Below, one piece after another: positions 1-64,000 of a stretch of DNA of 64,000 bases. The stretch is from Prorocentrum cordatum. Lineage: Eukaryota; Sar; Dinophyceae; Prorocentrales; Prorocentraceae. Within the stretch, counting starts at the first letter, position 1, and each line of letters starts with the position of its first letter. Both the position numbers and the translations under genes were made by a program. The stretch covers positions 103,501 through 167,500 of the forward strand of contig CAUYUJ010016139.1 in NCBI GenBank assembly GCA_963575745.1. Reading direction: 5' to 3'. The notes under the pieces were generated by a model. That model did no database searches. It had not been told where the DNA came from and saw only the letters and a program-made list of their open reading frames with translations.

Positions 1-117
1 TGCGCCAGCCAGTGCGAGATTTTAACCAATAATGTGTAGTTCGTTTTTTCCCGGAAAGGGCTCAGGCCCAGGGTTCTCTTTTAGTATGTAAACATAGTCC
101 CCCGTGCCCAACTTGAA

Positions 118-174
118 GGAGGCCGGCGGATTCTTTCCCTGATAAATATCGAGGTCGAAGGAGGCCGGCGGATT
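118..174. repeat. Paired GGAGGCCGGCGGATT motif
   Basis: The 15-mer GGAGGCCGGCGGATT occurs at 118-132 and 160-174. The core GGCCGGCGGATT recurs near 6,506 and 18,709 at the end of a longer dispersed repeat, so these are probably remnants of the same family. The rest of 1-244 shows no recognisable gene. Confidence 0.5.
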
Positions 175-244
175 AAAATTTGAGGATGTCTCAGGCGAAA
201 CGCTTCTTTTTGAAATCCCGATCGATAAATCACAGGGTGCGGGC

Positions 245-747
245 CACCTCAGCACGACCACATCCCCAGCACGACCACACCCCAGCACGACCACGCCCCA
301 GCACGACCACCCCAGCACGACCAGCACGACCACACCCCAGCACGACCACACCCCAGCACGACCACACCCCAGCACGACCCCACCCCAGCACGACACCCCA
401 GCACGACCACACGACCAGCACGAGCACGACCAACGACCAGCACGACCCACACCCCAGCACGACCACGCACGACCACGCACGACCACCCCAGCACGACCAC
501 ACCCCATCACCCACGACCCACACCCCAGACCACGCACGACACACCCCAGCACGACCACACCCAGCACGCCGACCACGCACGACCAGCACGACCACGCACG
601 ACCACGCACGCACGACCACACCCCAGCACGACCACCACCCACCACCCCAGCACGACCACCCCCAGCACGACCACACCCCAGCACGACCACACCCCAACAC
701 GACCATACTCCAGCACGACCACACCCCAGCACGACCACACCCAGTCG
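245..747. repeat. CAGCACGACCACACCC minisatellite
   Basis: About 500 bp of imperfect tandem copies of a 10-16 bp unit built on CAGCACGACCAC with ACCC spacers. The several overlapping open frames here on both strands are periodic translations of the repeat, not genes. Confidence 0.95.
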
Positions 748-940
748 CACCCCCGTGGAATGTTTCGTGGGGTGTCTGGTTGAGTGGTTGCCTGTTCGTG
801 GGGTGTCTCGTGGAATGTTTCACGGGGTGTCTCGTGGAATGTTTCGTGAGGTGTCTCGTGGGTTGTTTCGTGAGGTGTCTCCTGGGATGTTTCGCGGGGT
901 GTCTCGTGGGATGTTTCGTGAGGTGTCGCCCAGTTGGATA
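748..940. repeat. 24-bp tandem array (GTTTCGTGGGGTGTCTC core)
   Basis: Roughly eight imperfect copies of a 24-bp unit with core ATGTTTCGTGGGGTGTCTC directly follow the preceding minisatellite. From 941 to about 1,430 the sequence is non-repetitive and I see no gene in it. Confidence 0.9.
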
Positions 941-1439
941 TCGTGAAAACGTGACCATGTTGCACATGTCTGTATCCCTTTTTCCGGGTTCGTGGGTCCA
1001 TCATGTTTGTTGCATCGTGTTTGGTCTGAGTCATATTTGATGTCAGTTGCCTTCAGTGGTTCGGTGTTGTTATGGGACCGACGACACCATAAACACAATG
1101 CGAACGACAATGCAATAATCTACTGACCTTCGGCACCGTGTCTGGGTTGTGGTATGGGGCTTGTGCGGTGCTCGCTGGGATATCTTGGGAGGCTTCTCGC
1201 GGGCCTCTTGCAGGGCAAAGCCTCTTGGGGGCCGTTTTGGGGCCTCTTGGAGCCTCTTGGTGGGGGTGGGGTCCACGTGTGGCCACATAACAATGAAACG
1301 CAACGCAATGCAACACATGTACACAATAATACGTAAGGGTAGGACCAGAGGGGCAGTATGATGTTAAACTTAAGACTCGCTTGGTCGGTGTGCTGGTAAA
1401 TCGTGTGCGACGCAATGCTACGCTGTGAGCAACAGTGAT

Positions 1440-1880
1440 ATACTATACTTCTACACGCACTTACACATAGGTATAAGTGTATGTACGCACATACGTACGT
1501 ACGTGTGTATGTTATATATAATGTAGGTGTTCTGTATGACATGCATGTAATGCCTGTATGTGTGAATGCATGTAGTATGCATGTAGGTATGGTGTGAAGG
1601 CATGTATGTACGTACGTATATGTATGTGTACAGTTATGTGTAGATGTACATGTGTATGTATATGTATACGTATATGCACATGAATATGTATGTGTGTACA
1701 CTTATACGTATGTGTATACGCACGTGTATGTGTATATGTGTATGGTTGTGCAACTGTAGATGTGCATGTGTGCTTGTGTATGTGTATGTGTATGTGTAAT
1801 TGTTCATGTATGTATGCATGCACGTATGTATGTATGTATGTATGTGTGTGTGTGTTTATATGTATGTGTGGATATGAATC
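1440..1880. repeat. TATGTG-rich low-complexity tract
   Basis: Purine-pyrimidine alternating TATGTG/TACGTA sequence on the plus strand, potentially able to adopt Z-DNA. The open frames in it, such as Tyr/Thr/His-rich minus-strand frames, are low-complexity artefacts. Confidence 0.9.
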
Positions 1881-2033
1881 TATGATTGGATGTTGAACTG
1901 TCTACATGTTTATTCCCTACCTAGGCTCTGCCTAGAAGGGTTCTTACTCTCTAGCTTAAAGGGGCCGGGCAGTGGAAAGCGCCCCGGGCGGTTCCCTCAG
2001 TCCCCGCCCCGCGGTTCCCCCAGTCCTCTGGGA

Positions 2034-2868
2034 GTTTTAGCTTTAGCTTTAGCTTTAGCTTAAGCTTAGCTTTAGCTTAGCTTTAGCTTAGCTTTAGCTT
2101 AGCTTTAGCTTAGCTTTAGCTTAACTTTAGCTTAGCTCTAGCTTAGCTTTAGCTTAGCTTTAGCTTAGCTTTAACTTAGCTTCAGCTTTAGCTTTAGCTA
2201 GCTTTAGCTGAGCTTTAGTTTAGCGTTGGCTTAGCTTTAGCTTAGCTTCAGCTTAGCGTTAGCTTAGCGTTAGCTTAGCTTTAGCTTAGCTTCAGCTTAG
2301 CTTCAGCTTAGTTTCAGTTTTAGCTTTAGCTTTAGCTTAGCTTTAGCGTAGCTGTAGCTCAGCTGTAGCTCAGCTTTAGCTCAACTTTAGCTTAGCTTTA
2401 GCTTAACTTTAGCTTAACTTTAGCTTAGCTTTAGCTTAGCTGTAGCTTAGCTTTAACTTAGCTTCAGCTTTAGCTTTAGCTGAGCTTTAGCTTAGCTTTA
2501 GCTAGCTTTAGCTGAGCTTTAGTGTAGCGTTGGCTTAGCTTTAGCTTAGCTTCAGCTTAGCGTTAGCTTAGCGTTAGCTTAGCTTTAGCTTAGCTTCAGC
2601 TTAGCTTCAGCTTAGTTTCAGTTTTAGCTTTAGCTTTAGCTTATCTTTAGCTTAGCTTTAGCGTAGCTGTAGCTCAGCTGTAGCTCAGCTTTAGCTCAGC
2701 TTTAGCTTAGCTTTAGCTTAGCTTTAGCTTAGCTTTAGCTTAGCTTTAGCTTAGTTTTAGCTTAGCTTTAGCTTAGCTATAGCTTAGCTTTAGCTTAGCT
2801 TTAGCTTAGCTGTAACTTAGCTGTAGCTTAGTTGTAGCTTAGCTGTAGCTTAGCTTTACTGTTACTAC
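2034..2868. repeat. AGCTTTAGCTT minisatellite with higher-order unit
   Basis: Over 800 bp of AGCTTT/AGCTTAGCTT units. A variant-bearing block (GCTAGCTTTAGCTGAGC, TAGCGTTGGC, AGCTGTAGCTCAGC in the same order) occurs near 2,197-2,390 and again near 2,501-2,700, giving a higher-order period of about 304 bp. No coding potential. Confidence 0.95.
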
Positions 2869-2999
2869 TAATGCTGCTTTCCTAGGGGCTCCAACTCCTA
2901 GGTAGGGTCGCACTGGGATAGTATGCGTGTATGTTGGTGTGATTGTGCCTGTATGTTCGTATGTTTGTGTCCACGTTAGTCTGTGTGTACGTATGTGTA

Positions 3000-3180
3000 T
3001 CGCACGTCAGGCGAGGAGGACGAGGTGGAGGACAACCATGATGATGGGGTTGGTGCCGAGGAGAGTACGAGGATGATGAGGAGGAGGACGAGACGACGAG
3101 GGATGAGGAGAAGAGGGGGATGATCATGAAAAAGATGAGGAGGAGGAGGGCGATGACAGAATGCAGGAAAAAACTTTAAA
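3000..3180. repeat. GAGGAC/GATGAG purine-rich tract
   Basis: Imperfect GAGGAG, GATGAGG and GACGAG simple sequence running into the following minisatellite. Confidence 0.7.
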
Positions 3181-3199
3181 AAAACTCGTCTATCTGGCA

Positions 3200-4295
3200 G
3201 TAGGCAGTACAGCGTTTCGTGGCCCTCCTCCCCCTCTTCCTTGCGTTTCACCCATCCAGTGCAACGCTTCGGGGCCCCATTGGGAGCCCCACCGAAGGTC
3301 CCAGTGCCACCGTCCGCATGCGTCCCGCATACCCAGTACGGCGCTTCGTGGCCCCGGAGGGAGCTCCACCGAAGGTCCCAGTGCTACCGTCCGCATGCGT
3401 CCCGCGCACCCAGTAAAGCGTTTCGTGGCCCTCCTCCCCCTCCTCCCTGCATTTCACCCACCCAGTACAGCGCTTCGTGGCCCCATAGGGAGCCCCACCG
3501 AAGGTCCCAGTGCTACCGTCCGCATGCGTCCCGCACACCCAGTACAGCGCTTCGTGGCCCCATAGTGAGTTTCACCGAAGGTCCCAATGCTACCGTCCGC
3601 ATGCGTCCCGCACATATAGTAAAGCGTTTCGTGGCCCTCCTCCCCCTCCTCCCTGCGTTTCACCTATCCAGTACAGCGCTTCGTGGCCCCATAGGGAGCC
3701 CCACCAAAGGTCCCCGTGCTACCGTCCGCATGCGCCCCGCACGCCCAGTACAGCGTTTCGTGGCCCCATAGGGAGCCCCACCGAAGGTCCCAGCGCTACC
3801 GTCCGCATGCGTCCCGCACACCCAGTACAGCGCTTCGTGGCCCCATAGGGAGCTCCACCGAAGGCCCCAGTGCCCCCGTCCGCATGCGTCCCAGAAACCC
3901 AATCTGGCATTTTCACACGCCCAGTGCAGCGTTTCGTGGCCCCATAAGGGGGCTCCACCCAGGGCCCCAGTGCCACCGTCCGTATGCGTCCGGGAAATGT
4001 AATTTGGCATTTTCATCCGCGCCGTGCAGCGTTTCGTGGCCCCATAGAAGGGCCCACCGAATTTGGCATTTTCAGCCACTCAGTAGAGCGCTTCGTGGCC
4101 CCATAGGGAGCTCCACCGAAGCCCTCAGTGGGACCATCCGCATGCGTCCCGGAAACCCAATTCGGCACACCACCCACATAGTACAGCGTTCCCCCCCCCC
4201 GCCCAGTGCAGCGCTTCGTGGCCCCATAGGGAGCTCCACCGAAGCAGATATTCACAATTACGGTACCCACAACTGCATATGGTTGGGACTTTCGC
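3200..4295 (+). repeat. 77-bp minisatellite, array A, with unique inner tail
   Basis: The anchor CGTGGCCCC recurs at 3,475, 3,552, 3,680, 3,757 and 3,834, so the unit is 77 bp. A CGTGGCCCTCC variant at 3,217, 3,424 and 3,629 gives a higher-order period near 206 bp. The array ends at about 4,235-4,295 in a non-repeated tail containing TTCACAATTACGG and ACAACTGCATATGG. Array plus tail reappear inverted at 14.43-15.31 kb. Confidence 0.92.
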
Positions 4296-4353
4296 CAGGA
4301 TAGTTTTAGTTGGGGCATTCGGCGAGGTGTTTCCAGAGGCGCTTCTTGCGTGC

Positions 4354-4405
4354 ATGTATAATCATTTTGGCAGCCGTGCACGTATAATCATTTTGGCAGC
4401 CGCGT
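4354..4405. repeat. Tandem 26-bp duplication
   Basis: GTATAATCATTTTGGCAGCC is present twice in tandem with one-base differences around it. From 4,406 to about 5,495 there is no repeat array or gene that I can support, apart from the dispersed repeat noted at 5,245. Confidence 0.8.
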
Positions 4406-5244
4406 TAGCAGAAGTAGGTAGTCGTTGCCGTCGTGTCGTTGTTGTCGGTTCGGTCGTCTCATCGCTGCCTTTGTATCCCATTTTGTGTAGGCAAACTAAC
4501 ACGTCAAAGCGCGCGCGATGTAGAGCAGCGTCGTTTACTTATGGCCAAGAATCTAGGCTTGGCACATAAGTGGTATCAAGCCTTCACTGCTGATATCACT
4601 CCGCGCACATCTTTGCAGATGGCGCTCTCTACGGCCTCTTGAGGGGTGAGTGTTTTGAGTATGGCACTGTTGTCTGTTTTCTGAGCAGTGAACACCGATC
4701 ATCACACTCGTTCGCTTTCTGAGCCTCGCAATGGATCCTGTGCCGCCGCCGCAGTGGACTCCATGTCGAACATGCCCGCAGCCTGGTGACAGCTAGATGC
4801 GTTGCAAGAGTCAGTCGTCCGGGCCTGATCTTCAGCGATCTGCGGCGGGGACGGGCACAAGAGTTGTCGCTCCGTCTTGGTTGCGTTCTCGCCTTCTCTC
4901 TCCCTCCCTCCCTCGCTCTCCATTCCTTCTCAGGCCCAGAGGGCTGAGTGCGCTCTGCTTCACTTTGCCCCCGTGACGCGGGACGGCATCCCTGAAGTGC
5001 TGCATGCACTCTGCCGCAGCTTGCCCCCTTACGCGGGACGTCGCCCGATGTAGCGTCATCGTTCTCTCATCGCAGGCCGACGTGCCGAGGCCGCCGATGG
5101 CATCCTTTGAGCGCGCAGGTTTCGCCCTCGCAGGGTCTGCGGCCTCCACCCCAGGCGCGTTTGCCTACAGGTCCAGTCCCGCTTTGCGATGAACTTCGAT
5201 CCTGCTTCTCCCCCTCCTCCTGGGTAGTTGGACTACTGATGACA

Positions 5245-5400
5245 TCCGTAAGGGCTTCGCCCCCTGCCGCCGGCCCCCTCTCTATCAGACTGGGATACAT
5301 CAGAGCTATATTGGGATGTTCGGGCGCCGTCTTGATGACATTCGGGAACGTCATACTAGGGCGGCTGGCGATGAGCAAAACAAGTTGAGATGTTGAAGTT
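5245..5400 (+). repeat. Dispersed repeat E, copy 1
   Basis: Starts near ATCCGTAAGGGCTTCGCC, includes TGCCGCCGGCCCCCTCTCT and ends near GATGAGCAAAACAAGT. A similar segment in the same orientation lies at 17,540-17,670. It holds no open frame of note and no tRNA-like box structure that I could recognise. Confidence 0.7.
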
Positions 5401-5496
5401 GTTGTTGAACGCTTTGTTGCCTTCTTGGCATTTTCCTCCAGTTGTTCACTGGAAGCGCTCTGGGAACGGCTGGGGATTGCTTCAGGCAATCTCTTG

Positions 5497-6300
5497 GAAG
5501 GTTTTCTTTTTCTGCTCTGGAGAAGGAGTTGCGCCTTTGGGCAGCTTCCGCGAGGCGGATTCGTAGCGTGGGGGGTGCGCGCGGATTTGGTGTAATTTGC
5601 GGGGGATCGTGGCCTCGGGGACGCGAATGTGGTGTAATTTGCGAGGGATCGTGGCCTGGGGGGCGCGACAGCGGCGAAATTTACGAGGGATCGTTGCCTG
5701 GGGGGCGCGAATGTGGTGTAATTCACGCGGCATCGTGGCCTCGGGGGCGCAGATGTGGCGTAATTTACGAGGGATCGTGGCTTGGGGGGGTGAATGTGGA
5801 ACCCACCGCCGAATTTTCCAGAAACGGAGGGGGGGCAAAAGAATACCAGCGGAGCACATATCCCAATACAGATTTTTTTTTATTTTTTTGTTGCTTTGGA
5901 GAGGGGGAGCGCCTTTTCGGCAGCCTCCGCAAGGCGGATTCGTGGCCTCGGGGGCGCGCCCGCTGTGTAATTTACGAGGGATCGTGGCGTCAGGGGCGCG
6001 AATTTGTTGTAATTTACAAAGGATCGTGGCCTCGGGGGCGCGACAATTATGTAAATTACATGGGACCGTGGCTTCGGGGGCGCGAATGTGGTGTAAATTA
6101 TAAGGGATCGTGGCCTCGAGGGCGCGAATACGGAGTAATTTGCGATGGATCGTGGCCTCGGAGACACAAATGTGGCGTGAATTACGGTGGGATCTTGGCC
6201 TCGGAGACACGAATGCGGTGTAATTTACAAAGGATCGTGGCCTCGGGGGCGCGAATACCGCGTAATTTGCGAGGGATTATGGCGTGGGGGCACGAAACTT
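5497..6300 (+). repeat. 42-bp minisatellite in two blocks
   Basis: Units of about 41-42 bp built on GGGATCGTGGCCTCGGGGG, then GCGAATGTGGTGTAATTT. Block one is about 5,570-5,795 and block two about 5,938-6,295. Each block is preceded by a related lead-in (GCAGCTTCCGCGAGGCGGATTC near 5,545; GCAGCCTCCGCAAGGCGGATTC near 5,920), so the lead-in plus array was duplicated. Translations in all six frames are repeat artefacts. Confidence 0.9.
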
Positions 6301-6374
6301 CCGTATTTTTACGTGTCCCACGCCCCCCCAGAAATTCTGAGAACCCTCCCGGGGGACGCTAACCAGGGCCCTTT

Positions 6375-6520
6375 TCGGCTCCCCCCCTCGCGCGGACAAT
6401 AACAATTTACAGTAGGAAGCGGAAAGCAGTACTGTAACAATGGAAGTTGGAAATGGTGCAGGGAGCAGCAACCTTAATCCTCGCAGCCTGACGGCCCCGC
6501 AAGGGGGCCGGCGGATTTGC
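6375..6520 (+). repeat. Dispersed repeat F, copy 1
   Basis: Begins near CTCCCCCCCTCGCGCGG, contains AGCAGTACTGTAACAATGG and ends at CAAGGGGGCCGGCGGATTTG. Copy 2 lies at 18,540-18,725 in the same orientation. From 6,520 to 7,970 I see only GC-rich sequence with unconvincing overlapping frames and no recognisable gene. Confidence 0.75.
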
Positions 6521-7970
6521 GCCCCGCCGCCAGCCTCGCAGAGTAGCAGTGGCACCGCTGTTTGCAGCGGCATCGGTGTTCTGTACAGCGCTGCTGCAGT
6601 TGCGAGCCTCGGACGCAGTGTTTTCGCAACGCTTTCGCAACAGGACGGGCGAAGACGGGATGCTTCGGTATCCGTGCTTCCTCTGACAGCTCGCGGAGGC
6701 CTTCGGATGTATGCCAGGGCTTCATTTCTGCGGCATCGCGTGCGCACGGAAGGTCCGGGCGCGCATTGCAGCAATTCAGGTGGCAAGGCAGTGCTTCCGC
6801 CTTCTGCCGCCGCAGACCGCGGGGCGAGATGCACGGCTCGTTTCTTTGTTGTGTGTGGCCGGAGCGATGAACAAAAAGATGTGCAGGTCCAAGGCGTTGA
6901 CCCCCCCCCTTGAGCTGCTTACACCTCGGGGCCCTCGGCAGAAACAGCGCCGAAAGGAGCGCGGTCTCATGCGACGGGTTCCACTTGGGGGCACTACCAG
7001 TTTATGAGCGGCGAGGGTTTGCAGCTTCTCATTCGCATCCTTGCTCCTGGCGCCTGGGGACAAGCCCGACGTCCCATAGCAGTCTCATGTGCGTGGTCAC
7101 TTCGCAGCTGGAAAGCACCGATGGGGCCTTAGGCACGTCTGGAGGTCTTTTAGATCGGAACGTGGCACCAGACCAGGGGGGGGTCGCGGCTCCAATGCTC
7201 TTGGACATGTTTTAAGTATCGCTAGCTGATCTGTTTAGAGGCCCTCAAGGTTCGGGGGGCACCAGCATCAGCTTTCCTGACGCATTTTGAACATGTGAAT
7301 GCGTCAGTGATTCGTACATGCTTTATTCCATCACGTCGTCATCATCGCGTTTGGCGGACTGCCCTGCTCTGACTGCATCAGGGACGAATTGTTGACGCTT
7401 CGCGAATCCCCACCAGCCATTCCGTGTACGGTCGTTCGCAGGATCAGTACTCCCTTCAGGGGACTTGGTGTGCGACTTTGGTGGCGCCACCCGATGCACT
7501 AGTTTTGGGCCAGTTTGGGCACACATGGCAGTCGTCGCAGCGTACTGGCTGGCTGCCTCCCTGGTCACATCCTGGTACGACCCTCGCGCCATTTTGGCTG
7601 CGCCCCAACCCTGGTTGGCTAATCTTGCATGTGCGCGCCCCTGGACCTGGTCCCTGGCAGCTGCAGCTTGCACCCCCCCTCACGCCGGCCCGCCCGCCGA
7701 GTCGCTGCTGAGGTCGCCGGCCCGTCGGCGTTAGGCAATTCGGCTCTTGCGCGGCCCGCTCGGACCTGACTCGCCGCTGGCGCCCTCGTCTGCGGTCGCG
7801 ACAAAAAGAATCCCCACCAGCCCAGCCAGAAACGATGCCCAGAGGAATCGCCTCGATCAGGGAAGTGGTCAGCACTCAGAGGAAGCCATTATGAGACATC
7901 TTGGGATATCTTGAGCCATCTTTGAGGTCATTTTGGGCTCTCCCAGGCGCTCTTGGAGTCATCTTAATCA

Positions 7971-8317
7971 GTGCCCCCCCCAAGAGGCCAAGATGTGGCC
8001 AAAACCTTTCTGAGAAATCAATGATTTGGCATTCTCGCCGAGGCCTCTTGGAGCATCTTGGGTGCCTCTGGGGGGTCTCTTGGGGCCTTTTGGGGGTCTC
8101 TTGGGAGCCTCTTGGGGGCATCCTGGGGACCTCTTGGGGCTTCCTGGCCACCTCTTGGGGCACCCTTGGGAGCCTTGGGGGTCATCTTTGGGCCAGCTTG
8201 GGTGAGATCGATCACAGGAGGGGGGGTCACTGTGGTCACTAATTACAGCCCCCCCACAAGAGGCCAAAATGGGGCCAAAACCTTAGTGAAACAATGATTT
8301 TGGTTTCCTCGCCGAGG
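7971..8317 (+). repeat. GCCTCTTGG minisatellite bounded by 75-bp direct repeats
   Basis: The core at about 8,041-8,190 consists of GCCTCTTGGGG units. A related 75-bp segment (AAGAGGCCAAGATGTGGCC ... TCTCGCCGAGGCC) lies on each side, at 7,971-8,045 and 8,245-8,317. The same GAGGCC/CCTCTTGG vocabulary is used by the arrays at 12.78 kb (opposite strand) and 31.3 kb. Confidence 0.8.
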
Positions 8318-8559
8318 CCATTTTGGACGCTCCGACGACTCGCGAAACCCCCCTGTCCAGGTCCAGGGGAGGGAGTAGGGGGAGGGGCAAACCCTTCCCC
8401 GAATGGGAAGAAGGAGGGGTGGAAGAGGAAACGCTCTGAACCACCGACGCCCAGAGGGCTGGTGGGATTTGGCGCACCAGCCTAACTTTCAAGTGTTCTT
8501 CTGCCTACGCGTCCGCAGGATGCATGGCCCACTGACTGACTGACTGACATTTCGGCTTT

Positions 8560-10520
8560 CAAGTCCGCGGGGTACATGGTGCCCGCGGGGATCTGCATGC
8601 CAGCCATCTACGTAACCCGTGGTGCCACAGCGGGACGCAGCTCGGCTTCCTGGGGCCAGTTGCGGTATCGATTCTGATAGCGTTCGTTTGGACGGTTGGG
8701 ATTGCGTTTTTGTTTCCAGAGGGTCTTTTCGGAGCTTCGGGGCCCTCGTTGACGACGCGAGGGATTCCGCCCCAGGGTCCATGGGTTTCGTATTCTGGGC
8801 GATTGTTGAGGTGACGGTCGCGCTCTTTTACGCCGTCGCCCAGTTGATGGGAGGACAGGTTGTCATGGGCCAGGTGGCCGTGGTATGCTCGTGCCCCAAG
8901 CAAGGATCGGAGCTGGAGGCCCGTCTCGGCGCCCTGGGTGTCTACCTGGGGTCGGCCGTGAATCTTGGAGTTGGCGACGCCGTTGGTACCTCGTTTCGGG
9001 CTGGGGTTACACGGAAGACGGTCAAGCGCGCTCAGAGATTTCCCAGTTCAAGAGGCAAGCGAAAAGACTTTGGAGGTTCAGAGGACACCTCGGCCGGAAA
9101 GCCATCAGAGTTTCTTGTTCATGACCTCTCTTTAGGCCCATCTACGGGGCGGAGGTTCATGGGCCGACCGATGGCGAGATTCTTTTTTACGCATGGGGGT
9201 GGTTAGTGTGCTCCAGCCGTCTTCTTCCGGCAGGTCTGTAGTTGTTCTCAGCCTCCTCGCAGTGGATCTTGCGCGGCGTGCTCTTGCGGTGCCGATCGCA
9301 CGGCGCTGCAAGGAGGTTCGGCTGCTCAAGGCCCAGCTACTTCAAGGCTGCTTGGATTGGGCCACTACCGGAAGTCCTTGGGAGCAGGTGCTATTGGGGA
9401 CCACGGGAGAGAGGATCACCTGAAGGACGGCATCGGGGCCCGTGTCGGCGATGCTCGTGTCTCTCAAGCGTCTTGGGTGGGGCGTGTCCGACTGTGCGTG
9501 CTTCGTGCGCGATTTTGGGAACAAGCTTTCGTAGCCCTTTGGGGGAACAGCCTTTGATCAGGACGCTATTGCATGAGGCGGTCCCGAGGACTGGAGAGGC
9601 AGGCCCTTCAAGAGGCTTCTGGGCTGTGATTTGTTCGTGGGCATGGGCCCACCTGCTGTTCGCGCCGACGAGGGGCCGGTGCGCCTCGCCCGCGCGTTTT
9701 GCTCGACCAGCTACGGCTTCCGTGGAATCAGAATGCGGCTCTGGAGCTGGAAGCTCCGACGCCGCATCGCAGTGGCATTCCCTAGGCATCAACCAGCTGC
9801 GGAGCCAGGGAGAGGCGCCGCGAGCTCAGCAGAGCCCATCTGCCGAAGGAGCGTGCCCCAGGCTGCGCGTGAATGTGATCCAGCAGTCGCTCACGTCATG
9901 CAAGTTCTCTCACTTTGAGAACAAGGGGTGCGTCCGATCTCTGTGCTGCATCGCGATTTGAACACAAGTCGGGGCGTTCTCGGGAAACAGTTTCCCGGAC
10001 GGCAGCTGTTTCAAGAGTGCAGCTAAAGAACGAAGCATGTCTTGATCGGGAGTTGCGATGTGTTCAGTGGGGGGAGAGCTCCTGGCCTGGATGTGCGGGC
10101 CCGTTTGGGGCCGCATGCTTCAGTCCCCACAGTCTGGCGAACGCAGCGTTTTTTTTCTGCAGCAACTAAAAGTCGAGCGGGGAAGCCCACATCATTGCAG
10201 ATTGCGCCAACGCCGTTTCCGTGGCTCGGCGGATTCCTTCCAAGAGGGTCTCGGGTCATGGGGCCTACGCTGGCTCGGTCCTCGATGGTTTCTCGGGGTG
10301 CGTCCGGGGTGCCACAAGGGCTTTTAAGGTGGCCGCCCATAAGCAGATCGACGAGGAAGGTATCTCACCTGAAGAGGCCCACCGTCGCCAATGCCTTTGC
10401 CGAACGAGCTGCCAAGAAAGGAACCCAGCAGCACCCTGATCCCGACCCCGAGGCTGGAGAAAGGACTGACCACATCATAATTTCGCGTGCTGTTGCCAGG
10501 CTGGCCCCCAAGGTTCTTCG
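8560..10520 (+). mobile_element. Decayed LINE-type retrotransposon fragment (RT to RNase H)
   Basis: This is a frameshifted remnant of a non-LTR retrotransposon ORF2. In order I read: a motif-B-like segment VPAGICMPAIYVT at 8,577-8,618; RT motif C as LVDDARD at about 8,742-8,765 (Y replaced by L); a CSCPKQG...LGVGDAVG block at about 8,890-8,990; PIYGAEVHG at 9,137-9,163, typical of the region after LINE RTs; and an RNase H C-terminal block NAFAERAAKKGTQQH at 10,389-10,433. The pieces lie in at least three frames, so it is dead. The N-terminal half is missing or unreadable. Family assignment rests on motif order read by eye; an alignment to dinoflagellate RTs would settle it. Confidence 0.6.
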
Positions 10521-11560
10521 TGGCCAAAGTACGACCTGTCTAGAGTTGAATACTGCAAGCCCTAGACCTCCCCGAAGTCTAGGGGTCCAGGGCATCCTGG
10601 ACGTGGATCTCTATTGCTTGGCAGTGCGAAGCTCGTTTGTGATGAAAGACAGGTCAGAGCCGTCCCCCTCCAGGCACTTGCAGTGTGCCTCCTTGCTTGA
10701 ACCTAGGGATGCGGTCATCGCTGTGCACTTACATGTTGCTCCGATGGTTAGTTTCTTTGGATTTGCTTGAACCGCCACCGCTACACCACTGGTGGCCGGG
10801 TCGTCAAGCTCGCCTCCTCTTGTTCAGGAAAGGAGGAGGCTGGATCTGGGAGGACCGCCTTGAAGTATGTGTGCAGCGGCATGCACCCCTAGTAGCAGAA
10901 CAAGAGGGAGATGAAGGTTAGGTTCCTCCCCTCACCCTTGTCGTCTTGAGTGAGGGCATGTACCCGTAGAGGTTCAACACAACAAATTCTCGTTTCACCT
11001 TCCAATCTTCAACTTTTTCCTCCTCATTCCCCGTCCTCCCCATAGCCTCCCTCCTTCCTCCCTGGCCCGCCCCTGCCCCTCCTTCCCTCCCCCTCCCCCT
11101 GACCCCATCCTCGCCCCCCACTTGGGCGTGGAAGCCCCCCCCCCTCCGCGCAGGACTTCGTCCAGACCATCGCCGCGATGAAAGTGCAGAGGAAGTTCAG
11201 GGAATCGCGGCGGAGGCGGCGCTCCGCGGACGCGGAGGTTCGCGTGGCGGATGCGGACGCGCCAGACTCCAGCAGTCGCCCGGACCCGCTGGACCAGGCC
11301 GCGGGTGCGCCGAGGTGAGGCTCGGGCGCCGTCCTGCTGGCCCCCTGGGCCCTGCCCCATGGAGGAGGGAGAAGGGTGGAGTTGATGCCCTGACGTGTCA
11401 CCGCAGAGGTAGAAGTATTGCCAGGCAGGCGCCCCCCCGACTGCGGATACCATGCCAGCTTATACCGCTCTGCGTCCGTTGGGGCAGGGGGAGGAGGGGG
11501 TGAGCGACACAGGAGAACGGGATCGTTTGCGCCGACATTGGCGCGTCAGCTGCCTGCGTA

Positions 11561-11727
11561 CAGCCAGAGCCCTGGAGAAGGAACCCTCTTCGTTGGGGAT
11601 GGGTTCGGTGTTCCTTGATTGTTCGACGGTTTGCCTGCTGTTTTCCAAAGGTTTTCCATGGGAAGTCGGAGTTCAGCTTATGGGAGAAAGGGGCCCCGTT
11701 CCTTATTTAGGGTTCCTTAGGTCAACG
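11561..11727 (+). mobile_element. CAGTCGGGG MITE, copy 1 (3' terminus degraded)
   Basis: Starts CAGCCAGAGCCCTGGAGAAG directly after a TA at 11,559-11,560. The body carries the family's internal landmarks (TTCCTTGATTGTTCGACGG, GGGGCCCCGTTCCTTATTT, GGTTCCTTAGGTCAACG). The 3' inverted repeat breaks off after GGTCAACG, so the right end is mutated or truncated. Three better-preserved copies are at 34.1, 34.75 and 57.55 kb. Confidence 0.8.
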
Positions 11728-11869
11728 AGATCCGAGCGCTGTCATTTTTACGCCGGTCGTTTGCGTCGGGGCTCGGGCCCAGGGGCCATGACAGATCGGC
11801 CCAGCTCGAGAAGTGCCGCAGAACGATGGGGTCTGGGCCTTTTGTCGTGATTGTTCGCGAAGCTGCATT

Positions 11870-12042
11870 CAGGAGGGAAAAACACACATAGACACAATTA
11901 ATCGTCGACTCCCAGGAAACTATGGGAAAATATGGGAATTGGGCGGGAAGACAAAAACCCAGAAAATATTGAAAAATATGGGGGATCCAGTTATTTGTGT
12001 GTATTTATTTGTGTGTCCCAGGGCCCCTTCATGCATGCGTTT
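11870..12042 (+). repeat. Dispersed repeat D, copy 1
   Basis: About 170 bp from TCAGGAGGGAAAAACACACA through GGGAAGACAAAAACCCAGAA to GGGCCCCTTCATGC. Copy 2 at 57,985-58,158 matches over its whole length. In both places the repeat sits 140-260 bp downstream of a CAGTCGGGG MITE. It could be another small non-autonomous element. Its ends are only weakly inverted (CAGGA ... TCCTG in copy 2) and no clear target duplication is visible. 12,043-12,780 holds no gene that I can support. Confidence 0.75.
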
Positions 12043-12779
12043 CGGGGATGGGGGCGAGGAGCAAGAGGGGCCAGAGAAAGCCTCGCAGGCGTCATTGGTT
12101 CTGCAGTGCACCCTTCCCTGCTCATAGGTCAGACAACGTATTTCTCCGTGCACTGCAGCGAACGCCCATCGGCTTTGGAATGTGCACTGGCGAGCAGGAG
12201 AAGATTCCTCTGCGCAGCATTGCAACCTACAATGACGGTCAGAAGGGAACGCCATCCATCCATGTAGCTGGAAGAGTTTAAAAAGCAGTAGCATGTGCGC
12301 GGCGCCGGTGCGCTTGCCAGTTGATTACGCCTATACACACATCATACTGGAATAAGTAGTGTCCTGACCGTACCTTAACCACATGCGTGCAGCTGTACAC
12401 ACATATATATATACATACATATATATATAAATATGCACATTTATAGAAGTCAACCGACGAGTGGTTACCAGATGTGCATCTTTGTTATAGCAAGTTATAT
12501 CCCTATGAGTGCCTGAAATCAGTGAGTGTGGGTGCGAGTGAGATTTGACTACGGCTGACTCGTGAATCCTCCATGGAATGCCCAAATGCCTGCTACATCG
12601 CGGTGATCATGGGGCCCTCAATCAATGGGAGTCCAGATAGGTAGAACCAACGTTTCGCTTGTGACATCCCCACAACCTGGGAACGAACGGGCAAGTGTCC
12701 TACCCCCTGGCGGTCCCCCATGGGGTACTAAAACGATTTGCCTTCTACATCACGGTGATCATGGGACCCTGAAAGGAAA

Positions 12780-13070
12780 AGGCTGCGAATCTCCTAAGAG
12801 GCCCCCAGGAACTCCGAGAGGCCCCGAGAGGTCCCGAGAGGCCTCCAAGAGCGCCCCAAAGGGGCTTCCAAACATCCCCAGGAGGCCCCCCGGAGGCCCC
12901 CCAATGCCCCCACGACGCTCCCAAGAGTTCCCGAGAGGTTTCAAGAGACCCCGAGATGCCCCACAAGGCACCCACAAGGCCCCCAAGAAGCGCCCAGGAG
13001 GCCATTAGAAATCCAGCAGGAGGGTCCACAAGGTCCCCGAGAGACCGCTCGCAAGGTTCCGAACGGCCTT
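12780..13070 (-). repeat. GAGGCCCC minisatellite
   Basis: Imperfect units such as GAGAGGCCCC and CCAAGAGGCCC. It is essentially the reverse complement of the CCTCTTGGGG array near 8.1 kb. A direct repeat with core CGGTGATCATGGG precedes it at about 12,600 and 12,752. Confidence 0.8.
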
Positions 13071-13469
13071 CTAAATGCCTGCAGGTTCTCACGCCCCCGT
13101 GACTTGTCCAGAGCGCTTCGGGGGACCTCGAGGCGGGAGCGAGCAGGAGGATAGGCTGGCTAGATGGCGGGAGGGAGGAGGAGCGAAAGAGGACGAAAAT
13201 GGGAAGGGGGACAAGGTGGGCGTACAACCTCCGCGTTGCGCAGCAGGTTCGCGGCAGCGGGTGAGCTGCGGGAGAGCATAACGCGAGCTCGCCCAGGCGG
13301 AAAACGGAGGCGAGACGAGGAGCAGAGGACGAGGCGGAGGAGAGACGAGGAAGAACCCTGGAGGATGGGGAACGGGGGAGGGGGACAGCCAATCATCTCA
13401 CACGGCTTTGTCCCGCCCGTCCGACCCGACCCGAGCGTTAGTTTCCGCCCGCCCGACCCGACCCGCCCG

Positions 13470-14268
<799 letters not shown>

Positions 14269-14424
14269 AGGGGCGAGGGGTTGGGCTAGGGAGGGTGTGG
14301 GGGGTGGGTCGGTTTCTGGGCGGCCCGAAGGAGTTGTTCGGTGGGGGGTTCGGTTTTGTGACCACTTACCATTTGTGTGTTCCAGGCGAGTGGCCGTCTA
14401 TGTATACGTCTGTATGTAATTAGC

Positions 14425-15312
14425 TTGGCGAAGGACCCAACCATTTGCAGTTGTGAGTACCGCAGTTGTGAATATTTTCTTCGGTGGCGTTCCCTATGGG
14501 GCCACGAAGCGCTGTACTGGCTAGGTGAAACGTAAGGAGCAGGGGCCGTGTTGGGTGGTGGCGGACGCATGCGAGCGGTGCCACTGGGACCTTCGGTGGA
14601 GCCCCCTTATGGGGCCACGAAGCGCTATACTGGGTGGGTGAAACGCAGGGAGCAAGGGCTGTGCTGGGTGGTGGCGGACGCATGCGGGCGGTGCCACTGG
14701 GACCTTCGGTGGAGCCCCCTATGGGGCCACGAAACGTTGTATTGGGTGGGTGAAACGCAGGGAGCGAAGGCTGTGCTGGGTGGTGGCGGACGCATGCGGG
14801 CAGTGCCACTGGGACCTTCGGTGGAGCCCACCTTATGGGGCCACGAAGCGCTGTACATGGTGGTTGAAACGCAGGGAGCAAGGGCTGTGCTGGGTGGTGG
14901 CGGACGCATGCGGGCGGTGCCAGTGGGACCCTCGGTGGAGCCCCATGTGGGGCCACGAAACGTTGTATGGGTGGGTGAAACGCAGGGAGCGAGGGCTGTG
15001 CTGGGTGGTGGCGGACGCATGCGGGCGGCGCCACTGGGACCTTCGGTGGAGCCCACCTTATGGGGCCACGAAACGCTGTACTTGGTGGGTGAAACGCAGG
15101 GAGGAGCACGGGCTGCGCTGGGTGGTGGCGGTCACATGCGGGCGGTGCCACTGGGACCTTCGGTGGAGCCCCCTATGGGGCCACGAAGCGTGTATTGGGT
15201 GGGTGCAACGCAGGGAGCGAGGGCTGTGCTGGGTGGTGGCGGACGCATGCGGGCGGTGCCACTGGGACCTTCGGTGGAGTTCCTTATGAGGCCACGAAAC
15301 GCTGTACTGCAT
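14425..15312 (-). repeat. Minisatellite array B, inverted relative to array A
   Basis: Units of about 113-117 bp anchored on GGGGCCACGAAGCGCTGTAC and CGGACGCATGCGGGCGGTGCC are the reverse complement of the array A unit plus a spacer containing GGGTGAAACGCAGGGAG. That spacer also occurs, inverted, in array A. The left end (14,425-14,490, CATTTGCAGTTGTGAGTACC) is the reverse complement of the unique tail of array A, so the two loci form a large inverted pair. Confidence 0.92.
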
Positions 15313-16400
15313 CGGCGAAGCGCAAGGAGGAGGGAAGAGGGAGGAGGAGGAGGGGGAAGAGGAGGAGAAGAGGAGAGGAACGCGGGGACTGTCTCTTCAA
15401 AACGAGGACCCAACACCACAGGATGGTTGGGAAAAACATTACAGAGTTCCAGGTCGTATCTGGAGAGAGTCACGTTCTGACAACGACCCATCCGTATAGT
15501 TGTTGGGAGTTGTAAGCCTGAGAACAATCACGTTTTAGAACATTTCCGGCGGCACGAGTGGACCTGCCGTCGACATGTCTACAAACGCAGCGAAAAGTGT
15601 TGCTCTGGAGCGATGAGGGGTGGATTGGGGCGGGGAGGCGAGGCTGGAGGAGGAGCAGCGGGAGGAGGGAGAGGGAAGAGGAGGAGCAGCGGCAGCAGGA
15701 GCTGAAGCTGGAACTGGCGCGGCAGCAGGAGCAGGATGGGCGGGAAGGATGGGCAGGAATTGAGAGAGCTGGGCCAGGAACGCTCAGCGCCAATTCTCCG
15801 CTGTCTGTCGGCCATGGCTTCGTACGCCACCGGCCCCTTGGAAAGGCGCTGCTGCTGGAGTCTCACCCTAGCGCGGCGGCCTGGTCGCTCGCCTCGGCCG
15901 TCGCCTTGAGCACACAGGGGGCCCAAGCCGTTGGCCTCTCGTGCGCAGCGCCTCCCTCCTCCTTGCTGCCCCATGTTCTCCTTCCCTGTTTTTCCCCCTG
16001 TCGCGCAAATCGAACCCTCCTCCTCTACCCCCCCTTTTTCCCTTCTTCTCTACCCTCCTCACCCTATTAATTCCTCCCTCTTCTCGCCCTCTCTCCTGGT
16101 CCTACTCGTTTTCTCTCTCGTCCCCCGCGTCCCCCCTTATAGTTCCATCCCCCGTCCCTCATCTCAGTCCTCCCTCCATTTCATGTTCCTCCTTCTCTTC
16201 CTTTGGAGTGCTCCGCACCCTCCTCCCCAACTCCTTCTCCTCCTGCTCCTTCTCCTCCTTCTCTTCCCCCTCCTCTACCCGTTTTCCTTATTCATACTGA
16301 AGTCACGTCGCATCCCCAGGCGTGTCGGTGGGGCGGCTGGGCGTTTCGTTCGAATTTTCCCCACCACTCATGATCTTGAAGTTAGGAAGCTTGCAACAGT
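15313..16400. other. Purine-rich then pyrimidine-rich intergenic DNA
   Basis: GAGGAG-rich sequence to about 15,400, mixed sequence, GAGGAGCAGC-rich sequence at 15,640-15,740, then a strongly pyrimidine-rich stretch (CTCCTC, TTCCTCC) at about 15,950-16,290. The open frames here start at non-ATG codons or are Glu/Gln- or Ser/Pro/Leu-rich repeat translations. I see no supportable gene. Confidence 0.5.
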
Positions 16401-16419
16401 TTCACTGATGGAGGGCGGG

Positions 16420-16640
16420 TGTTTCTCAAAGGTTGTTCTCCTATTAGCGCCGCGCACATTCGTTTTAGAAATTTGCATCAGCTTCAGGCATGGAGGACGG
16501 TATGGCTTCACATTGTGGCTCCCGTCTCAGCACCGCGCACATTAGCCCCAAAAATCTGCACCGGCTTCAAAGATGCGGGGCGGTTTTTTTTCCAAGTGTG
16601 GTTCCCGTCTGAGCGCCGCGCACATTCGTCTTACAAGTTT
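16420..16640 (+). repeat. 83-bp tandem repeat, three units
   Basis: CGCGCACATT recurs at 16,451, 16,534 and 16,617, exactly 83 bp apart, within a diverged unit containing GTGGCTCCCGTCTCAGC. The same family appears on the opposite strand at 63.08-63.31 kb with 82-83 bp spacing. Confidence 0.85.
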
Positions 16641-16936
16641 GTGACTATGGCTCGCATTGCTGAAGTTCCAGGAGTGGCGCTTTGTCGCGGTTTAGAACTG
16701 TCACGGCGCAACGGCCACGTCGATTCGCGGTGCTGGAGCCTCAGGAACGGTGTTCTGGTATGGCCTAGGATCGCAAAGCTGCAGCAGTCACGTGGCACGG
16801 ACCTCCCCTGGACCACCCTTGGCCACCTGAGGGCGCCTTTTCGCGTCATTGACAGTCCCCTTCGTCTTTTTCCTCCCTTTCGTCTTCCTCCTCCTTCTCA
16901 TGAGTATCCTCCTTTTCCTTCGTCTCCTCCTCCCTC

Positions 16937-16972
16937 CCCGTAGCCATCTGGCTCAAGCCGTATCGGCTCAGG
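16937..16972 (+). other. Tandem DinoSL relic
   Basis: 16,937-16,957 reads CCCGTAGCCATCTGGCTCAAG, the dinoflagellate spliced leader with one base missing and one T-to-C change. It is followed immediately at 16,958-16,972 by CCGTATCGGCTCAGG, a more diverged copy lacking the first leader bases. The order (fresher outer copy, older inner copy) is that expected after two cycles of trans-splicing and reintegration. About 80 bp of pyrimidine-rich DNA lies directly upstream. Confidence 0.85.
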
Positions 16973-17472
16973 GTGGTCTGCGCGACCCGCTCGGCCTGGC
17001 GTTCCCCCCGGCTTATTCCTCGGGTTTTCCGGTTCCCGCCTCGCCGCGGCCCGCCGCGGCCGCTCCTCTCCTCGGCCCCACCATCCAGCCACAGCGGGAG
17101 TGGCTACGCTTGTGTTGCCACCCGCGTCTGAGAGCCCCGCGGGGGTCAGTGAAGCTTCTCCTCGCGGCGTCACCCCGCAGGTACGGTGGCATCAGCGCGC
17201 CCACGTCCCAGGTTCCGGGCCTCCAGGATCTCGTTCGTCAGGGATCCACAACTCACAGAGCAGGGGTTGAGTTGTCCAGGAGCCATTTGACCACCTTCGG
17301 TACTGACTTCGACCGCATACAGGATGAGTTTGCGATGATGGCACTGCATCAGGAGGAGCGTTTCGCAGAGATCCAGCGTGTCCAAGACTTGGCGATCCAC
17401 CAGGTAGTGGTCGACACAGATGCTAAGCTCGCGTCCATATCGGAGGATATCAAGTCGCAGATGCACCACTGA
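16973..17472 (+). pseudogene. SL-tagged retro-insert, hypothetical coiled-coil fragment
   Basis: An open frame continues from the tandem SL relic to a stop at 17,470-17,472. The segment directly downstream of the leader is Pro/Ala-rich. The last 60 residues (EFAMMALHQEERFAEIQRVQ and following) are charged and heptad-like, resembling a coiled coil such as those in retroelement ORF1 proteins. There is no ATG near the leader, so a normal start is not visible and the insert is probably a truncated or decayed retro-copy. The product is not recognised. A G-homopolymer follows at about 17,506. Confidence 0.4.
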
Positions 17473-17539
17473 AGGCCATGGCTGCGGAAGTAATGCGCGC
17501 TGCGGGGGGGGGGGGGGATCAGTGAAAATAGTTGTTTAA

Positions 17540-17670
17540 TCCGTAGGGGTTTCGCCCACTGCCGCCGGCCCCCTCTCTCGGATAATGCGCTATGCAAGAG
17601 CTATGTCATGAGACTTGGGCGCTGTCGCGAAGCAGCGCGAGGCCGACTCGTAATGAGCAAAACCAGTAGA
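17540..17670 (+). repeat. Dispersed repeat E, copy 2
   Basis: Matches 5,245-5,400 from ATCCGTAGGGGTTTCGCCC through TGCCGCCGGCCCCCTCTCT to AATGAGCAAAACCAGT, with small indels. Confidence 0.7.
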
Positions 17671-17699
17671 TGACCAGAGGGGCTACCACACCTGGCGAT

Positions 17700-18475
17700 T
17701 GGTAAGACGTCGTGACCCTGCCGATCTGCGTGAGAGGTGCCACCGGATTTCAGAAATGTGGCAAATCCTTTGTGTTTTTGCACCCTGACCCCGCCGATCT
17801 GCGTGAGAGTTGCCACCGAATTTCAGAAATGCAGTAAATCCCCGTATGTTTTTTGGACCCTGACCCCGCCGATCTGCGCGAGGGGTGCCACCGAATGCCA
17901 GAAATGTTGCAAATCCTTTGTCTTTTTGGACCCTGGCCCCGCCCATCTGCATGAGGGATGCAACCGAATTTCATAAATGTGGCAAATCCTTTTTGTGCTT
18001 TTGGACCGGACCCTGACCCCGCCGATCTGCGCGAAGGGTGCCACTGGATTTCAGAAGTGTGGTGAATCCCTTGCGCGTTTGAACCCTGGCCCCGCCGATC
18101 TGCGTGAGGGGTGCCGCCGAATGTTAGAAATGTGACAAGTCCTTTGTGTTTTTTTGACCCTGACCCCGCCGATCTGCGCGATGGGGCGCCACAGAATGTC
18201 AGAAATGTAGCAAATCCTTTATGTTGTTGGACCCTGGCCCCGCCGATCCTGCGCGAGGGGTGCAACGAATGTTAGAAATGTGGCATTTTTTTGTTCACCC
18301 TGACCCCGCCGATCTGCGTGAGGGGTGCCACCGAATGTTAGAAATGTTGCAAGTCCCTTATGTCGTTGGACCCTGACCCCGCCGATCTGCGTGAGCGGTG
18401 TCACCGAATTTCAGAAATGTGGCAAATCTTTTTTGTGCTTTTGGACCCTGACCCCGCCGATCTGCGCGATGGGGC
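17700..18475 (+). repeat. 72-bp minisatellite, about 11 units
   Basis: GACCCTGACCCCGCCGATCT recurs about every 71-78 bp (for example 17,791, 17,866, 17,939), with the linker GCCACCGAATTTCAGAAATG and a T-rich segment. Minus-strand open frames with repeated Ala-Asp-Arg-Arg are translations of the array. Confidence 0.95.
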
Positions 18476-18539
18476 GCCAATTCTTACCCACCCCAGCAAC
18501 TCAGGCAATGCAAATTCTCCGTTGTAGAAATGCTTGGTT

Positions 18540-18725
18540 TGGGCCTCCCCCCCTCGCGCGGTCCATCAACAAGGAACAGTAAGCAGCAAGAAGTCAACTA
18601 GGAACAGTAAGCAACGAGAAGCAGAACTGTAACAGTGGAAACTGTAAGATGCAACTGGCGCAGGAAACTGCGAACCTCCGGCCTACAGCCTGGTGGCCCA
18701 ACAAGGGGGCCGGCGGATTTGCTCA
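18540..18725 (+). repeat. Dispersed repeat F, copy 2
   Basis: Matches the 6,375-6,520 copy: CTCCCCCCCTCGCGCGG near the start, AGAAGCAGAACTGTAACAG inside, AAGGGGGCCGGCGGATTTGC at the end. It contains an internal duplication of AGGAACAGTAAGCA not present in copy 1. The 18,726-19,870 interval has GC-rich sequence with short imperfect repeats (for example CCTGGGGATATC twice) and no gene that I recognise. Confidence 0.75.
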
Positions 18726-19878
18726 GAAGCAGGTGTTCTGCCGTCTGCGTAAGAGAGGTGGCAAGAAAGTGTTGAAGTAGGCCGCCCAAGAAACGTAAGC
18801 GTTGCAATGTGTCCTTCCCGTTGACGCAATGGGGTTATCTGCCGCGCCGCCGTGCACTGCGCGCTCACCGAGTCGGTCGCCCGACGTGGCCCGCGGGCGT
18901 GCGGAAGTATAGAGTAGTTCGTAGGCAAACGTCCGCGTGCCATGGCCGTTACGTACACGTCCGACTTCGGCTTGAGAATGGACGCGCGTGGACCCCCGAC
19001 CCGAATGGGGCCGCGCTCCGCATTCTGGCTCTTGTTTCGATGTCGCGCATGGTTCGTCGCGGTGACAGCGCGCTCGCGTCCGCGCGATTGCGTTGCTTCA
19101 GCACTTGCACAAACCTACATGGCGTTCCTTTCCCGGTTCTTCCAGCTCCCTTCTCCCCCCGTCATTGCCTCCGCCCCTTTGCGCTCGCCCCCGCCGCCCC
19201 CCCCCCCCTCCTGCCGCGCGCGCCCCTCTGAGATGTGAAGCGCGCGTGGTCGCGCCAATCGCTTGCGCGCGTGCTTTGCGCGGCTTCTGCTTTCTGCCCC
19301 TTCTCTCCTCCTGTCCTGCCGGGGGTATTCCTATCGTGCATTTGCAGCGATCAGCTGCCGCCACTTCCTGTCCTACCGCCTCCCTTCCCTCTTCGTCGCC
19401 TGGGGTTCACCTGCACACGGTTCTACGTTCCATGCTCCTGCCGCCTGGGGATATCATGACCCGGGGTACGCCTCTGCCTGGGGTAAACCATGGCATCCTG
19501 ATCTCTTTGCATTTGTAGCGACCAACTGCCGCTCTTCATCTCTCCCTGTTCCCTGTATTTGCGGCGATTAGCCGCCCTCCCCCGCCTCCACTCTCCTGGG
19601 GATATCGTGCGGCAGGTACCTCTCGAGGTCCTGCCCTACACTGGCACCCGGGGTGGCGCCTAACACTGCGGGCCCCTCTCCGTGGCCGGGGTGGTGGGTG
19701 CCCGCCCAGCTGCCTCCTGGGGTGGCGGCCAGGGGTGCCTTGGTGCCGCTCTCTGGGTCGCCCCCGGGTTGGCGGCCTCTTATGAACTGCTGCAGCTGCC
19801 GCTTGGTCTTGCTACGGGCGGCTGGCGCGTTGCTGCTGCGCTTGCGGCGGCGGCGCCCCTCTGCACCTCGTCGTCGTG

Positions 19879-21387
19879 ATGGCCGCAAGGATTCATTGTG
19901 GCGGCGTTCGGCGTGGACGTGCTGTTGACCATGCCACGGACCCTCCCCGTCCAGTTGAGGCGCCGACGGCACGGTTTCCCTGGTGGTGCTCGTTGCCGGC
20001 CGCTGGCCGCTGGGCTGCTGGCCGCCCGCCGCCCTCCACGCGGGGTACCCGCTGTGATGGCGCTTCGCGCCCTCTTCCACGGCTTCGCCGTGCCGGTCAC
20101 TCTGCCTCCGGGTCTCGACGCGCAGGGCGCCCTGATGGCTCGTCATGCTGCTCGTGGCCTCTGCGTTCGCGCTGCCCTGCCTGGGGAACCTCTGACTCTT
20201 TCCGTGAAGGTCCACGCTGCCCTTGCACTGGGGGACCTTCGAATTGCTCGGGGAAGGTCCCGGAGCGGCCGCAGCCCGTCCGTTTTCCGTTTCTTCCTCG
20301 CGGTGCTCATCGTCGACGCGAAGTCTTTGCGCGCTCCATGCGGCGCCTGGAGGCCTACCTCTTCGGCACCGCTCACCCTGCCCTCCTGTCCGTCTCGGAG
20401 GCGCTCCCGCTGTTCCCGCTGGTGGCGCTGTTCCTCGCGGAGCCCCGCGCGTTCTGCAAGGTTACCTGGGGAACTTGGACGGCTCTCCCCTTTCTTCCTC
20501 CGTCGCCGCCTTCCTGGGCCAGCGTGGCGCCCGGACTTCCACCCGTCGTCGCCGCGGGGCCTCTCCTCTGCATCTGCTTCCTGTTCGGCACCTACATGGA
20601 CGTGTTCCCGGTGCCGTTTAGCGACGCCGTCCGCGCCATTTTGGCCGCGCTGGGTTCCGTCCCGCTCTGTGCCTGGCGTTGCCCGGCAGGACCCAGACGG
20701 GAATTGTGCAGGCTCGTGCCAGAGCCCTCGGACGACGAGGATGAGGAGGAGGTGGAGGAGGAAAAGGAGGAGGAGGAGGAAGACGACGACGATTCCGATG
20801 ACGACGATTTCGGCGACCCCGACGCTGATGGCGACAACGACGACTCCAATGGCGACGAGCCCGACGACTTCGACGCTGACAATTCCGACGAAGACGAGTT
20901 TGACGGCGATTCTTGGGCTGACGGTTCCGACGACGACGAGGAGGGCGACGATTCCGACGACGACTTCTTCGATTCCGACGGCGACGCCGATAAATCGAAA
21001 GATGATGTCGATGAGGACGGCCGCGACGACGTTTTCAATGATGCCGACGCCGATTCTGGCGAAGATTGTGGTGCTCGCGATGTGGTATCGTTGTCGCAGG
21101 CGCACCCTGGTCGCTCGCAGGCCAGTGCGGTGCTCACATGTGCCTTGCAGGTACTCTCAGGCTTTGCACGCATGATCAAATCACAGGCCACCGCTGTGCT
21201 CGCAGGCAAAGACTGCTGTTCGGGCGCATACTACGGCGATCGCAGCGCGCCCCCTCCCCGACGCCCCCCACCCCCCGCGCAAACGCTTCCTTTTATCCAG
21301 TGCCCCGAACCCTTTTTTCTCCCGGGTAACGATTTCTTGAGATCCCAAAGGTACGATTGCAAAACAAGGCTCCTACATCCTGCGTGA
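19879..21387 (+). CDS. Hypothetical hydrophobic/acidic protein, candidate gene
   Basis: The frame opens at an ATG at 19,879 and ends at 21,387 (about 502 residues). From about 20,340 on it looks coding: codon third positions are overwhelmingly G or C. A Leu/Ala/Pro/Phe-rich hydrophobic stretch that could hold membrane segments (residues about 160-270) is followed by a long Asp/Glu-rich domain (about 285-395) with regular GAC/TCC codons, then a short C-terminal segment. Before 20,340 a neighbouring +1 frame looks equally plausible, so the true 5' part may be spliced or frameshifted. No family is recognised and no spliced leader relic is seen. A 320-residue frame on the opposite strand over the acidic region is its shadow. 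Confidence 0.35.
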   Translation: MAARIHCGGVRRGRAVDHATDPPRPVEAPTARFPWWCSLPAAGRWAAGRPPPSTRGTRCDGASRPLPRLRRAGHSASGSRRAGRPDGSSCCSWPLRSRCPAWGTSDSFREGPRCPCTGGPSNCSGKVPERPQPVRFPFLPRGAHRRREVFARSMRRLEAYLFGTAHPALLSVSEALPLFPLVALFLAEPRAFCKVTWGTWTALPFLPPSPPSWASVAPGLPPVVAAGPLLCICFLFGTYMDVFPVPFSDAVRAILAALGSVPLCAWRCPAGPRRELCRLVPEPSDDEDEEEVEEEKEEEEEDDDDSDDDDFGDPDADGDNDDSNGDEPDDFDADNSDEDEFDGDSWADGSDDDEEGDDSDDDFFDSDGDADKSKDDVDEDGRDDVFNDADADSGEDCGARDVVSLSQAHPGRSQASAVLTCALQVLSGFARMIKSQATAVLAGKDCCSGAYYGDRSAPPPRRPPPPAQTLPFIQCPEPFFLPGNDFLRSQRYDCKTRLLHPA

Positions 21388-21799
21388 CATTCCGTCGACC
21401 TGGTGATCCCTGGCCATGCAGAATCCCCATTTGGTCACATCAGATTTACATCCTGGGGAAACCACAGCGTTTCACTGAAATTGCCACTTTTTTTGTATAG
21501 TGAATACCTCCACGCCCCCATCGGCGACGATCATTCCACGTGCAATGCATCGCTGTTTCTGGTGCGCACACGAAGAGCACGGCGAAGTCAGTCTTCACCA
21601 CCTTATTACATTCACGTGCAAGTCTCCTCTATATTCACCACCTGTCTCCTTCTTGTTGCGTCCCCTACGTTCTCTCATTGACTCCTCTTTTTCCCCTCGA
21701 CGATCCTCTTTAGCATTATCCTCCCCATGCGTTTTGCATTTCCTCTCCATTCCTTTCTCTCCCATGCCTCCTCCTCTTCTCTGGCTTGAAGGGGTTTGG

Positions 21800-21930
21800 G
21801 TAAGTGGAAAGGGGGGAGAGGAGGAGGAGGAGAAGGAGGAGGAGAAGGAGGAGGAGAAGGAGGAGGAGGACGGGGAAGAAGAGGACGGGGAAGAGGAGGA
21901 GGAGGAAGAGGAGGGCTTGGGTCTCCCTGG
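21800..21930. repeat. GGAGGAGAA simple repeat
   Basis: Purine-strand GGAGGAGAAGG and GGGGAAGAGGAC repeats. The long Glu/Gly/Arg frames across it are artefacts. Confidence 0.9.
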
Positions 21931-22097
21931 AAGATAGAGAAGGCCAGCGTGGCCGCACCAGCGGTTTCAGTTTCACTGTGTGCCCGCGCAGCGGGGCGGC
22001 GTGGGCAGACCCCGCCGCAGGCTTTCGGGTTGGCGCGGGGCGCATCTCGCCAGGCGGGCCTTCGCCCATCTTTCTCGCCTCCCCCCTCGGAGGGCAC

Positions 22098-22166
22098 CAA
22101 CCATACACCAACACCGATCCTGGGCCCAGGGTGATCCTGGCCAGGATCGGTCTTGGTGTATGGTTG
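22098..22166. repeat. Near-perfect 26-bp hairpin
   Basis: Arms at 22,098-22,123 (beginning CAACCATACACCAA) and 22,141-22,166 (ending TTGGTGTATGGTTG) are complementary with a single mismatch around a 17-nt spacer. A 16-bp perfect palindrome GATCCTGGCCAGGATC is nested at 22,133-22,148. It may be a small foldback element or a cruciform-forming site. 22,167-22,830 holds no gene that I can support. Confidence 0.85.
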
Positions 22167-22831
22167 GGGCTCCCCTACCCCCATTTCCTTCCCTGCCCTC
22201 GCTCCCCCTTCCCCCCTTTTCCTTTGGCGGTACGGTAGGTCGCGTCGTGCCTGCCTCGGCAGTGGCCCTTCCGCAGGCGTTCAAGGTTCAACGCCGCCAG
22301 CGGCCCAAAGTCGGCCACTGTAGACCAATCTGGCGTTCGAAAACGTGCCGATCATTCAAGATCGAACGATCCGCGCGGTGTGCGGAACCAACGCGAGAGT
22401 CGTCACGACACGAATTTGCCGCACGCAGTCGAGGCGAATGCATGCAGAGACCTTGCCCGAAGAGCTCCTTACTGCGAGGGCGGCCTTGCATTTTCGCTGG
22501 TCTCGGGGGCCTGTGAACATCGACTGTCCTCCTTGAACCCTTCCCCTCTCCCCCTTTTCCCCCACCATTCCCTCCTTGCCACCCCTGCCGCCACCTTAGA
22601 AGGAAAAAATATTGCAAAGTAAGCATAAAAAATCGGAGGTCCGCGAGGAATTGTTTGATCTGCGCTGTGCCCCGCTTGGCGGCGCCTCCGACGCCGCCCC
22701 TGGCGAGCTCCTCGCGCCAGGTATGGGGGCCCAGTGCCGATCCAAGAGATCCGCGCGGCGCTCCGACGGTTCCCCAATCAGAGCTTGCCTCTGTAGGGGT
22801 CCTATCGGATTCATATGGTTAGGTTAGGTGC

Positions 22832-22849
22832 GCCGCCGATTTCGGCGGC
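22832..22849. repeat. GCCGCCGA hairpin
   Basis: GCCGCCGA, TT, TCGGCGGC: a perfect 8-bp stem with a 2-nt loop. A partial repeat (GGTGCGCCGCCGATTTCCGC) follows about 50 bp later. Confidence 0.8.
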
Positions 22850-22904
22850 ACGGCCAGGTGCCCGGGTGCCCGGGCGAGGTGCGCCGCCGATTTCCGCGGC
22901 CGGG

Positions 22905-23205
22905 TGCCCGTGTGCCCAGGTGCCCAGGTGCCCTATAGTCTTATAGCCCTATAGCCTTATAGCTCTATAGCCCCATAGTTCTATAGCCGTATAGCCTCAC
23001 GGCCCCATAGCCCTATAGCCTTGTAACCCTATAGCCCTATAGCTCTATAGCCCCATAACCCTCTAGCCCTCTAGCCCTGTAGTCCTATAGCCCTATAGCC
23101 CTATAACCCTACAGCCTATAGCCCTGTAGCCCTATAGCCTTATAGCCCTATAGCCCATAGCTCTAGAGCCCTATAGCCCCATAGCCCCATAACCCCAAAA
23201 AAGAT
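22905..23205. repeat. CCCTATAG minisatellite
   Basis: About 300 bp of 8-9 bp units CCCTATAGC with variants, flanked on the left by GTGCCCGG/GTGCCCAG short repeats. Confidence 0.95.
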
Positions 23206-23486
23206 TAAGATTGGGGCTTCTCTCCGGTATCAGTTATGTTTAAGCAGTGCTTGCTTCTTCTATTTCATCCCAGGCGCTCATGGAATTCCAATGGCATGTG
23301 TCACATTTCGAGATCGGGCTTTGCGGGGCTGGTGACTCCCTCCATCCCGGCGATGTGGATCAGGCTCGGTGCCCGTATCCAAAAATATTACGCCGTTCTC
23401 TCATCGCAGCAGGTGGCCGGAATCAGAAGCTTTGGGCAGGTGCCTTGCTTAATGACCTCCCGCGGTTGCCAGAGCTTGGGATTGAC

Positions 23487-23552
23487 CAGTGTCCCTCCCC
23501 CTCCTCCTCCTCCCCCTCCTCCTCCTCCTCCTCCTCCTCCTCCTCCTTCTCC
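23487..23552 (+). repeat. CTC microsatellite at the 5' flank of the second LINE
   Basis: (CTC)n with a single CTT interruption runs directly into the spliced leader at 23,553. The 19-mer CTCCTCCTCCTTCTCCTCC at 23,537-23,555 recurs at 31,105-31,123 on the other side of the element, so the tract appears split by the insertion. Confidence 0.85.
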
Positions 23553-23574
23553 TCCGTAGCCATTTTGGCTCACG
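23553..23574 (+). other. DinoSL relic, 21 of 22 match
   Basis: TCCGTAGCCATTTTGGCTCA then CG in place of AG: a single mismatch to the canonical dinoflagellate leader. A second, degenerate leader (TCCGTAGCC, TCC, TGGCTCA) lies at 23,630-23,648, before the ORF1 start. The upstream CTC tract would serve as a ready-made polypyrimidine tract for re-trans-splicing at the internal GTAG. Confidence 0.93.
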
Positions 23575-23680
23575 GCTAAACGTAACGAAGGTTCAAGGAA
23601 CCGAGGTGTTGCGATTAACTTTGGACCCATCCGTAGCCTCCTGGCTCAGTGATCAGGGCGCCCCGCGCGCGGGCCGCCGC

Positions 23681-24910
23681 ATGCCTGTGGCGTCTCTCGG
23701 CGTCAAGAAGCCGAAGAAGCTGAAGAAGGGCCCGAGAAAGCACGACCTGGATGGCGACAACAGCGACGCCTCTGGGGCTACCGCCGCCCTGCCTCCTGGT
23801 GGCGCAGGTGCTTCTGCTGCTCTTTCTGCAGACAACCTCCCTGCCCCTGCTGATGGCGACCCTGCTCATGGCGCTCATGGTGAAGATGAAAATGAAGATT
23901 GGGGCTGGGAAGAAACTGGACCTGACGAGTACACTCGGTACCTGGCGAATGAGGAGGCCACCAAGCTGCTACGCGAATACAAACAGACGATGCTGGACTC
24001 CATCAAATCAACGGTGGGCGAGGCCATCAACCCCTTCGCCGAGCAGCTCGCCAAGCACGCCGAGTCCGCTGCTGAACTGGCCCAAGGGGTCAAGGACCTC
24101 CCCAAGATGGTTGACGATGCTGCTGCTAAGCGCCTGGATGGTCAGAATCGCCGCCTTCAGGAGCAGATCGACGGGATTCACATTCGGCTGCGTGCCCATG
24201 AGACCAGACTGGACACCCATGACTCCGACATTTCCTTCCTCAAGGCCGAGAACAGCAAGCTGCGCGAGCTCCTCGCCGTCGCCAACGATGTCCCAAAGGC
24301 CCCGCTGCTCTCCGCCGCCGGCTTCGATCGTGACACCGACCCGTGTGTCATCAAAGTCATTGCAGCCAAGCTCACGGCCCTCGACCAGGTTCAGCAGACC
24401 CTCTCTAATTGGATCGCCGAGGTCGGCATTGAGCCAAAATTCTTCAAGATCTCTTCCCCTGAGGCCGTCAGCCGCAGCTTCTCCATCAACTTCGTTGGGG
24501 CACCAGCCCCCGCTGCCCGTCGAGTTGCCAAAGTTCTCGGTGCCCAACGCCTCGGGCCTGGCCAATGGAAGCGCTTCGAGACCACCGCTGCAGACGGACA
24601 GTCCACGGCTCTGCACATCGGCCCCGACAAGAATCCGCGTCAGATTCGCATGGAGATGCAGGTGCGGAACATTCGGGACGCTTTCAAAGAGATCGATTAT
24701 TCAAAGCGCTGGTATGTTGACAAAGACCGAGGGTATGTCATGGCTGGCTGGGACCCGATTCTCAAGATCAGCCCGAACCCTGGCAACGCACCATTCACGC
24801 TCAACTGGGCCGACAATCTCATCACCAAGCTTGGTCTTCTGAAGCAGCAGTTATCGGCGGCTGCTGCCGCCATCGTCGCACCGCCTGAATCGGCTGAGCG
24901 GTGTCTTTAG
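23681..24910 (+). CDS. ORF1 protein of LINE-type retrotransposon
   Basis: About 409 residues from the ATG at 23,681, the first one downstream of both leader relics; the open frame extends upstream through the leader only because no stop intervenes. A basic N-terminus (KKPKKLKKGPRK) looks like a nuclear or RNA-binding signal. It is followed by an Ala/Asp-rich linker, a long predicted coiled coil (about residues 85-200), and a C-terminal alpha/beta region (about 215-409). This layout matches non-LTR retrotransposon ORF1 proteins, which trimerise and bind element RNA. It is followed within 30 bp by the endonuclease frame in another phase. Strong G/C third-position bias supports coding. Function is inferred from layout and neighbours; I could not match a named family. 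Confidence 0.7.
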   Translation: MPVASLGVKKPKKLKKGPRKHDLDGDNSDASGATAALPPGGAGASAALSADNLPAPADGDPAHGAHGEDENEDWGWEETGPDEYTRYLANEEATKLLREYKQTMLDSIKSTVGEAINPFAEQLAKHAESAAELAQGVKDLPKMVDDAAAKRLDGQNRRLQEQIDGIHIRLRAHETRLDTHDSDISFLKAENSKLRELLAVANDVPKAPLLSAAGFDRDTDPCVIKVIAAKLTALDQVQQTLSNWIAEVGIEPKFFKISSPEAVSRSFSINFVGAPAPAARRVAKVLGAQRLGPGQWKRFETTAADGQSTALHIGPDKNPRQIRMEMQVRNIRDAFKEIDYSKRWYVDKDRGYVMAGWDPILKISPNPGNAPFTLNWADNLITKLGLLKQQLSAAAAAIVAPPESAERCL

Positions 24911-25820
24911 TGGGCTGGGAAGATTACTGCGTGGAGTGCATCGCGGGCACGGCTTAGTGCCCTTTACTTCCTGGAATGCGCGGGCGCTTCTTCAATGCCA
25001 GGGTGCTCACTCCAAGGTGAAGCTGGACTACCTTCGCCGTTTAGACTTTTTGAATGGGGTGGTTTGCCTTCAGGAGGTGCATCAAGATGCTGTGCAAGTA
25101 CGAGACTTTATGGGGAAAGCTCATCGGGGCGTGCGCATCTTCTCTTCCCACTGCGAGGAATCGCTAGTGAAAGGCGGGGTCGCCACAGTTTTGCCTGCCT
25201 CCTGCCCCGCGGTGGCTCACGCTGACGAGCTTGTTCCAGGACGTGTGCTCCGTCTTCATCTGCAACGCGCGGGGCACCATCTTTTCCACCCCAATGCACG
25301 CAGCCATGGTATCAAGGGCGCCAAATTCCTGAAGATAGGCAAGGCGCTCCGTGCAGATATCAGTTTTGCCAGAAGTTCCCCGTTGACGGCCGCTGTGGTA
25401 GTACATGGGGGCTTCAACTTTGCCGCTTCGCCCCCTCTTCTTCCCCGCCGCCCTGGTCGTCGCGGGGGCCCAGGTAAAGGCCAACGTGCTCAATCTGCCA
25501 AGTGGTCTAAGATATTGGCACCTCTCGCGGAGTTCACATCGGACGAGCCTGCTCACTATGACGCCAACGCTCACTCGGCTTCGGCCTTGGATAGACTCTG
25601 GGCCAGCCTTCCTGGTTGGATCGTATGCCAAATTTATGCCGTTCCTCGCGTACTGGGGCTTCCTGGGGCCTTGGCCGAGAAGGAGGTGAGTGACCACGCA
25701 GCCCAGTCTTGTTCGTTCTCGCAGCGCTCAACAAAGCTTGAGGAATATGGGAATATCCCGAGGCACATTTCGAGTCAGAAGCATTCCGGAACTTGCTGGA
25801 TACCGTTACTCGGCAGCTAG
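24911..25820 (+). pseudogene. ORF2 part 1: AP-like endonuclease domain
   Basis: The frame reads FSGLGRLLRGVHRGHGLVPF from just after the ORF1 stop, with no ATG, so translation would need frameshifting or reinitiation. Endonuclease/exonuclease/phosphatase motifs appear in order: SWNAR (about 24,970), LQEVH (about 25,068), HGGFNF (about 25,405), ALDRLW, and SDHAAQ (about 25,690). In active enzymes the third motif is GDFN-like; here the Asp is absent, so the nuclease is probably dead. The frame stops at 25,820. The homologous reading continues in another phase from about 25,745 (HFESEAFRNLLDTVTRQ), so a frameshift lies there. Confidence 0.65.
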
Positions 25821-28800
25821 ATTTCATGCCCCGCTCACCTCCCAGGCAGATTGAACTCTTCAAGTGGGCAGTTAGGGAAGTCGCGCGAGAGATTCGCGAT
25901 TGTCTTATGCGGCGCGACTCCGAGGCGCTGGGCTCTCAGCTCCTTCAGGCGAGGCAGATTTTTCGGGCGGTTTGGCGAAATGATGTTTCTCTTGCCGTTC
26001 GCCTCCGTGCTGCGCATCAGACTGCCAGAGACTTTGTGGACATCTTGTCGGGTACTGTCTTGCTGGTCCATGCCCCCTCGTTCCAGCAGCGGAGCGAAGC
26101 TGTTCAATTGCGTCGTACCGACCTCCAACGCCGACACCTGGAGGCAGAGCTCGCTGGTGGACGTTCTACCCCTCAACTTCGCCACCAACTTCAAGCTCTT
26201 GAGAGGCGTGCGTCTATATGGTCACCTCTTTCTCGTCGACTGGTTCTTCAAGGCATTAAAGATTCATGTGCTGGCGCGTACTCAACGTCCGACAAGATTC
26301 ACATGCGCGACAAGCTCCTAGAACACTGGGCACCGATTTTTACTGCCAAACATATTAATGTTCCCGCTGCTCGCGAGTATGTGAAGGGTCTGGCCCAGCC
26401 AATGTGTCTTGATGATGCACCGCTCCCGACCCCGTCGCTCCTTCGTGCAGTCGCCAAGAAGTTTCGTCATTCCGAACCGGGCCCAGACGGCATTGACCTA
26501 CTCGGCGCGGCGCTCGCCATCTCTTGGTCTTTCGGTTCTTTCAGAAGCCATGATGTGGATTATCTCTGGACAGGCGTTGTTCAAGTCATCCAACGATGCG
26601 CTCCAAGTTTGGCTACCGAAAGCAGATGACCCTGCGGATAGTGTGGCCGCAGGTTGCTCTCGGCCCCCGTCCTCGGTCAGAGTGCTTGGGCTGCGCAGTG
26701 CCGATATTAAGATCATCGCGGCAACGATCAACGCGCGCTTCAGTGTTCTTTTCAAAACCTGGGCCCCTCGCTCTCAGCGAGGCCTTATCCCACAGAGGAA
26801 CTTCGGAGTGAACATTCTGGAGCTTGACACGGTCAGCAGGGTTTACTCAGATATGCCGTCGGCCGAGGCCAACGTCCCTGTCTTGGTTGCACTTGACTAT
26901 GGCGCGGCTTTTCCCAGTCTCTCAGGAGTTCATGTGCGCGGTGATCAAAGAGATGCAGGTGCCGCGTGCCTTTTTGTCCATCGTCGACCAGCTATACTTG
27001 GAGCTCGAGGCTTTTGCAATGGTCCGCAATACGCCTACACATGCCTGGTGGGTTACGTCTGGCATCGTCCAGGGCTGCTCAGTGAGCGGCTCCCTCTACG
27101 CTGCGGCCACTGCTCCATTTTTGTCGATCTCCAGCGCCAGCTTGAGGCGCCGAGGAAAGGTATTGCGCGAGCTTGTGCCGACGACATTGGTGCCGCCATC
27201 AGAGACATCCTCAGCCTGTCCATCTTATCGGACATCATGCTGCTCGCCGAAAGATTTGCCACGCTGTCTTTGAGGGTCGACAAATGCAACCTCGTTCCGC
27301 TGCACAAGCCGTTCTCGGAAGCTGTGGCAGCGGAGGTTCGCTCGCTGCTCTGCGCACATGTTCCATTCATCAATCGCATCAACATAGTCGAGTCCCTCAA
27401 GTACCTTGGGCTTATGCTTGGTCCTGCAGCCGATGCTGATTCGTGCTGGACAGCTCCTGCGATGAGGGCTCATGAATGATCCAAGTTGGCTGGCCACAGT
27501 CACCTTCCTGTGTCTCGCTTGCCAGTTCACCACAACACCCGCATCACCACAGTGCTGTCTTACGTCGCCCAATTCCGTCTGATGCCGCAGTGGCTAGTGC
27601 AGAGCGAACTTGTGGCCTTGTCACGTTCCTTCCGTTTACCCTTAGGCACTTTCTCTCGATGCCCGCATGGCTCCAGTTGCGCTCGGCGGGTGGGCCGACG
27701 ATTTCTTCATGGCTGGCGATGAGCACTGGGCCCCTACTTCGTACTGCTTACCGTACTCTGCCAGAGTTCGAGCGGTTGCATTCGTGGCTCTATCGTCAGC
27801 ACAGCCGCCTTGGAGATCACATCTCACTCGCTCAGTTGTCACCATCTCGGCCATACCCCGCCTTCTGGCGCAGTGAGGCATCCGTGGAGACGCTGTTCAA
27901 CATCAAGCACGGCCCGCTCCAGTCCACGATCTACACACACGAGCTGCTGTCAATTGCGCGACAGGCTGCTACGCACCGTCTCCACGTCCAGCCTTCTGGT
28001 GTGGGCCTGCAGAGGTGCATAGCGTTGGCGGTCAAGAAGCACTTCATCTCTCGTCCACTTTGGAACTTACTGGTGGTGCGGCTCGCCCTCGCCCATCCCG
28101 ACGTGTACTGTGATGGTGCATCTAAAGTACTTGCGGTGAGATGGCCCCACATCACGAAATATCTTCGCTCTTGTTCAACCGCGTGGGCTATGGCATAGTT
28201 GGAAACTGTTGCCAACGGATGGACTAAGTCTTCCCGCATTCTTGGTGACCGTGGGCGCCTTCCCTGCCGCTTTGGTTGTGCGGGCGCGGCAGACCAGCTC
28301 AATCACTACCCCCCATGCCCGAAGTTCCACTACATCTGCGAGGAGGCGTTCGGCTTCTCTCGGCCTGCTCACCCGCTTGGTCGTCTAGGCCTCTTCGGAT
28401 CCGCGGTGGATGTCGGCAAAGTGGTCTACGACATCGTGGTGATGCACTTCGCCTACCATGCGGCGTCCCACGGTGCCCCATCTGGGACCTGGTCACCTGC
28501 CTTCGCTCGCCCTCATGTCTTGGCTGCTACTCGTGCTGTTTCTCTCGGAGCGCGGCGACCTGATCATCTACCGTGGCGGCGGTCCAGGCCTTCGGTGCCA
28601 AGGCGTAAACCAGCGGTCTCATCTTCTTCGGCGGCCTCTTCATCCGCATCGCCCACACCGTCGTCATCGATAACCTCACCCAGCGCAGAAGACTCGTCAG
28701 ACAGTGGGTGTTCGTCTTCCACACTTCCATCCATGAGGACCATTGGCGGCGCTTTCGACCTCGTGAGTGGAGTTCCAGTGGCTGGCCTTGAGGCTGATGG

Positions 28801-29485
28801 CTTGCACGACACACTCTCGCCTAGTGGAGCGCCTACTTCGGGGGCTTTGGCAGGCAGAGAGTACCGACCCGTGTGCTGGTGCCTCACGGGCACGCGCTGC
28901 TCACCTGCCTCACCCCGCTGCCCTGTCACCCCGGGAATTGTTGTGGCGCAGTTCCGACCCGCAGACGCACAGTGGGGCCAGTCCTCACATGTTGAGGGAA
29001 CTGAACGTACGTCGCGTTCTCCCTTTCCGTCCTTGGGGCGCACTTGTCAGCAGGACTCTGAGCGGCAACGACGTGAACTCACCAGTCGGGTCACCTGCTG
29101 GGCATCCTCTTGGCCCCCATCCATCTTCTACACTGTCCCCCAGAACGACTTCGACACGTGGAGGGACTGGTGTGTGGATTACGTCTTCAGGGTGCTTCAC
29201 TATCGCGGCTTTTCCTCCCTGTCCGCGAACCACAGCCCCACCCTCATTCAAGACATGAAAAGAGCAGCTGGAGAAATATGTATGGCGGGTTGGCATGGCT
29301 CTACTTTCTCTCGCGAGCAACTACGTCAGCAACTTCTGCGTGGCACTTCTCAGAGCGATCCCGTTCTCCTTCACAGGACTTTTGTGAAAACTCGCTTGCA
29401 CATGGAAATGATTGAATGGCGTCCTGATCCATCTCGGATGGAGGATCAGAATCGCACACGCTTTCTTCAGTGGCTACTACTGTGA
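25745..29485 (+). pseudogene. ORF2 part 2: reverse transcriptase and C-terminal region
   Basis: A frameshifted non-LTR reverse transcriptase. Visible blocks: PGPDGID (about 26,480), RT motif A LVALDYGAAFPSL (26,881-26,920), motif B-like SGIVQGCSVSGSLY (27,058-27,100, different frame), motif C ACADDIG (27,171-27,191, back in the first frame) and NIVESLKYLGLMLG near 27,390. A C-x3-C-x8-H-x3-C knuckle (CRFGCAGAADQLNHYPPC) lies at about 28,265-28,320. The frame then stays open to 29,485 through a Ser/Pro/Arg-rich linker and a YTVPQNDFDTWRDWCVDYVF block. At least four phase changes make it inactive. No RNase H motif was found. Confidence 0.7.
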
Positions 29486-29565
29486 CATGGTGTGCAGCAC
29501 CTGTGTCTTCTGAGGTACCTGCGCCCAACCCGCTCTTCTGGTTCCCCAACTTCTCTCTTAGTCAG

Positions 29566-29811
29566 ATGGACGTCGACCCTATGGTGCCCAAGCCTCTATC
29601 CAGGACGTCCGAGGAAGCCTCTGTGGAGTACGAATACCTTCCCGACGATGCTACAGCTGCCCACACTGACTACTCATCGCCCACGGACGAGGACTTCCGC
29701 ACCATGGACGCAATGTGTGACAATTCTTCGCTGGCGGTCAAGGGCATTCCACCTCCATTCGAAGACGATCTCATGAGCGACGACGAGTACGACTACCTGT
29801 TGGCATCTTGA
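29566..29811 (+). CDS. Small acidic ORF inside the second LINE
   Basis: An 81-residue frame from ATG at 29,566 (MDVDPMVPKPLSRTSEEASV start, ending DDEYDYLLAS). It is rich in Asp, Glu, Ser and Tyr. It is probably a piece of the element's C-terminal coding region broken by a frameshift rather than an independent gene. Not recognised. Confidence 0.35.
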   Translation: MDVDPMVPKPLSRTSEEASVEYEYLPDDATAAHTDYSSPTDEDFRTMDAMCDNSSLAVKGIPPPFEDDLMSDDEYDYLLAS

Positions 29812-29958
29812 GCAGGGCAAGTACAACCACTGGCCTTACCACCCACGCCTCCGTCGTGGCCGGCGGCAGACTCAGGCGATCCCCCGCCCCCTGGCGCCGA
29901 TGCTGATGTTCTTGCCTGGCTTGGCCATGATCGTGCTCCACCCGCTGCATACTCTGAG

Positions 29959-31077
29959 GTGCCTTCGCTACATCAGGACCGCCCCCCTCCACTGCGACGC
30001 CCTGGTCTACACGGTCACCTCGGCCAACCTCAGGATGAGACACAGGGGCCACATGAAGATAATGATAACGGCACGGCGACATATCCCGAAGCTCTTCTCC
30101 CCTTGGTGCGCAGTCCTATCGCCATTCAGTGTCGCATGATAATGGATATGCTGCTACTGCCGCCTCTGCGGCAGCATCGTCGACGGCGGATCTACCTCCT
30201 GTGCGCCATGGCGGAGCAGCACATGTCGGGCAACGTCACCCTGGCTCTTCATCCTCCTGGAGCTCATAGACAGCTAGTCCGTCCCCGTCGGAGTCCGCAG
30301 GAGGTTCCCAGAGTGCTACTCCGTCCTCGTTTGCCTCCTCGAGTGCGCGCTGCGGGCCAAGGGCGTTTGTTGGGTCCCCAGGCTGCTAACACAGGGCCTC
30401 GGGGGTTGAACGTGTCGCCGCTGTGGGAATCGCTGCAGCAAAACACTTTGGGCGCGATTAACTTGCTGATTCCCCACATCATCCCTCCATCATCGACGAC
30501 CTCTTTGGTGGCACCTTGTACTTCACGTCCGCCAGCCGCTCCTCCCGTCGCGCGCGGCAAGCAGTCTCGCCATCCAGCTGCTCTCGACCCTGATCAACTT
30601 CACCTGGCGCTGCTCGCGCTCCACACCCTCTTCCCCACCATCATGGAGGACAAGGTGGGCCTGATCACCTGGCGATTACTACATCCTAACAGCCTGCTTG
30701 AGGATGACCCGTCTGATGCTGCGGAGGCTGAAGCCATTTTTCACGACGTGCAGCCTGGACCTGATGATGATGATCCTCAAGAGGTGGTGGAGGACACGGA
30801 GTTCCTCCCGCGTCTTCATGAAGCCGACAACTGGCCGACGGAAATGACGGAGTCCGACCCGAACTTCCTCGAGCTGGCCGCGGAGATCGAGGGGGGTGTC
30901 TTCCCTGACCATGTACCTGATGTTCATCGCGATCTTGACGACCTCATGGGCGTCCACATCGACGACGGCGACGACTTCGAGCCCCTCCTCGTCGACAACC
31001 CCCTCGACGGCGACACGGTGGTGCCCCTGAGAGGCATCGAGGCGGGCGCACGCGCGGCTGTGCGCGAGCGCGGGTGA
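29959..31077 (+). pseudogene. C-terminal acidic open frame of the second LINE
   Basis: A long frame to 31,077 with no ATG at its left edge (the first is near 30,136). It has a Pro/Arg-rich part, then a segment around LDPDQLHLALLALHTLFPTI, then a strongly acidic tail (DDDDPQEVVEDTEF, HIDDGDDFEPLL). G/C third positions predominate. The stop is 27 bp before the proposed 3' boundary. No known domain is recognised, and it may be an extension of ORF2 out of phase. Confidence 0.4.
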
Positions 31078-31104
31078 GGTGACGAGACGTTTCTGGGACG
31101 CTCG

Positions 31105-31266
31105 CTCCTCCTCCTTCTCCTCCTCCTACTCCTGATCCTCATCCTCGTCCTCGTTCTCCTCCTCCTCCTCCTCCTCCTCCTCCTCCTCCTCCTCCTCCTC
31201 CTCATCCTCATCCTCCTCCTCCTCCTCCTCCTCCTCCTCCTCCTCCTCCTCCTCCTCCTCCTCCTC
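31105..31266 (+). repeat. CTC microsatellite, 3' flank of the second LINE
   Basis: Begins with the 19-mer shared with 23,537-23,555 and continues as nearly perfect (CTC)n with occasional GTC, ATC and TAC interruptions. Confidence 0.95.
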
Positions 31267-31319
31267 TGCCAGCTGCCATCTGTGCTCGAAAGAAGATTGC
31301 CAGGTTAGCGCAGAAGGAT

Positions 31320-32215
31320 GGAATGCGATTCCGCAGGGGCCCCTCGGGAGCGTCGCAGAGGCCCCCCTCAAAGAGGCCCCTCAGGAACCTCGCAGAGGAC
31401 CCTCAGGAGCCTCGCAGAGACCTCTCAGGAGCCTCGCAGAGATCCCTCAGGATCCTCGCAGAGATCCCTCAGGATCCTCGCAGAGACCTCACAGGAGTCT
31501 CGCAGAGGCCTCTCATGAGACCTCTCAGGGGTGTCGGCTTCTCAGGAGACCCATCAGGAGCCTCGCAGAGACCTTTCAGGAGCCTTGCAGAGGCCCCATC
31601 AGGAGCCTCGCAGAGGCCCCTCAGGAGCCTTGCAGAGGCCCCATCAGGAGCCTCGCAGAGGCCTCTCATGAGACCCATCCGGAGCCTCGTAGTGACCTCT
31701 CAGGAGACCTCTCAGGAACCTCGCAGAGGCCTCTCATGAGACCTCTCAGCAGCCTCGGCTTCTCAGGAGACCCATCAGGAGCCTTGCAGAGACCTCTCAG
31801 GAGCCTCGCAGAGGCCCCTCAGGAGCCTCGCAGAGGCCTCTCAGGAGCTTCGCAGAGGCCCCTCACGAGCCTCGCAGAGGCCCCATCAGGAGCCTCACGC
31901 AGCGGCCTCTGGGGCCTCGCAGTGACCTCTCGGGAGACCTCTCGGGAGCCTTGCAGAGGCCTCTCAGGAGACCTCTCAGGAGCCTCACAGAGAGCTCTCA
32001 GGAGACCTCTCAGGAGCCTTGCAGTGGCCCCTCAGGGGACCTCTCAGGAACCATAGAGGCCTCGTAGATGCCTCTTAGAAGCCTCTTGAGGCCTCGTAGA
32101 TGCCTCTTCGCAGCCCTTTGGAGGCCTCTCGGGAACCTCCAAGAGGTTTCCTAGAGGCCTCTTAGAAGCTTCTGAGAAGCCTCTAAGAGGCCTCTCCGAT
32201 GCCTCTCTGCGACGA
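31320..32215 (+). repeat. CAGGAGCCTCGCAGAGGCC minisatellite
   Basis: Nearly 900 bp of 21-24 bp units around CTCAGGAGCCTCGCAGAGG, decaying after about 32,050 into GCCTCTTAGAAG variants. The Arg/Ser/Leu-rich open frames are repeat translations. Confidence 0.95.
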
Positions 32216-34060
32216 GTGAGTTCTCCTCACGTTTCAGAAACAGTAGCCGGGGAAGAAGCCAGTTTGACAGTTTGACAGGGGAATATTTCTTTCCACCGGT
32301 GTAGATACCATCAAACCAGTGTTTACAACTCGATCCACCCCCCACCCCACCCCACCCCCGACGGGGGAAAGATCAAAGGGAAGGGGTTTCCCTTCGATTC
32401 GATTACGACATTGCTATGTTTTTCTGTCGCTGACAGTCTTGTCGGATGTCAGGGTCGGTGGATGTCGACTAGGCCCTAGAAGGGTGTGGGTTTCTGGAAC
32501 GACACCTACGGAACCCGACTCGAACGAATAAACCCCTCACACACGCCGACAGGGTCGACGGATTTCCCCCTTCCACCTTATTGTTTGACAGGCGTATACC
32601 CTGTGCCTGGTAGGGCCGGGATTTTCATTTTGACATTTTGTGCCTTTCTTGATCCGCTGCGCCTGTCACGAAGTTGTCTCTCGGCCCATCAAACGCTACA
32701 GCACACTGTCTTAAGTTCACGCAGCGTCAGCACGAAGGAGGAGGAGGAGGAGGAAGAGGAGGAAGAACACTCGGAGACAGCCGCTCCGCCACCCGCTCCG
32801 CAGCCCTGCCTGGTTTCGCTCCTCGGTCGGTCGCGCCCGAGTGGTGGCAGCCACCCGCGTGGCGGCAGCCTGCTCGAGGCGTTTTGCTGTCCCCTTTGGC
32901 ACCGATGTCGGCTGGCCGGCACCAGAGGCAAGGGCGCTCGGGAGCAGCCTCGCGGACCCTCCCAGGGCAGAAGTCGTCGGAATCTGCTCGTGCTGCGTGT
33001 TGTGGTTGTTTCTGCTGGCCTTGGGGGGGTCTGCTTGGCTGCGCCTGGACCTCGGCCCCCAAGGCGACCAACCGACCGCGGCATTTGCACGAGCAGACAG
33101 CCAGTGATCCCCTTTCACTGCTCGACCAGCGCCATATAGACGTTCACTGAAGCTCACCAGCTCTGCTAAAAAAGGCGATGGCTGCTATCGTCGGTAATGT
33201 CTCGGCACGCGTTGCAGCGCTGCCAGAGCCAAACGGGGAATGGAAAACATATGCAAGTTGCTGGCGGCCTCGTCCAGGTCATCCACGATGTAGTGATACG
33301 GAATGGGCCACCGACTCCATGACGCAACCCGTGCTTTCCTCCTCCATCATTCATTTTTGCTCCCCTCTTTATGCAGTCTTTGGCGGGGTCACCTGCATGG
33401 ATGCAAGCTTAACTTCTCAGATTGACAGATGCACAAAGAGTTCGCTTGGATACAGTCTAGCTTAGATTGTTCGTCGCTACTCGCATGGAACAACACATAT
33501 CCAGAGCAAAATGGTGAGAAGTACGCCACGGAGAATAAGCTGTGGGCGGATGAAAGGAGACACGAGGGAGAGACGGGGGAAATAGTAACATAGAGGAGTT
33601 GGAGCATCTTGTTTGCACTGTCCAGGGCATGGGCGTGGGCGGTTGCGCGGCCTGGCCAACGTTGCATAAGTACACGGCTTGCCCATGATCATGTCGAGAG
33701 CGGGTTGCGGCCAAACCAGAAATCGCTCCAACAGACAGACATCCGCCATCTTCCTCACCTCCTCCCTCCAGCCTTTGCTCATCAAAGTCTCTCCCTCCTC
33801 ATGTTTGTACTTGCAAGGCGAGCGCGAGACCTCTCATCGTCGGCGCTGTCGTAAAGGAATTGACTCCTGTGTTACACCCCTCTCTCCTTAGCATCCTCTA
33901 TTCCTGTCGTCGTGGTCGCCATCGTCGCCCAAGGCCAGTCGCGGAACGCAGTTTACAGTTCAAGTCTTCTGCCCAGTTGGCGTTCGCGTACACGCCTCGT
34001 TGCTCGTTTCGGAGGCTGCGCCCAACTCGCGTGGCAAATCACGACGGCGGATATCCAGGC
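32216..34060. other. Non-repetitive interval without a supportable gene
   Basis: Mixed GC-rich and AT-richer DNA with a short GGAGGAGGA tract at 32,734-32,770. Several frames of 60-220 codons overlap on both strands with no recognisable motif. A 44-bp segment at 34,068-34,112 (core ATCGATCCAGCACGAAAAAT) is a diverged duplicate of 36,825-36,868. Confidence 0.4.
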
Positions 34061-34117
34061 TGCTCGACCATCACAAATCGATCCAGCACGAAAAATGTAG
34101 CAGAACAGTGGGTTCTA

Positions 34118-34303
34118 CAGTCGGGGCCCTGAAGAAGGAACCCTTTGTGTTGGGGAGGGGCTCCGTGTTCCTTAGTTGCTTTACAGTGCTCCTCGGGTTT
34201 TCCTATGTTTTCCTGAGGTTTTCCATGGGAAATCGGAGTTTCACATATGGGAAAAAGGGGCCTCGTTCCTGATTTATCGTTCCTTGGGTCAACGCCCCGA
34301 CTG
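34118..34303 (+). mobile_element. CAGTCGGGG MITE, copy 2 (complete)
   Basis: 186 bp flanked by TA on both sides (34,116-34,117 and 34,304-34,305). Left end CAGTCGGGGCCCTGAAGAAG; right end AACGCCCCGACTG. The outer 10 bp are perfect inverted repeats and AAGGAAC/GTTCCTT extends the pairing inward. TA duplication plus a CAGT-type terminus is the signature of Tc1/mariner-class elements. There is no coding capacity, so it is non-autonomous. Confidence 0.9.
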
Positions 34304-34751
34304 TAGAGTTGGGGTCGTCCTTTCTCGTGGTCCTGCAACTTTTTCACAGCGTCGGATCTCAGGGTATGGGCCAGGGGACCGTGAGCGGGCCCCGGGAGCC
34401 ATCAACAATGCACTCGGGGCGGACGAGGAAAAGCACGGGAAGGAGTCGGGACTTCTTATCGGGGGCGGAGAAGAGGGGGGTGATGACTAGGGGGGGTGGA
34501 TCTCATGGCGCGGGCCATGATTTTTCTCAGATTTCATGGCGCCTCTTCGTATTTCATTACGTCCCTGGCCCCCCCGCTGGGCCGCGCACGTGCCGCCGGT
34601 CATGATTTGCACCCCCCCCTCTTGGACACCCCCCTCTTGGCCGCTCCCGAGAAAAGCACGGGAAGGAGTCGGGACTTCTTAGGACCGTGCACTGAACAAG
34701 AATCGCCTCGCTGGGCGTCCAGGTTTTCTCTCCGCCCCGACATGGCCGATA

Positions 34752-34927
34752 CAGTCGGGGCCCTGAAGAAGGAACCCTTTTCGTTGGGGAGGGGCTCGGT
34801 GTGCCTTGATTGTTCTGCAGTTTGCCTTTTGTTTTCCTGAGGTTTCCCACGGGAAATCGAAGCTCAACTTATCAGAGGAAGGGGCCCCGTTCCTTATTTT
34901 GGGTTCCTTAGGTCAACGCCCCGACTG
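34752..34927 (+). mobile_element. CAGTCGGGG MITE, copy 3 (complete)
   Basis: 176 bp with TA at 34,750-34,751 and 34,928-34,929, and terminal repeats CAGTCGGGGC and GCCCCGACTG. It lies between two 50-bp direct repeats (about 34,702-34,750 and 34,929-34,979), each ending in CCCCGACATGGCCGA. In the left copy the element sits three codons into the open frame that the intact right copy begins. Confidence 0.9.
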
Positions 34928-34969
34928 TAATCGCATCGCTGGACGTCCAGGTTTTCTCTCCGCCCCGAC

Positions 34970-35560
34970 ATGGCCGATGCACCAGCGACGCGGCACGACC
35001 TTCCGACCCCCTCTGCTCTGATGGGGGGCCTCCGCGAGGCTTCCGGGGCCCGAGCGGAGGGCACGAGCAACAAACGTATCCGCATCCGTGCCCTCGCGGC
35101 CTGGATTCCGAGGCGCGATGGATGGAAGATCCCACGGATGGGTTCCGCGCGGGCCATCTGCACAAAGCCGCCCTGCAATTACACCTGGGGCCCTATCCGC
35201 GAGGCCGTGGATATGGATATCTGGGCGCTGGCCGAAATCCCGATCGATTGGAGTCGCAACAAGGGATGCTGGGGCCGGCGCTCTGGGGGAACGCGTGCCG
35301 ATCTGGGCAAGAGACGGGGCCCCGAACTCGGCCCTCGTCCCGATGCGAGCAGTGCCGACGTCGAGAACGTATGCCCGCGCGCATGTGCTTTCCCGCCTAC
35401 GAGAGAGGCTCTGCCTTGGGCGTTTCTGCTGAGGTGCTGCATCCGTTCCGACTTTACAAGAAACTGGGGATGTCGGGGAGTCAGCGGCGAGAGGGGAAGT
35501 GAGAAGGAGAAGGCCTTCTCAACAGGCGGCGGGACTTCCAGAAGTCCTCGCGCCCTCTGA
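34970..35560 (+). CDS. Hypothetical protein, ATG-initiated
   Basis: 196 residues from an ATG at 34,970 (MADAPATRHDLPTPSALMGG start). Codon choice over the first 110 residues is G/C-ending and regular, and the segment AAWIPRRDGWKIPRMGSARA and following looks protein-like; the last third is less convincing. The start and its upstream 50 bp are duplicated at 34,702-34,750, where a MITE interrupts the copy. No family is recognised, and no leader relic or splice signal is evident. The rest of 35,561-36,820 shows GC-rich DNA without a supportable gene. Confidence 0.3.
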   Translation: MADAPATRHDLPTPSALMGGLREASGARAEGTSNKRIRIRALAAWIPRRDGWKIPRMGSARAICTKPPCNYTWGPIREAVDMDIWALAEIPIDWSRNKGCWGRRSGGTRADLGKRRGPELGPRPDASSADVENVCPRACAFPPTREALPWAFLLRCCIRSDFTRNWGCRGVSGERGSEKEKAFSTGGGTSRSPRAL

Positions 35561-36932
35561 GAGGTTTCCTGTGTAGGCTCAGAGAACTTCTCAGAAGGCC
35601 AGGGGACTTCTGCGCCTTCTGAGAAGGCCCGCCCCTTCTCAATTTCCTCCCTCGCCTGCCGCCGAGAGGGGCCCTGCCCTCTGCACCGGGCGCTTCTGCT
35701 GCTGCGGTGCCGCATCCGCTCCAGCTTTGGCAGAAGCCTGGGCTGTCGGAGGTGCTGTCTGGGAGAGGCGCGCGGGAGCCGCCGCAGGATCAGGCAGCAG
35801 AGCGGGAGCGGGCACGGCACTCCAGCACAGCACGGCAGCCGTGGAAGGGCGCGCTCCCTCCCCTGCGAGGGAGGCCCCGCGCAGAAAAACCGGGCCGTCT
35901 ACGCCGACATTCGTCCGTGAACTGCCCGTGTTCGTGAGCTGAGGCGGTTCTGGGGCCTAAAAGGGGCTTCTTTCCCTGTTTCGCGCTCCGTACTCCAGCG
36001 GTCCGGCTATAGCCGTTGGCTGCCCGCGTGCGCCACCGCGTGAGGTCGCTATGTTATCTCGCGCAGGGCCCCTGTGTTTTGGCCGCGGCGCTCCCCCTGG
36101 GCGCGACCTTGGCGGCCGATGTGGTCTCTTCCATCTGTGGCCCTGGAGTTCCCGACCGCTTCCCCAGCGGGGTGTCGCTTGCGGCCCCTGATCTATGTTT
36201 GATGGCCCTGGTCCCCAGGGTCGGGAACAGCCGCTGAGGGTTATGACGTTCCTACTTGCTGCAGCCGTGATCGCCAGGAAGAATTTCGAGGCACCAGGAA
36301 GTACCCAAATTGGAGGGTTTTCGCTTGTCGGGCCCTGGGAGACGATACTCAGTGGACACTTCGCCAGCATGTCGGGTAGACATTGTTTTAACATTCTTCT
36401 GGGTGCTCGAAATAGTTTTGGGATGTGGTCCCTAGATACGACGGGAACAACATAGGCCGAGGGCCGAGATCGAGGAAAACCCGGTCGAAAATACCATCTT
36501 CGGAGATTCGGAGGCCCTTCCGCGCCCTCCCCTCTGCGCGGCCCGCCCCTTCGCCGCGACCCCGGTGGCCCGATGTGGCCCGCGGTGGAGGGCCCGACAG
36601 TGCGGCGGCGCGCCCTGCTGCTGGCGGCGATCATCGCGCCGGCCTCGCTCGCAGCAGACGCGGCCTTCGACTGCGAGGCTCGCTGTGCTACATCTTCAGG
36701 CGGCCTCGTCTGCCTTGCAGATCCTTGAGATCCGAGCTATGCATTTTTTTCACAGTGGGCGTGTTCGCTCCGTTTCGGGCGGCCACCATGCAGCGTCGGA
36801 ACCCCCAATCTCAGGGCCCTGGGACCATCACATATCGATCCAGCTCGAAAAATGCTGCAGAAACATGGAGTCTAAGGCTCCGGTCGCGATATCTCGCGAT
36901 GTTGCAATGTTTGACAAAGTCGGCTCTCAGTG

Positions 36933-37025
36933 ATTGCAGTGCTCCACACGAGTTTGTATATGCACCCCGCCCAGTGGCCGTCCACCGTATGTGGCAATCA
37001 CTGCTCAAGCCTTTTTGCCCGCGTG
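36933..37025 (+). repeat. Split direct repeat A1
   Basis: Matches A2 (42,789-42,873) from ATTGCAGTG to CCCGCGT with scattered substitutions and an 8-base length difference. It forms the left end of the element. Confidence 0.8.
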
Positions 37026-37039
37026 CCCAGCCCGCGGGA

Positions 37040-38382
37040 CTCCTTCAGAGTGTGGTGCATGGTGGTCGGGCAGGTGGCGCTGGCGGTCATCCTAGTGGCG
37101 GTCATTTTCGGCGGCGCTTGGCAGAGCCGCTGTTCGGGCTGCCCGCAGCCCCCGGCTTGCCCGCCACTGCCGGCGCGCCTGGCGCCGAACCTCAGTTGCC
37201 CTGAGGAGACGCTCACCTGCCGTTCGCCACAGCTTTGGAGCTGGCCACTGGGACCTGCTCGTCGCACACGTGTCTGCCTTGCGAAGCAACGGACTGCGGA
37301 GTGGCCCCGCCGAGCCCCTCACCGGCCCAGGCGAGAGCGGGCGAGCCGAGTGGCTGGAGGGCGTGTCTGCCGATCAGGGTCTCAGTGCTCGTGGCGGCTC
37401 TCTGCTGTCGCAGTGGGGCCGTCGATTCGTCGTGCGTGGGCCAAATGTGCGGGCGGCATCCCCAGTTTGTTGGCCCTGGTGTCTTTGTCCGACAAGGAGC
37501 CGTGCTACGTGATCCTAGTCTGGTGCGTGGGAGACGAGCTACGGCGTGACAGCGCGTTGTGCTGGCCGCTGCTTTCCCTGGCGACTGGAGTGAGGGGCTG
37601 GGACGTTGGGACGTCCGTCAAAGACCACTACGTCGAGAAAATGCAAGGCGGGCTCCCTGATGATAGCCATGAGTAGTGGATCCGCCCAGCTGCTGACGGT
37701 CGGCTGCCACACGTTTGTGCTGAAGCCGTCTACTCGTTCCCCGGCAGCGAGTTGGACGACGACCTCCCCTCGAAGCTGATCGCTCGCGCGGCCACCCACG
37801 CCGTGGAGAGCGCCCAGGCCGACGGAGTGGCGCTCACCGAGTGCCCCATCGTGAGCCACACCCGAGGACAGCGCGTCTCAGCTGACGCCCTCCTGGGAGG
37901 GAGCGGCTTTCGAGCCGCCGAGCGTCTGGTTGGGCGGTCCTGGAGGCGCTACCCCTTCGTGGGGAAACGCTGACGGGGGGGCTGTTGGATGGACCAAGAC
38001 GCCGGTCGCCGGAGTCTAGTGGGTGGCGGAGGCCCGCAGCGCCCTGGGCCCTGGCCGCGACCTTGAGGTGAAGCTTGCGACCGTGACAGAGGGCGTTAGC
38101 GAGGTCTTTTTTCCGAACGGCAGGGTCGCGGTGTTTATCGAGTTCAGTGACGAGATGGAGGCCTCGGCGAAGCGTGTGCAGACTAACGAGTGGGCGCGCC
38201 ACGTCGAGATCAGAGAGGGGGGCGCTGGTTCGAGTTCCCGTCTCTCCGTCGATGAGGCCACCGCTTTCTTCAGGCTCAGTCGCGCAGGAGACCTCCTGAC
38301 AGCTGCACCGTCTGCGTTAGAGCGCGTGAAGACTCCGGCGGAGAAGGGCGCCGCCATCATGAGGATCTTCGGGAAGGCATAG
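37040..38382 (+). pseudogene. Gag-like region of DIRS/PAT-like element
   Basis: The first part encodes a hydrophobic, membrane-like segment MVVGQVALAVILVAVIFGGA followed by a Cys/Pro-rich stretch with CSGCPQPPACPPLP and LSCP. Further frames, in other phases, read EAVYSFPGSELDDDLPSK (about 37,717 on) and, from ATG at 38,023 to 38,382, a 119-residue segment (EVFFPNGRVAVFIEFSDEME). Position before the reverse transcriptase suggests the gag or first ORF. No catalytic motif is seen, and assignment is from context only. Confidence 0.4.
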
Positions 38383-39179
38383 GAGGTCCACAGGCTGCGC
38401 CGCCAGCAGAAGGGAAAGCCCAGGCCAGAGTCCCCAGGGAAGAGGTCTCAGCGCATGCAGCCCTCCTGCCCCGACCGACCCACGCGGTCTGCACCGCGCC
38501 CTTCGAGGAGAAGGCCTCTTTCATGCTCCTTCTGGTCTTGAGGCGCCAGCTGGATGAAAGTCGCAGAGTCGGCTTTTGCGCCCAGAGGTTCTTCGCCAGC
38601 GAGATGTGATTCCTGTTCCTCATCTGCGTGGGGAGGACGTTGCGCCACGAGTTCAGACGTCGCTTCCTTGCCGCCGAGTTCGACGGCGGGTTCTGCGACA
38701 GCATGGAGTCACTGGCTTGTCCGACCTCGCTATCTCTACACTTAATTCGTTGGGTGGGCTGCGATCAGGGGTCATCTGCTGGTGGGTCCTGTCACGGCGG
38801 GGCCCCGCAGGCAGTTGCGCGGCGCCGCGCGCATGCTGCCGCGGCAGGCGCGGGCCCGCCTCCTTCCCTCACGGCCTCGGGGGCCTTTCGGGAGCTCCGG
38901 GGGCGCGCGGTGCACGAGAATTCCCAGTCCACCGCGGCGCCGCGCGACGAGTTGAAGGCCTCCCTGCCGGCGGCGGGCAATCGCCCAGCACCGCTTGCAG
39001 ACCTTGTTGGGGCCGGTGGAGACATCGAAGTCGACGACTTCATCAGCGCCCATCTTCTCAGACACGAAGCAGCCACCCTTAACCCCCAGACCCCCCCCGG
39101 GAGACCTACGCGGACGAGGCGCTACGCAACTCTCCGCATGGGCACCGTCGGCTGATCAAGAGGCTGCAGGAAGCCGCGA

Positions 39180-39640
39180 TGATCGACTACGCCCTCGAGC
39201 CGATGGAGTTTTGTTTACTGCGAGATGAAGAAGCAGAGCGCTCAGCGTTTGGCGATCGACCGCCGCCGCTCGACTTGTTGGGTCTCTCTTTCCGACCCGG
39301 TCGAGCTGAGCACCGGGGCCGCTCTGGGCAATCTCGAAGTGCTAGCGGGGGCTACGTGGGCCACGTGGACATCAAGGGCGCCTTCCACCACCTCGAGCTG
39401 CCGCTGAAGCTGAGGGGCTACTTCCCACTCCCGGCCGCCCGGGCCCGGGTTGCTGGAGTCGCCGAAGCGGGCGGCGGGCGAGTGAGCCCGGGCACGCCCG
39501 TGCATCCCCAGCTCTGCGCGCTGCCCATGGGGCGGCCCCATGCTTCGTGGTTTTGTCAGACGCTACGCCGCCGCGTCACCCAGGACGCCCCCTGCCTCGA
39601 GGAGGTGCTCTCGCGACCGCGGGGCCCCGCCTGCGACCAC
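39180..39640 (+). pseudogene. Reverse transcriptase of DIRS/PAT-like element
   Basis: Blocks typical of this RT class: KKQSAQRLAIDRRRSTCW then VELSTGAALGNLEV (39,228-39,341), motif A VGHVDIKGAFHHLELP with GYFPLP following (39,358-39,435, shifted frame), and the LCALPMGRPHASWFCQTL block (39,512-39,570). The Asp of motif A is present. A YxDD motif was not located in the shifted frames that follow. The first block and motif A are in different phases, so there is at least one frameshift. Confidence 0.7.
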
Positions 39641-39799
39641 CCCGGCGCGTCGCGGGGCGCGCGTGGATAACTTTCTCGCGCCAAGCTCGCGCCGCTCTGC
39701 GGTCAGGCGACTCGCGCGGCAGGCGGATGAAGCACTTCGGCCCCGAGGCCCACCCACTCATGAGATTGCAACGCGTTCTCAGGAGGAGAAGGCGCTTCG

Positions 39800-40680
39800 A
39801 TGGGGAATTCAGGTTCGGCGCGGCCCCATCGGACCTCGGCCCGAGCGGGCTTGGCGCATTCGGCTGGCACTCGACGGTCAGCTTGAACACCGGAAATCGT
39901 CTGCTCGGGATGTCGAGAGAGTCATCGGGCCCGGCGCTGCCCTCGCCCTCCTGCGCCGCCCGCCCTTTTCCATCATCCGGTCCGTCTACACCTTCATCTC
40001 CAGACGTCGCGGCCACGGGGTCGCTGCGCCGCGGGATTCAGTCCGCTGGGAGCTCGAGGCCTTCAGGAACATCATGCCTCTTATCCGTCGAGACTCTGGG
40101 GCGTCGTGGAGTTCTAAGGCGGTCGCCTCGGACGCGTCTCTCCGGGGCCATGGCGTCGTCTCTCGCCGGCTTCCCTGTGGAACCGTTCAACAGCTAGGGC
40201 GGGTCAGCGAGCGTTGGAGATTCTCGGGCAGAACCCAGACTAGGTCTCGCGATGGTGCTACTGGGCCTCACGGGGATTCCGAGGACTTCGACTGGCGAAG
40301 AAGGTGGAGGAGGACAAGCAGGAGAGGGAGGATACTAGATCAGACCTTCCGTCCTTCTTGAAGGGGCGGGGTTGGGCGGTGATCGCAGGCGAGAAGTAGG
40401 GCATTCCCATTGAAAATGCTGTTCGTGGCGAGGCTCGGGGACTCACTGCTGTCGCGAAACGCACATGCCCCTCCATGAAGAACTTCGGATCGCGACACCT
40501 TCTCATGCTTGATCCCCTTGCCTGCGTCCTGGCTCCATGAAAAGGGTGGCCTCCGGCCGTCGGAGCGCGCCGCCCTTCGGGGCGCGGCTGTTCGCGGCTT
40601 GGCCACGGGCGCGGCGCCCCCTAGCCGCCGGTTCCCCGGCGAGTGGAACCGCGCCGACGGCCCGTCGCGAGGCCCCGGCC
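39800..40680 (+). pseudogene. RT connection and RNase H of DIRS/PAT-like element
   Basis: WRIRLALDGQLEHRKSSARD, YTFISRRRGHGVAAPRDSV and AVASDASLRGHGVV (about 40,120-40,160) follow the RT. SDAS is the first RNase H carboxylate motif of such elements. The C-terminal RNase H signature RRFPGEWNRADGPSRG is at 40,627-40,674 in another frame. Middle residues could not be placed because of frame changes. Confidence 0.6.
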
Positions 40681-41009
40681 ACGCTGGATACGGAGGCGTC
40701 GACACTGCCGCCAAGGAGACCGCCCCCCGCCCGAGCGGCTGCGACGCCGCCCACGGAGGCAGTCTCCGCTGGAGGCGGCCGCCCACCGCGCGGAGGCCTC
40801 GGCGCGGCCTCGGCGGCGGCCTGGGCCGAGCCCGCCGAGCCCCCTCGCCCCGCCTTCGAGCCCGCGCAGCAGCTCGGGCGGGCGCGCGGCCGGCATGGCA
40901 GACGCTGGGTCGCGGCGCGGGCGCTGCGAGCGAGGGCTGCCGGCGGCCTGCGGCGGTCCGCAGGGCGCCCTTGGCCACGGGCGCGGAGGGCGAGCGGCGC
41001 CTGCAGGAC

Positions 41010-41790
41010 GGCCCCGCGCGCGCCGACGCTTTCCGGCGACGGCGTCTGGAGGTCTTCTGCGAGCTGGAGCAGGAGCTGGAGCTCAACGGCCTCTATGCCA
41101 GGCCACGCCCGAGCGCCCTCCTGGACGCCGGCGCTCCGGGCCGCTTCGAAACCAGCTTGAGCGAGCGGGTGGCCAAGCAGTGTCCCGAGGGGCCCGACCA
41201 CTGGCGATAGGTGAGCCCGTTGGCAGCCGCAGCCTGGGCCGAAGGCGCGGCAGGCCTTGAAGGAGCTGCGCTACCTGATTCCGGCAGCCAGCCGCCTTCC
41301 GCTCCGAGTCGGGGCGGCGCTCGCCATTGCGATGGCGCTGCCGGCGGCGAACCGCAGGGACGCGGCGAATCGCGCGACGCTACCGCTCTTCGCCCGCATG
41401 CGGCCCGACGATTAAACGACCGTCATGGTGGAACCCTCGGCGCCGCCCGCCGCGGGAGGCAGCCGGGGGTCGACGCTCTGGAGCTTTCGCCCGCCGCCCC
41501 GGGCGAGGCCAGCCGGCCCCGCGGGGCAGGGGAACCGACGCCGACGACCAGCGGCGCGGGCCGCCCCGCGGGCGGCTCGTCGAGGGCAGAGGGGCGCAAG
41601 TGCCGCAATGCTCGTTCAACCAGATCGAGCCCACGCGCCGCTTGCACTCGGGCGCGAGCCACGGCCTCGACGCGCAGCGGCGCCCCCTCGCGGGCGCGAG
41701 GCGCCAGGTGGGATGGCGGGCGGGCACCGACGGGCAGGGGCACAGGGAGGGCGGCCGCCTGGGCAGCGAGACCGCCAAGCGGCCGACGAT
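41010..41790 (+). pseudogene. Tyrosine recombinase-like remnant
   Basis: Read across frames: FRRRRLEVFCELEQELELNG (N-terminal SAM-like helix region), ALKELRYLIPAASRLPLRVG, then TLPLFARMRPDD (about 41,252-41,412, resembling the helix that carries the first catalytic Arg), and HSGASHGLDAQRRPLAGARR (about 41,646-41,720, resembling the H-x-x-R/GAS region). The catalytic Tyr cannot be placed with confidence. This order after RNase H fits DIRS-like elements. Assignment is by resemblance only. Confidence 0.45.
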
Positions 41791-41889
41791 CGCACAGACC
41801 CACGCGCAGTGGTCCCCCAAGTACCTCCCCGTGGCGCCCTGCGGATCGAAGCAGCCACTCGCGTTCGGCGGCCTCTGGGACTGCGGGTT

Positions 41890-42476
41890 GTCTATTATGG
41901 AAATGTTTGCTGGAGCAGCTCGGCTCGGGCGCGCGATGGCTTCGACTGGCTCCCATGTCTTGGACTGGGGCGCCCTGTGTGGAGATCGGCGCGACCAGAC
42001 CAGTTCGTGGCTGGAAATTTGGATAGGCTATACTCGCCATTCACTCTGGCGCCCCGTGCTCGCCCTGGTCTCGCGCGCGCGACATTCCGCCAGGATCTCC
42101 GCCGCTGCGATCGAATGGTCGCGCGATGGGGCTGGAAGGGCTGTCGGAGAAAGATCAGTCACGGGTTGGCGTTGGCAACACTTTGGCGCATCTTACTGTC
42201 TCGCGCCTTCATGCGCGCAGAAGAACGAGGATCTGTGGAACAATGGAGAATCCCGCCGCTAGTAGAAGATGGCTTGCGCCCGCCGTTATGTCTCTTGCTC
42301 GCAGTTTGCGCTCGCAAATAATATCCACCGATTTTTGCCGATTCGGGATGCCGCGGAGGAAGCGCGCGAAATTTCTAGGCGCCCTGATCGATTTAAACCT
42401 CAGTGGAGAAGCTCTGTCAACGAAAGAACAACCTTTGCTCGGCCTCCCAGAGGCCGCGCCAAAACCTCCAGGGTAA
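41890..42476 (+). pseudogene. Methyltransferase-like domain of DIRS/PAT-like element
   Basis: A Rossmann-type motif I IMEMFAGAARLGRAM (41,896-41,940) is followed, in another frame, by VGVGNTLAHLT, MENPAASRRWLAP (42,243-42,281) and STDFCRFGMPRRKRAKFLG (42,322-42,380). ENP near this spacing recalls the ENV motif of C5-cytosine methyltransferases, but DIRS/PAT elements are best known for adenine-type domains. The target base is therefore unresolved. It is frameshifted between motif I and ENP. Confidence 0.5.
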
Positions 42477-42671
42477 AAACTCGGAGGGGCGTTTCTGGAC
42501 CGGCGTGGCTGAGCCCTTCCCTATTCGGCTCTGTCGCGCTCTCTCCGACATTCTCGCGTCGCTGAGAGCTCAGGGCATGTCTAGACACATTTGGTAATTC
42601 AGGTTTCGTTATTTGTTTTCATGCGACCTTTCGGGCCAGAGGACAAGTTGTCTTGGCTTTCCTCTGTCACC

Positions 42672-43032
42672 GTGGATCCGGCGGCCGACGCCCGCACCTC
42701 TCGTTGCGCGCGCTGGCCTCGCACCGGTCTTGGCGGAATAATGAGCCTTCTAGATAAAAAGTTTCTCTGGCCTAAAGGGGCAATAGGCATTGCAGTGTTC
42801 CACGCGTATATGCACCCCGCCCAGTAGCCGTCCACCGCATGCGGCAATCACTGCTCATGCCTCCCACCCGCGTACCACCCTGCTCTCTCTGTGCTGCTCC
42901 CAACTAATATGGTGGCCGGCGCCCGTACCTGTCGTCGAGCGTGCTGGGCTCGTGCCGGCCGGGCCGGCCCTGGCGGAAGAATTAGCCTTCTAGATAAAAC
43001 GTTTCTCTGGCCTGAAGGGGCAGGATACATGG
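42672..43032 (+). repeat. Split direct repeats B1-A2-B2
   Basis: B1 (42,672-42,788) and B2 (42,905-43,032) both contain TGGCGGAA, GCCTTCTAGATAAAA and TTTCTCTGGCCT followed by AAGGGGCA. A2 (42,789-42,873) separates them. In living elements this arrangement templates a circular intermediate for tyrosine-recombinase integration. Confidence 0.8.
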
Positions 43033-43204
43033 CAGTCCTTTCTAGTGCCCGACGTAAGTTCGACGCGGATTCAACGCAGATTTGACGTGGATTCGACGCG
43101 TGTTAATAGGGTTTCAGGGTCGACGCGGATTAGACGTATACTCGACGCGGATGGCGGCATTATCGGACAGACAAAGTGCAACATGATGCTCGGGGGACCG
43201 TCCT

Positions 43205-43280
43205 CGCCGTTGCCTTCGCCTTCGTCGTCGTCGTCGTCGTCGTTTTGTGGTCGTCGTCGTTGTTATCTTCTTCTTCCGTA
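43205..43280. repeat. Short GTC repeat
   Basis: (GTC)n with TTC interruptions. The rest of 43,033-43,980 has no supportable gene; frames there are short and overlap. Confidence 0.8.
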
Positions 43281-44007
43281 GCCCAGGAGAGGACAGGTAT
43301 CGATATCGATGCCCGCCTCGGGCCACCTTCTCGTCTCGCGCTCCCCTCGTCGTCTTCGTTCTCCGGCCGTTACTTCCCGAGCCTGCTCCTCCTGCTGGTA
43401 CGACAGTAAGTGAAGGGATGAAGAGATGGAGGGGGAACGAGATAAGGAACTGGAGCCAGAGAGAAAATCCTCAGAGCCTCCCCGTCCCCACCTGGCCTTT
43501 GTCCTGAAATTCTTCGTCGGCTCCCGCCTTGGAGCGGGAGTAGGTCACGACTTCCTACAAAGCAGTTGCGTTTTGCTGCTGCCGATTTGAGAATATGAGA
43601 CGCGAGGAGCAGAGCGAACCAAAAGTCAACGTGCTCCTGAAGCGTTCTGACGGACCACGTTCCGGAAACGCTTTGCAAGAACATGGCCCGGCTAGAGCAA
43701 ATTAGACACGATATTCAGAGCAATCAAAACTGCTAGGCTCTCTGGTTGTGTTTGCACGCACGCTGCAAGGATGAAACAACATTGACATGCGAGCAAAGTG
43801 GCGCACAGGCAGATCGTGACAAGGTCACGGCAGAATTCGAATGCTAATGTTGGTATGTCTGCTATATTGGATTTGATGCCGAAATTCATGATTTCTTGCA
43901 GCTACATTCTGAATCAGGGCGGAAAGGAACTGCTCCGCGGCTGTTGCTGCTGCTCCTCCTTCTCCGCCCTCGTGTTCCTCCGCCTTTTCCTCCTCCACCC
44001 CGCCTCC

Positions 44008-45360
<1,353 letters not shown>

Positions 45361-45395
45361 AGTCGCCTTCTGCGGGGGGGTCCCGCGCGCCAGGA

Positions 45396-47850
45396 GTGCG
45401 GGCGCCTGCTCCTACGTGCGGCGACGAGCGCGGCGCCCGGCCCGTGCGAGCAGCGCTAGCTTACATCCACGCCACATATCAGTCGCACGAATTCTTCGAT
45501 CATGTTCCGCGTGCTGTGCTGAAGGAACTACTCCCCCTCGATCGGGGCGCTGCCCCGGCACCCGACGGGCGTCGAACGGGCGAGGCTGACCTCTGGAAGG
45601 GTATTAGTGGTCGTTGCGACGCAAAGGCTTGTTGCATCGGGGACTTGATGTTGCACTTATGCCGGCACTGTTCCCTTTGCGTGCGAATTTCAGAAGGATG
45701 GTGCTCCTTCCAGGAGCTCGTGATAAAGACGAAGACAGGCGGTTATCTGCATAAAACGGTTGCTTCGGCGATGCACAGTTCAACCGTGTTGTCGTCGGGT
45801 TCCGTTCAGATCTTGGGGTCCAAAATAATTGGCCATCGTTTGCATAGTGAGCTTTCGAGCGCTCGCCGGCAGCAGTGGGTTGACGCGGGCTCCCTGGAGC
45901 TGGGGGGCCTGAACCCCCAAATCCTTGTATTCGTCAGGGCTGCGCAATGCAGTAGCTGTTGTCAGCGTCGAGCGCACGTGCGCCCCGTGCGAACTGAATG
46001 GGGCGTCCTAGCACCATGGACCGCTGCTGTACATTACTTCGCTGAGAGTGATTAGGGAGTCGATGCGGGGAGAAGCTCAGTACCCGCAGGCGCATCTATG
46101 TCTCTTCATTGCGCTGGACTGCGATGCCGCGATAATTCTTCCCGCGGCCAGGGAAATCCTTGAAAATATCATGGCGGTTTACGCGATCCCACGTTGTGTA
46201 ATCTCGCGCGTGCTCACCGTCGGCGATGGACCCCCTCCTCCCGCATAGCCGGGCGGGCCCTGGGCCGGCTCAATTGGCCTGGGGGGTCGCAATGCGACGC
46301 CTACAAGAGGGGGGCTGGATCCATCGGTGCTTGAGTTTTCGCTGGCACGCGCACGGGAACCATCGGGCCAAGTGAGAACGCATTGCGATATTCAATCCCA
46401 ATGTGTCACTGAGACAAGTTTCGAGTACCCCCCGGCGGGGCGTTGGTTTCAAACCCGCGCCCCCGTTGGGTAGACATTCGAAGATTATCGCGTCGTTCCA
46501 CTTAAATGAGATGAAGACAAAGAGGCCCGGGTCATTTGGAACATCACGTTCGACCAATTGTGGGCAAGCAGGGGCACGGCGTTCTCTCCAACCCAAATCG
46601 TGGCTTATCTCCCGTCGAATGTGTCCGTTTCTCCGACTGTTGAGTTTGTCGCTGGCGCACTGCGCGCCGATGGGACTCAGGTTGGCGAGCCGCCTGAGAT
46701 GTCCGATGCAGCTGCAAATGGGCTCGCGGCCCCGCCCTGGGAAGATGATGATCGCTACCTTTGCGCGCGGCTTCGCGCGCAAGTTTCGCTCGGGGCCAGG
46801 GCATGCCAATTCTGCTCTGCGACCGCCCCTCGGCCCCCCAATCGGCAAAATTTCTTTGCAGGAAGAATAGTGCGACCCAGGCGGGCTTCGGAGATCGGGG
46901 TTTGCAGCTGATCGTGGAACCCAGGGGCGAACGCTTGCCCACCCCGGACAGCGCGGCAGGCAGGGGTCCTCCTCGGCCGCCGTCGACAGTACCCTTCGCA
47001 CCCATTGGAGGTCTAAGCGGCGGCGGTTCGAATCTGGAAGAGCGGTTGAAAATGTCCCGTGGAGGACAACATTTCTCAACAGTGAACCAGGGTCCGTTCC
47101 CTCGCGGGAAGCCATGGCTCCGTTTGACAGCCCCCGATGAGAAATGAACAGTATTTTCGGTTCATTGATCCGCTCAAGAAAAAAGGCTCATTGCATATAT
47201 CAACTACAAAAGTGATGTAAACCCGCGGCCGCTTGGCGGCGCGATTTGTGGAAGTCGATGGATCAGCCCCCCGCGGCCGCGGCACGCGCGCCCGTTGGCG
47301 ACCGGTGATTTGGGGGGGTGCGCGGGGCGAAGTCACTGCGCCCAGTGCAGGGTGGAAGCTGCGGGGGGGCCTCCACCTGGGCGAGGGGAATGCCATCCCT
47401 TCGCCGGCTTGGCTCGCCGAGGCGGCCAGTTCAACCGGCGGCCTAGTGGCTGCGGCCGAGCAGCAGGGCCTCGCGGCCCCGAACCCTGCGGCGCAGGCGA
47501 ATAATCCGTTGCGGCCGCGGGGAGTTTTCGGGGCGGGCCCCTTCGAACTGCTGGGTCAGTCGCCCGCCGAAGGAACCTTCGTCGGGGCGCGGGGGATGGG
47601 GGGCCTTTGGCTTGGGGCCGCAAAGATGCCCCGCGGGCGGTTAGACCGCCAGCGCCGGTCTTTTCTAATTCGTGCCCCAGTGACAGCGAAGAAGAATCGC
47701 ATTTCCAGTCAATCTCGCCGCCACCAACCCCGCGCGCGCGAAGGGTCACACCGCGGGGGTAGAGCTTCCAGGTTGGTAATAGATCGATATCCTCGAACCC
47801 CGCGGTTCTGGGGGCCCGCCGCCCCCTAATTTGGAAGAAATCGCACCCCG
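45396..47850. other. GC-rich interval, no supportable gene
   Basis: A 219-codon plus-strand frame (45,396-46,055) opens at GTG and lacks an early ATG; a 281-codon minus-strand frame (46,270-47,115) and several others overlap. None shows a recognisable motif, a leader relic or steady codon bias, so I treat them as GC-driven open frames. Confidence 0.4.
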
Positions 47851-47853
47851 TGA

Positions 47854-48320
47854 TTTTACGTTCTCGCGTCCGCGGCCCACGCCGAGAGCGCGACGTCCCA
47901 GCGCGCGATAGAATCCCCGCAAGAAACGGGCAGTAGCGATGACAACCGCGGGCCGTCGAAGCACTTCAAGAACTGCTTCGGCCACTTCTGGAAATTCCCT
48001 AAGTTCCCTCTCGAGCGGAGGCCATTCCGGGCGATTGGGATAATCGGGGGGTTAATTGCGAAATTCATGTCGGCGGGCCGCTACGTGGCCAGCCCCTATG
48101 GGGGCGTAGACGCGTCGGTACCGCTCGAAGCTGAACGCCCCCCAAAACGAAGAAGGATCGACGCTGGCGCGCTTGGCGCGGAGGTCAGATCGGCAGTGGA
48201 GAGCTAGACTTCGTCGAGGCGTACATCAAGGATTCGGGATTGAACCTCAGGTCCCAGGCGCGCGCCCTCGCATCTAGCATGTACTTTTGCATCGCCGAGC
48301 TTGGCCCCCAGTTCAACTAG
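47854..48320 (+). pseudogene. Candidate broken coding stretch
   Basis: 47,854-48,207 is open without an early ATG (the first is at 48,067) and reads protein-like: KHFKNCFGHFWKFPKFPLER, FRAIGIIGGLIAKFMSAGRY, with a basic PPKRRR patch. A shifted frame continues SGELDFVEAYIKDSGLNLRS to a stop at 48,318-48,320. Together they look like one frameshifted or spliced gene, perhaps of a mobile element. Not recognised. Confidence 0.3.
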
Positions 48321-48373
48321 GCCGAGGGGACATCAGGCGACGACGCAGCCTCGCGGGATCAGATGACGGCTAA

Positions 48374-49242
48374 ATGCGACGAACAGACCGCCGCGATCGC
48401 GTTCGGCGTCGCCCGCGCATGCAACGCAAAGAAAGCGGAAGGCACGTTGACGGCTCCGCCGACAATGCGGACCTCACGGGCGTCGATGCACACGACAAAT
48501 CCATTGCCGGTAAGACTGATACAGCAAGCGTGGCAGGCACTGAGGCCGCTGCCAGCTCAGCCGGTGGCGATGCCCCAGCGTCCAAAGCCAGTCCGAGAAG
48601 CATGCCACTGCTTGGGGCCGCTGCTGACTCTGTCAGCGGTTGCGCGCCCGGCTCGGATATGCAATGCAGGTGGATGGCGCCCTCGGCGCGACTGCCGGTT
48701 CAGCCAGTGGCCGCCCCCGATGGGGAGACGCGTTTCTTCCTCCTCTGGCACCGCCTGATCGCCCATCGTCTCAACCGTCGCCCCCGAAGGGAGCTGCGCC
48801 CGGGGGCGCTGGAGGTTCGCCGCCACCCAGGGCCAGGCGCGCAGACATTCGCGTCGGCGACTTCGCGACCCCCGTGGACGGACCGTCAGTTGCCGCGGTT
48901 TCCGCGGCATCTTCGGCAACGGATCAGAAAGATCGTGACATCTAGAGAGAGGACATGACGACAGCGAGATCTGGAAACTGAGATGCCAATCTGCACTACT
49001 GGGCAGGGGATGGACGGCGCGCGCGCTACCAGTGCCATCGCAGGTGTCAGCGGTGGAGCACGTGCGATTACAATTACATGGTGTCCTCCAACAAGGGAAA
49101 AGCACAGGAAAAGGAAAACGATATCGCACACAATCATGAGATCGGTCGTTGGATGAAGACGGTTTTGTCGACTGCCGATCAATTGAGGAGTGCGCGATTT
49201 AACCGTGCGTCGCCTGGGATTCGAGCGCGTTTCTGGCCATGA
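48374..49242 (+). pseudogene. Candidate coding remnants with zinc-finger-like segment
   Basis: 48,374-48,958 reads NADLTGVDAHDKSIAGKTDT and an Ala/Ser/Gly-rich stretch. After a phase change, 48,982-49,242 reads YWAGDGRRARYQCHRRCQRW ... AHNHEIGRWM. The spacing of aromatic, C-x3-C and a later H-x-H resembles FLYWCH/MULE-type DNA-binding fingers. The frame has no ATG at its left edge. Very tentative. 49,243-49,952 has no supportable gene. Confidence 0.25.
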
Positions 49243-49952
49243 GAGGAATGTGCGACTCAGCCAGCCGCACGTTACCCAGGGGCTAAATCTTCTGGAATCT
49301 AAAGACAAAGTTCGTCACCAAGAACATCGCGATGAGCTGGCGCACTGCATAAGTTATGGGGTGCGTCAGTCTGCCACAGCTGGCTTCAAGGATTCGCCGG
49401 GAGTAGATGCCCTCCCGCCCCGTACGCCGCACAAGCATTTTTTACGGGGTTGGCGCCAGGGGGGGGGGCCAACGCGCCTGGGGATTGCACGAAGTCTGGC
49501 AATTCCGGAGGGAGCTGTAGCTAGGCCTATGCATCTTGCCGCTGGGGGAGCTACTGTGGTTCCGTCCCTGCCGTCGCCCGCTGCCGCCGCCGCTGCCACT
49601 GATCATTGGCATCGCGTGTGCGGCAGCTGTATTTGCGGCGGCAAGTAGGTCGTACAAAAAGGCGCGCGCGCTTCCTTCGAGCGCTTTTATCAGCGCACTT
49701 ACTGGTCAGTCTCTGCGTAACGGATACACATGTGTATGATAGCCGAGCCCGTGAAGACCCAAGCCCCGGATCTAGTAAATCAAATGACAGTACGGTGCGG
49801 GCGTTGAATAAGGAATGTGCCCAGGAGACTCCAGGCCCTGGAGGATTCCTTGCCTGGTAAGGGCGGCGGTGATTTCCATGGTCAAGCCCCCATTGGATTG
49901 GTGTTCCACCAGCTTCCAGACCCTGCGTTCCTTATCTAGGGGTTCCATATCC

Positions 49953-49966
49953 AATGCCGTCACCGT
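49953..49966 (+). repeat. Target-site duplication, left copy
   Basis: AATGCCGTCACCGT, identical to 56,663-56,676. The last T coincides with the first base of the spliced leader. Confidence 0.9.
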
Positions 49967-50017
49967 CCGCAGCCATTTTGGCTCAAGCCATTTTGGCTCA
50001 AGCCGTTTCGGCGCGAG
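49966..50017 (+). other. Three stacked DinoSL copies
   Basis: 49,966-49,987 is the full-length leader with one change (TCCGCAGCC instead of TCCGTAGCC). 49,988-50,002 is a perfect 15-nt partial leader CCATTTTGGCTCAAG. 50,003-50,017 is a diverged partial, CCGTTTCGGCGCGAG (four changes). Partial copies begin exactly after the leader's internal AG, as expected when that AG serves as acceptor for the next trans-splicing event. The open frame that runs through here from 49,815 is accidental. Confidence 0.95.
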
Positions 50018-50131
50018 CTGGTGTTCTGGAGCTGGAGACAGCTCGCGTTTGTGTCCACTTACTTCGAAGCGGCGTAGTGGGCACGAGCCAACTTTCACGA
50101 GGACGGCCCCACCTGTGGCAGCCCGCGGGTC

Positions 50132-51202
50132 ATGGCGCCGTCACCTTCGGACCCTGGCATCATCCCAGGCGCGCGCAAGACACCTCTCTGGTCTTGCTCC
50201 TGCGGCTGTGATGGCAACTGGGCGTCCAGGACGCGCTGCCGCCTGTGCTGGAAGGCGGCTCCCTCCCATGTGGTGCAGGCAGCCAAGCTCTCGGCAGCAG
50301 CCGCCAGCGGGCCAGCTCCCAGCTCGTCCCGCCCACGTGGTGCCTGGGCGCAAGGCCCGCCAGGACAGGGGCAGCTGCTGGCGCAGCTGCAGCAGCTGCA
50401 GAAGCAGGTGGCTGAGCTCAAGGGAGAGCCCCCGCCTCCGACGGAGCCCTGGAAAGGACGCAAGCCCCCGCCCAGGAAGTCGGTCGAGGAGAGTCCTGGC
50501 ATCTCCTTCACGGACGTGCGCACCTTCTTGGCAAAGGAGGGGCTTGACACCAGCGCGGTGGAGGAGGCAGAGAAGGTTGCAGAGTCGAAGACGTTGGAGA
50601 GCAAGCAGCCTACTGCACAGACGCAGCGCTGGAGGGTCAAGGCCATGCGGGACAAGATCAAGAAGCTCGAGGCCCGCGAGTCAGCCATCCCGGAGCAGCA
50701 GGCCGCACTTGGCAAGGAGCTCCTGGAGCTCAGGGCTTCGCTCGGCGAAGAGAATCAGAAGCTTGCGGAGGGGGAGACCAAGTTGGTCAAGTTGCAGGCC
50801 AGCGAGCTCCCCGACCCGATTTTGGCAGTTGCAGCTGGGTTGGATGAGGACGTCGCCGCCAGCCAGGAGGCCAAGGACGCCCTCGCGGTCCTCGCCCGCT
50901 TGCAGAACGCAGCCAGCGAAAGCAAGAAGGCTGCCGCCGCTGCCAAGTCCGCTGCGGCTCCTCCTGGTCCTGCTGCTGGGGGTCCAGACGCAGGCGGCGA
51001 GCACCAACCTGTGCCAGAGGCAGACGACATCGACATGGAGCTGCTGGGAGGAGAAGGCTGGGAGGAGAAGCATGAGGAGTATGCCGCAGCCTCAGCAGCC
51101 CTCCGTGAGGCGACCCCCGAGCAGCGGGACGAGGCCAAGCGCAAGCTGCGGGGTGCCTTGGACGCGCTCTGGGCAGCAGGCAAGCGGCCTCGGCACCTTT
51201 GA
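50132..51202 (+). CDS. ORF1: RanBP2-type zinc finger, coiled-coil protein
   Basis: 356 residues starting at the first ATG with good context (TCATGG) downstream of the leaders. Near the N-terminus, residues 20-39 carry Trp-x-Cys, Cys26, Asn29, Cys36 and Cys39 (WSCSCGCDGNW ... RCRLC), a RanBP2-type zinc ribbon known to bind single-stranded RNA. Residues about 80-100 and 165-235 form Lys/Glu/Leu-rich coiled coils separated by a Pro-rich linker. An Ala-rich region and an acidic-basic C-terminus follow. As ORF1 it likely packages element RNA. ORF2 overlaps its end in the +1 frame. Very strong G/C third-position bias, no stops. Confidence 0.85.
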   Translation: MAPSPSDPGIIPGARKTPLWSCSCGCDGNWASRTRCRLCWKAAPSHVVQAAKLSAAAASGPAPSSSRPRGAWAQGPPGQGQLLAQLQQLQKQVAELKGEPPPPTEPWKGRKPPPRKSVEESPGISFTDVRTFLAKEGLDTSAVEEAEKVAESKTLESKQPTAQTQRWRVKAMRDKIKKLEARESAIPEQQAALGKELLELRASLGEENQKLAEGETKLVKLQASELPDPILAVAAGLDEDVAASQEAKDALAVLARLQNAASESKKAAAAAKSAAAPPGPAAGGPDAGGEHQPVPEADDIDMELLGGEGWEEKHEEYAAASAALREATPEQRDEAKRKLRGALDALWAAGKRPRHL

Positions 51203-54200
51203 CCCCAGGCCCATCGCGAGCCTGGACCTCGCCTGCACGGCGAGGTGCCCCCGCCATCCCTGGGTTGAGGGGGCAGGCGCGAGAGGGACCGTGGCGGCCG
51301 AATGTCTGCAGCTGGCCAAGCTGGCGCGGCCTTCGGAGAAGCTGGGCGCCAGCTTCCTCAGCATCAACGGCTCCACGTGGACCGAGTCCCAGACGGCTCT
51401 CGAGCAGCTGCTGGACGAGAAGGTCAGGGACGATGTGTATTTCATCCAAGAGACCCGCTTCACTTCGGCGCTGGCGGAAGGCTCGGCCCGCGCCTGGTGC
51501 AAGCGGAACGGCATCACTGCGGCCTTCGGAGAGTGCCGCAGCACGGGGGCGGCGGTCCAGGCAGTCTCGTCTGGGGTCGCGGTTCTGGTCGGGGAACACC
51601 GCGGAGTGGCAGCGATTGACCAGGCTTGGGGCCAGCACGCACCGAGGATCGTGGCCAGGCGCGTTGCCTTCGGGGACCTGGTCGTGGTGTGCGTCAGTTT
51701 GTACCTGCAGTGCTCGGTCAAACTCAACGAGTCCAACGTGGACCTCTTGAGTGAGCTGCAGGGTTTCCTGCTGAGCTTGCGGGAGCCCTTCGTAGTGGGG
51801 GCCGACTGGAACTTGGAGCCCAGCCTCCTCAGCAGCTCGTGGTGGCCACGAGCAGTGGGGGCAGTGATAGTGGCGCCTGAGGAGCCGACCTGCGGTGACA
51901 GCACCTACGACTTCTTCGTGATCTCAGACGTACTGGCTGGGCTAGGGCCGAAGGTGTCGGTGCTTAGACAGGCGACCACACACCCACACGTACCAGTCAG
52001 GCTCACCTTCGAGAAGTTGAGCAGCCAGGCAGGGATCTGGGTGCAGAAGGGCCCCGAGCCTTTCGAGCTGCCTGCGGCCAGGCAGGAGGGGATCCAGCCC
52101 GAGCCAGAGGAGGAGGACTCGCTGACGGGCTGGAAGGCGCCGCTCCTGGACGAGAAGGGGAGTCCGAACAAGGCGATCTCCGAGTTCTTTGTCCTGGCAG
52201 AGGAGCGCCTGATTCACCTCCTCGGCATCAAGGACGGCGCCAAGTACAGAGGCAGGGCGCAGGGGCTCAGGAGGGTACCCAAGCAGCTCATCCACCTCCT
52301 GCGCTCTGAGGAGGTCCGCAGGACCAGCCCGCTCACTCGTTGCTGGATCACGTTGGGGCGCCTGGCCACTCAGCTGGCGGCCGCGGCGTCGGTGCCTCAC
52401 CCCTCGCAGGGGCACCGCAAGCACGTCAAGCGCCTGCAGGAGGCCGCACTAGGCCTGGTCCCCAAGTTTGAGGCAGCTGGCTGTGACATTTTCGGCGGCA
52501 CCAAGATGGAGACGATGCTTGAGGAGATCTCGGGCAGGTCGCAGCAGGGCGGCATCTTCCTCCAGGCCATCAGTGCCGCCGTAGAGGTCAAGCGCAAGGA
52601 GGACGTGAAGCTCGCCAGGCAGCGCTGGAAGGAGTTCATGGCCGAGGCCCTCAGCGGGAACGGGAAGGGCGCCCACGCGATCATCAAGCAGGCCAACCTC
52701 GAGTCTTGCTCCATCCTCGGCCCAGGCGAGGGCGAGGCCCCCCCAGTCCCGCTGGTCGGGCAGCAGGCCCTGGACAGGATCCTGCAAGAGTGGAAGGCGC
52801 TGTGGCACAAGGACGGCTCCTCCAGCGTCCGCCCAGAGAACTGGGAGGAACCCTTCGGGTTGGACGCGATCACGGCGGAGGAGGTGCTGGCAGCGGCGAA
52901 GACCTTTCCCAGGAAGACGGCGCTGGGATGGGACGCATTCCACCCCAGGCTCATCCTCAGCTTAGGCAGGGTGTACGCCGAGAGGCTGGCCGAGATCTTG
53001 ACAGCCTGGGAACGCCGCCCTCAGGAGTCGGAGCTTTTTACCACGATCATTGCTTTCTTGGGGAAGCCCGACGGGGGCCGACGCCCGATCGGTCTCCTTT
53101 GCATGTGGCTGCGCATCTGGAGCCGCATCAGGCGCAAGTACTGCGCGGCCTGGGAGAAGGACCACACGCTCCCCGAATACTGGGGGGCAGACACGGACAC
53201 ATGTTGCGACAGGGCGGTTTACATTCACAACCTTCTGCTCGGCCTCGCGAGGGAGAAGAACTTCGAAGCGGCATCGGTCTACTTCGACATCAGCAAGTTC
53301 TACGAGCAGATCAGCCACGAGCTGCTGCTCGAAGCGGCCCGAGGCTGTGACTTCAACACAGGGTTGATACAGGCGCTGTGTGTGCTGTACTCGGGCCCTC
53401 GCAGAGCCAGGGCTGACCTAGCCCTCAGCGAGCAGCTGGTCATAGACGACACCGTCATCGCGGGCTGCTCCTGTGCGACGACCATGGCGAGGATCATGCT
53501 TCACGACCTACTCCTGCAGTCGAGGAAGATGTTGCCGATAGGCAGGGTGGCCAACGTGATTGATGACATCTCGGGCCACGGCATCGGCACGCGCAGGCTC
53601 GTCGTAGAGCAGATCGCCAGGTTCGCGAAGGGAGTGGCCACCATGCTGGGGGACAAGCGGCTCCCCATCAACTGGGGGAAGGCCAAAGCACTGGCTTCCT
53701 CAGCGAAGCTGAGGAGAGAGCTGCAGCAGCACGCCAACTGGGTCCTCGCAGACGAAGCCTTTGTCGCTGGCCACCGCGACCTCGGAGGAGACGCGACAGC
53801 GGGCAGCCACCGCAGAGTCGGGACGCAGGTGGCCAGGGAGTTGGCGGCGCTGCGGCAGGGCAACAACCTCACCAGGATCTTCGGCTCGGGGATGAGGCAG
53901 GCCAAGATCCAGAGGGCAGGCCCCGCGGCCAAGGCCCTGTGGGGCTCGGCCATCAGCGGGATACCTCCTGGGCGCATGAGGGCGCTCAGAATATCTGCAG
54001 CGAAAGCCGCCTGCAACCTGCCGACGGGCGCCGCGCTGACGTTCTGCCTGCAGTGCGCGCCCCAGGGCTGGAGGCAGGATCCGCTGGTAATTGCGACGGG
54101 CATGGCGGTCCAGGCGTTTGTGGCCATGAGCTGGTCTGGCCAGGCCTCGCCTGCGGCAGTGCAGGCCTGCCTCAGGGACAGCAGCCGTCTGGCCTCGCTG

Positions 54201-56540
54201 CAGAGGCCGTGGGCCGCGGTGCGCGACCCCGTCTCGGCGCTGGTGCTCACGCTAAGGCGAGTCGGCTGGGGCCTCAGAGCAGGCGGTCGCACCCTGACCG
54301 ACAGGGAGGGCTGCGAGTTCGATGTCATGAGATTCTCGCCCGCTTTCCTCGCCGCCAGGGTCAAGGAGCACACGCGTCAGGCGGCCTCGCTCGAGGAGTA
54401 CGCCAGCAGGCCCGAGACGTTCTGGCAGTGGGAGCTGCCGCCGTGGTGGACGCCGATCAACCAGCTCCTAGGGGCCAAAGGGTCAGATACCTGGACGGGC
54501 CACCACAAAGGCTGTTTGAGACGATTGGCGTCGTTGGCCAGCTGGCCCCAGGCCCGTCTGGCGAGGCATGGGCGTGAGATAGACCCGCTCTGCAAGCTCT
54601 GTGGCGCCGCCCCTGGGACGTTGCACCACAGACACCATGAGTGCCCAGCTTGGGCGGCCTGGAGGAGGGACTACTGCCCAGATCAGGTGAGCCAGGCTGC
54701 GGTGCAGGTCCACCGCATGGGGGCCCCCTTCGACGAGCTTTTCTGCCAGGGACTCTTCGCCGACATCAGCCTGCTGGTGGCCAGACCAGCCTGGAATGAC
54801 TGCTGGGCGAGACGATCCTGCGGGTGGGGGGACTGCATCCTGGTGGTTCCCGATGGGTCGTTCGTTTTCACCGACGGTTCGTGCCTGAACGGGGATTTCC
54901 CGCACGTCAGGAGCGCGGGCTGGGCGGTCATCGTGCACGGTCCAGAGGGGAGGCTCATCGCCGAGGCGTGGGGCGCAGTGCCCCCCAGCGACCTCCCGTC
55001 GCAGACGGCCAAGGCGGGCGAGGACTACGCTGCCGCCATCGGCCTTGCAGACATCATCGGGAACTACACGCTGCTCAGCGACTGCCTGAGCACGGTCAAA
55101 GCTGCGTCTAACCTGGCCAAGGCCTGCGGCCCCAGCTCCCTGCACGCCCACGTTTGGGCCAGGGTGGGAGATGCGGCGGAAGGCGTCACCATTCGCCACG
55201 CGCCCGCCCACCGCACTGAGGCCGCGGTGCAGGACGGGGATTTCACCCTCTTCGAGCTAGTGGGCAACAGGCGCGCCGACACCAGGGCAAAGGAAGGAGC
55301 GGCCTTGCATGCCACTGCGGAGCAGGACGCCCTGATGTTGGAGGGCTGCCTGGCTCGGGCGAAGGAGGCGGCCAGGTACGCGGCTGCCCTCGAGGTGCAC
55401 ATCACGGAGTCAGGGCTCAGAGACTCCTGGCCGCTCACCTCTCTGGACCTCGTGGACCTGGACCCCTGCGCCCAGTCGCCCGCCCTGGGGTTGCTGCTGG
55501 AAGCTGAGGAGTCGACTGCCCGTGGCCCTGGCGGCATGGCGGCCCTAGGGGCGGCTGCAGCGCTGGCGACGGCAGCGGCGGCAAGCCAGGGAGCCCAGCC
55601 CCAGGACCAGGCAGACTCGAAGGAGTGCATGAGGAAGGAAGCGGACGTGGGGTCAGGCGGGCCCAATAAGCCAGCCGTTGTTGAGTCGAGCGCGTCGGCG
55701 GCTTTGCATCGTGCGGTCCAGCGTCGCCGTGCTGAGCAGGCGGAGCGGTCAGCGCCCTCTGCCGCGGACGCACGTTGCCCGCCCATGTCGGCTATGCCGT
55801 TGCCCCCTCCCCCACCTTCCACCGCGGCCGTCCCGCCTCCGAGTGCTCTCTCGGGCCCTTCCAGCCAGAGGAGGGCCCCAGGGCCCATTTTGGAGACCTC
55901 AGACTCTGGCCAAAGGTCGAGGGTCTCATTTTTGTGTGGTTCGCGAGATGGCCTGCCCCAGGTCGACCCTGGAGAATCGGGAGTCTGGGAGGTCAACGGC
56001 CACCGTCTTCGCGAATCAAGAGTTTCAGGTGGGGACGGGCCTGAGTTTTTGGTTTGCGTGGCGTGCTGGATGTATTGCATGAAACCCAGGTACTGCCACA
56101 GGGGTCTGGCCAAGGCCTGCAGCGGGGCCCAGCGAGCTGACGACCCCAGGGCCAAAAAGGGCTCGAGGGCGCAGACACGGAATGATTTCGCGAAGTCGAT
56201 CCTGCCTGGGAAATCCAAGCAGCCGATCGACCAGCTGGCTCGGCCCACAGCGGCCACCCGCGCCAGGTGGGCCAAGTCGCTAGGCTTGGTCGCGGGCCCT
56301 GGGGGCGTGGGGGACTCCGAGGCCCCTGCAGGCTCCAGAGCCCCATCAGTGGAGCCCCCAGTGCTGCAGGAGCGGGCACCTGCCCCGCCTGCCCCTGGGA
56401 GGCTGTTCAGCCCAGGGCTCGAGGGAGCCCTGAGCTCCTTCGGCTTTGCCTGCGCGGCCGACGCACAGGAGCGTGGCAGGGTCGCCAGGGCGGCCAGGTC
56501 GGCGGACCCCAGGCCAGTGTTCGGCCTGAGCGCGGAGTGA
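51072..56540 (+). CDS. ORF2: endonuclease, reverse transcriptase, RNase H polyprotein
   Basis: About 1,822 residues if begun at ATG 51,072, which overlaps ORF1 by 131 bp; the frame is open upstream to 49,815, but that part is antiphase to ORF1 and probably non-coding. Domains: AP-like endonuclease with Asn99 (SINGSTW), Gln126-Glu127 (IQETR), Asp245/Asn247 (GADWN), TYDFFVIS and HPHVPVRL. Reverse transcriptase with motif A FDISKFYEQ (Asp739), motif B AGCSCATTMARI, motif C VIDD (Asp831-Asp832). CCHC knuckle CKLCGAAPGTLHHRHHEC from residue 1,174. RNase H with Asp1268 (FTDGS), Glu1317, Asp1337, Asp1403. The tail is Ala/Pro-rich with a Cys cluster CVACWMYCMKPRYC. All catalytic residues are kept, so it is potentially active in target-primed reverse transcription in the nucleus. 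VIDD in place of YxDD is unusual. Confidence 0.92.
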   Translation: MRSMPQPQQPSVRRPPSSGTRPSASCGVPWTRSGQQASGLGTFDPRPIASLDLACTARCPRHPWVEGAGARGTVAAECLQLAKLARPSEKLGASFLSINGSTWTESQTALEQLLDEKVRDDVYFIQETRFTSALAEGSARAWCKRNGITAAFGECRSTGAAVQAVSSGVAVLVGEHRGVAAIDQAWGQHAPRIVARRVAFGDLVVVCVSLYLQCSVKLNESNVDLLSELQGFLLSLREPFVVGADWNLEPSLLSSSWWPRAVGAVIVAPEEPTCGDSTYDFFVISDVLAGLGPKVSVLRQATTHPHVPVRLTFEKLSSQAGIWVQKGPEPFELPAARQEGIQPEPEEEDSLTGWKAPLLDEKGSPNKAISEFFVLAEERLIHLLGIKDGAKYRGRAQGLRRVPKQLIHLLRSEEVRRTSPLTRCWITLGRLATQLAAAASVPHPSQGHRKHVKRLQEAALGLVPKFEAAGCDIFGGTKMETMLEEISGRSQQGGIFLQAISAAVEVKRKEDVKLARQRWKEFMAEALSGNGKGAHAIIKQANLESCSILGPGEGEAPPVPLVGQQALDRILQEWKALWHKDGSSSVRPENWEEPFGLDAITAEEVLAAAKTFPRKTALGWDAFHPRLILSLGRVYAERLAEILTAWERRPQESELFTTIIAFLGKPDGGRRPIGLLCMWLRIWSRIRRKYCAAWEKDHTLPEYWGADTDTCCDRAVYIHNLLLGLAREKNFEAASVYFDISKFYEQISHELLLEAARGCDFNTGLIQALCVLYSGPRRARADLALSEQLVIDDTVIAGCSCATTMARIMLHDLLLQSRKMLPIGRVANVIDDISGHGIGTRRLVVEQIARFAKGVATMLGDKRLPINWGKAKALASSAKLRRELQQHANWVLADEAFVAGHRDLGGDATAGSHRRVGTQVARELAALRQGNNLTRIFGSGMRQAKIQRAGPAAKALWGSAISGIPPGRMRALRISAAKAACNLPTGAALTFCLQCAPQGWRQDPLVIATGMAVQAFVAMSWSGQASPAAVQACLRDSSRLASLQRPWAAVRDPVSALVLTLRRVGWGLRAGGRTLTDREGCEFDVMRFSPAFLAARVKEHTRQAASLEEYASRPETFWQWELPPWWTPINQLLGAKGSDTWTGHHKGCLRRLASLASWPQARLARHGREIDPLCKLCGAAPGTLHHRHHECPAWAAWRRDYCPDQVSQAAVQVHRMGAPFDELFCQGLFADISLLVARPAWNDCWARRSCGWGDCILVVPDGSFVFTDGSCLNGDFPHVRSAGWAVIVHGPEGRLIAEAWGAVPPSDLPSQTAKAGEDYAAAIGLADIIGNYTLLSDCLSTVKAASNLAKACGPSSLHAHVWARVGDAAEGVTIRHAPAHRTEAAVQDGDFTLFELVGNRRADTRAKEGAALHATAEQDALMLEGCLARAKEAARYAAALEVHITESGLRDSWPLTSLDLVDLDPCAQSPALGLLLEAEESTARGPGGMAALGAAAALATAAAASQGAQPQDQADSKECMRKEADVGSGGPNKPAVVESSASAALHRAVQRRRAEQAERSAPSAADARCPPMSAMPLPPPPPSTAAVPPPSALSGPSSQRRAPGPILETSDSGQRSRVSFLCGSRDGLPQVDPGESGVWEVNGHRLRESRVSGGDGPEFLVCVACWMYCMKPRYCHRGLAKACSGAQRADDPRAKKGSRAQTRNDFAKSILPGKSKQPIDQLARPTAATRARWAKSLGLVAGPGGVGDSEAPAGSRAPSVEPPVLQERAPAPPAPGRLFSPGLEGALSSFGFACAADAQERGRVARAARSADPRPVFGLSAE

Positions 56541-56662
56541 CGGTCGCGCTTCGGGGTCTGGGCCTGGTCGGCTGCGGGCCCGTGCAAGCTCTGTTTGTGG
56601 GGCCGTAAGACGGCGTCCGAATTTGTTGGTGCATGACAAGCCCCAGGGTTATAGGATAAAAA
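56541..56662 (+). other. 3' UTR and A-tail of the LINE
   Basis: 122 bp between the ORF2 stop and the right target duplication, ending GGGTTATAGGATAAAAAAA. The seven-A run overlaps the first AA of the duplication. No AATAAA signal is seen, which is usual for dinoflagellates. Confidence 0.8.
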
Positions 56663-56676
56663 AATGCCGTCACCGT
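56663..56676 (+). repeat. Target-site duplication, right copy
   Basis: AATGCCGTCACCGT, a perfect match to 49,953-49,966. It is followed by AGTAAAACAAAGC, the continuation of the pre-insertion locus. Confidence 0.9.
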
Positions 56677-56774
56677 AGTAAAACAAAGCAATGTACCAAT
56701 TATCATGCCAGTGTCGAATGATCCACTCGTTCTTTTGTTTAAGCAATCTCCCCTTGTTAGTTACGTTAGTATCA

Positions 56775-56796
56775 TCCGCAGCCGTGTTGGCTCAAT
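56775..56796 (+). other. DinoSL relic, 18 of 22 match
   Basis: Reads TCCGCAGCCGTGTTGGCTCA then AT; four differences from the canonical leader. One (CCGCAG for CCGTAG) is shared with the outer leader at 49,966. Confidence 0.8.
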
Positions 56797-56834
56797 TGTT
56801 TGAGGCCCGCTGCGTTGCTCGAACACATCTAACC

Positions 56835-57107
56835 ATGTCGGCCGCACGCTTCCATCGCGGCTGCTTCCAGACACCGTTGCGACGAGTTGAGATCTCCAGC
56901 TGGCACTCGTTGGGAAGCGCTCGGCAGAGCATCTTCCTGCGTGGGCTGGCAAACGACCTCCTCGCGGCCTCGGCGCCTGGGCTCGTCGTGAGCTCGTGGA
57001 GCCACCGCTTCACGGCCGACCGTTTCTACTGGCTTGGCAAGCCGGACATACCAGGCGAGTTCGACGCGGGCTTGGCCACGGTGCGAAGGATTGAGGGGTC
57101 TGAGTGA
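56835..57107 (+). CDS. SL-tagged small hypothetical protein
   Basis: 90 residues from the first ATG after the leader relic (context ACCATGTCGG), ending EFDAGLATVRRIEGSE and a TGA. Codons are mostly G/C-ending and the composition is normal (FHRGCFQTPLRRVEISSWHS; FTADRFYWLGKPDIPGEFD), unlike the repeat-driven frames nearby. It is presumably a retrogene derived from a trans-spliced mRNA, possibly 3'-truncated. No family is recognised. No target duplication or poly(A) was found. Confidence 0.45.
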   Translation: MSAARFHRGCFQTPLRRVEISSWHSLGSARQSIFLRGLANDLLAASAPGLVVSSWSHRFTADRFYWLGKPDIPGEFDAGLATVRRIEGSE

Positions 57108-57549
57108 GCATCCGGCTGGTCGGGGCTACAAATTCCTCAGGGCCCCCTCAACCAGGACAGTGTCAACCGAGAGCTTGGCCATGCCACCTGCTGGGAACGA
57201 AGAGCGGAGAATGTTTCGACCCACGGCTGCAGTGCTCTTGGAGCAGTGTCCTGGTTTACCGGAGTCCCCGCTTAAGGGGGCCTTGCATTGCCTGAGTGCG
57301 TGGCGCACCTGAAGCGGGATTTTTGCGGTGCGGATTCCTGTCGCTCTTGTACTCGCCGCCGTCGCTTCGCGCGCTCCGAACCCTCCCGGCTTGCCAGTGG
57401 CCCGCCCAGCAACGCACCGAGGGTCCGCTCTCGCAGCCCGCGCCCATGCCTGCGTCCCAAGTTTGCGACCCGCGCCCCATCATGGTGTCCTCGTCCGCGG
57501 GGGTTCGTGCCAGGGTTTCGCAGATCGGGCGAAGAGAAATGTGCACATA

Positions 57550-57726
57550 CAGCCGGAGCCCTGAAGAAGGAACCCTCTTCGATGGGGAGGGGCTCGGTGT
57601 TCCTTGATTGTTCGACAGTTTGCCTTCTGTTGTCCTTAGGTTTTCCATGGGAAATCGAAGTTTAACTTATGGAAAAAAAGGGGCCTCGTTCCTTATTTGG
57701 GGTTCCTTAGGTCAACGCCCCGACTG
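57550..57726 (+). mobile_element. CAGTCGGGG MITE, copy 4 (complete)
   Basis: 177 bp flanked by TA at 57,548-57,549 and 57,727-57,728. Left end CAGCCGGAGCCCTGAAGAAG, right end AACGCCCCGACTG; two substitutions spoil the left inverted repeat. The internal sequence is the closest match to copy 1 (TTCCTTGATTGTTCGACAG). Confidence 0.9.
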
Positions 57727-57984
57727 TACACGGATCCTCCAGGACCATCCTGGGTTCAGAGTGGGCTTAGGTCACCCGCGGGGGCGCGATGAGGCTTGTG
57801 CTTCGCGAGCCGCGAGCTGGGCCGGAGCGGTGGCCCTGCTCTTCTCGGAGGGTGGCGGCGCGAGGGCGCGAAGACAATCGTGGGGAGCGAGGCGCCACGC
57901 CATGCGACCTGGCCGCAAAGGGAGGGGTGTCCTGAGGCGGGGCTAGGGAGCGTGCGCGGTGGAGTGCATTCATCTCCCGCTTCC

Positions 57985-58158
57985 TATCAGGAGGGGGAAA
58001 AACACACAAACACAAGTAATCGTCGAGTCCCACGAAAATGTGGGAAGATATGGGAAGTGGGGGGGAAGACAAAAACCCAGAAAGTATGGGAAAATATGGG
58101 GAATCATTTTATGTGTGTGTATTTATTTGTGTATCCTGGGGCCCCTTCATCCTAGGGC
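57985..58158 (+). repeat. Dispersed repeat D, copy 2
   Basis: Matches 11,870-12,042 from TCAGGAGGGGGAAAAACACA to GGGGCCCCTTCATCC. 58,159-58,480 is GC-rich with two G-homopolymers (58,276 and 58,350 regions) and no gene. Confidence 0.8.
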
Positions 58159-58482
58159 CGCTCAGGACGCGATTTTCCTCCAAACCCACCCCGATCGTGG
58201 CGCCAGCGGGGGAGCGCATCCGCAGGCGACCCGCGCCCCCTCTCGTCCGCAGCTGCGGGGGGCTGAGTGCCACGGGGGGGGGGGGGGGGGGGTCGCCTGG
58301 ACACGCCGAAGCACGCGGCCCACGCGCGCCAGCTCCTCTTCCTGAAAGGGGGGGGGGGGGGCGGAGGGCAGGCGGGCGGCGCTCCAGGACGGCCCCGGGG
58401 AGAGCCCTGGGGCGCGCTCCGGCCCCAGCAGGAGGGGGACGACGGCGGATGAGGTCTTTGCGCGCTCGTGGGCCTTCGGATA

Positions 58483-60211
58483 GGATGATGATGATTATGA
58501 TGGTGGTGGTGGTGATGGTGATGCTCATGGTGATGATAGTGATGATGGTGACGGTGACGGTGCTGCTGCTGCTTGTGATGATGATGTGGTGGTGGTGTTG
58601 ATGATGACGACGATGATGGTGTTGATGACGATCATGCTTATGATGATGATGATGCTGATGTTGATTATGCTGATGTTGATTATGCTTATGATGATAATGA
58701 TGATGATGTTGATGATGGTGGCGATGATGATGATGCTGAATACGATGATGGTGATGATGTGGATGATGACGTTGATCACGATGAATACGATGATTATGAT
58801 GATGATGGTGATGATCATGGTGATGGTGATGGTGATGATGGTGGTGCTGATGATGATGATGATGATGGCGATGGTGTTGATGATTGTGATGGTGGCGATG
58901 ATGCTGATGGTGACGATGATGATGCTGATGGTGACGATGATGATGATGATGGTGCTGCTGATGATGATGACGATGCTGATGGTGATGAAGATGATGGCGA
59001 TGATTAGCATGATGGTGATTGTGATGGTGATGATGGTGGTGCTGATGATGATGTTGATGACGATGCTAACGATGGCGATGCTGATGATGACGATGATGCT
59101 GATGATGATGACGATGATGACGATGGTTGTGGTGGTGCTGCTGATGCTGATGATGACAACGCTGATGATGATGAAGATGATGGCGATGATTAGCATGTCT
59201 GTAATGGTGATAATGATGATGATGATGGTGGTGCTGATGCTGGTGACGATGATGATGACGATGATGATGTTGATGCCGATTGTGATGATGATGTTGGTGA
59301 TGATGATGAGGATGGTGGTTGTGATGATGGTGGTGATGATGATGATGATGATGTTGATGGCGATGCTGATAATAGCGATAATGATGATGATGATGTTGAT
59401 GACGATGCTGCTGATGATGGTGATGGTGATGATGGTGTTGGTGGTTGTTATGGTGGCGATGATGATGATGATAATGATAATGACGATGATGATGATGACA
59501 ATGACGTGGACTATGTTAACGATGACGATGACGATGCTGATGATGAGTATGATGGTGATGATGGTGATTATCATTGTGATGATGATGATGATGTTGGTGA
59601 TGGTGATGGTGATGGTGACAGTGATGATGGCGATGGCGATGGTGATGGTGATGATGATGGTGATTATAATGAGATGAGAATGATGACGATGATGATGATG
59701 ATGATGATGATGATGATCGGGGTGACGGCGATGGTGATGGTGATTTTGATCATGGTAATGATTGTGATGATGATGATGGGCATGGCGATGGCCATGGCCA
59801 TGGCCATGGCCATGATGATGATGGTTGTTCTGATGATGGTGATGGTGATGGCGATGGCGACGATGCTGATAATGACGACGACGATGAAGATGATGCTGGT
59901 GATGGTGATGATGGGGATGCTGATGATTAGGCTGATGCGAATGTAAATGATGAGATGGTGATTATGATGATAATGATGATGATGATGGTAATGGTGATGG
60001 CGGTTCTGATGATGACTATGATCATGCTGTTGGTGGTGATCGAAGTAGTGATGATGGTGGTGACGATGGAGATGATGATAATAGCGATGGTGATGATGAT
60101 GACAATGATCATGATGATCATGTTGCTTATGATCATGATTGTGGTGATGACGATGACGATGATGACGATGATGATTAGAATGATGATTATGATGTTGATG
60201 ATGAAGATGAA

Positions 60212-60257
<46 letters not shown>

Positions 60258-60300
60258 GTGATGGTGATGGTGATGGTGGTGGTGATGACCATTGAAGATG
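58483..60300. repeat. GAT trinucleotide array 1
   Basis: About 1.8 kb of imperfect GATGAT, GATGGT and GACGAT repeats with a (GGCCAT)n patch at 59,782-59,812. Met/Asp/Val and Ile/His frames of up to 363 codons are artefacts. Confidence 0.98.
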
Positions 60301-60339
60301 TTGATCGCCCCCATTTGTATACACCAGGAATAATGCAGA

Positions 60340-60545
60340 TGAATGACCAGCATGATGTTTGGCTCGGACAGGGAGCCGCACGCGCGGTGAAGCCTCTACG
60401 GTTGCCCAGTGGTCCGACACACCCTGTTGTTTCTGCATCCTGCCGCGCAGGTGTGACAGCCACCGGTGACTGAAGAGCGGCTCCAGCCAGGCAAAACCGG
60501 CCCGAGGACTGCCGAGGCAAGGCGACTACAGATATGATGACCACC
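60340..60545 (+). repeat. Dispersed repeat G, copy 1
   Basis: About 200 bp containing GGGAGCCGCACGCGCGGTG, GGTCCGACACACCCTGTTGT and GCTCCAGCCAGGCA. Copy 2 is at 61,765-61,948 in the same orientation. Each copy borders a GAT array. Confidence 0.85.
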
Positions 60546-60589
60546 CACCGAACGTCACCACCCAGAAAAAAGACGGATTTGATGAAACA

Positions 60590-61475
60590 TGCCTCCGTGA
60601 AGCATCCCTTCTGTGGCACGACTCCGCGGAGCACACCCTCGGGAAGAAACACGCCACGAGGAAACATGTCTGATGAAGTACGCCACGATGAAGCACGCTG
60701 TGATGAAGAACTCCAGAATGAAGCCGTGCACGACAGTGAAGCACGTCACGATGTACTACTCCACCATGAAGCACTTCACGAAGCACTATTTGACGAACCG
60801 CTCCACGACGACGCAATCCACACCGAAGCACTCCTTGGTGAAACACTCTAGGAAGCACGCCGCCGGGAAGCACGCCTCCTTCAGGCATGCCGCAATGGAA
60901 ACACGTCTCCGTGAAGCAGGCCTCCTGTGAGGTACGCCACAGTGAAGGACCCCCGAAGAAGCCCTCCTCGATGTACCACTCCACAACGAATTACGCCCTG
61001 GCGAGGAAGCTCTCGATGAAGCCTTCCCCGATGAAGCCAACCACGATGAAGCACGCATTCGCTCGGTGAAACACTCTGCAAGGAGGCACGCCTCCGCGAA
61101 GCACGCCTTCGTGAAGCACGCCACGATGAAACACGCCAAGTTGAAGCACGCTTCTCCGAGGAAGCACGCCACAATGAAGCCCTCCAGGAAACCCTCGATG
61201 AAGTACGCCTCCATAATGAAGCATGGTTCCCCGATGAACACGATGAAGCTTTCCACGATGACGCCCTCCAGGGAACCCTCAACGACGCACCACTCCACGA
61301 TGAAGCACGCCACTCCGTGAGGAAGCACGCCGCCGTGAAGCACGCCACAGTGGAGCACGCCACTATGCAACATCGAAGCACCGCCACGAAACTCTCCACG
61401 GTGAAGCACGCCGCGATGAAGCACATCACGATTAAACACTCCACGATGAAGCGTTGAAGAAAGCACTTCTGATGA
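60590..61475. repeat. GAAGCACGCC minisatellite
   Basis: About 890 bp of 12-30 bp units around GATGAAGCACGCCACGATGA. Minus-strand frames repeating Cys-Phe-Ile-Val/Gly-Val-Leu-His are translations of the array. 61,476-61,764 is unique sequence with no gene. Confidence 0.95.
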
Positions 61476-61764
61476 AGCGATCCTTCGGTGCGCACCCCGA
61501 GCTAAATATGACACATAGCGCTGGTAGCCAACTTGAGAGCGCAAGGCTGCGCGCCACAAGACCACGAGGTATATCACACGACGCTGCTAGCACAGGGGCA
61601 CCAGATGGAAAGGCTGAGCCCATTGACTGCCTGGCGCCGACGCCGCCAGCGTACGAGTCACACCTGTGGCCCAGCCACCAGAACCACATCTCTGCCGTTG
61701 CAGCGGCTCCAGTACTGAAGGTGATCTGGGTGATAGTCGATTGCGTATCGTAGGGGTACAGGAG

Positions 61765-61948
61765 ATGAAGAAACAGCTCGTTGTTGGGGTCTGGTTGGGA
61801 GCCGCACGTGCGGTGCAGTCGTAATTGTTGCCCGATGGTCCGACACACCCTGTTGTGTTTGCACCCTGCCGCGCGGGTCCGACGGCCACTGGCAACCGGA
61901 GAGCGACTCCAGCCAGGCAGTAACGGGACAAGGCGATTACAGAGATGT
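61765..61948 (+). repeat. Dispersed repeat G, copy 2
   Basis: Aligned with copy 1 over GGGAGCCGCACGTGCGGTG, GGTCCGACACACCCTGTTGT and CTCCAGCCAGGCA, with indels. It ends at the start of the second GAT array. Confidence 0.85.
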
Positions 61949-62045
61949 TGATGATGCTGATGTTGATGACGACGATGCTGATGACGGTGGTGATGACGAT
62001 GGCAATGATGCTGCTGCTGATGATGACTCTGACGATGATGACTGG

Positions 62046-62107
<62 letters not shown>

Positions 62108-62685
62108 GTGATGGTGATGGTGATGATGATGATGATGGTGATGATGAGCTGGTGATGATGGTGATGATGATGCTGGTTGTGATGCTGATGCAGATGATAC
62201 TGATAATGGTGATGGTGATGGTGGTGGTGATGGCGATGGTGGCGAACAATCATGATGGTGATGGTGCTGCTGGTGATGGTGATGTTGATGCTGGTGATGT
62301 TGGCGATGGTGATAGCAGGTACGATGATGCCTGTGGGTATTATGATGGTGGTGGCGATGATGATGGTGACGATGATGTTGGTGATGGTGCTGGTGGTGAT
62401 GCTGATGCTGCTGATGATGATGGTGACGACGATGGCGATGGCGATTACGACGGCGAGGGTGATGGTGATGGCGATGGCGATGACGGCGCTGCTGATGACA
62501 GTGATGATGATGGTGATGGCGATAGCGATGGTGATCGTGGTGGTGGTGGTCATGATGGTGGTCATGGTGATGGTGATGGTGATGACGATGATGGTGGTGG
62601 TGATCCTGATGTTGTTGATGATGATGATGTTTATATGATGACGACGATGATGATGAGGAAGGCGATGATAATGATGATAGGGGGC
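61945..62685. repeat. GAT trinucleotide array 2
   Basis: GATGATGAT and GATGGTGAT repeats of about 740 bp. Asp- or Met-rich and Ile-rich frames are artefacts. 62,690-63,070 has a unique segment and a GGAGGAGGA/GACGACGAC tract at 62,865-62,905, no gene recognised. Confidence 0.97.
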
Positions 62686-63084
62686 TTGCCGTGGAGGAGC
62701 CCGCACTCTGCGCGGTTGGTCCTGGCGATGTTCGAGCCTAGGGGCAGAGATCCGCTGTTGCTCTACGCCGTCGACCGCATTTGCACCGATGCTGCCGGGC
62801 GGCCCGCGACACCAGAAGGGCCGTTGGAGACGGCCTTAGACGTCTGCTCGCCGAGGGCGAGAAGAGGAAGAGGAGGAGGTGGAGGAGGAGGAGGACGACG
62901 ACGAAGAGGATGAAGACCAGTGTACTCCCACGACTCATCAACGATGTTGGAATAAAGCCCTTCCTCCAAGCTCCCTCTTCAGAGGCCCCTACAAGAGTGC
63001 ATTTCCAGTGAGGAAAACTGCCTCGTTGGAGACAACCGTTTGAAGACCTTGACGCGTGCCAACACACCGTTCACGGGACTCCAG

Positions 63085-63320
63085 AACGAATGTGCGCGGC
63101 GCTAAGGCGAGAGCCACATTTTGGAAGCAACTTGCCCACAATCCGCGAAGCTCTTGCAATTTGGTTTGAGAATGTACGCGGCGTTGAGGCGAAGGCCACA
63201 TTTTGAAAATTACCCGCCATCAATGTGCGAAACTCTTGCCAATGTTGAAAACCAATGTGAGCGGCGCTGAAGCGAGAGCGAAAGTTTGTAAACGACCCGC
63301 TCTCAATCCGCGAAGGTGTG
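63085..63320 (-). repeat. 83-bp tandem repeat, inverted copy of the 16.4 kb family
   Basis: AATGTGCGCG, AATGTACGCG and AATGTGAGCG at 63,089, 63,171 and 63,254 (spacing 82 and 83 bp), within GGCGCTAAGGCGAGAGCCAC. This is the reverse complement of the 16.42-16.64 kb unit. Confidence 0.8.
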
Positions 63321-64000
63321 AAAATGTTGCCAATGTTTAAGCTTCAGGGTCATAAGTGGCGAGGAGGTCTCAGGCCAAACGCCGGGTCAGCCCTTTTGAC
63401 CAGCCAGGGGGTGCGAGCTGGAGGTGTCATTTGTGGGGAAAAAGCAATGGAGGAGGAGGAGGAGGACGACGAGGACGAGGACGAGGACGAGGAGGAGGAG
63501 TGGAGTGGCACCGTTGCGATGCACGTTCTAGGATCTAGGAACGCCTGGATTGGAGAGCGTTCAATCGCCGTGTCGGGTGCTCGTCTCGGCTCCAGACTTT
63601 GGGATTCAAACCCCTGGCAATATTGTCGAGATACTCTCTGCCCGTGGCTGACTTCCTGTACCTACAAGGGCCTTTGAGGGTCTGCAAGGACTTCTCGGCG
63701 GCAGCCCTACACTCTGATCTCAACCATATCTGGAGGGTCGGAAGAACATTCAGGGTGTGCGTAGTGTAGGCCCACATCCCCGCGATATTGATTCGCGCCC
63801 CTTTCGTCGGCGAACAGAAAAACAGAAAACCCTGTCTACATCATATATTCTGTGGCACTCAGAGCCCACGAATTCTTTCACAGTGGCGAAGGAAGCAAAA
63901 CCAAAGTAGGTGAGGCACCTCCAACCGCAATCGGCCAGGCGATGCCGAGACATGAGGGCAGAGCCAGCAGCGGCAGCAGGCGGAGGGCGGGGAGGAGGAG
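63321..64000. other. Right edge of window, no supportable gene
   Basis: A short GAGGAC/GAGGAG tract at 63,448-63,502 and otherwise unique sequence. The window ends in a CAGCAG/GGAGG-rich segment that may begin another array. Confidence 0.4.

Follow-up and report, generated by a model that had tools for sequence, protein, structure and literature searches.

LINE-A, a LINE of the dinoflagellate Prorocentrum cordatum with a preference for particular target sites, probably copies two kinds of RNA: a major one that starts at the element's own AG and a minor one that bears the dinoflagellate spliced leader (DinoSL, or SL). Capture of the SL recurs within the family, and its distribution among copies indicates that it is optional. 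We give the name LINE-A to a copy at 49953-56676 on the forward strand (flanking duplications included) of the window, the 64,000-nucleotide stretch of contig CAUYUJ010016139.1 analysed here, and to the family to which it belongs. The sequence of this copy bears out the proposal of the initial annotation that reverse transcription of its trans-spliced mRNA ran through to the 5' end.

Termini of the window copy

The SL at the 5' junction, the perfect 14-bp target-site duplication and the short A-run described in the initial annotation are all present in the window copy (Table 1). As a control for the window SL, the DinoSL 21-mer with up to 3 mismatches found 0 matches in 100 shuffles. The DinoSL and the 5' duplication overlap by one nucleotide at 49966, a T that opens the former and closes the latter, and the A-run consists of 5 A, plus 2 A in common with the 3' duplication. 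Taken alone the AATGCCGTCACCGT duplication is unimpressive (0.37 expected, two or more in 4 of 100 shuffles, under a control that tolerates 2 mismatches); it becomes convincing because it adjoins the SL and the A-run, and because copy-specific duplications were found in all 20 copies read at both ends.

With an SL at its inserted 5' end and the next unit cut after AG, the window copy has the features of a DinoSL retrocopy, and its two tandem SLs are, by their arrangement, a record of at least two rounds. A third, older SL-like unit within the family 5' end is present in 28 of the 30 LINE-A copies cut out, the remaining 2 being 5'-truncated, and so is no trace of the window copy's last cycles. 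We infer that the AG of AGCCGTTTCGGCGCGAG is the trans-splice acceptor. The GT with which the SL intron starts is absent directly 3' of the SL, both in LINE-A and in LINE-B, an element of another family in the same window. The CCGCAG of the fresh SL is unsupported as a species variant, as CCGTAG stands in the other six fresh-SL copies among the 28 with complete 5' ends.

Table 1. Features of LINE-A, LINE-B and their flanks in window coordinates
Feature	Position	Strand	Remarks
Dispersed repeat of ~170 bp, left side of target	49791-49966	+	ends at insertion site
Target-site duplication AATGCCGTCACCGT, 14 bp	5' 49953-49966; 3' 56663-56676	+	exact
Fresh DinoSL TCCGCAGCCATTTTGGCTCAAG, 22 nt	49966-49987	+	1 mismatch in 22, CCGCAG for CCGTAG
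Second SL unit CCATTTTGGCTCAAG, 15 nt	49988-50002	+	0 mismatches; cut exactly behind the SL's AG
LINE-A family 5' end AGCCGTTTCGGCGCGAG	50001-50017	+	last 15 nt SL-like but apparently old, with 4 mismatches
ORF1, 356 aa, cysteine-rich N terminus	50132-51202	+	open frame
Candidate +1 frameshift site into ORF2	51197-51225	+	CTT TGA C at ORF1 stop, then 6-bp hairpin
ORF2 frame: endonuclease, RT, Zn-finger-like region, RNase H, C-terminal Cys/His region	51203-56540	+	open
APE-type endonuclease domain	51360-52013	+	assigned via relatives, no Pfam match on window copy
Reverse transcriptase (RT) core	53064-53693	+	RVT_1 E=1.3e-4; D691, D783, D784 invariant in six sequences
RNase H	54860-55300	+	limits approximate; D1220, E1269, D1289, D1355 invariant in six sequences
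3' untranslated end	56541-56662	+	includes A-run 56658-56662
LINE-B, decayed, other family than LINE-A	23553-31104	+	starts with DinoSL, within (TCC)n repeat
Candidate LINE-B duplication CTCCTCCTCCTTCTCCTCC, 19 bp	23537-23555, 31105-31123	+	

Leader-bearing and leaderless copies of LINE-A

A search of the whole 4.13-Gb genome gave a family sample of 40 scored out of 133 candidates (88-100% identical), and 5' junctions were read in the 30 copies cut out (L033-L062), 28 of them with a complete 5' end. No fresh SL is present in 21 of these 28, which start precisely at the element's own AG; five carry one fresh SL and two carry two. The SL is joined exactly behind the element AG in all seven leader-bearing copies, and in the tandem SLs (L033 and L060) the cut falls exactly behind the AG of CCG(C/T)AG. 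Such a junction, in the window copy and six others of the 28, fits reverse transcription of a trans-spliced mRNA to its 5' end. Across the genome, an SL 3' end directly precedes 14 of 76 exact LINE-A 5' ends and no exact SL 3' end precedes the other 62, while reversed-pattern controls gave 0. Leader-bearing copies are scattered over several branches of a FastTree phylogeny, as judged by eye without support values or a test. In L050, L054 and L060, SL nucleotide 1 is present and was not contributed by the duplication; it is preceded by 2-3 extra nucleotides in L050 and by one G in L054. One sister of the window copy is 99% identical across 683 bp, which agrees with its description as a young element.

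These numbers (21 copies with none, five with one and two with two) imply that SL capture is recurrent yet dispensable. LINE-A had been described as an SL-dependent retrotransposon that regains its leader after each cycle, a description that the 21 leaderless copies and the 62 ends without an exact SL end ahead do not support. A promoterless element obligately dependent on the SL, whose leaderless copies lost it later, could account for the tandem SLs of L033 and L060 and for the presence of SL copies in several branches. We nevertheless consider it highly unlikely: the same 21 and 62 leaderless ends speak against it, the AG directly follows a copy-specific duplication in the 15 leaderless copies read at both ends, and repeated independent loss down to one base is itself unlikely. 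Obligate dependence, with a fresh SL in every complete copy, is rejected in view of the 21 of 28. Because leaderless copies share one exact start, they point to an RNA with a defined 5' end at the AG, and such an RNA would probably arise from a promoter in the element or in its target, or by processing at the 5' end. The further proposal that LINE-A needs no internal 5' promoter is therefore not borne out.

LINE RTs are capable of template switching, and the SL might have been added at integration by a switch from LINE RNA to SL RNA or to an SL-mRNA, with no trans-splicing involved. The extra nucleotides at two 5' junctions would agree with such a switch, but the SL lies exactly after the AG in 7 of 7 SL copies, the tandem SLs are cut just as exactly behind the AG of CCG(C/T)AG and the SL intron is absent, all of which make this explanation improbable.

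Under the reading that LINE-A copies two RNAs, the junctions, together with target-primed reverse transcription of LINE-1 type, suggest that nicking of the bottom strand ahead of AATGCC would leave a ...CATT-3' end able to pair with the A-run of the LINE-A RNA and to prime reverse transcription. The major RNA would begin at the A of the AG with which the element opens and give rise to copies without a fresh leader. The minor RNA would come from transcripts beginning upstream of LINE-A, in which the host trans-spliceosome would take the element's AG as acceptor and add the capped 22-nt DinoSL, the RT then copying through to SL nucleotide 1; it is the exact AG boundary at SL junctions that argues for trans-splicing. 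In an SL-bearing copy the AG of CCGTAG would become the next acceptor, generating the tandem 22+15-nt array of the window copy and one sister. Transcripts starting at the A of AGCCGTTTCGG would thus exist beside transcripts with the SL joined to CCGTTTCGG. From the SL-bearing junctions we also infer that transposition of LINE-A is RNA-mediated.

The AG start could reflect 5' processing. No Rfam ribozyme was found at the LINE-A 5' end (window at the gathering threshold; L035 over 301 bases with an E limit of 10), and an HDV-like ribozyme there has no Rfam support, the single HDV-like match in L035 (E=5.6) lying about 124 nt inside. A possible 7-bp pairing, GCCGTTT/AAGCGGC, was seen by eye near the LINE-A 5' end, in copies that vary too little to judge it.

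Insertion target and coding capacity

Copy-specific duplications flank all 20 copies read at both ends, the window copy included (15 leaderless and 5 leader-bearing); with boundaries set by eye, 17 are perfect and 3 have one mismatch. Sister 3' ends were obtained for 20 of 29 copies, the stretch of L049 stopping short of the end. In having such duplications and a 3' A-run, LINE-A has the ends of an APE-type LINE. Most of the 20 copies have a duplication whose sequence resembles AATGCC..CACCGT, and in 22 of 30 (window included) the ~170-bp repeat adjoins the element on its left. The junctions show LINE-A to be target-specific, with most copies at the right end of this dispersed repeat.

The initial annotation placed the start of the insertion at 49,966. 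Homologous sequence was indeed found upstream of this base in other copies, but it is an older repeat that belongs to the target DNA, as follows from the duplications and from its greater divergence. Adjacency in 22 of 30 copies is what might be expected if the ~170 bp were the element's promoter and the true 5' end lay further upstream. However, the repeat is about 72-84% identical in the main alignments versus 91-99% for LINE-A, and it was not found in 8 of 30 copies (L034, L045, L046, L036, L037, L048, L058 and L062), the first three of which have the 3' end of another LINE-A as left neighbour. Its last 14 bp, moreover, recur copy-specifically on the right. These observations disfavour the repeat as part of LINE-A and make an upstream promoter of this kind very improbable indeed.

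SLACS, CRE and CZAR of trypanosomatids insert into SL RNA genes, and like LINE-A they bring a LINE and a spliced leader together at one locus; in LINE-A, by contrast, the SL is the end of its own RNA and the target is unrelated to the SL. Two of 19 sister copies have an exact SL immediately to the right of the 3' duplication, which might suggest that the SL belongs to the target, the LINE having landed just behind an older retrogene or inserted into SL genes as SLACS/CRE do. This we regard as extremely improbable, given that the SL lies inside the duplications in each of the five leader-bearing copies with both ends read (L042, L050, L054, L060 and the window copy), that the target is unlike SL sequence and that there is no SL intron. 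SL-gene insertion of the SLACS/CRE type is rejected, the duplications not being SL sequence and no GT following the SL. The idea that right flanks generally start with SL relicts is unsupported: among 20 flanks, that of the window copy included, two have exact SLs, L081 reaches a score of 10 where its local maximum is 7, and the remaining 17 have scores of 4-8, inside the range of their own controls or slightly over it.

Both ORFs are uninterrupted, as had been stated from the start. ORF1 has no Pfam match, and its N terminus is presumably RanBP2-like, as judged by eye. Pfam matched the RT alone in the window ORF2 (E=1.3e-4, under the cut-off); the RT region of the profile matched R2 in PDB (E=2.5e-4), and the relative P0001 matches Exo_endo_phos. 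In IMG/VR, 38 stretches fit a pattern and none was confirmed as a relative. Q78, E79, D197, D232 and H258 of the endonuclease are invariant in a 6-sequence alignment, and we take these and the invariant RT and RNase H residues (Table 1) to be catalytic. The earlier claim that all catalytic motifs are present agrees with these residues; the endonuclease SDH motif reads xPH in all six sequences. LINE-A thus combines an endonuclease and an RT with putative catalytic residues in one ORF, as does an APE-type LINE.

From the ORF1 stop to the endonuclease domain the ORF2 frame contains no ATG, which bears on how ORF2 would be translated and on the suggestion of the initial annotation that the copy may be active. 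Two ATGs of this frame within ORF1, at 51072 and 51081, offer alternative starts. The coding signal switches frame at ~51184-51200, and the 45 nt 3' of the ORF1 stop context fold more stably than every sampled LINE-A window. Folding of 28-nt and 60-nt windows at the candidate frameshift site is ordinary (8% and 11%), and an inverted repeat comparable to its hairpin occurs at 4.6% of positions. A +1 frameshift at CTT TGA C linking ORF1 to ORF2 is suggestive only.

R1 and Tx1L are target-specific APE-type LINEs with a conserved target and a near-fixed duplication length. LINE-A resembles them in its APE-type endonuclease, near-constant duplication length and conserved target, but it mostly inserts at the end of a dispersed repeat of ~170 bp and its 5' end may be an SL. 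With human LINE-1 it shares ORF1 and ORF2, a probable target-primed insertion, duplications and an A-run; it differs in its RNase H domain, short A-run, target preference and SL-bearing 5' ends.

Genomic spliced leaders and mRNA recycling

The DinoSL of LINE-B (23553-23574) has 1 mismatch. LINE-B has no A-run at its 3' end, and its candidate duplication is of low complexity and hence weaker evidence. Its pieced RT matches Pfam RVT_1 at 2.3e-6, under the curated cut-off, its single frames have no Pfam match, and no homologue was found among 7992 scored candidates.

LINE protein matches occur within 6.6 kb downstream of 13 of 20 exact-SL loci, every one on the SL strand; one further locus has weak Pfam matches to LINE (14 of 20), and the other six have no LINE match in this interval. 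These loci are a non-random sample of the 14,218 exact SLs in the genome, made up of the first-listed forward-strand sites of a few contigs, with strand as the sole control. A TCC/GGA microsatellite precedes the SL at 18 of 29 sites versus a 3% background, under a rule fixed after the flanks had been inspected, and the position of LINE-B in (TCC)n fits this pattern. Because most exact SLs of this small sample precede LINE coding sequence, SL capture may be general for LINEs of the P. cordatum genome. An SL-tagged sequence of 1.95 kb at a LINE-A target, without a match to the LINE proteins used, ends in ATAAAA followed by a 12/14 match to the duplication, as such trans-mobilisation would leave it. 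On a wider view, for and against which we are evenly divided, most genomic SLs would be LINE 5' ends, and LINE machineries, each marked by its target, (TCC)n/(GGA)n microsatellites for LINE-B-like families and AATGCC..CACCGT for LINE-A, would return copies of their own and host SL-mRNAs to the genome and be the source of dinoflagellate mRNA recycling.

Dinoflagellate 'mRNA recycling' was described from DinoSL-tagged retrogenes (Slamovits and Keeling 2008, via passages of PMC3229502 and PMC6050394). As described there, these retrogenes resemble LINE-A in having a genomic SL at the 5' end and tandem SLs truncated after nucleotide 7 at the AG, older units being more degenerate. They differ from LINE-A, where the SL tags the retrotransposon itself, which has target duplications on both sides and an A-run, and where leader-bearing and leaderless junctions stand side by side in one family. 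None of these passages mentions a LINE that ends in an SL; in those of PMC6050394 the enzyme returning mRNAs to the genome is stated to be unknown, and according to Song et al. 2018 the RT source is unknown, with Ty1/copia favoured. Trypanosomatid L1Tc/ingi, according to passages of PMC8190864, are likewise LINEs of a host whose polycistronic transcripts receive an SL by trans-splicing, and L1Tc has a Pr77 promoter, an HDV-like ribozyme and unspliced transcripts. In LINE-A, by comparison, a minority of copies bear the SL and the 5' end has no Rfam ribozyme; the unspliced transcripts of L1Tc could correspond to its leaderless majority.

Leader-bearing and leaderless RNAs both seem to have been made heritable in this one family, so that promoter use can be read from DNA. 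An SL, an A-run and a copy-specific duplication together provide a fingerprint for the enzyme that recycles dinoflagellate mRNAs, and SL-tagged retrocopies could become assignable to LINE families through their targets. The SLs used as retrogene tags in dinoflagellate genomes may often mark LINEs. If the pattern is general, LINEs would be machinery that handles SL-mRNAs in P. cordatum, and the origin of dinoflagellate mRNA recycling would become testable.

The LINE-A insertion and its reading frames

The insertion proposed in the initial annotation, a LINE (LINE-A) that begins with a dinoflagellate spliced leader (SL, or DinoSL), is real: AATGCCGTCACCGT flanks it on the left and on the right, and its 3' end is an A-run of 5 A, or 7 when the bases of the duplication are counted. 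The 5' end holds two SLs in tandem and then an SL-like unit; the latter, countable as an older relict, is a fixed part of the LINE-A family and perhaps an SL fixed long ago. Tandem SLs cut at AG after nucleotide 7 have already been described (PMC3229502).

Spliced leaders and LINEs in the window
Feature	Position	Remarks
Degenerate SL and second SL cut at AG	16938-16972	3' of pyrimidine-rich tract; short ORF next
LINE-B	23553-31104	starts with SL, one mismatch; inside (TCC)n tract
Second, older SL relict	23630-23648	77 bp inside LINE-B
LINE-A	49953-56676
DinoSL, 22 nt, one change	49966-49987	5' start of LINE-A
Second SL, cut directly 3' of the SL's AG	49988-50002	directly 3' of first SL
SL-like unit	50003-50017	constant in LINE-A family; 4 mismatches in 15
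SL relict	56775-56795	about 100 bp beyond the 3' duplication of LINE-A; 4 mismatches in 22

ORF1 has 356 aa, and the ORF2 frame is open as far as 56540. The RT part of ORF2 (501-residue query) gave a 44% match to a 1604-aa protein; its Pfam RT match is weak (E=1.3e-4, below cut-off). In an alignment of six sequences, the invariant columns include residues known as catalytic in endonuclease, RT and RNase H. The coding signal moves from the ORF1 to the ORF2 frame near the end of ORF1 (stop codon at 51200-51202, best switch point 51184), and no ATG stands in the ORF2 frame between this point and the endonuclease domain, the closest upstream ones (51072 and 51081) both lying within ORF1. The stop context is CTT TGA C with a hairpin downstream, which known +1 frameshift sites resemble; by this analogy, a +1 frameshift into ORF2 at CTT TGA C is offered as a suggestion only.

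5' ends and targets of the LINE-A family

A 683-base 5' query against the whole assembly, window included (4,128,499,153 bases, 21,875 contigs), returned 133 candidates. Scores were obtained for 40 of them (88-100% identity), and 30, the window copy among them, were cut out. Two of these are 5'-truncated (L037, L062). Among the 28 with a complete 5' end, 21 start exactly at AGCCGTTTCGGCGCGAG without a fresh SL, five carry one fresh SL, and two, the window copy and L060, carry two. The exact 5' 17-mer of the family occurs 76 times in the assembly, 14 times directly 3' of an SL 3' end; the reversed control patterns gave 0 matches there. Because a FastTree tree of the 28 has SL-bearing copies on several of its branches (judged by eye), SL capture by LINE-A seems to have happened repeatedly.

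The 3' end was reached in 19 of the stretches fetched for 20 sister copies. With the window copy, all 20 show a copy-specific duplication of 13-15 bp, perfect in 17 and with a single mismatch in 3; 274 comparisons of different copies with each other yielded no identical pair. Their right flanks differ. On the left, a repeat of about 170 bp abuts the insertion site in 22 of 30 copies; since its identity among copies is only about 72-84%, it is older than LINE-A. A common left repeat combined with copy-specific duplications indicates, at the level of sequence, that LINE-A is a target-specific LINE. L034, L045 and L046 have the 3' end of a further LINE-A as their left flank: the elements stand head-to-tail, one directly 3' of another at a regenerated target.

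Copies without a fresh SL share one start base irrespective of target, which makes it probable that the 5' end of their RNA was fixed at the A of AG. Such a start points to a promoter at or just upstream of LINE-A (its own or within the target repeat) or to 5' processing. In trypanosomatids, LINEs (L1Tc) give rise to unspliced transcripts from the promoter Pr77 (PMC8190864). In copies with a fresh SL, the leader is joined exactly 3' of the element's AG, as would follow if a precursor RNA started upstream of LINE-A and was trans-spliced at that AG. SL nucleotide 1 is present in L050, L054 and L060, where it is not derivable from the duplication, and is preceded by extra nucleotides in L050 (2-3 nt) and L054 (one G), which would imply that the LINE-A RT copied the SL-bearing RNA all the way to the cap.

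Spliced leaders elsewhere in the genome and in foreign contigs

LINE-B, the decayed second LINE of the window, belongs to another family: tblastn matched it neither to the LINE-A proteins nor to five relatives (P0001-P0005). Pfam matches its endonuclease (E=1.4e-6) and its RT, pieced together (E=2.3e-6), and it has a 19-bp candidate duplication; no A-run is seen at its 3' end. The stretch between its two SLs may once have flanked an earlier insertion on the upstream side and have come along through read-through transcription. The paired SLs upstream of LINE-B probably mark a further SL-tagged retrocopy. The relict to the right of LINE-A is followed by an ORF (ATG at 56835), with no duplication of at least 8 bp and no Pfam match.

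Exact SLs number 7201 + 7017 in the assembly, the reversed pattern 0. In 29 sampled occurrences (28 loci), the microsatellite 5' of the SL is TCC-like in 14 and GGA-like in 4, against 1.7% and 1.3% at 11,200 random positions of the same loci under the same rule, a single one defined after the flanks had been inspected. Among 20 loci with 6.6 kb downstream, a non-random set of first-listed forward-strand sites in which strand is the sole comparison, LINE protein matches (E up to 1e-5) lie downstream in 13, always on the same strand as the SL. In L027 the endonuclease and RT matches are weak (0.0017 each), and six loci have no LINE match within the 6.6 kb.

Two exact DinoSLs lie in IMG/VR contig IMGVR_UViG_3300045993_001077 (L001; 7157 bp, AT-rich, 22% GC), which has a family 41 glycosyltransferase gene and resembles a giant virus. 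Directly behind one is a 254-aa ORF (L001:1936-2913, minus strand), GC-richer by eye and without a clear duplication; together they resemble a dinoflagellate SL-mRNA that entered a viral genome as a copy. In a Dehalococcoidia MAG contig (L003:4334-4354, minus strand), an exact SL is followed by GTACGCAACC and the Sm-like AATTTTTTGG, and the site resembles a dinoflagellate SL RNA gene that reached this bacterial MAG by contamination.

A possible role of LINE-A in the retroposition of other RNAs

In retrogene reviews and surveys, the RT of dinoflagellate retroposition is called unknown, or Ty1/copia or unspecified elements are named (PMC6050394; PMC12014239; PMC3942190). For viral inserts, LINEs are proposed as the agent (PMC10235124). 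A Paulinella supplement legend describes a gene with an upstream retrotransposon insertion, rescued by SL trans-splicing (PMC6053224), a different matter from an SL-ended LINE. No report of a LINE with an SL as its inserted 5' end was found among the papers listed in searches of largely open-access literature.

Two of the 19 LINE-A sister copies have an exact SL directly behind the 3' duplication (L077, L082), the SL-tagged stretch of L082 being partly masked. That behind L077 spans 1.95 kb, does not match the LINE proteins used as queries, and ends in GTGCTATAAAA and then AATGCTATCACCGT, which agrees with the duplication at 12 of 14 positions. This single case has the structure that a host SL-mRNA inserted by the LINE-A machinery would leave.
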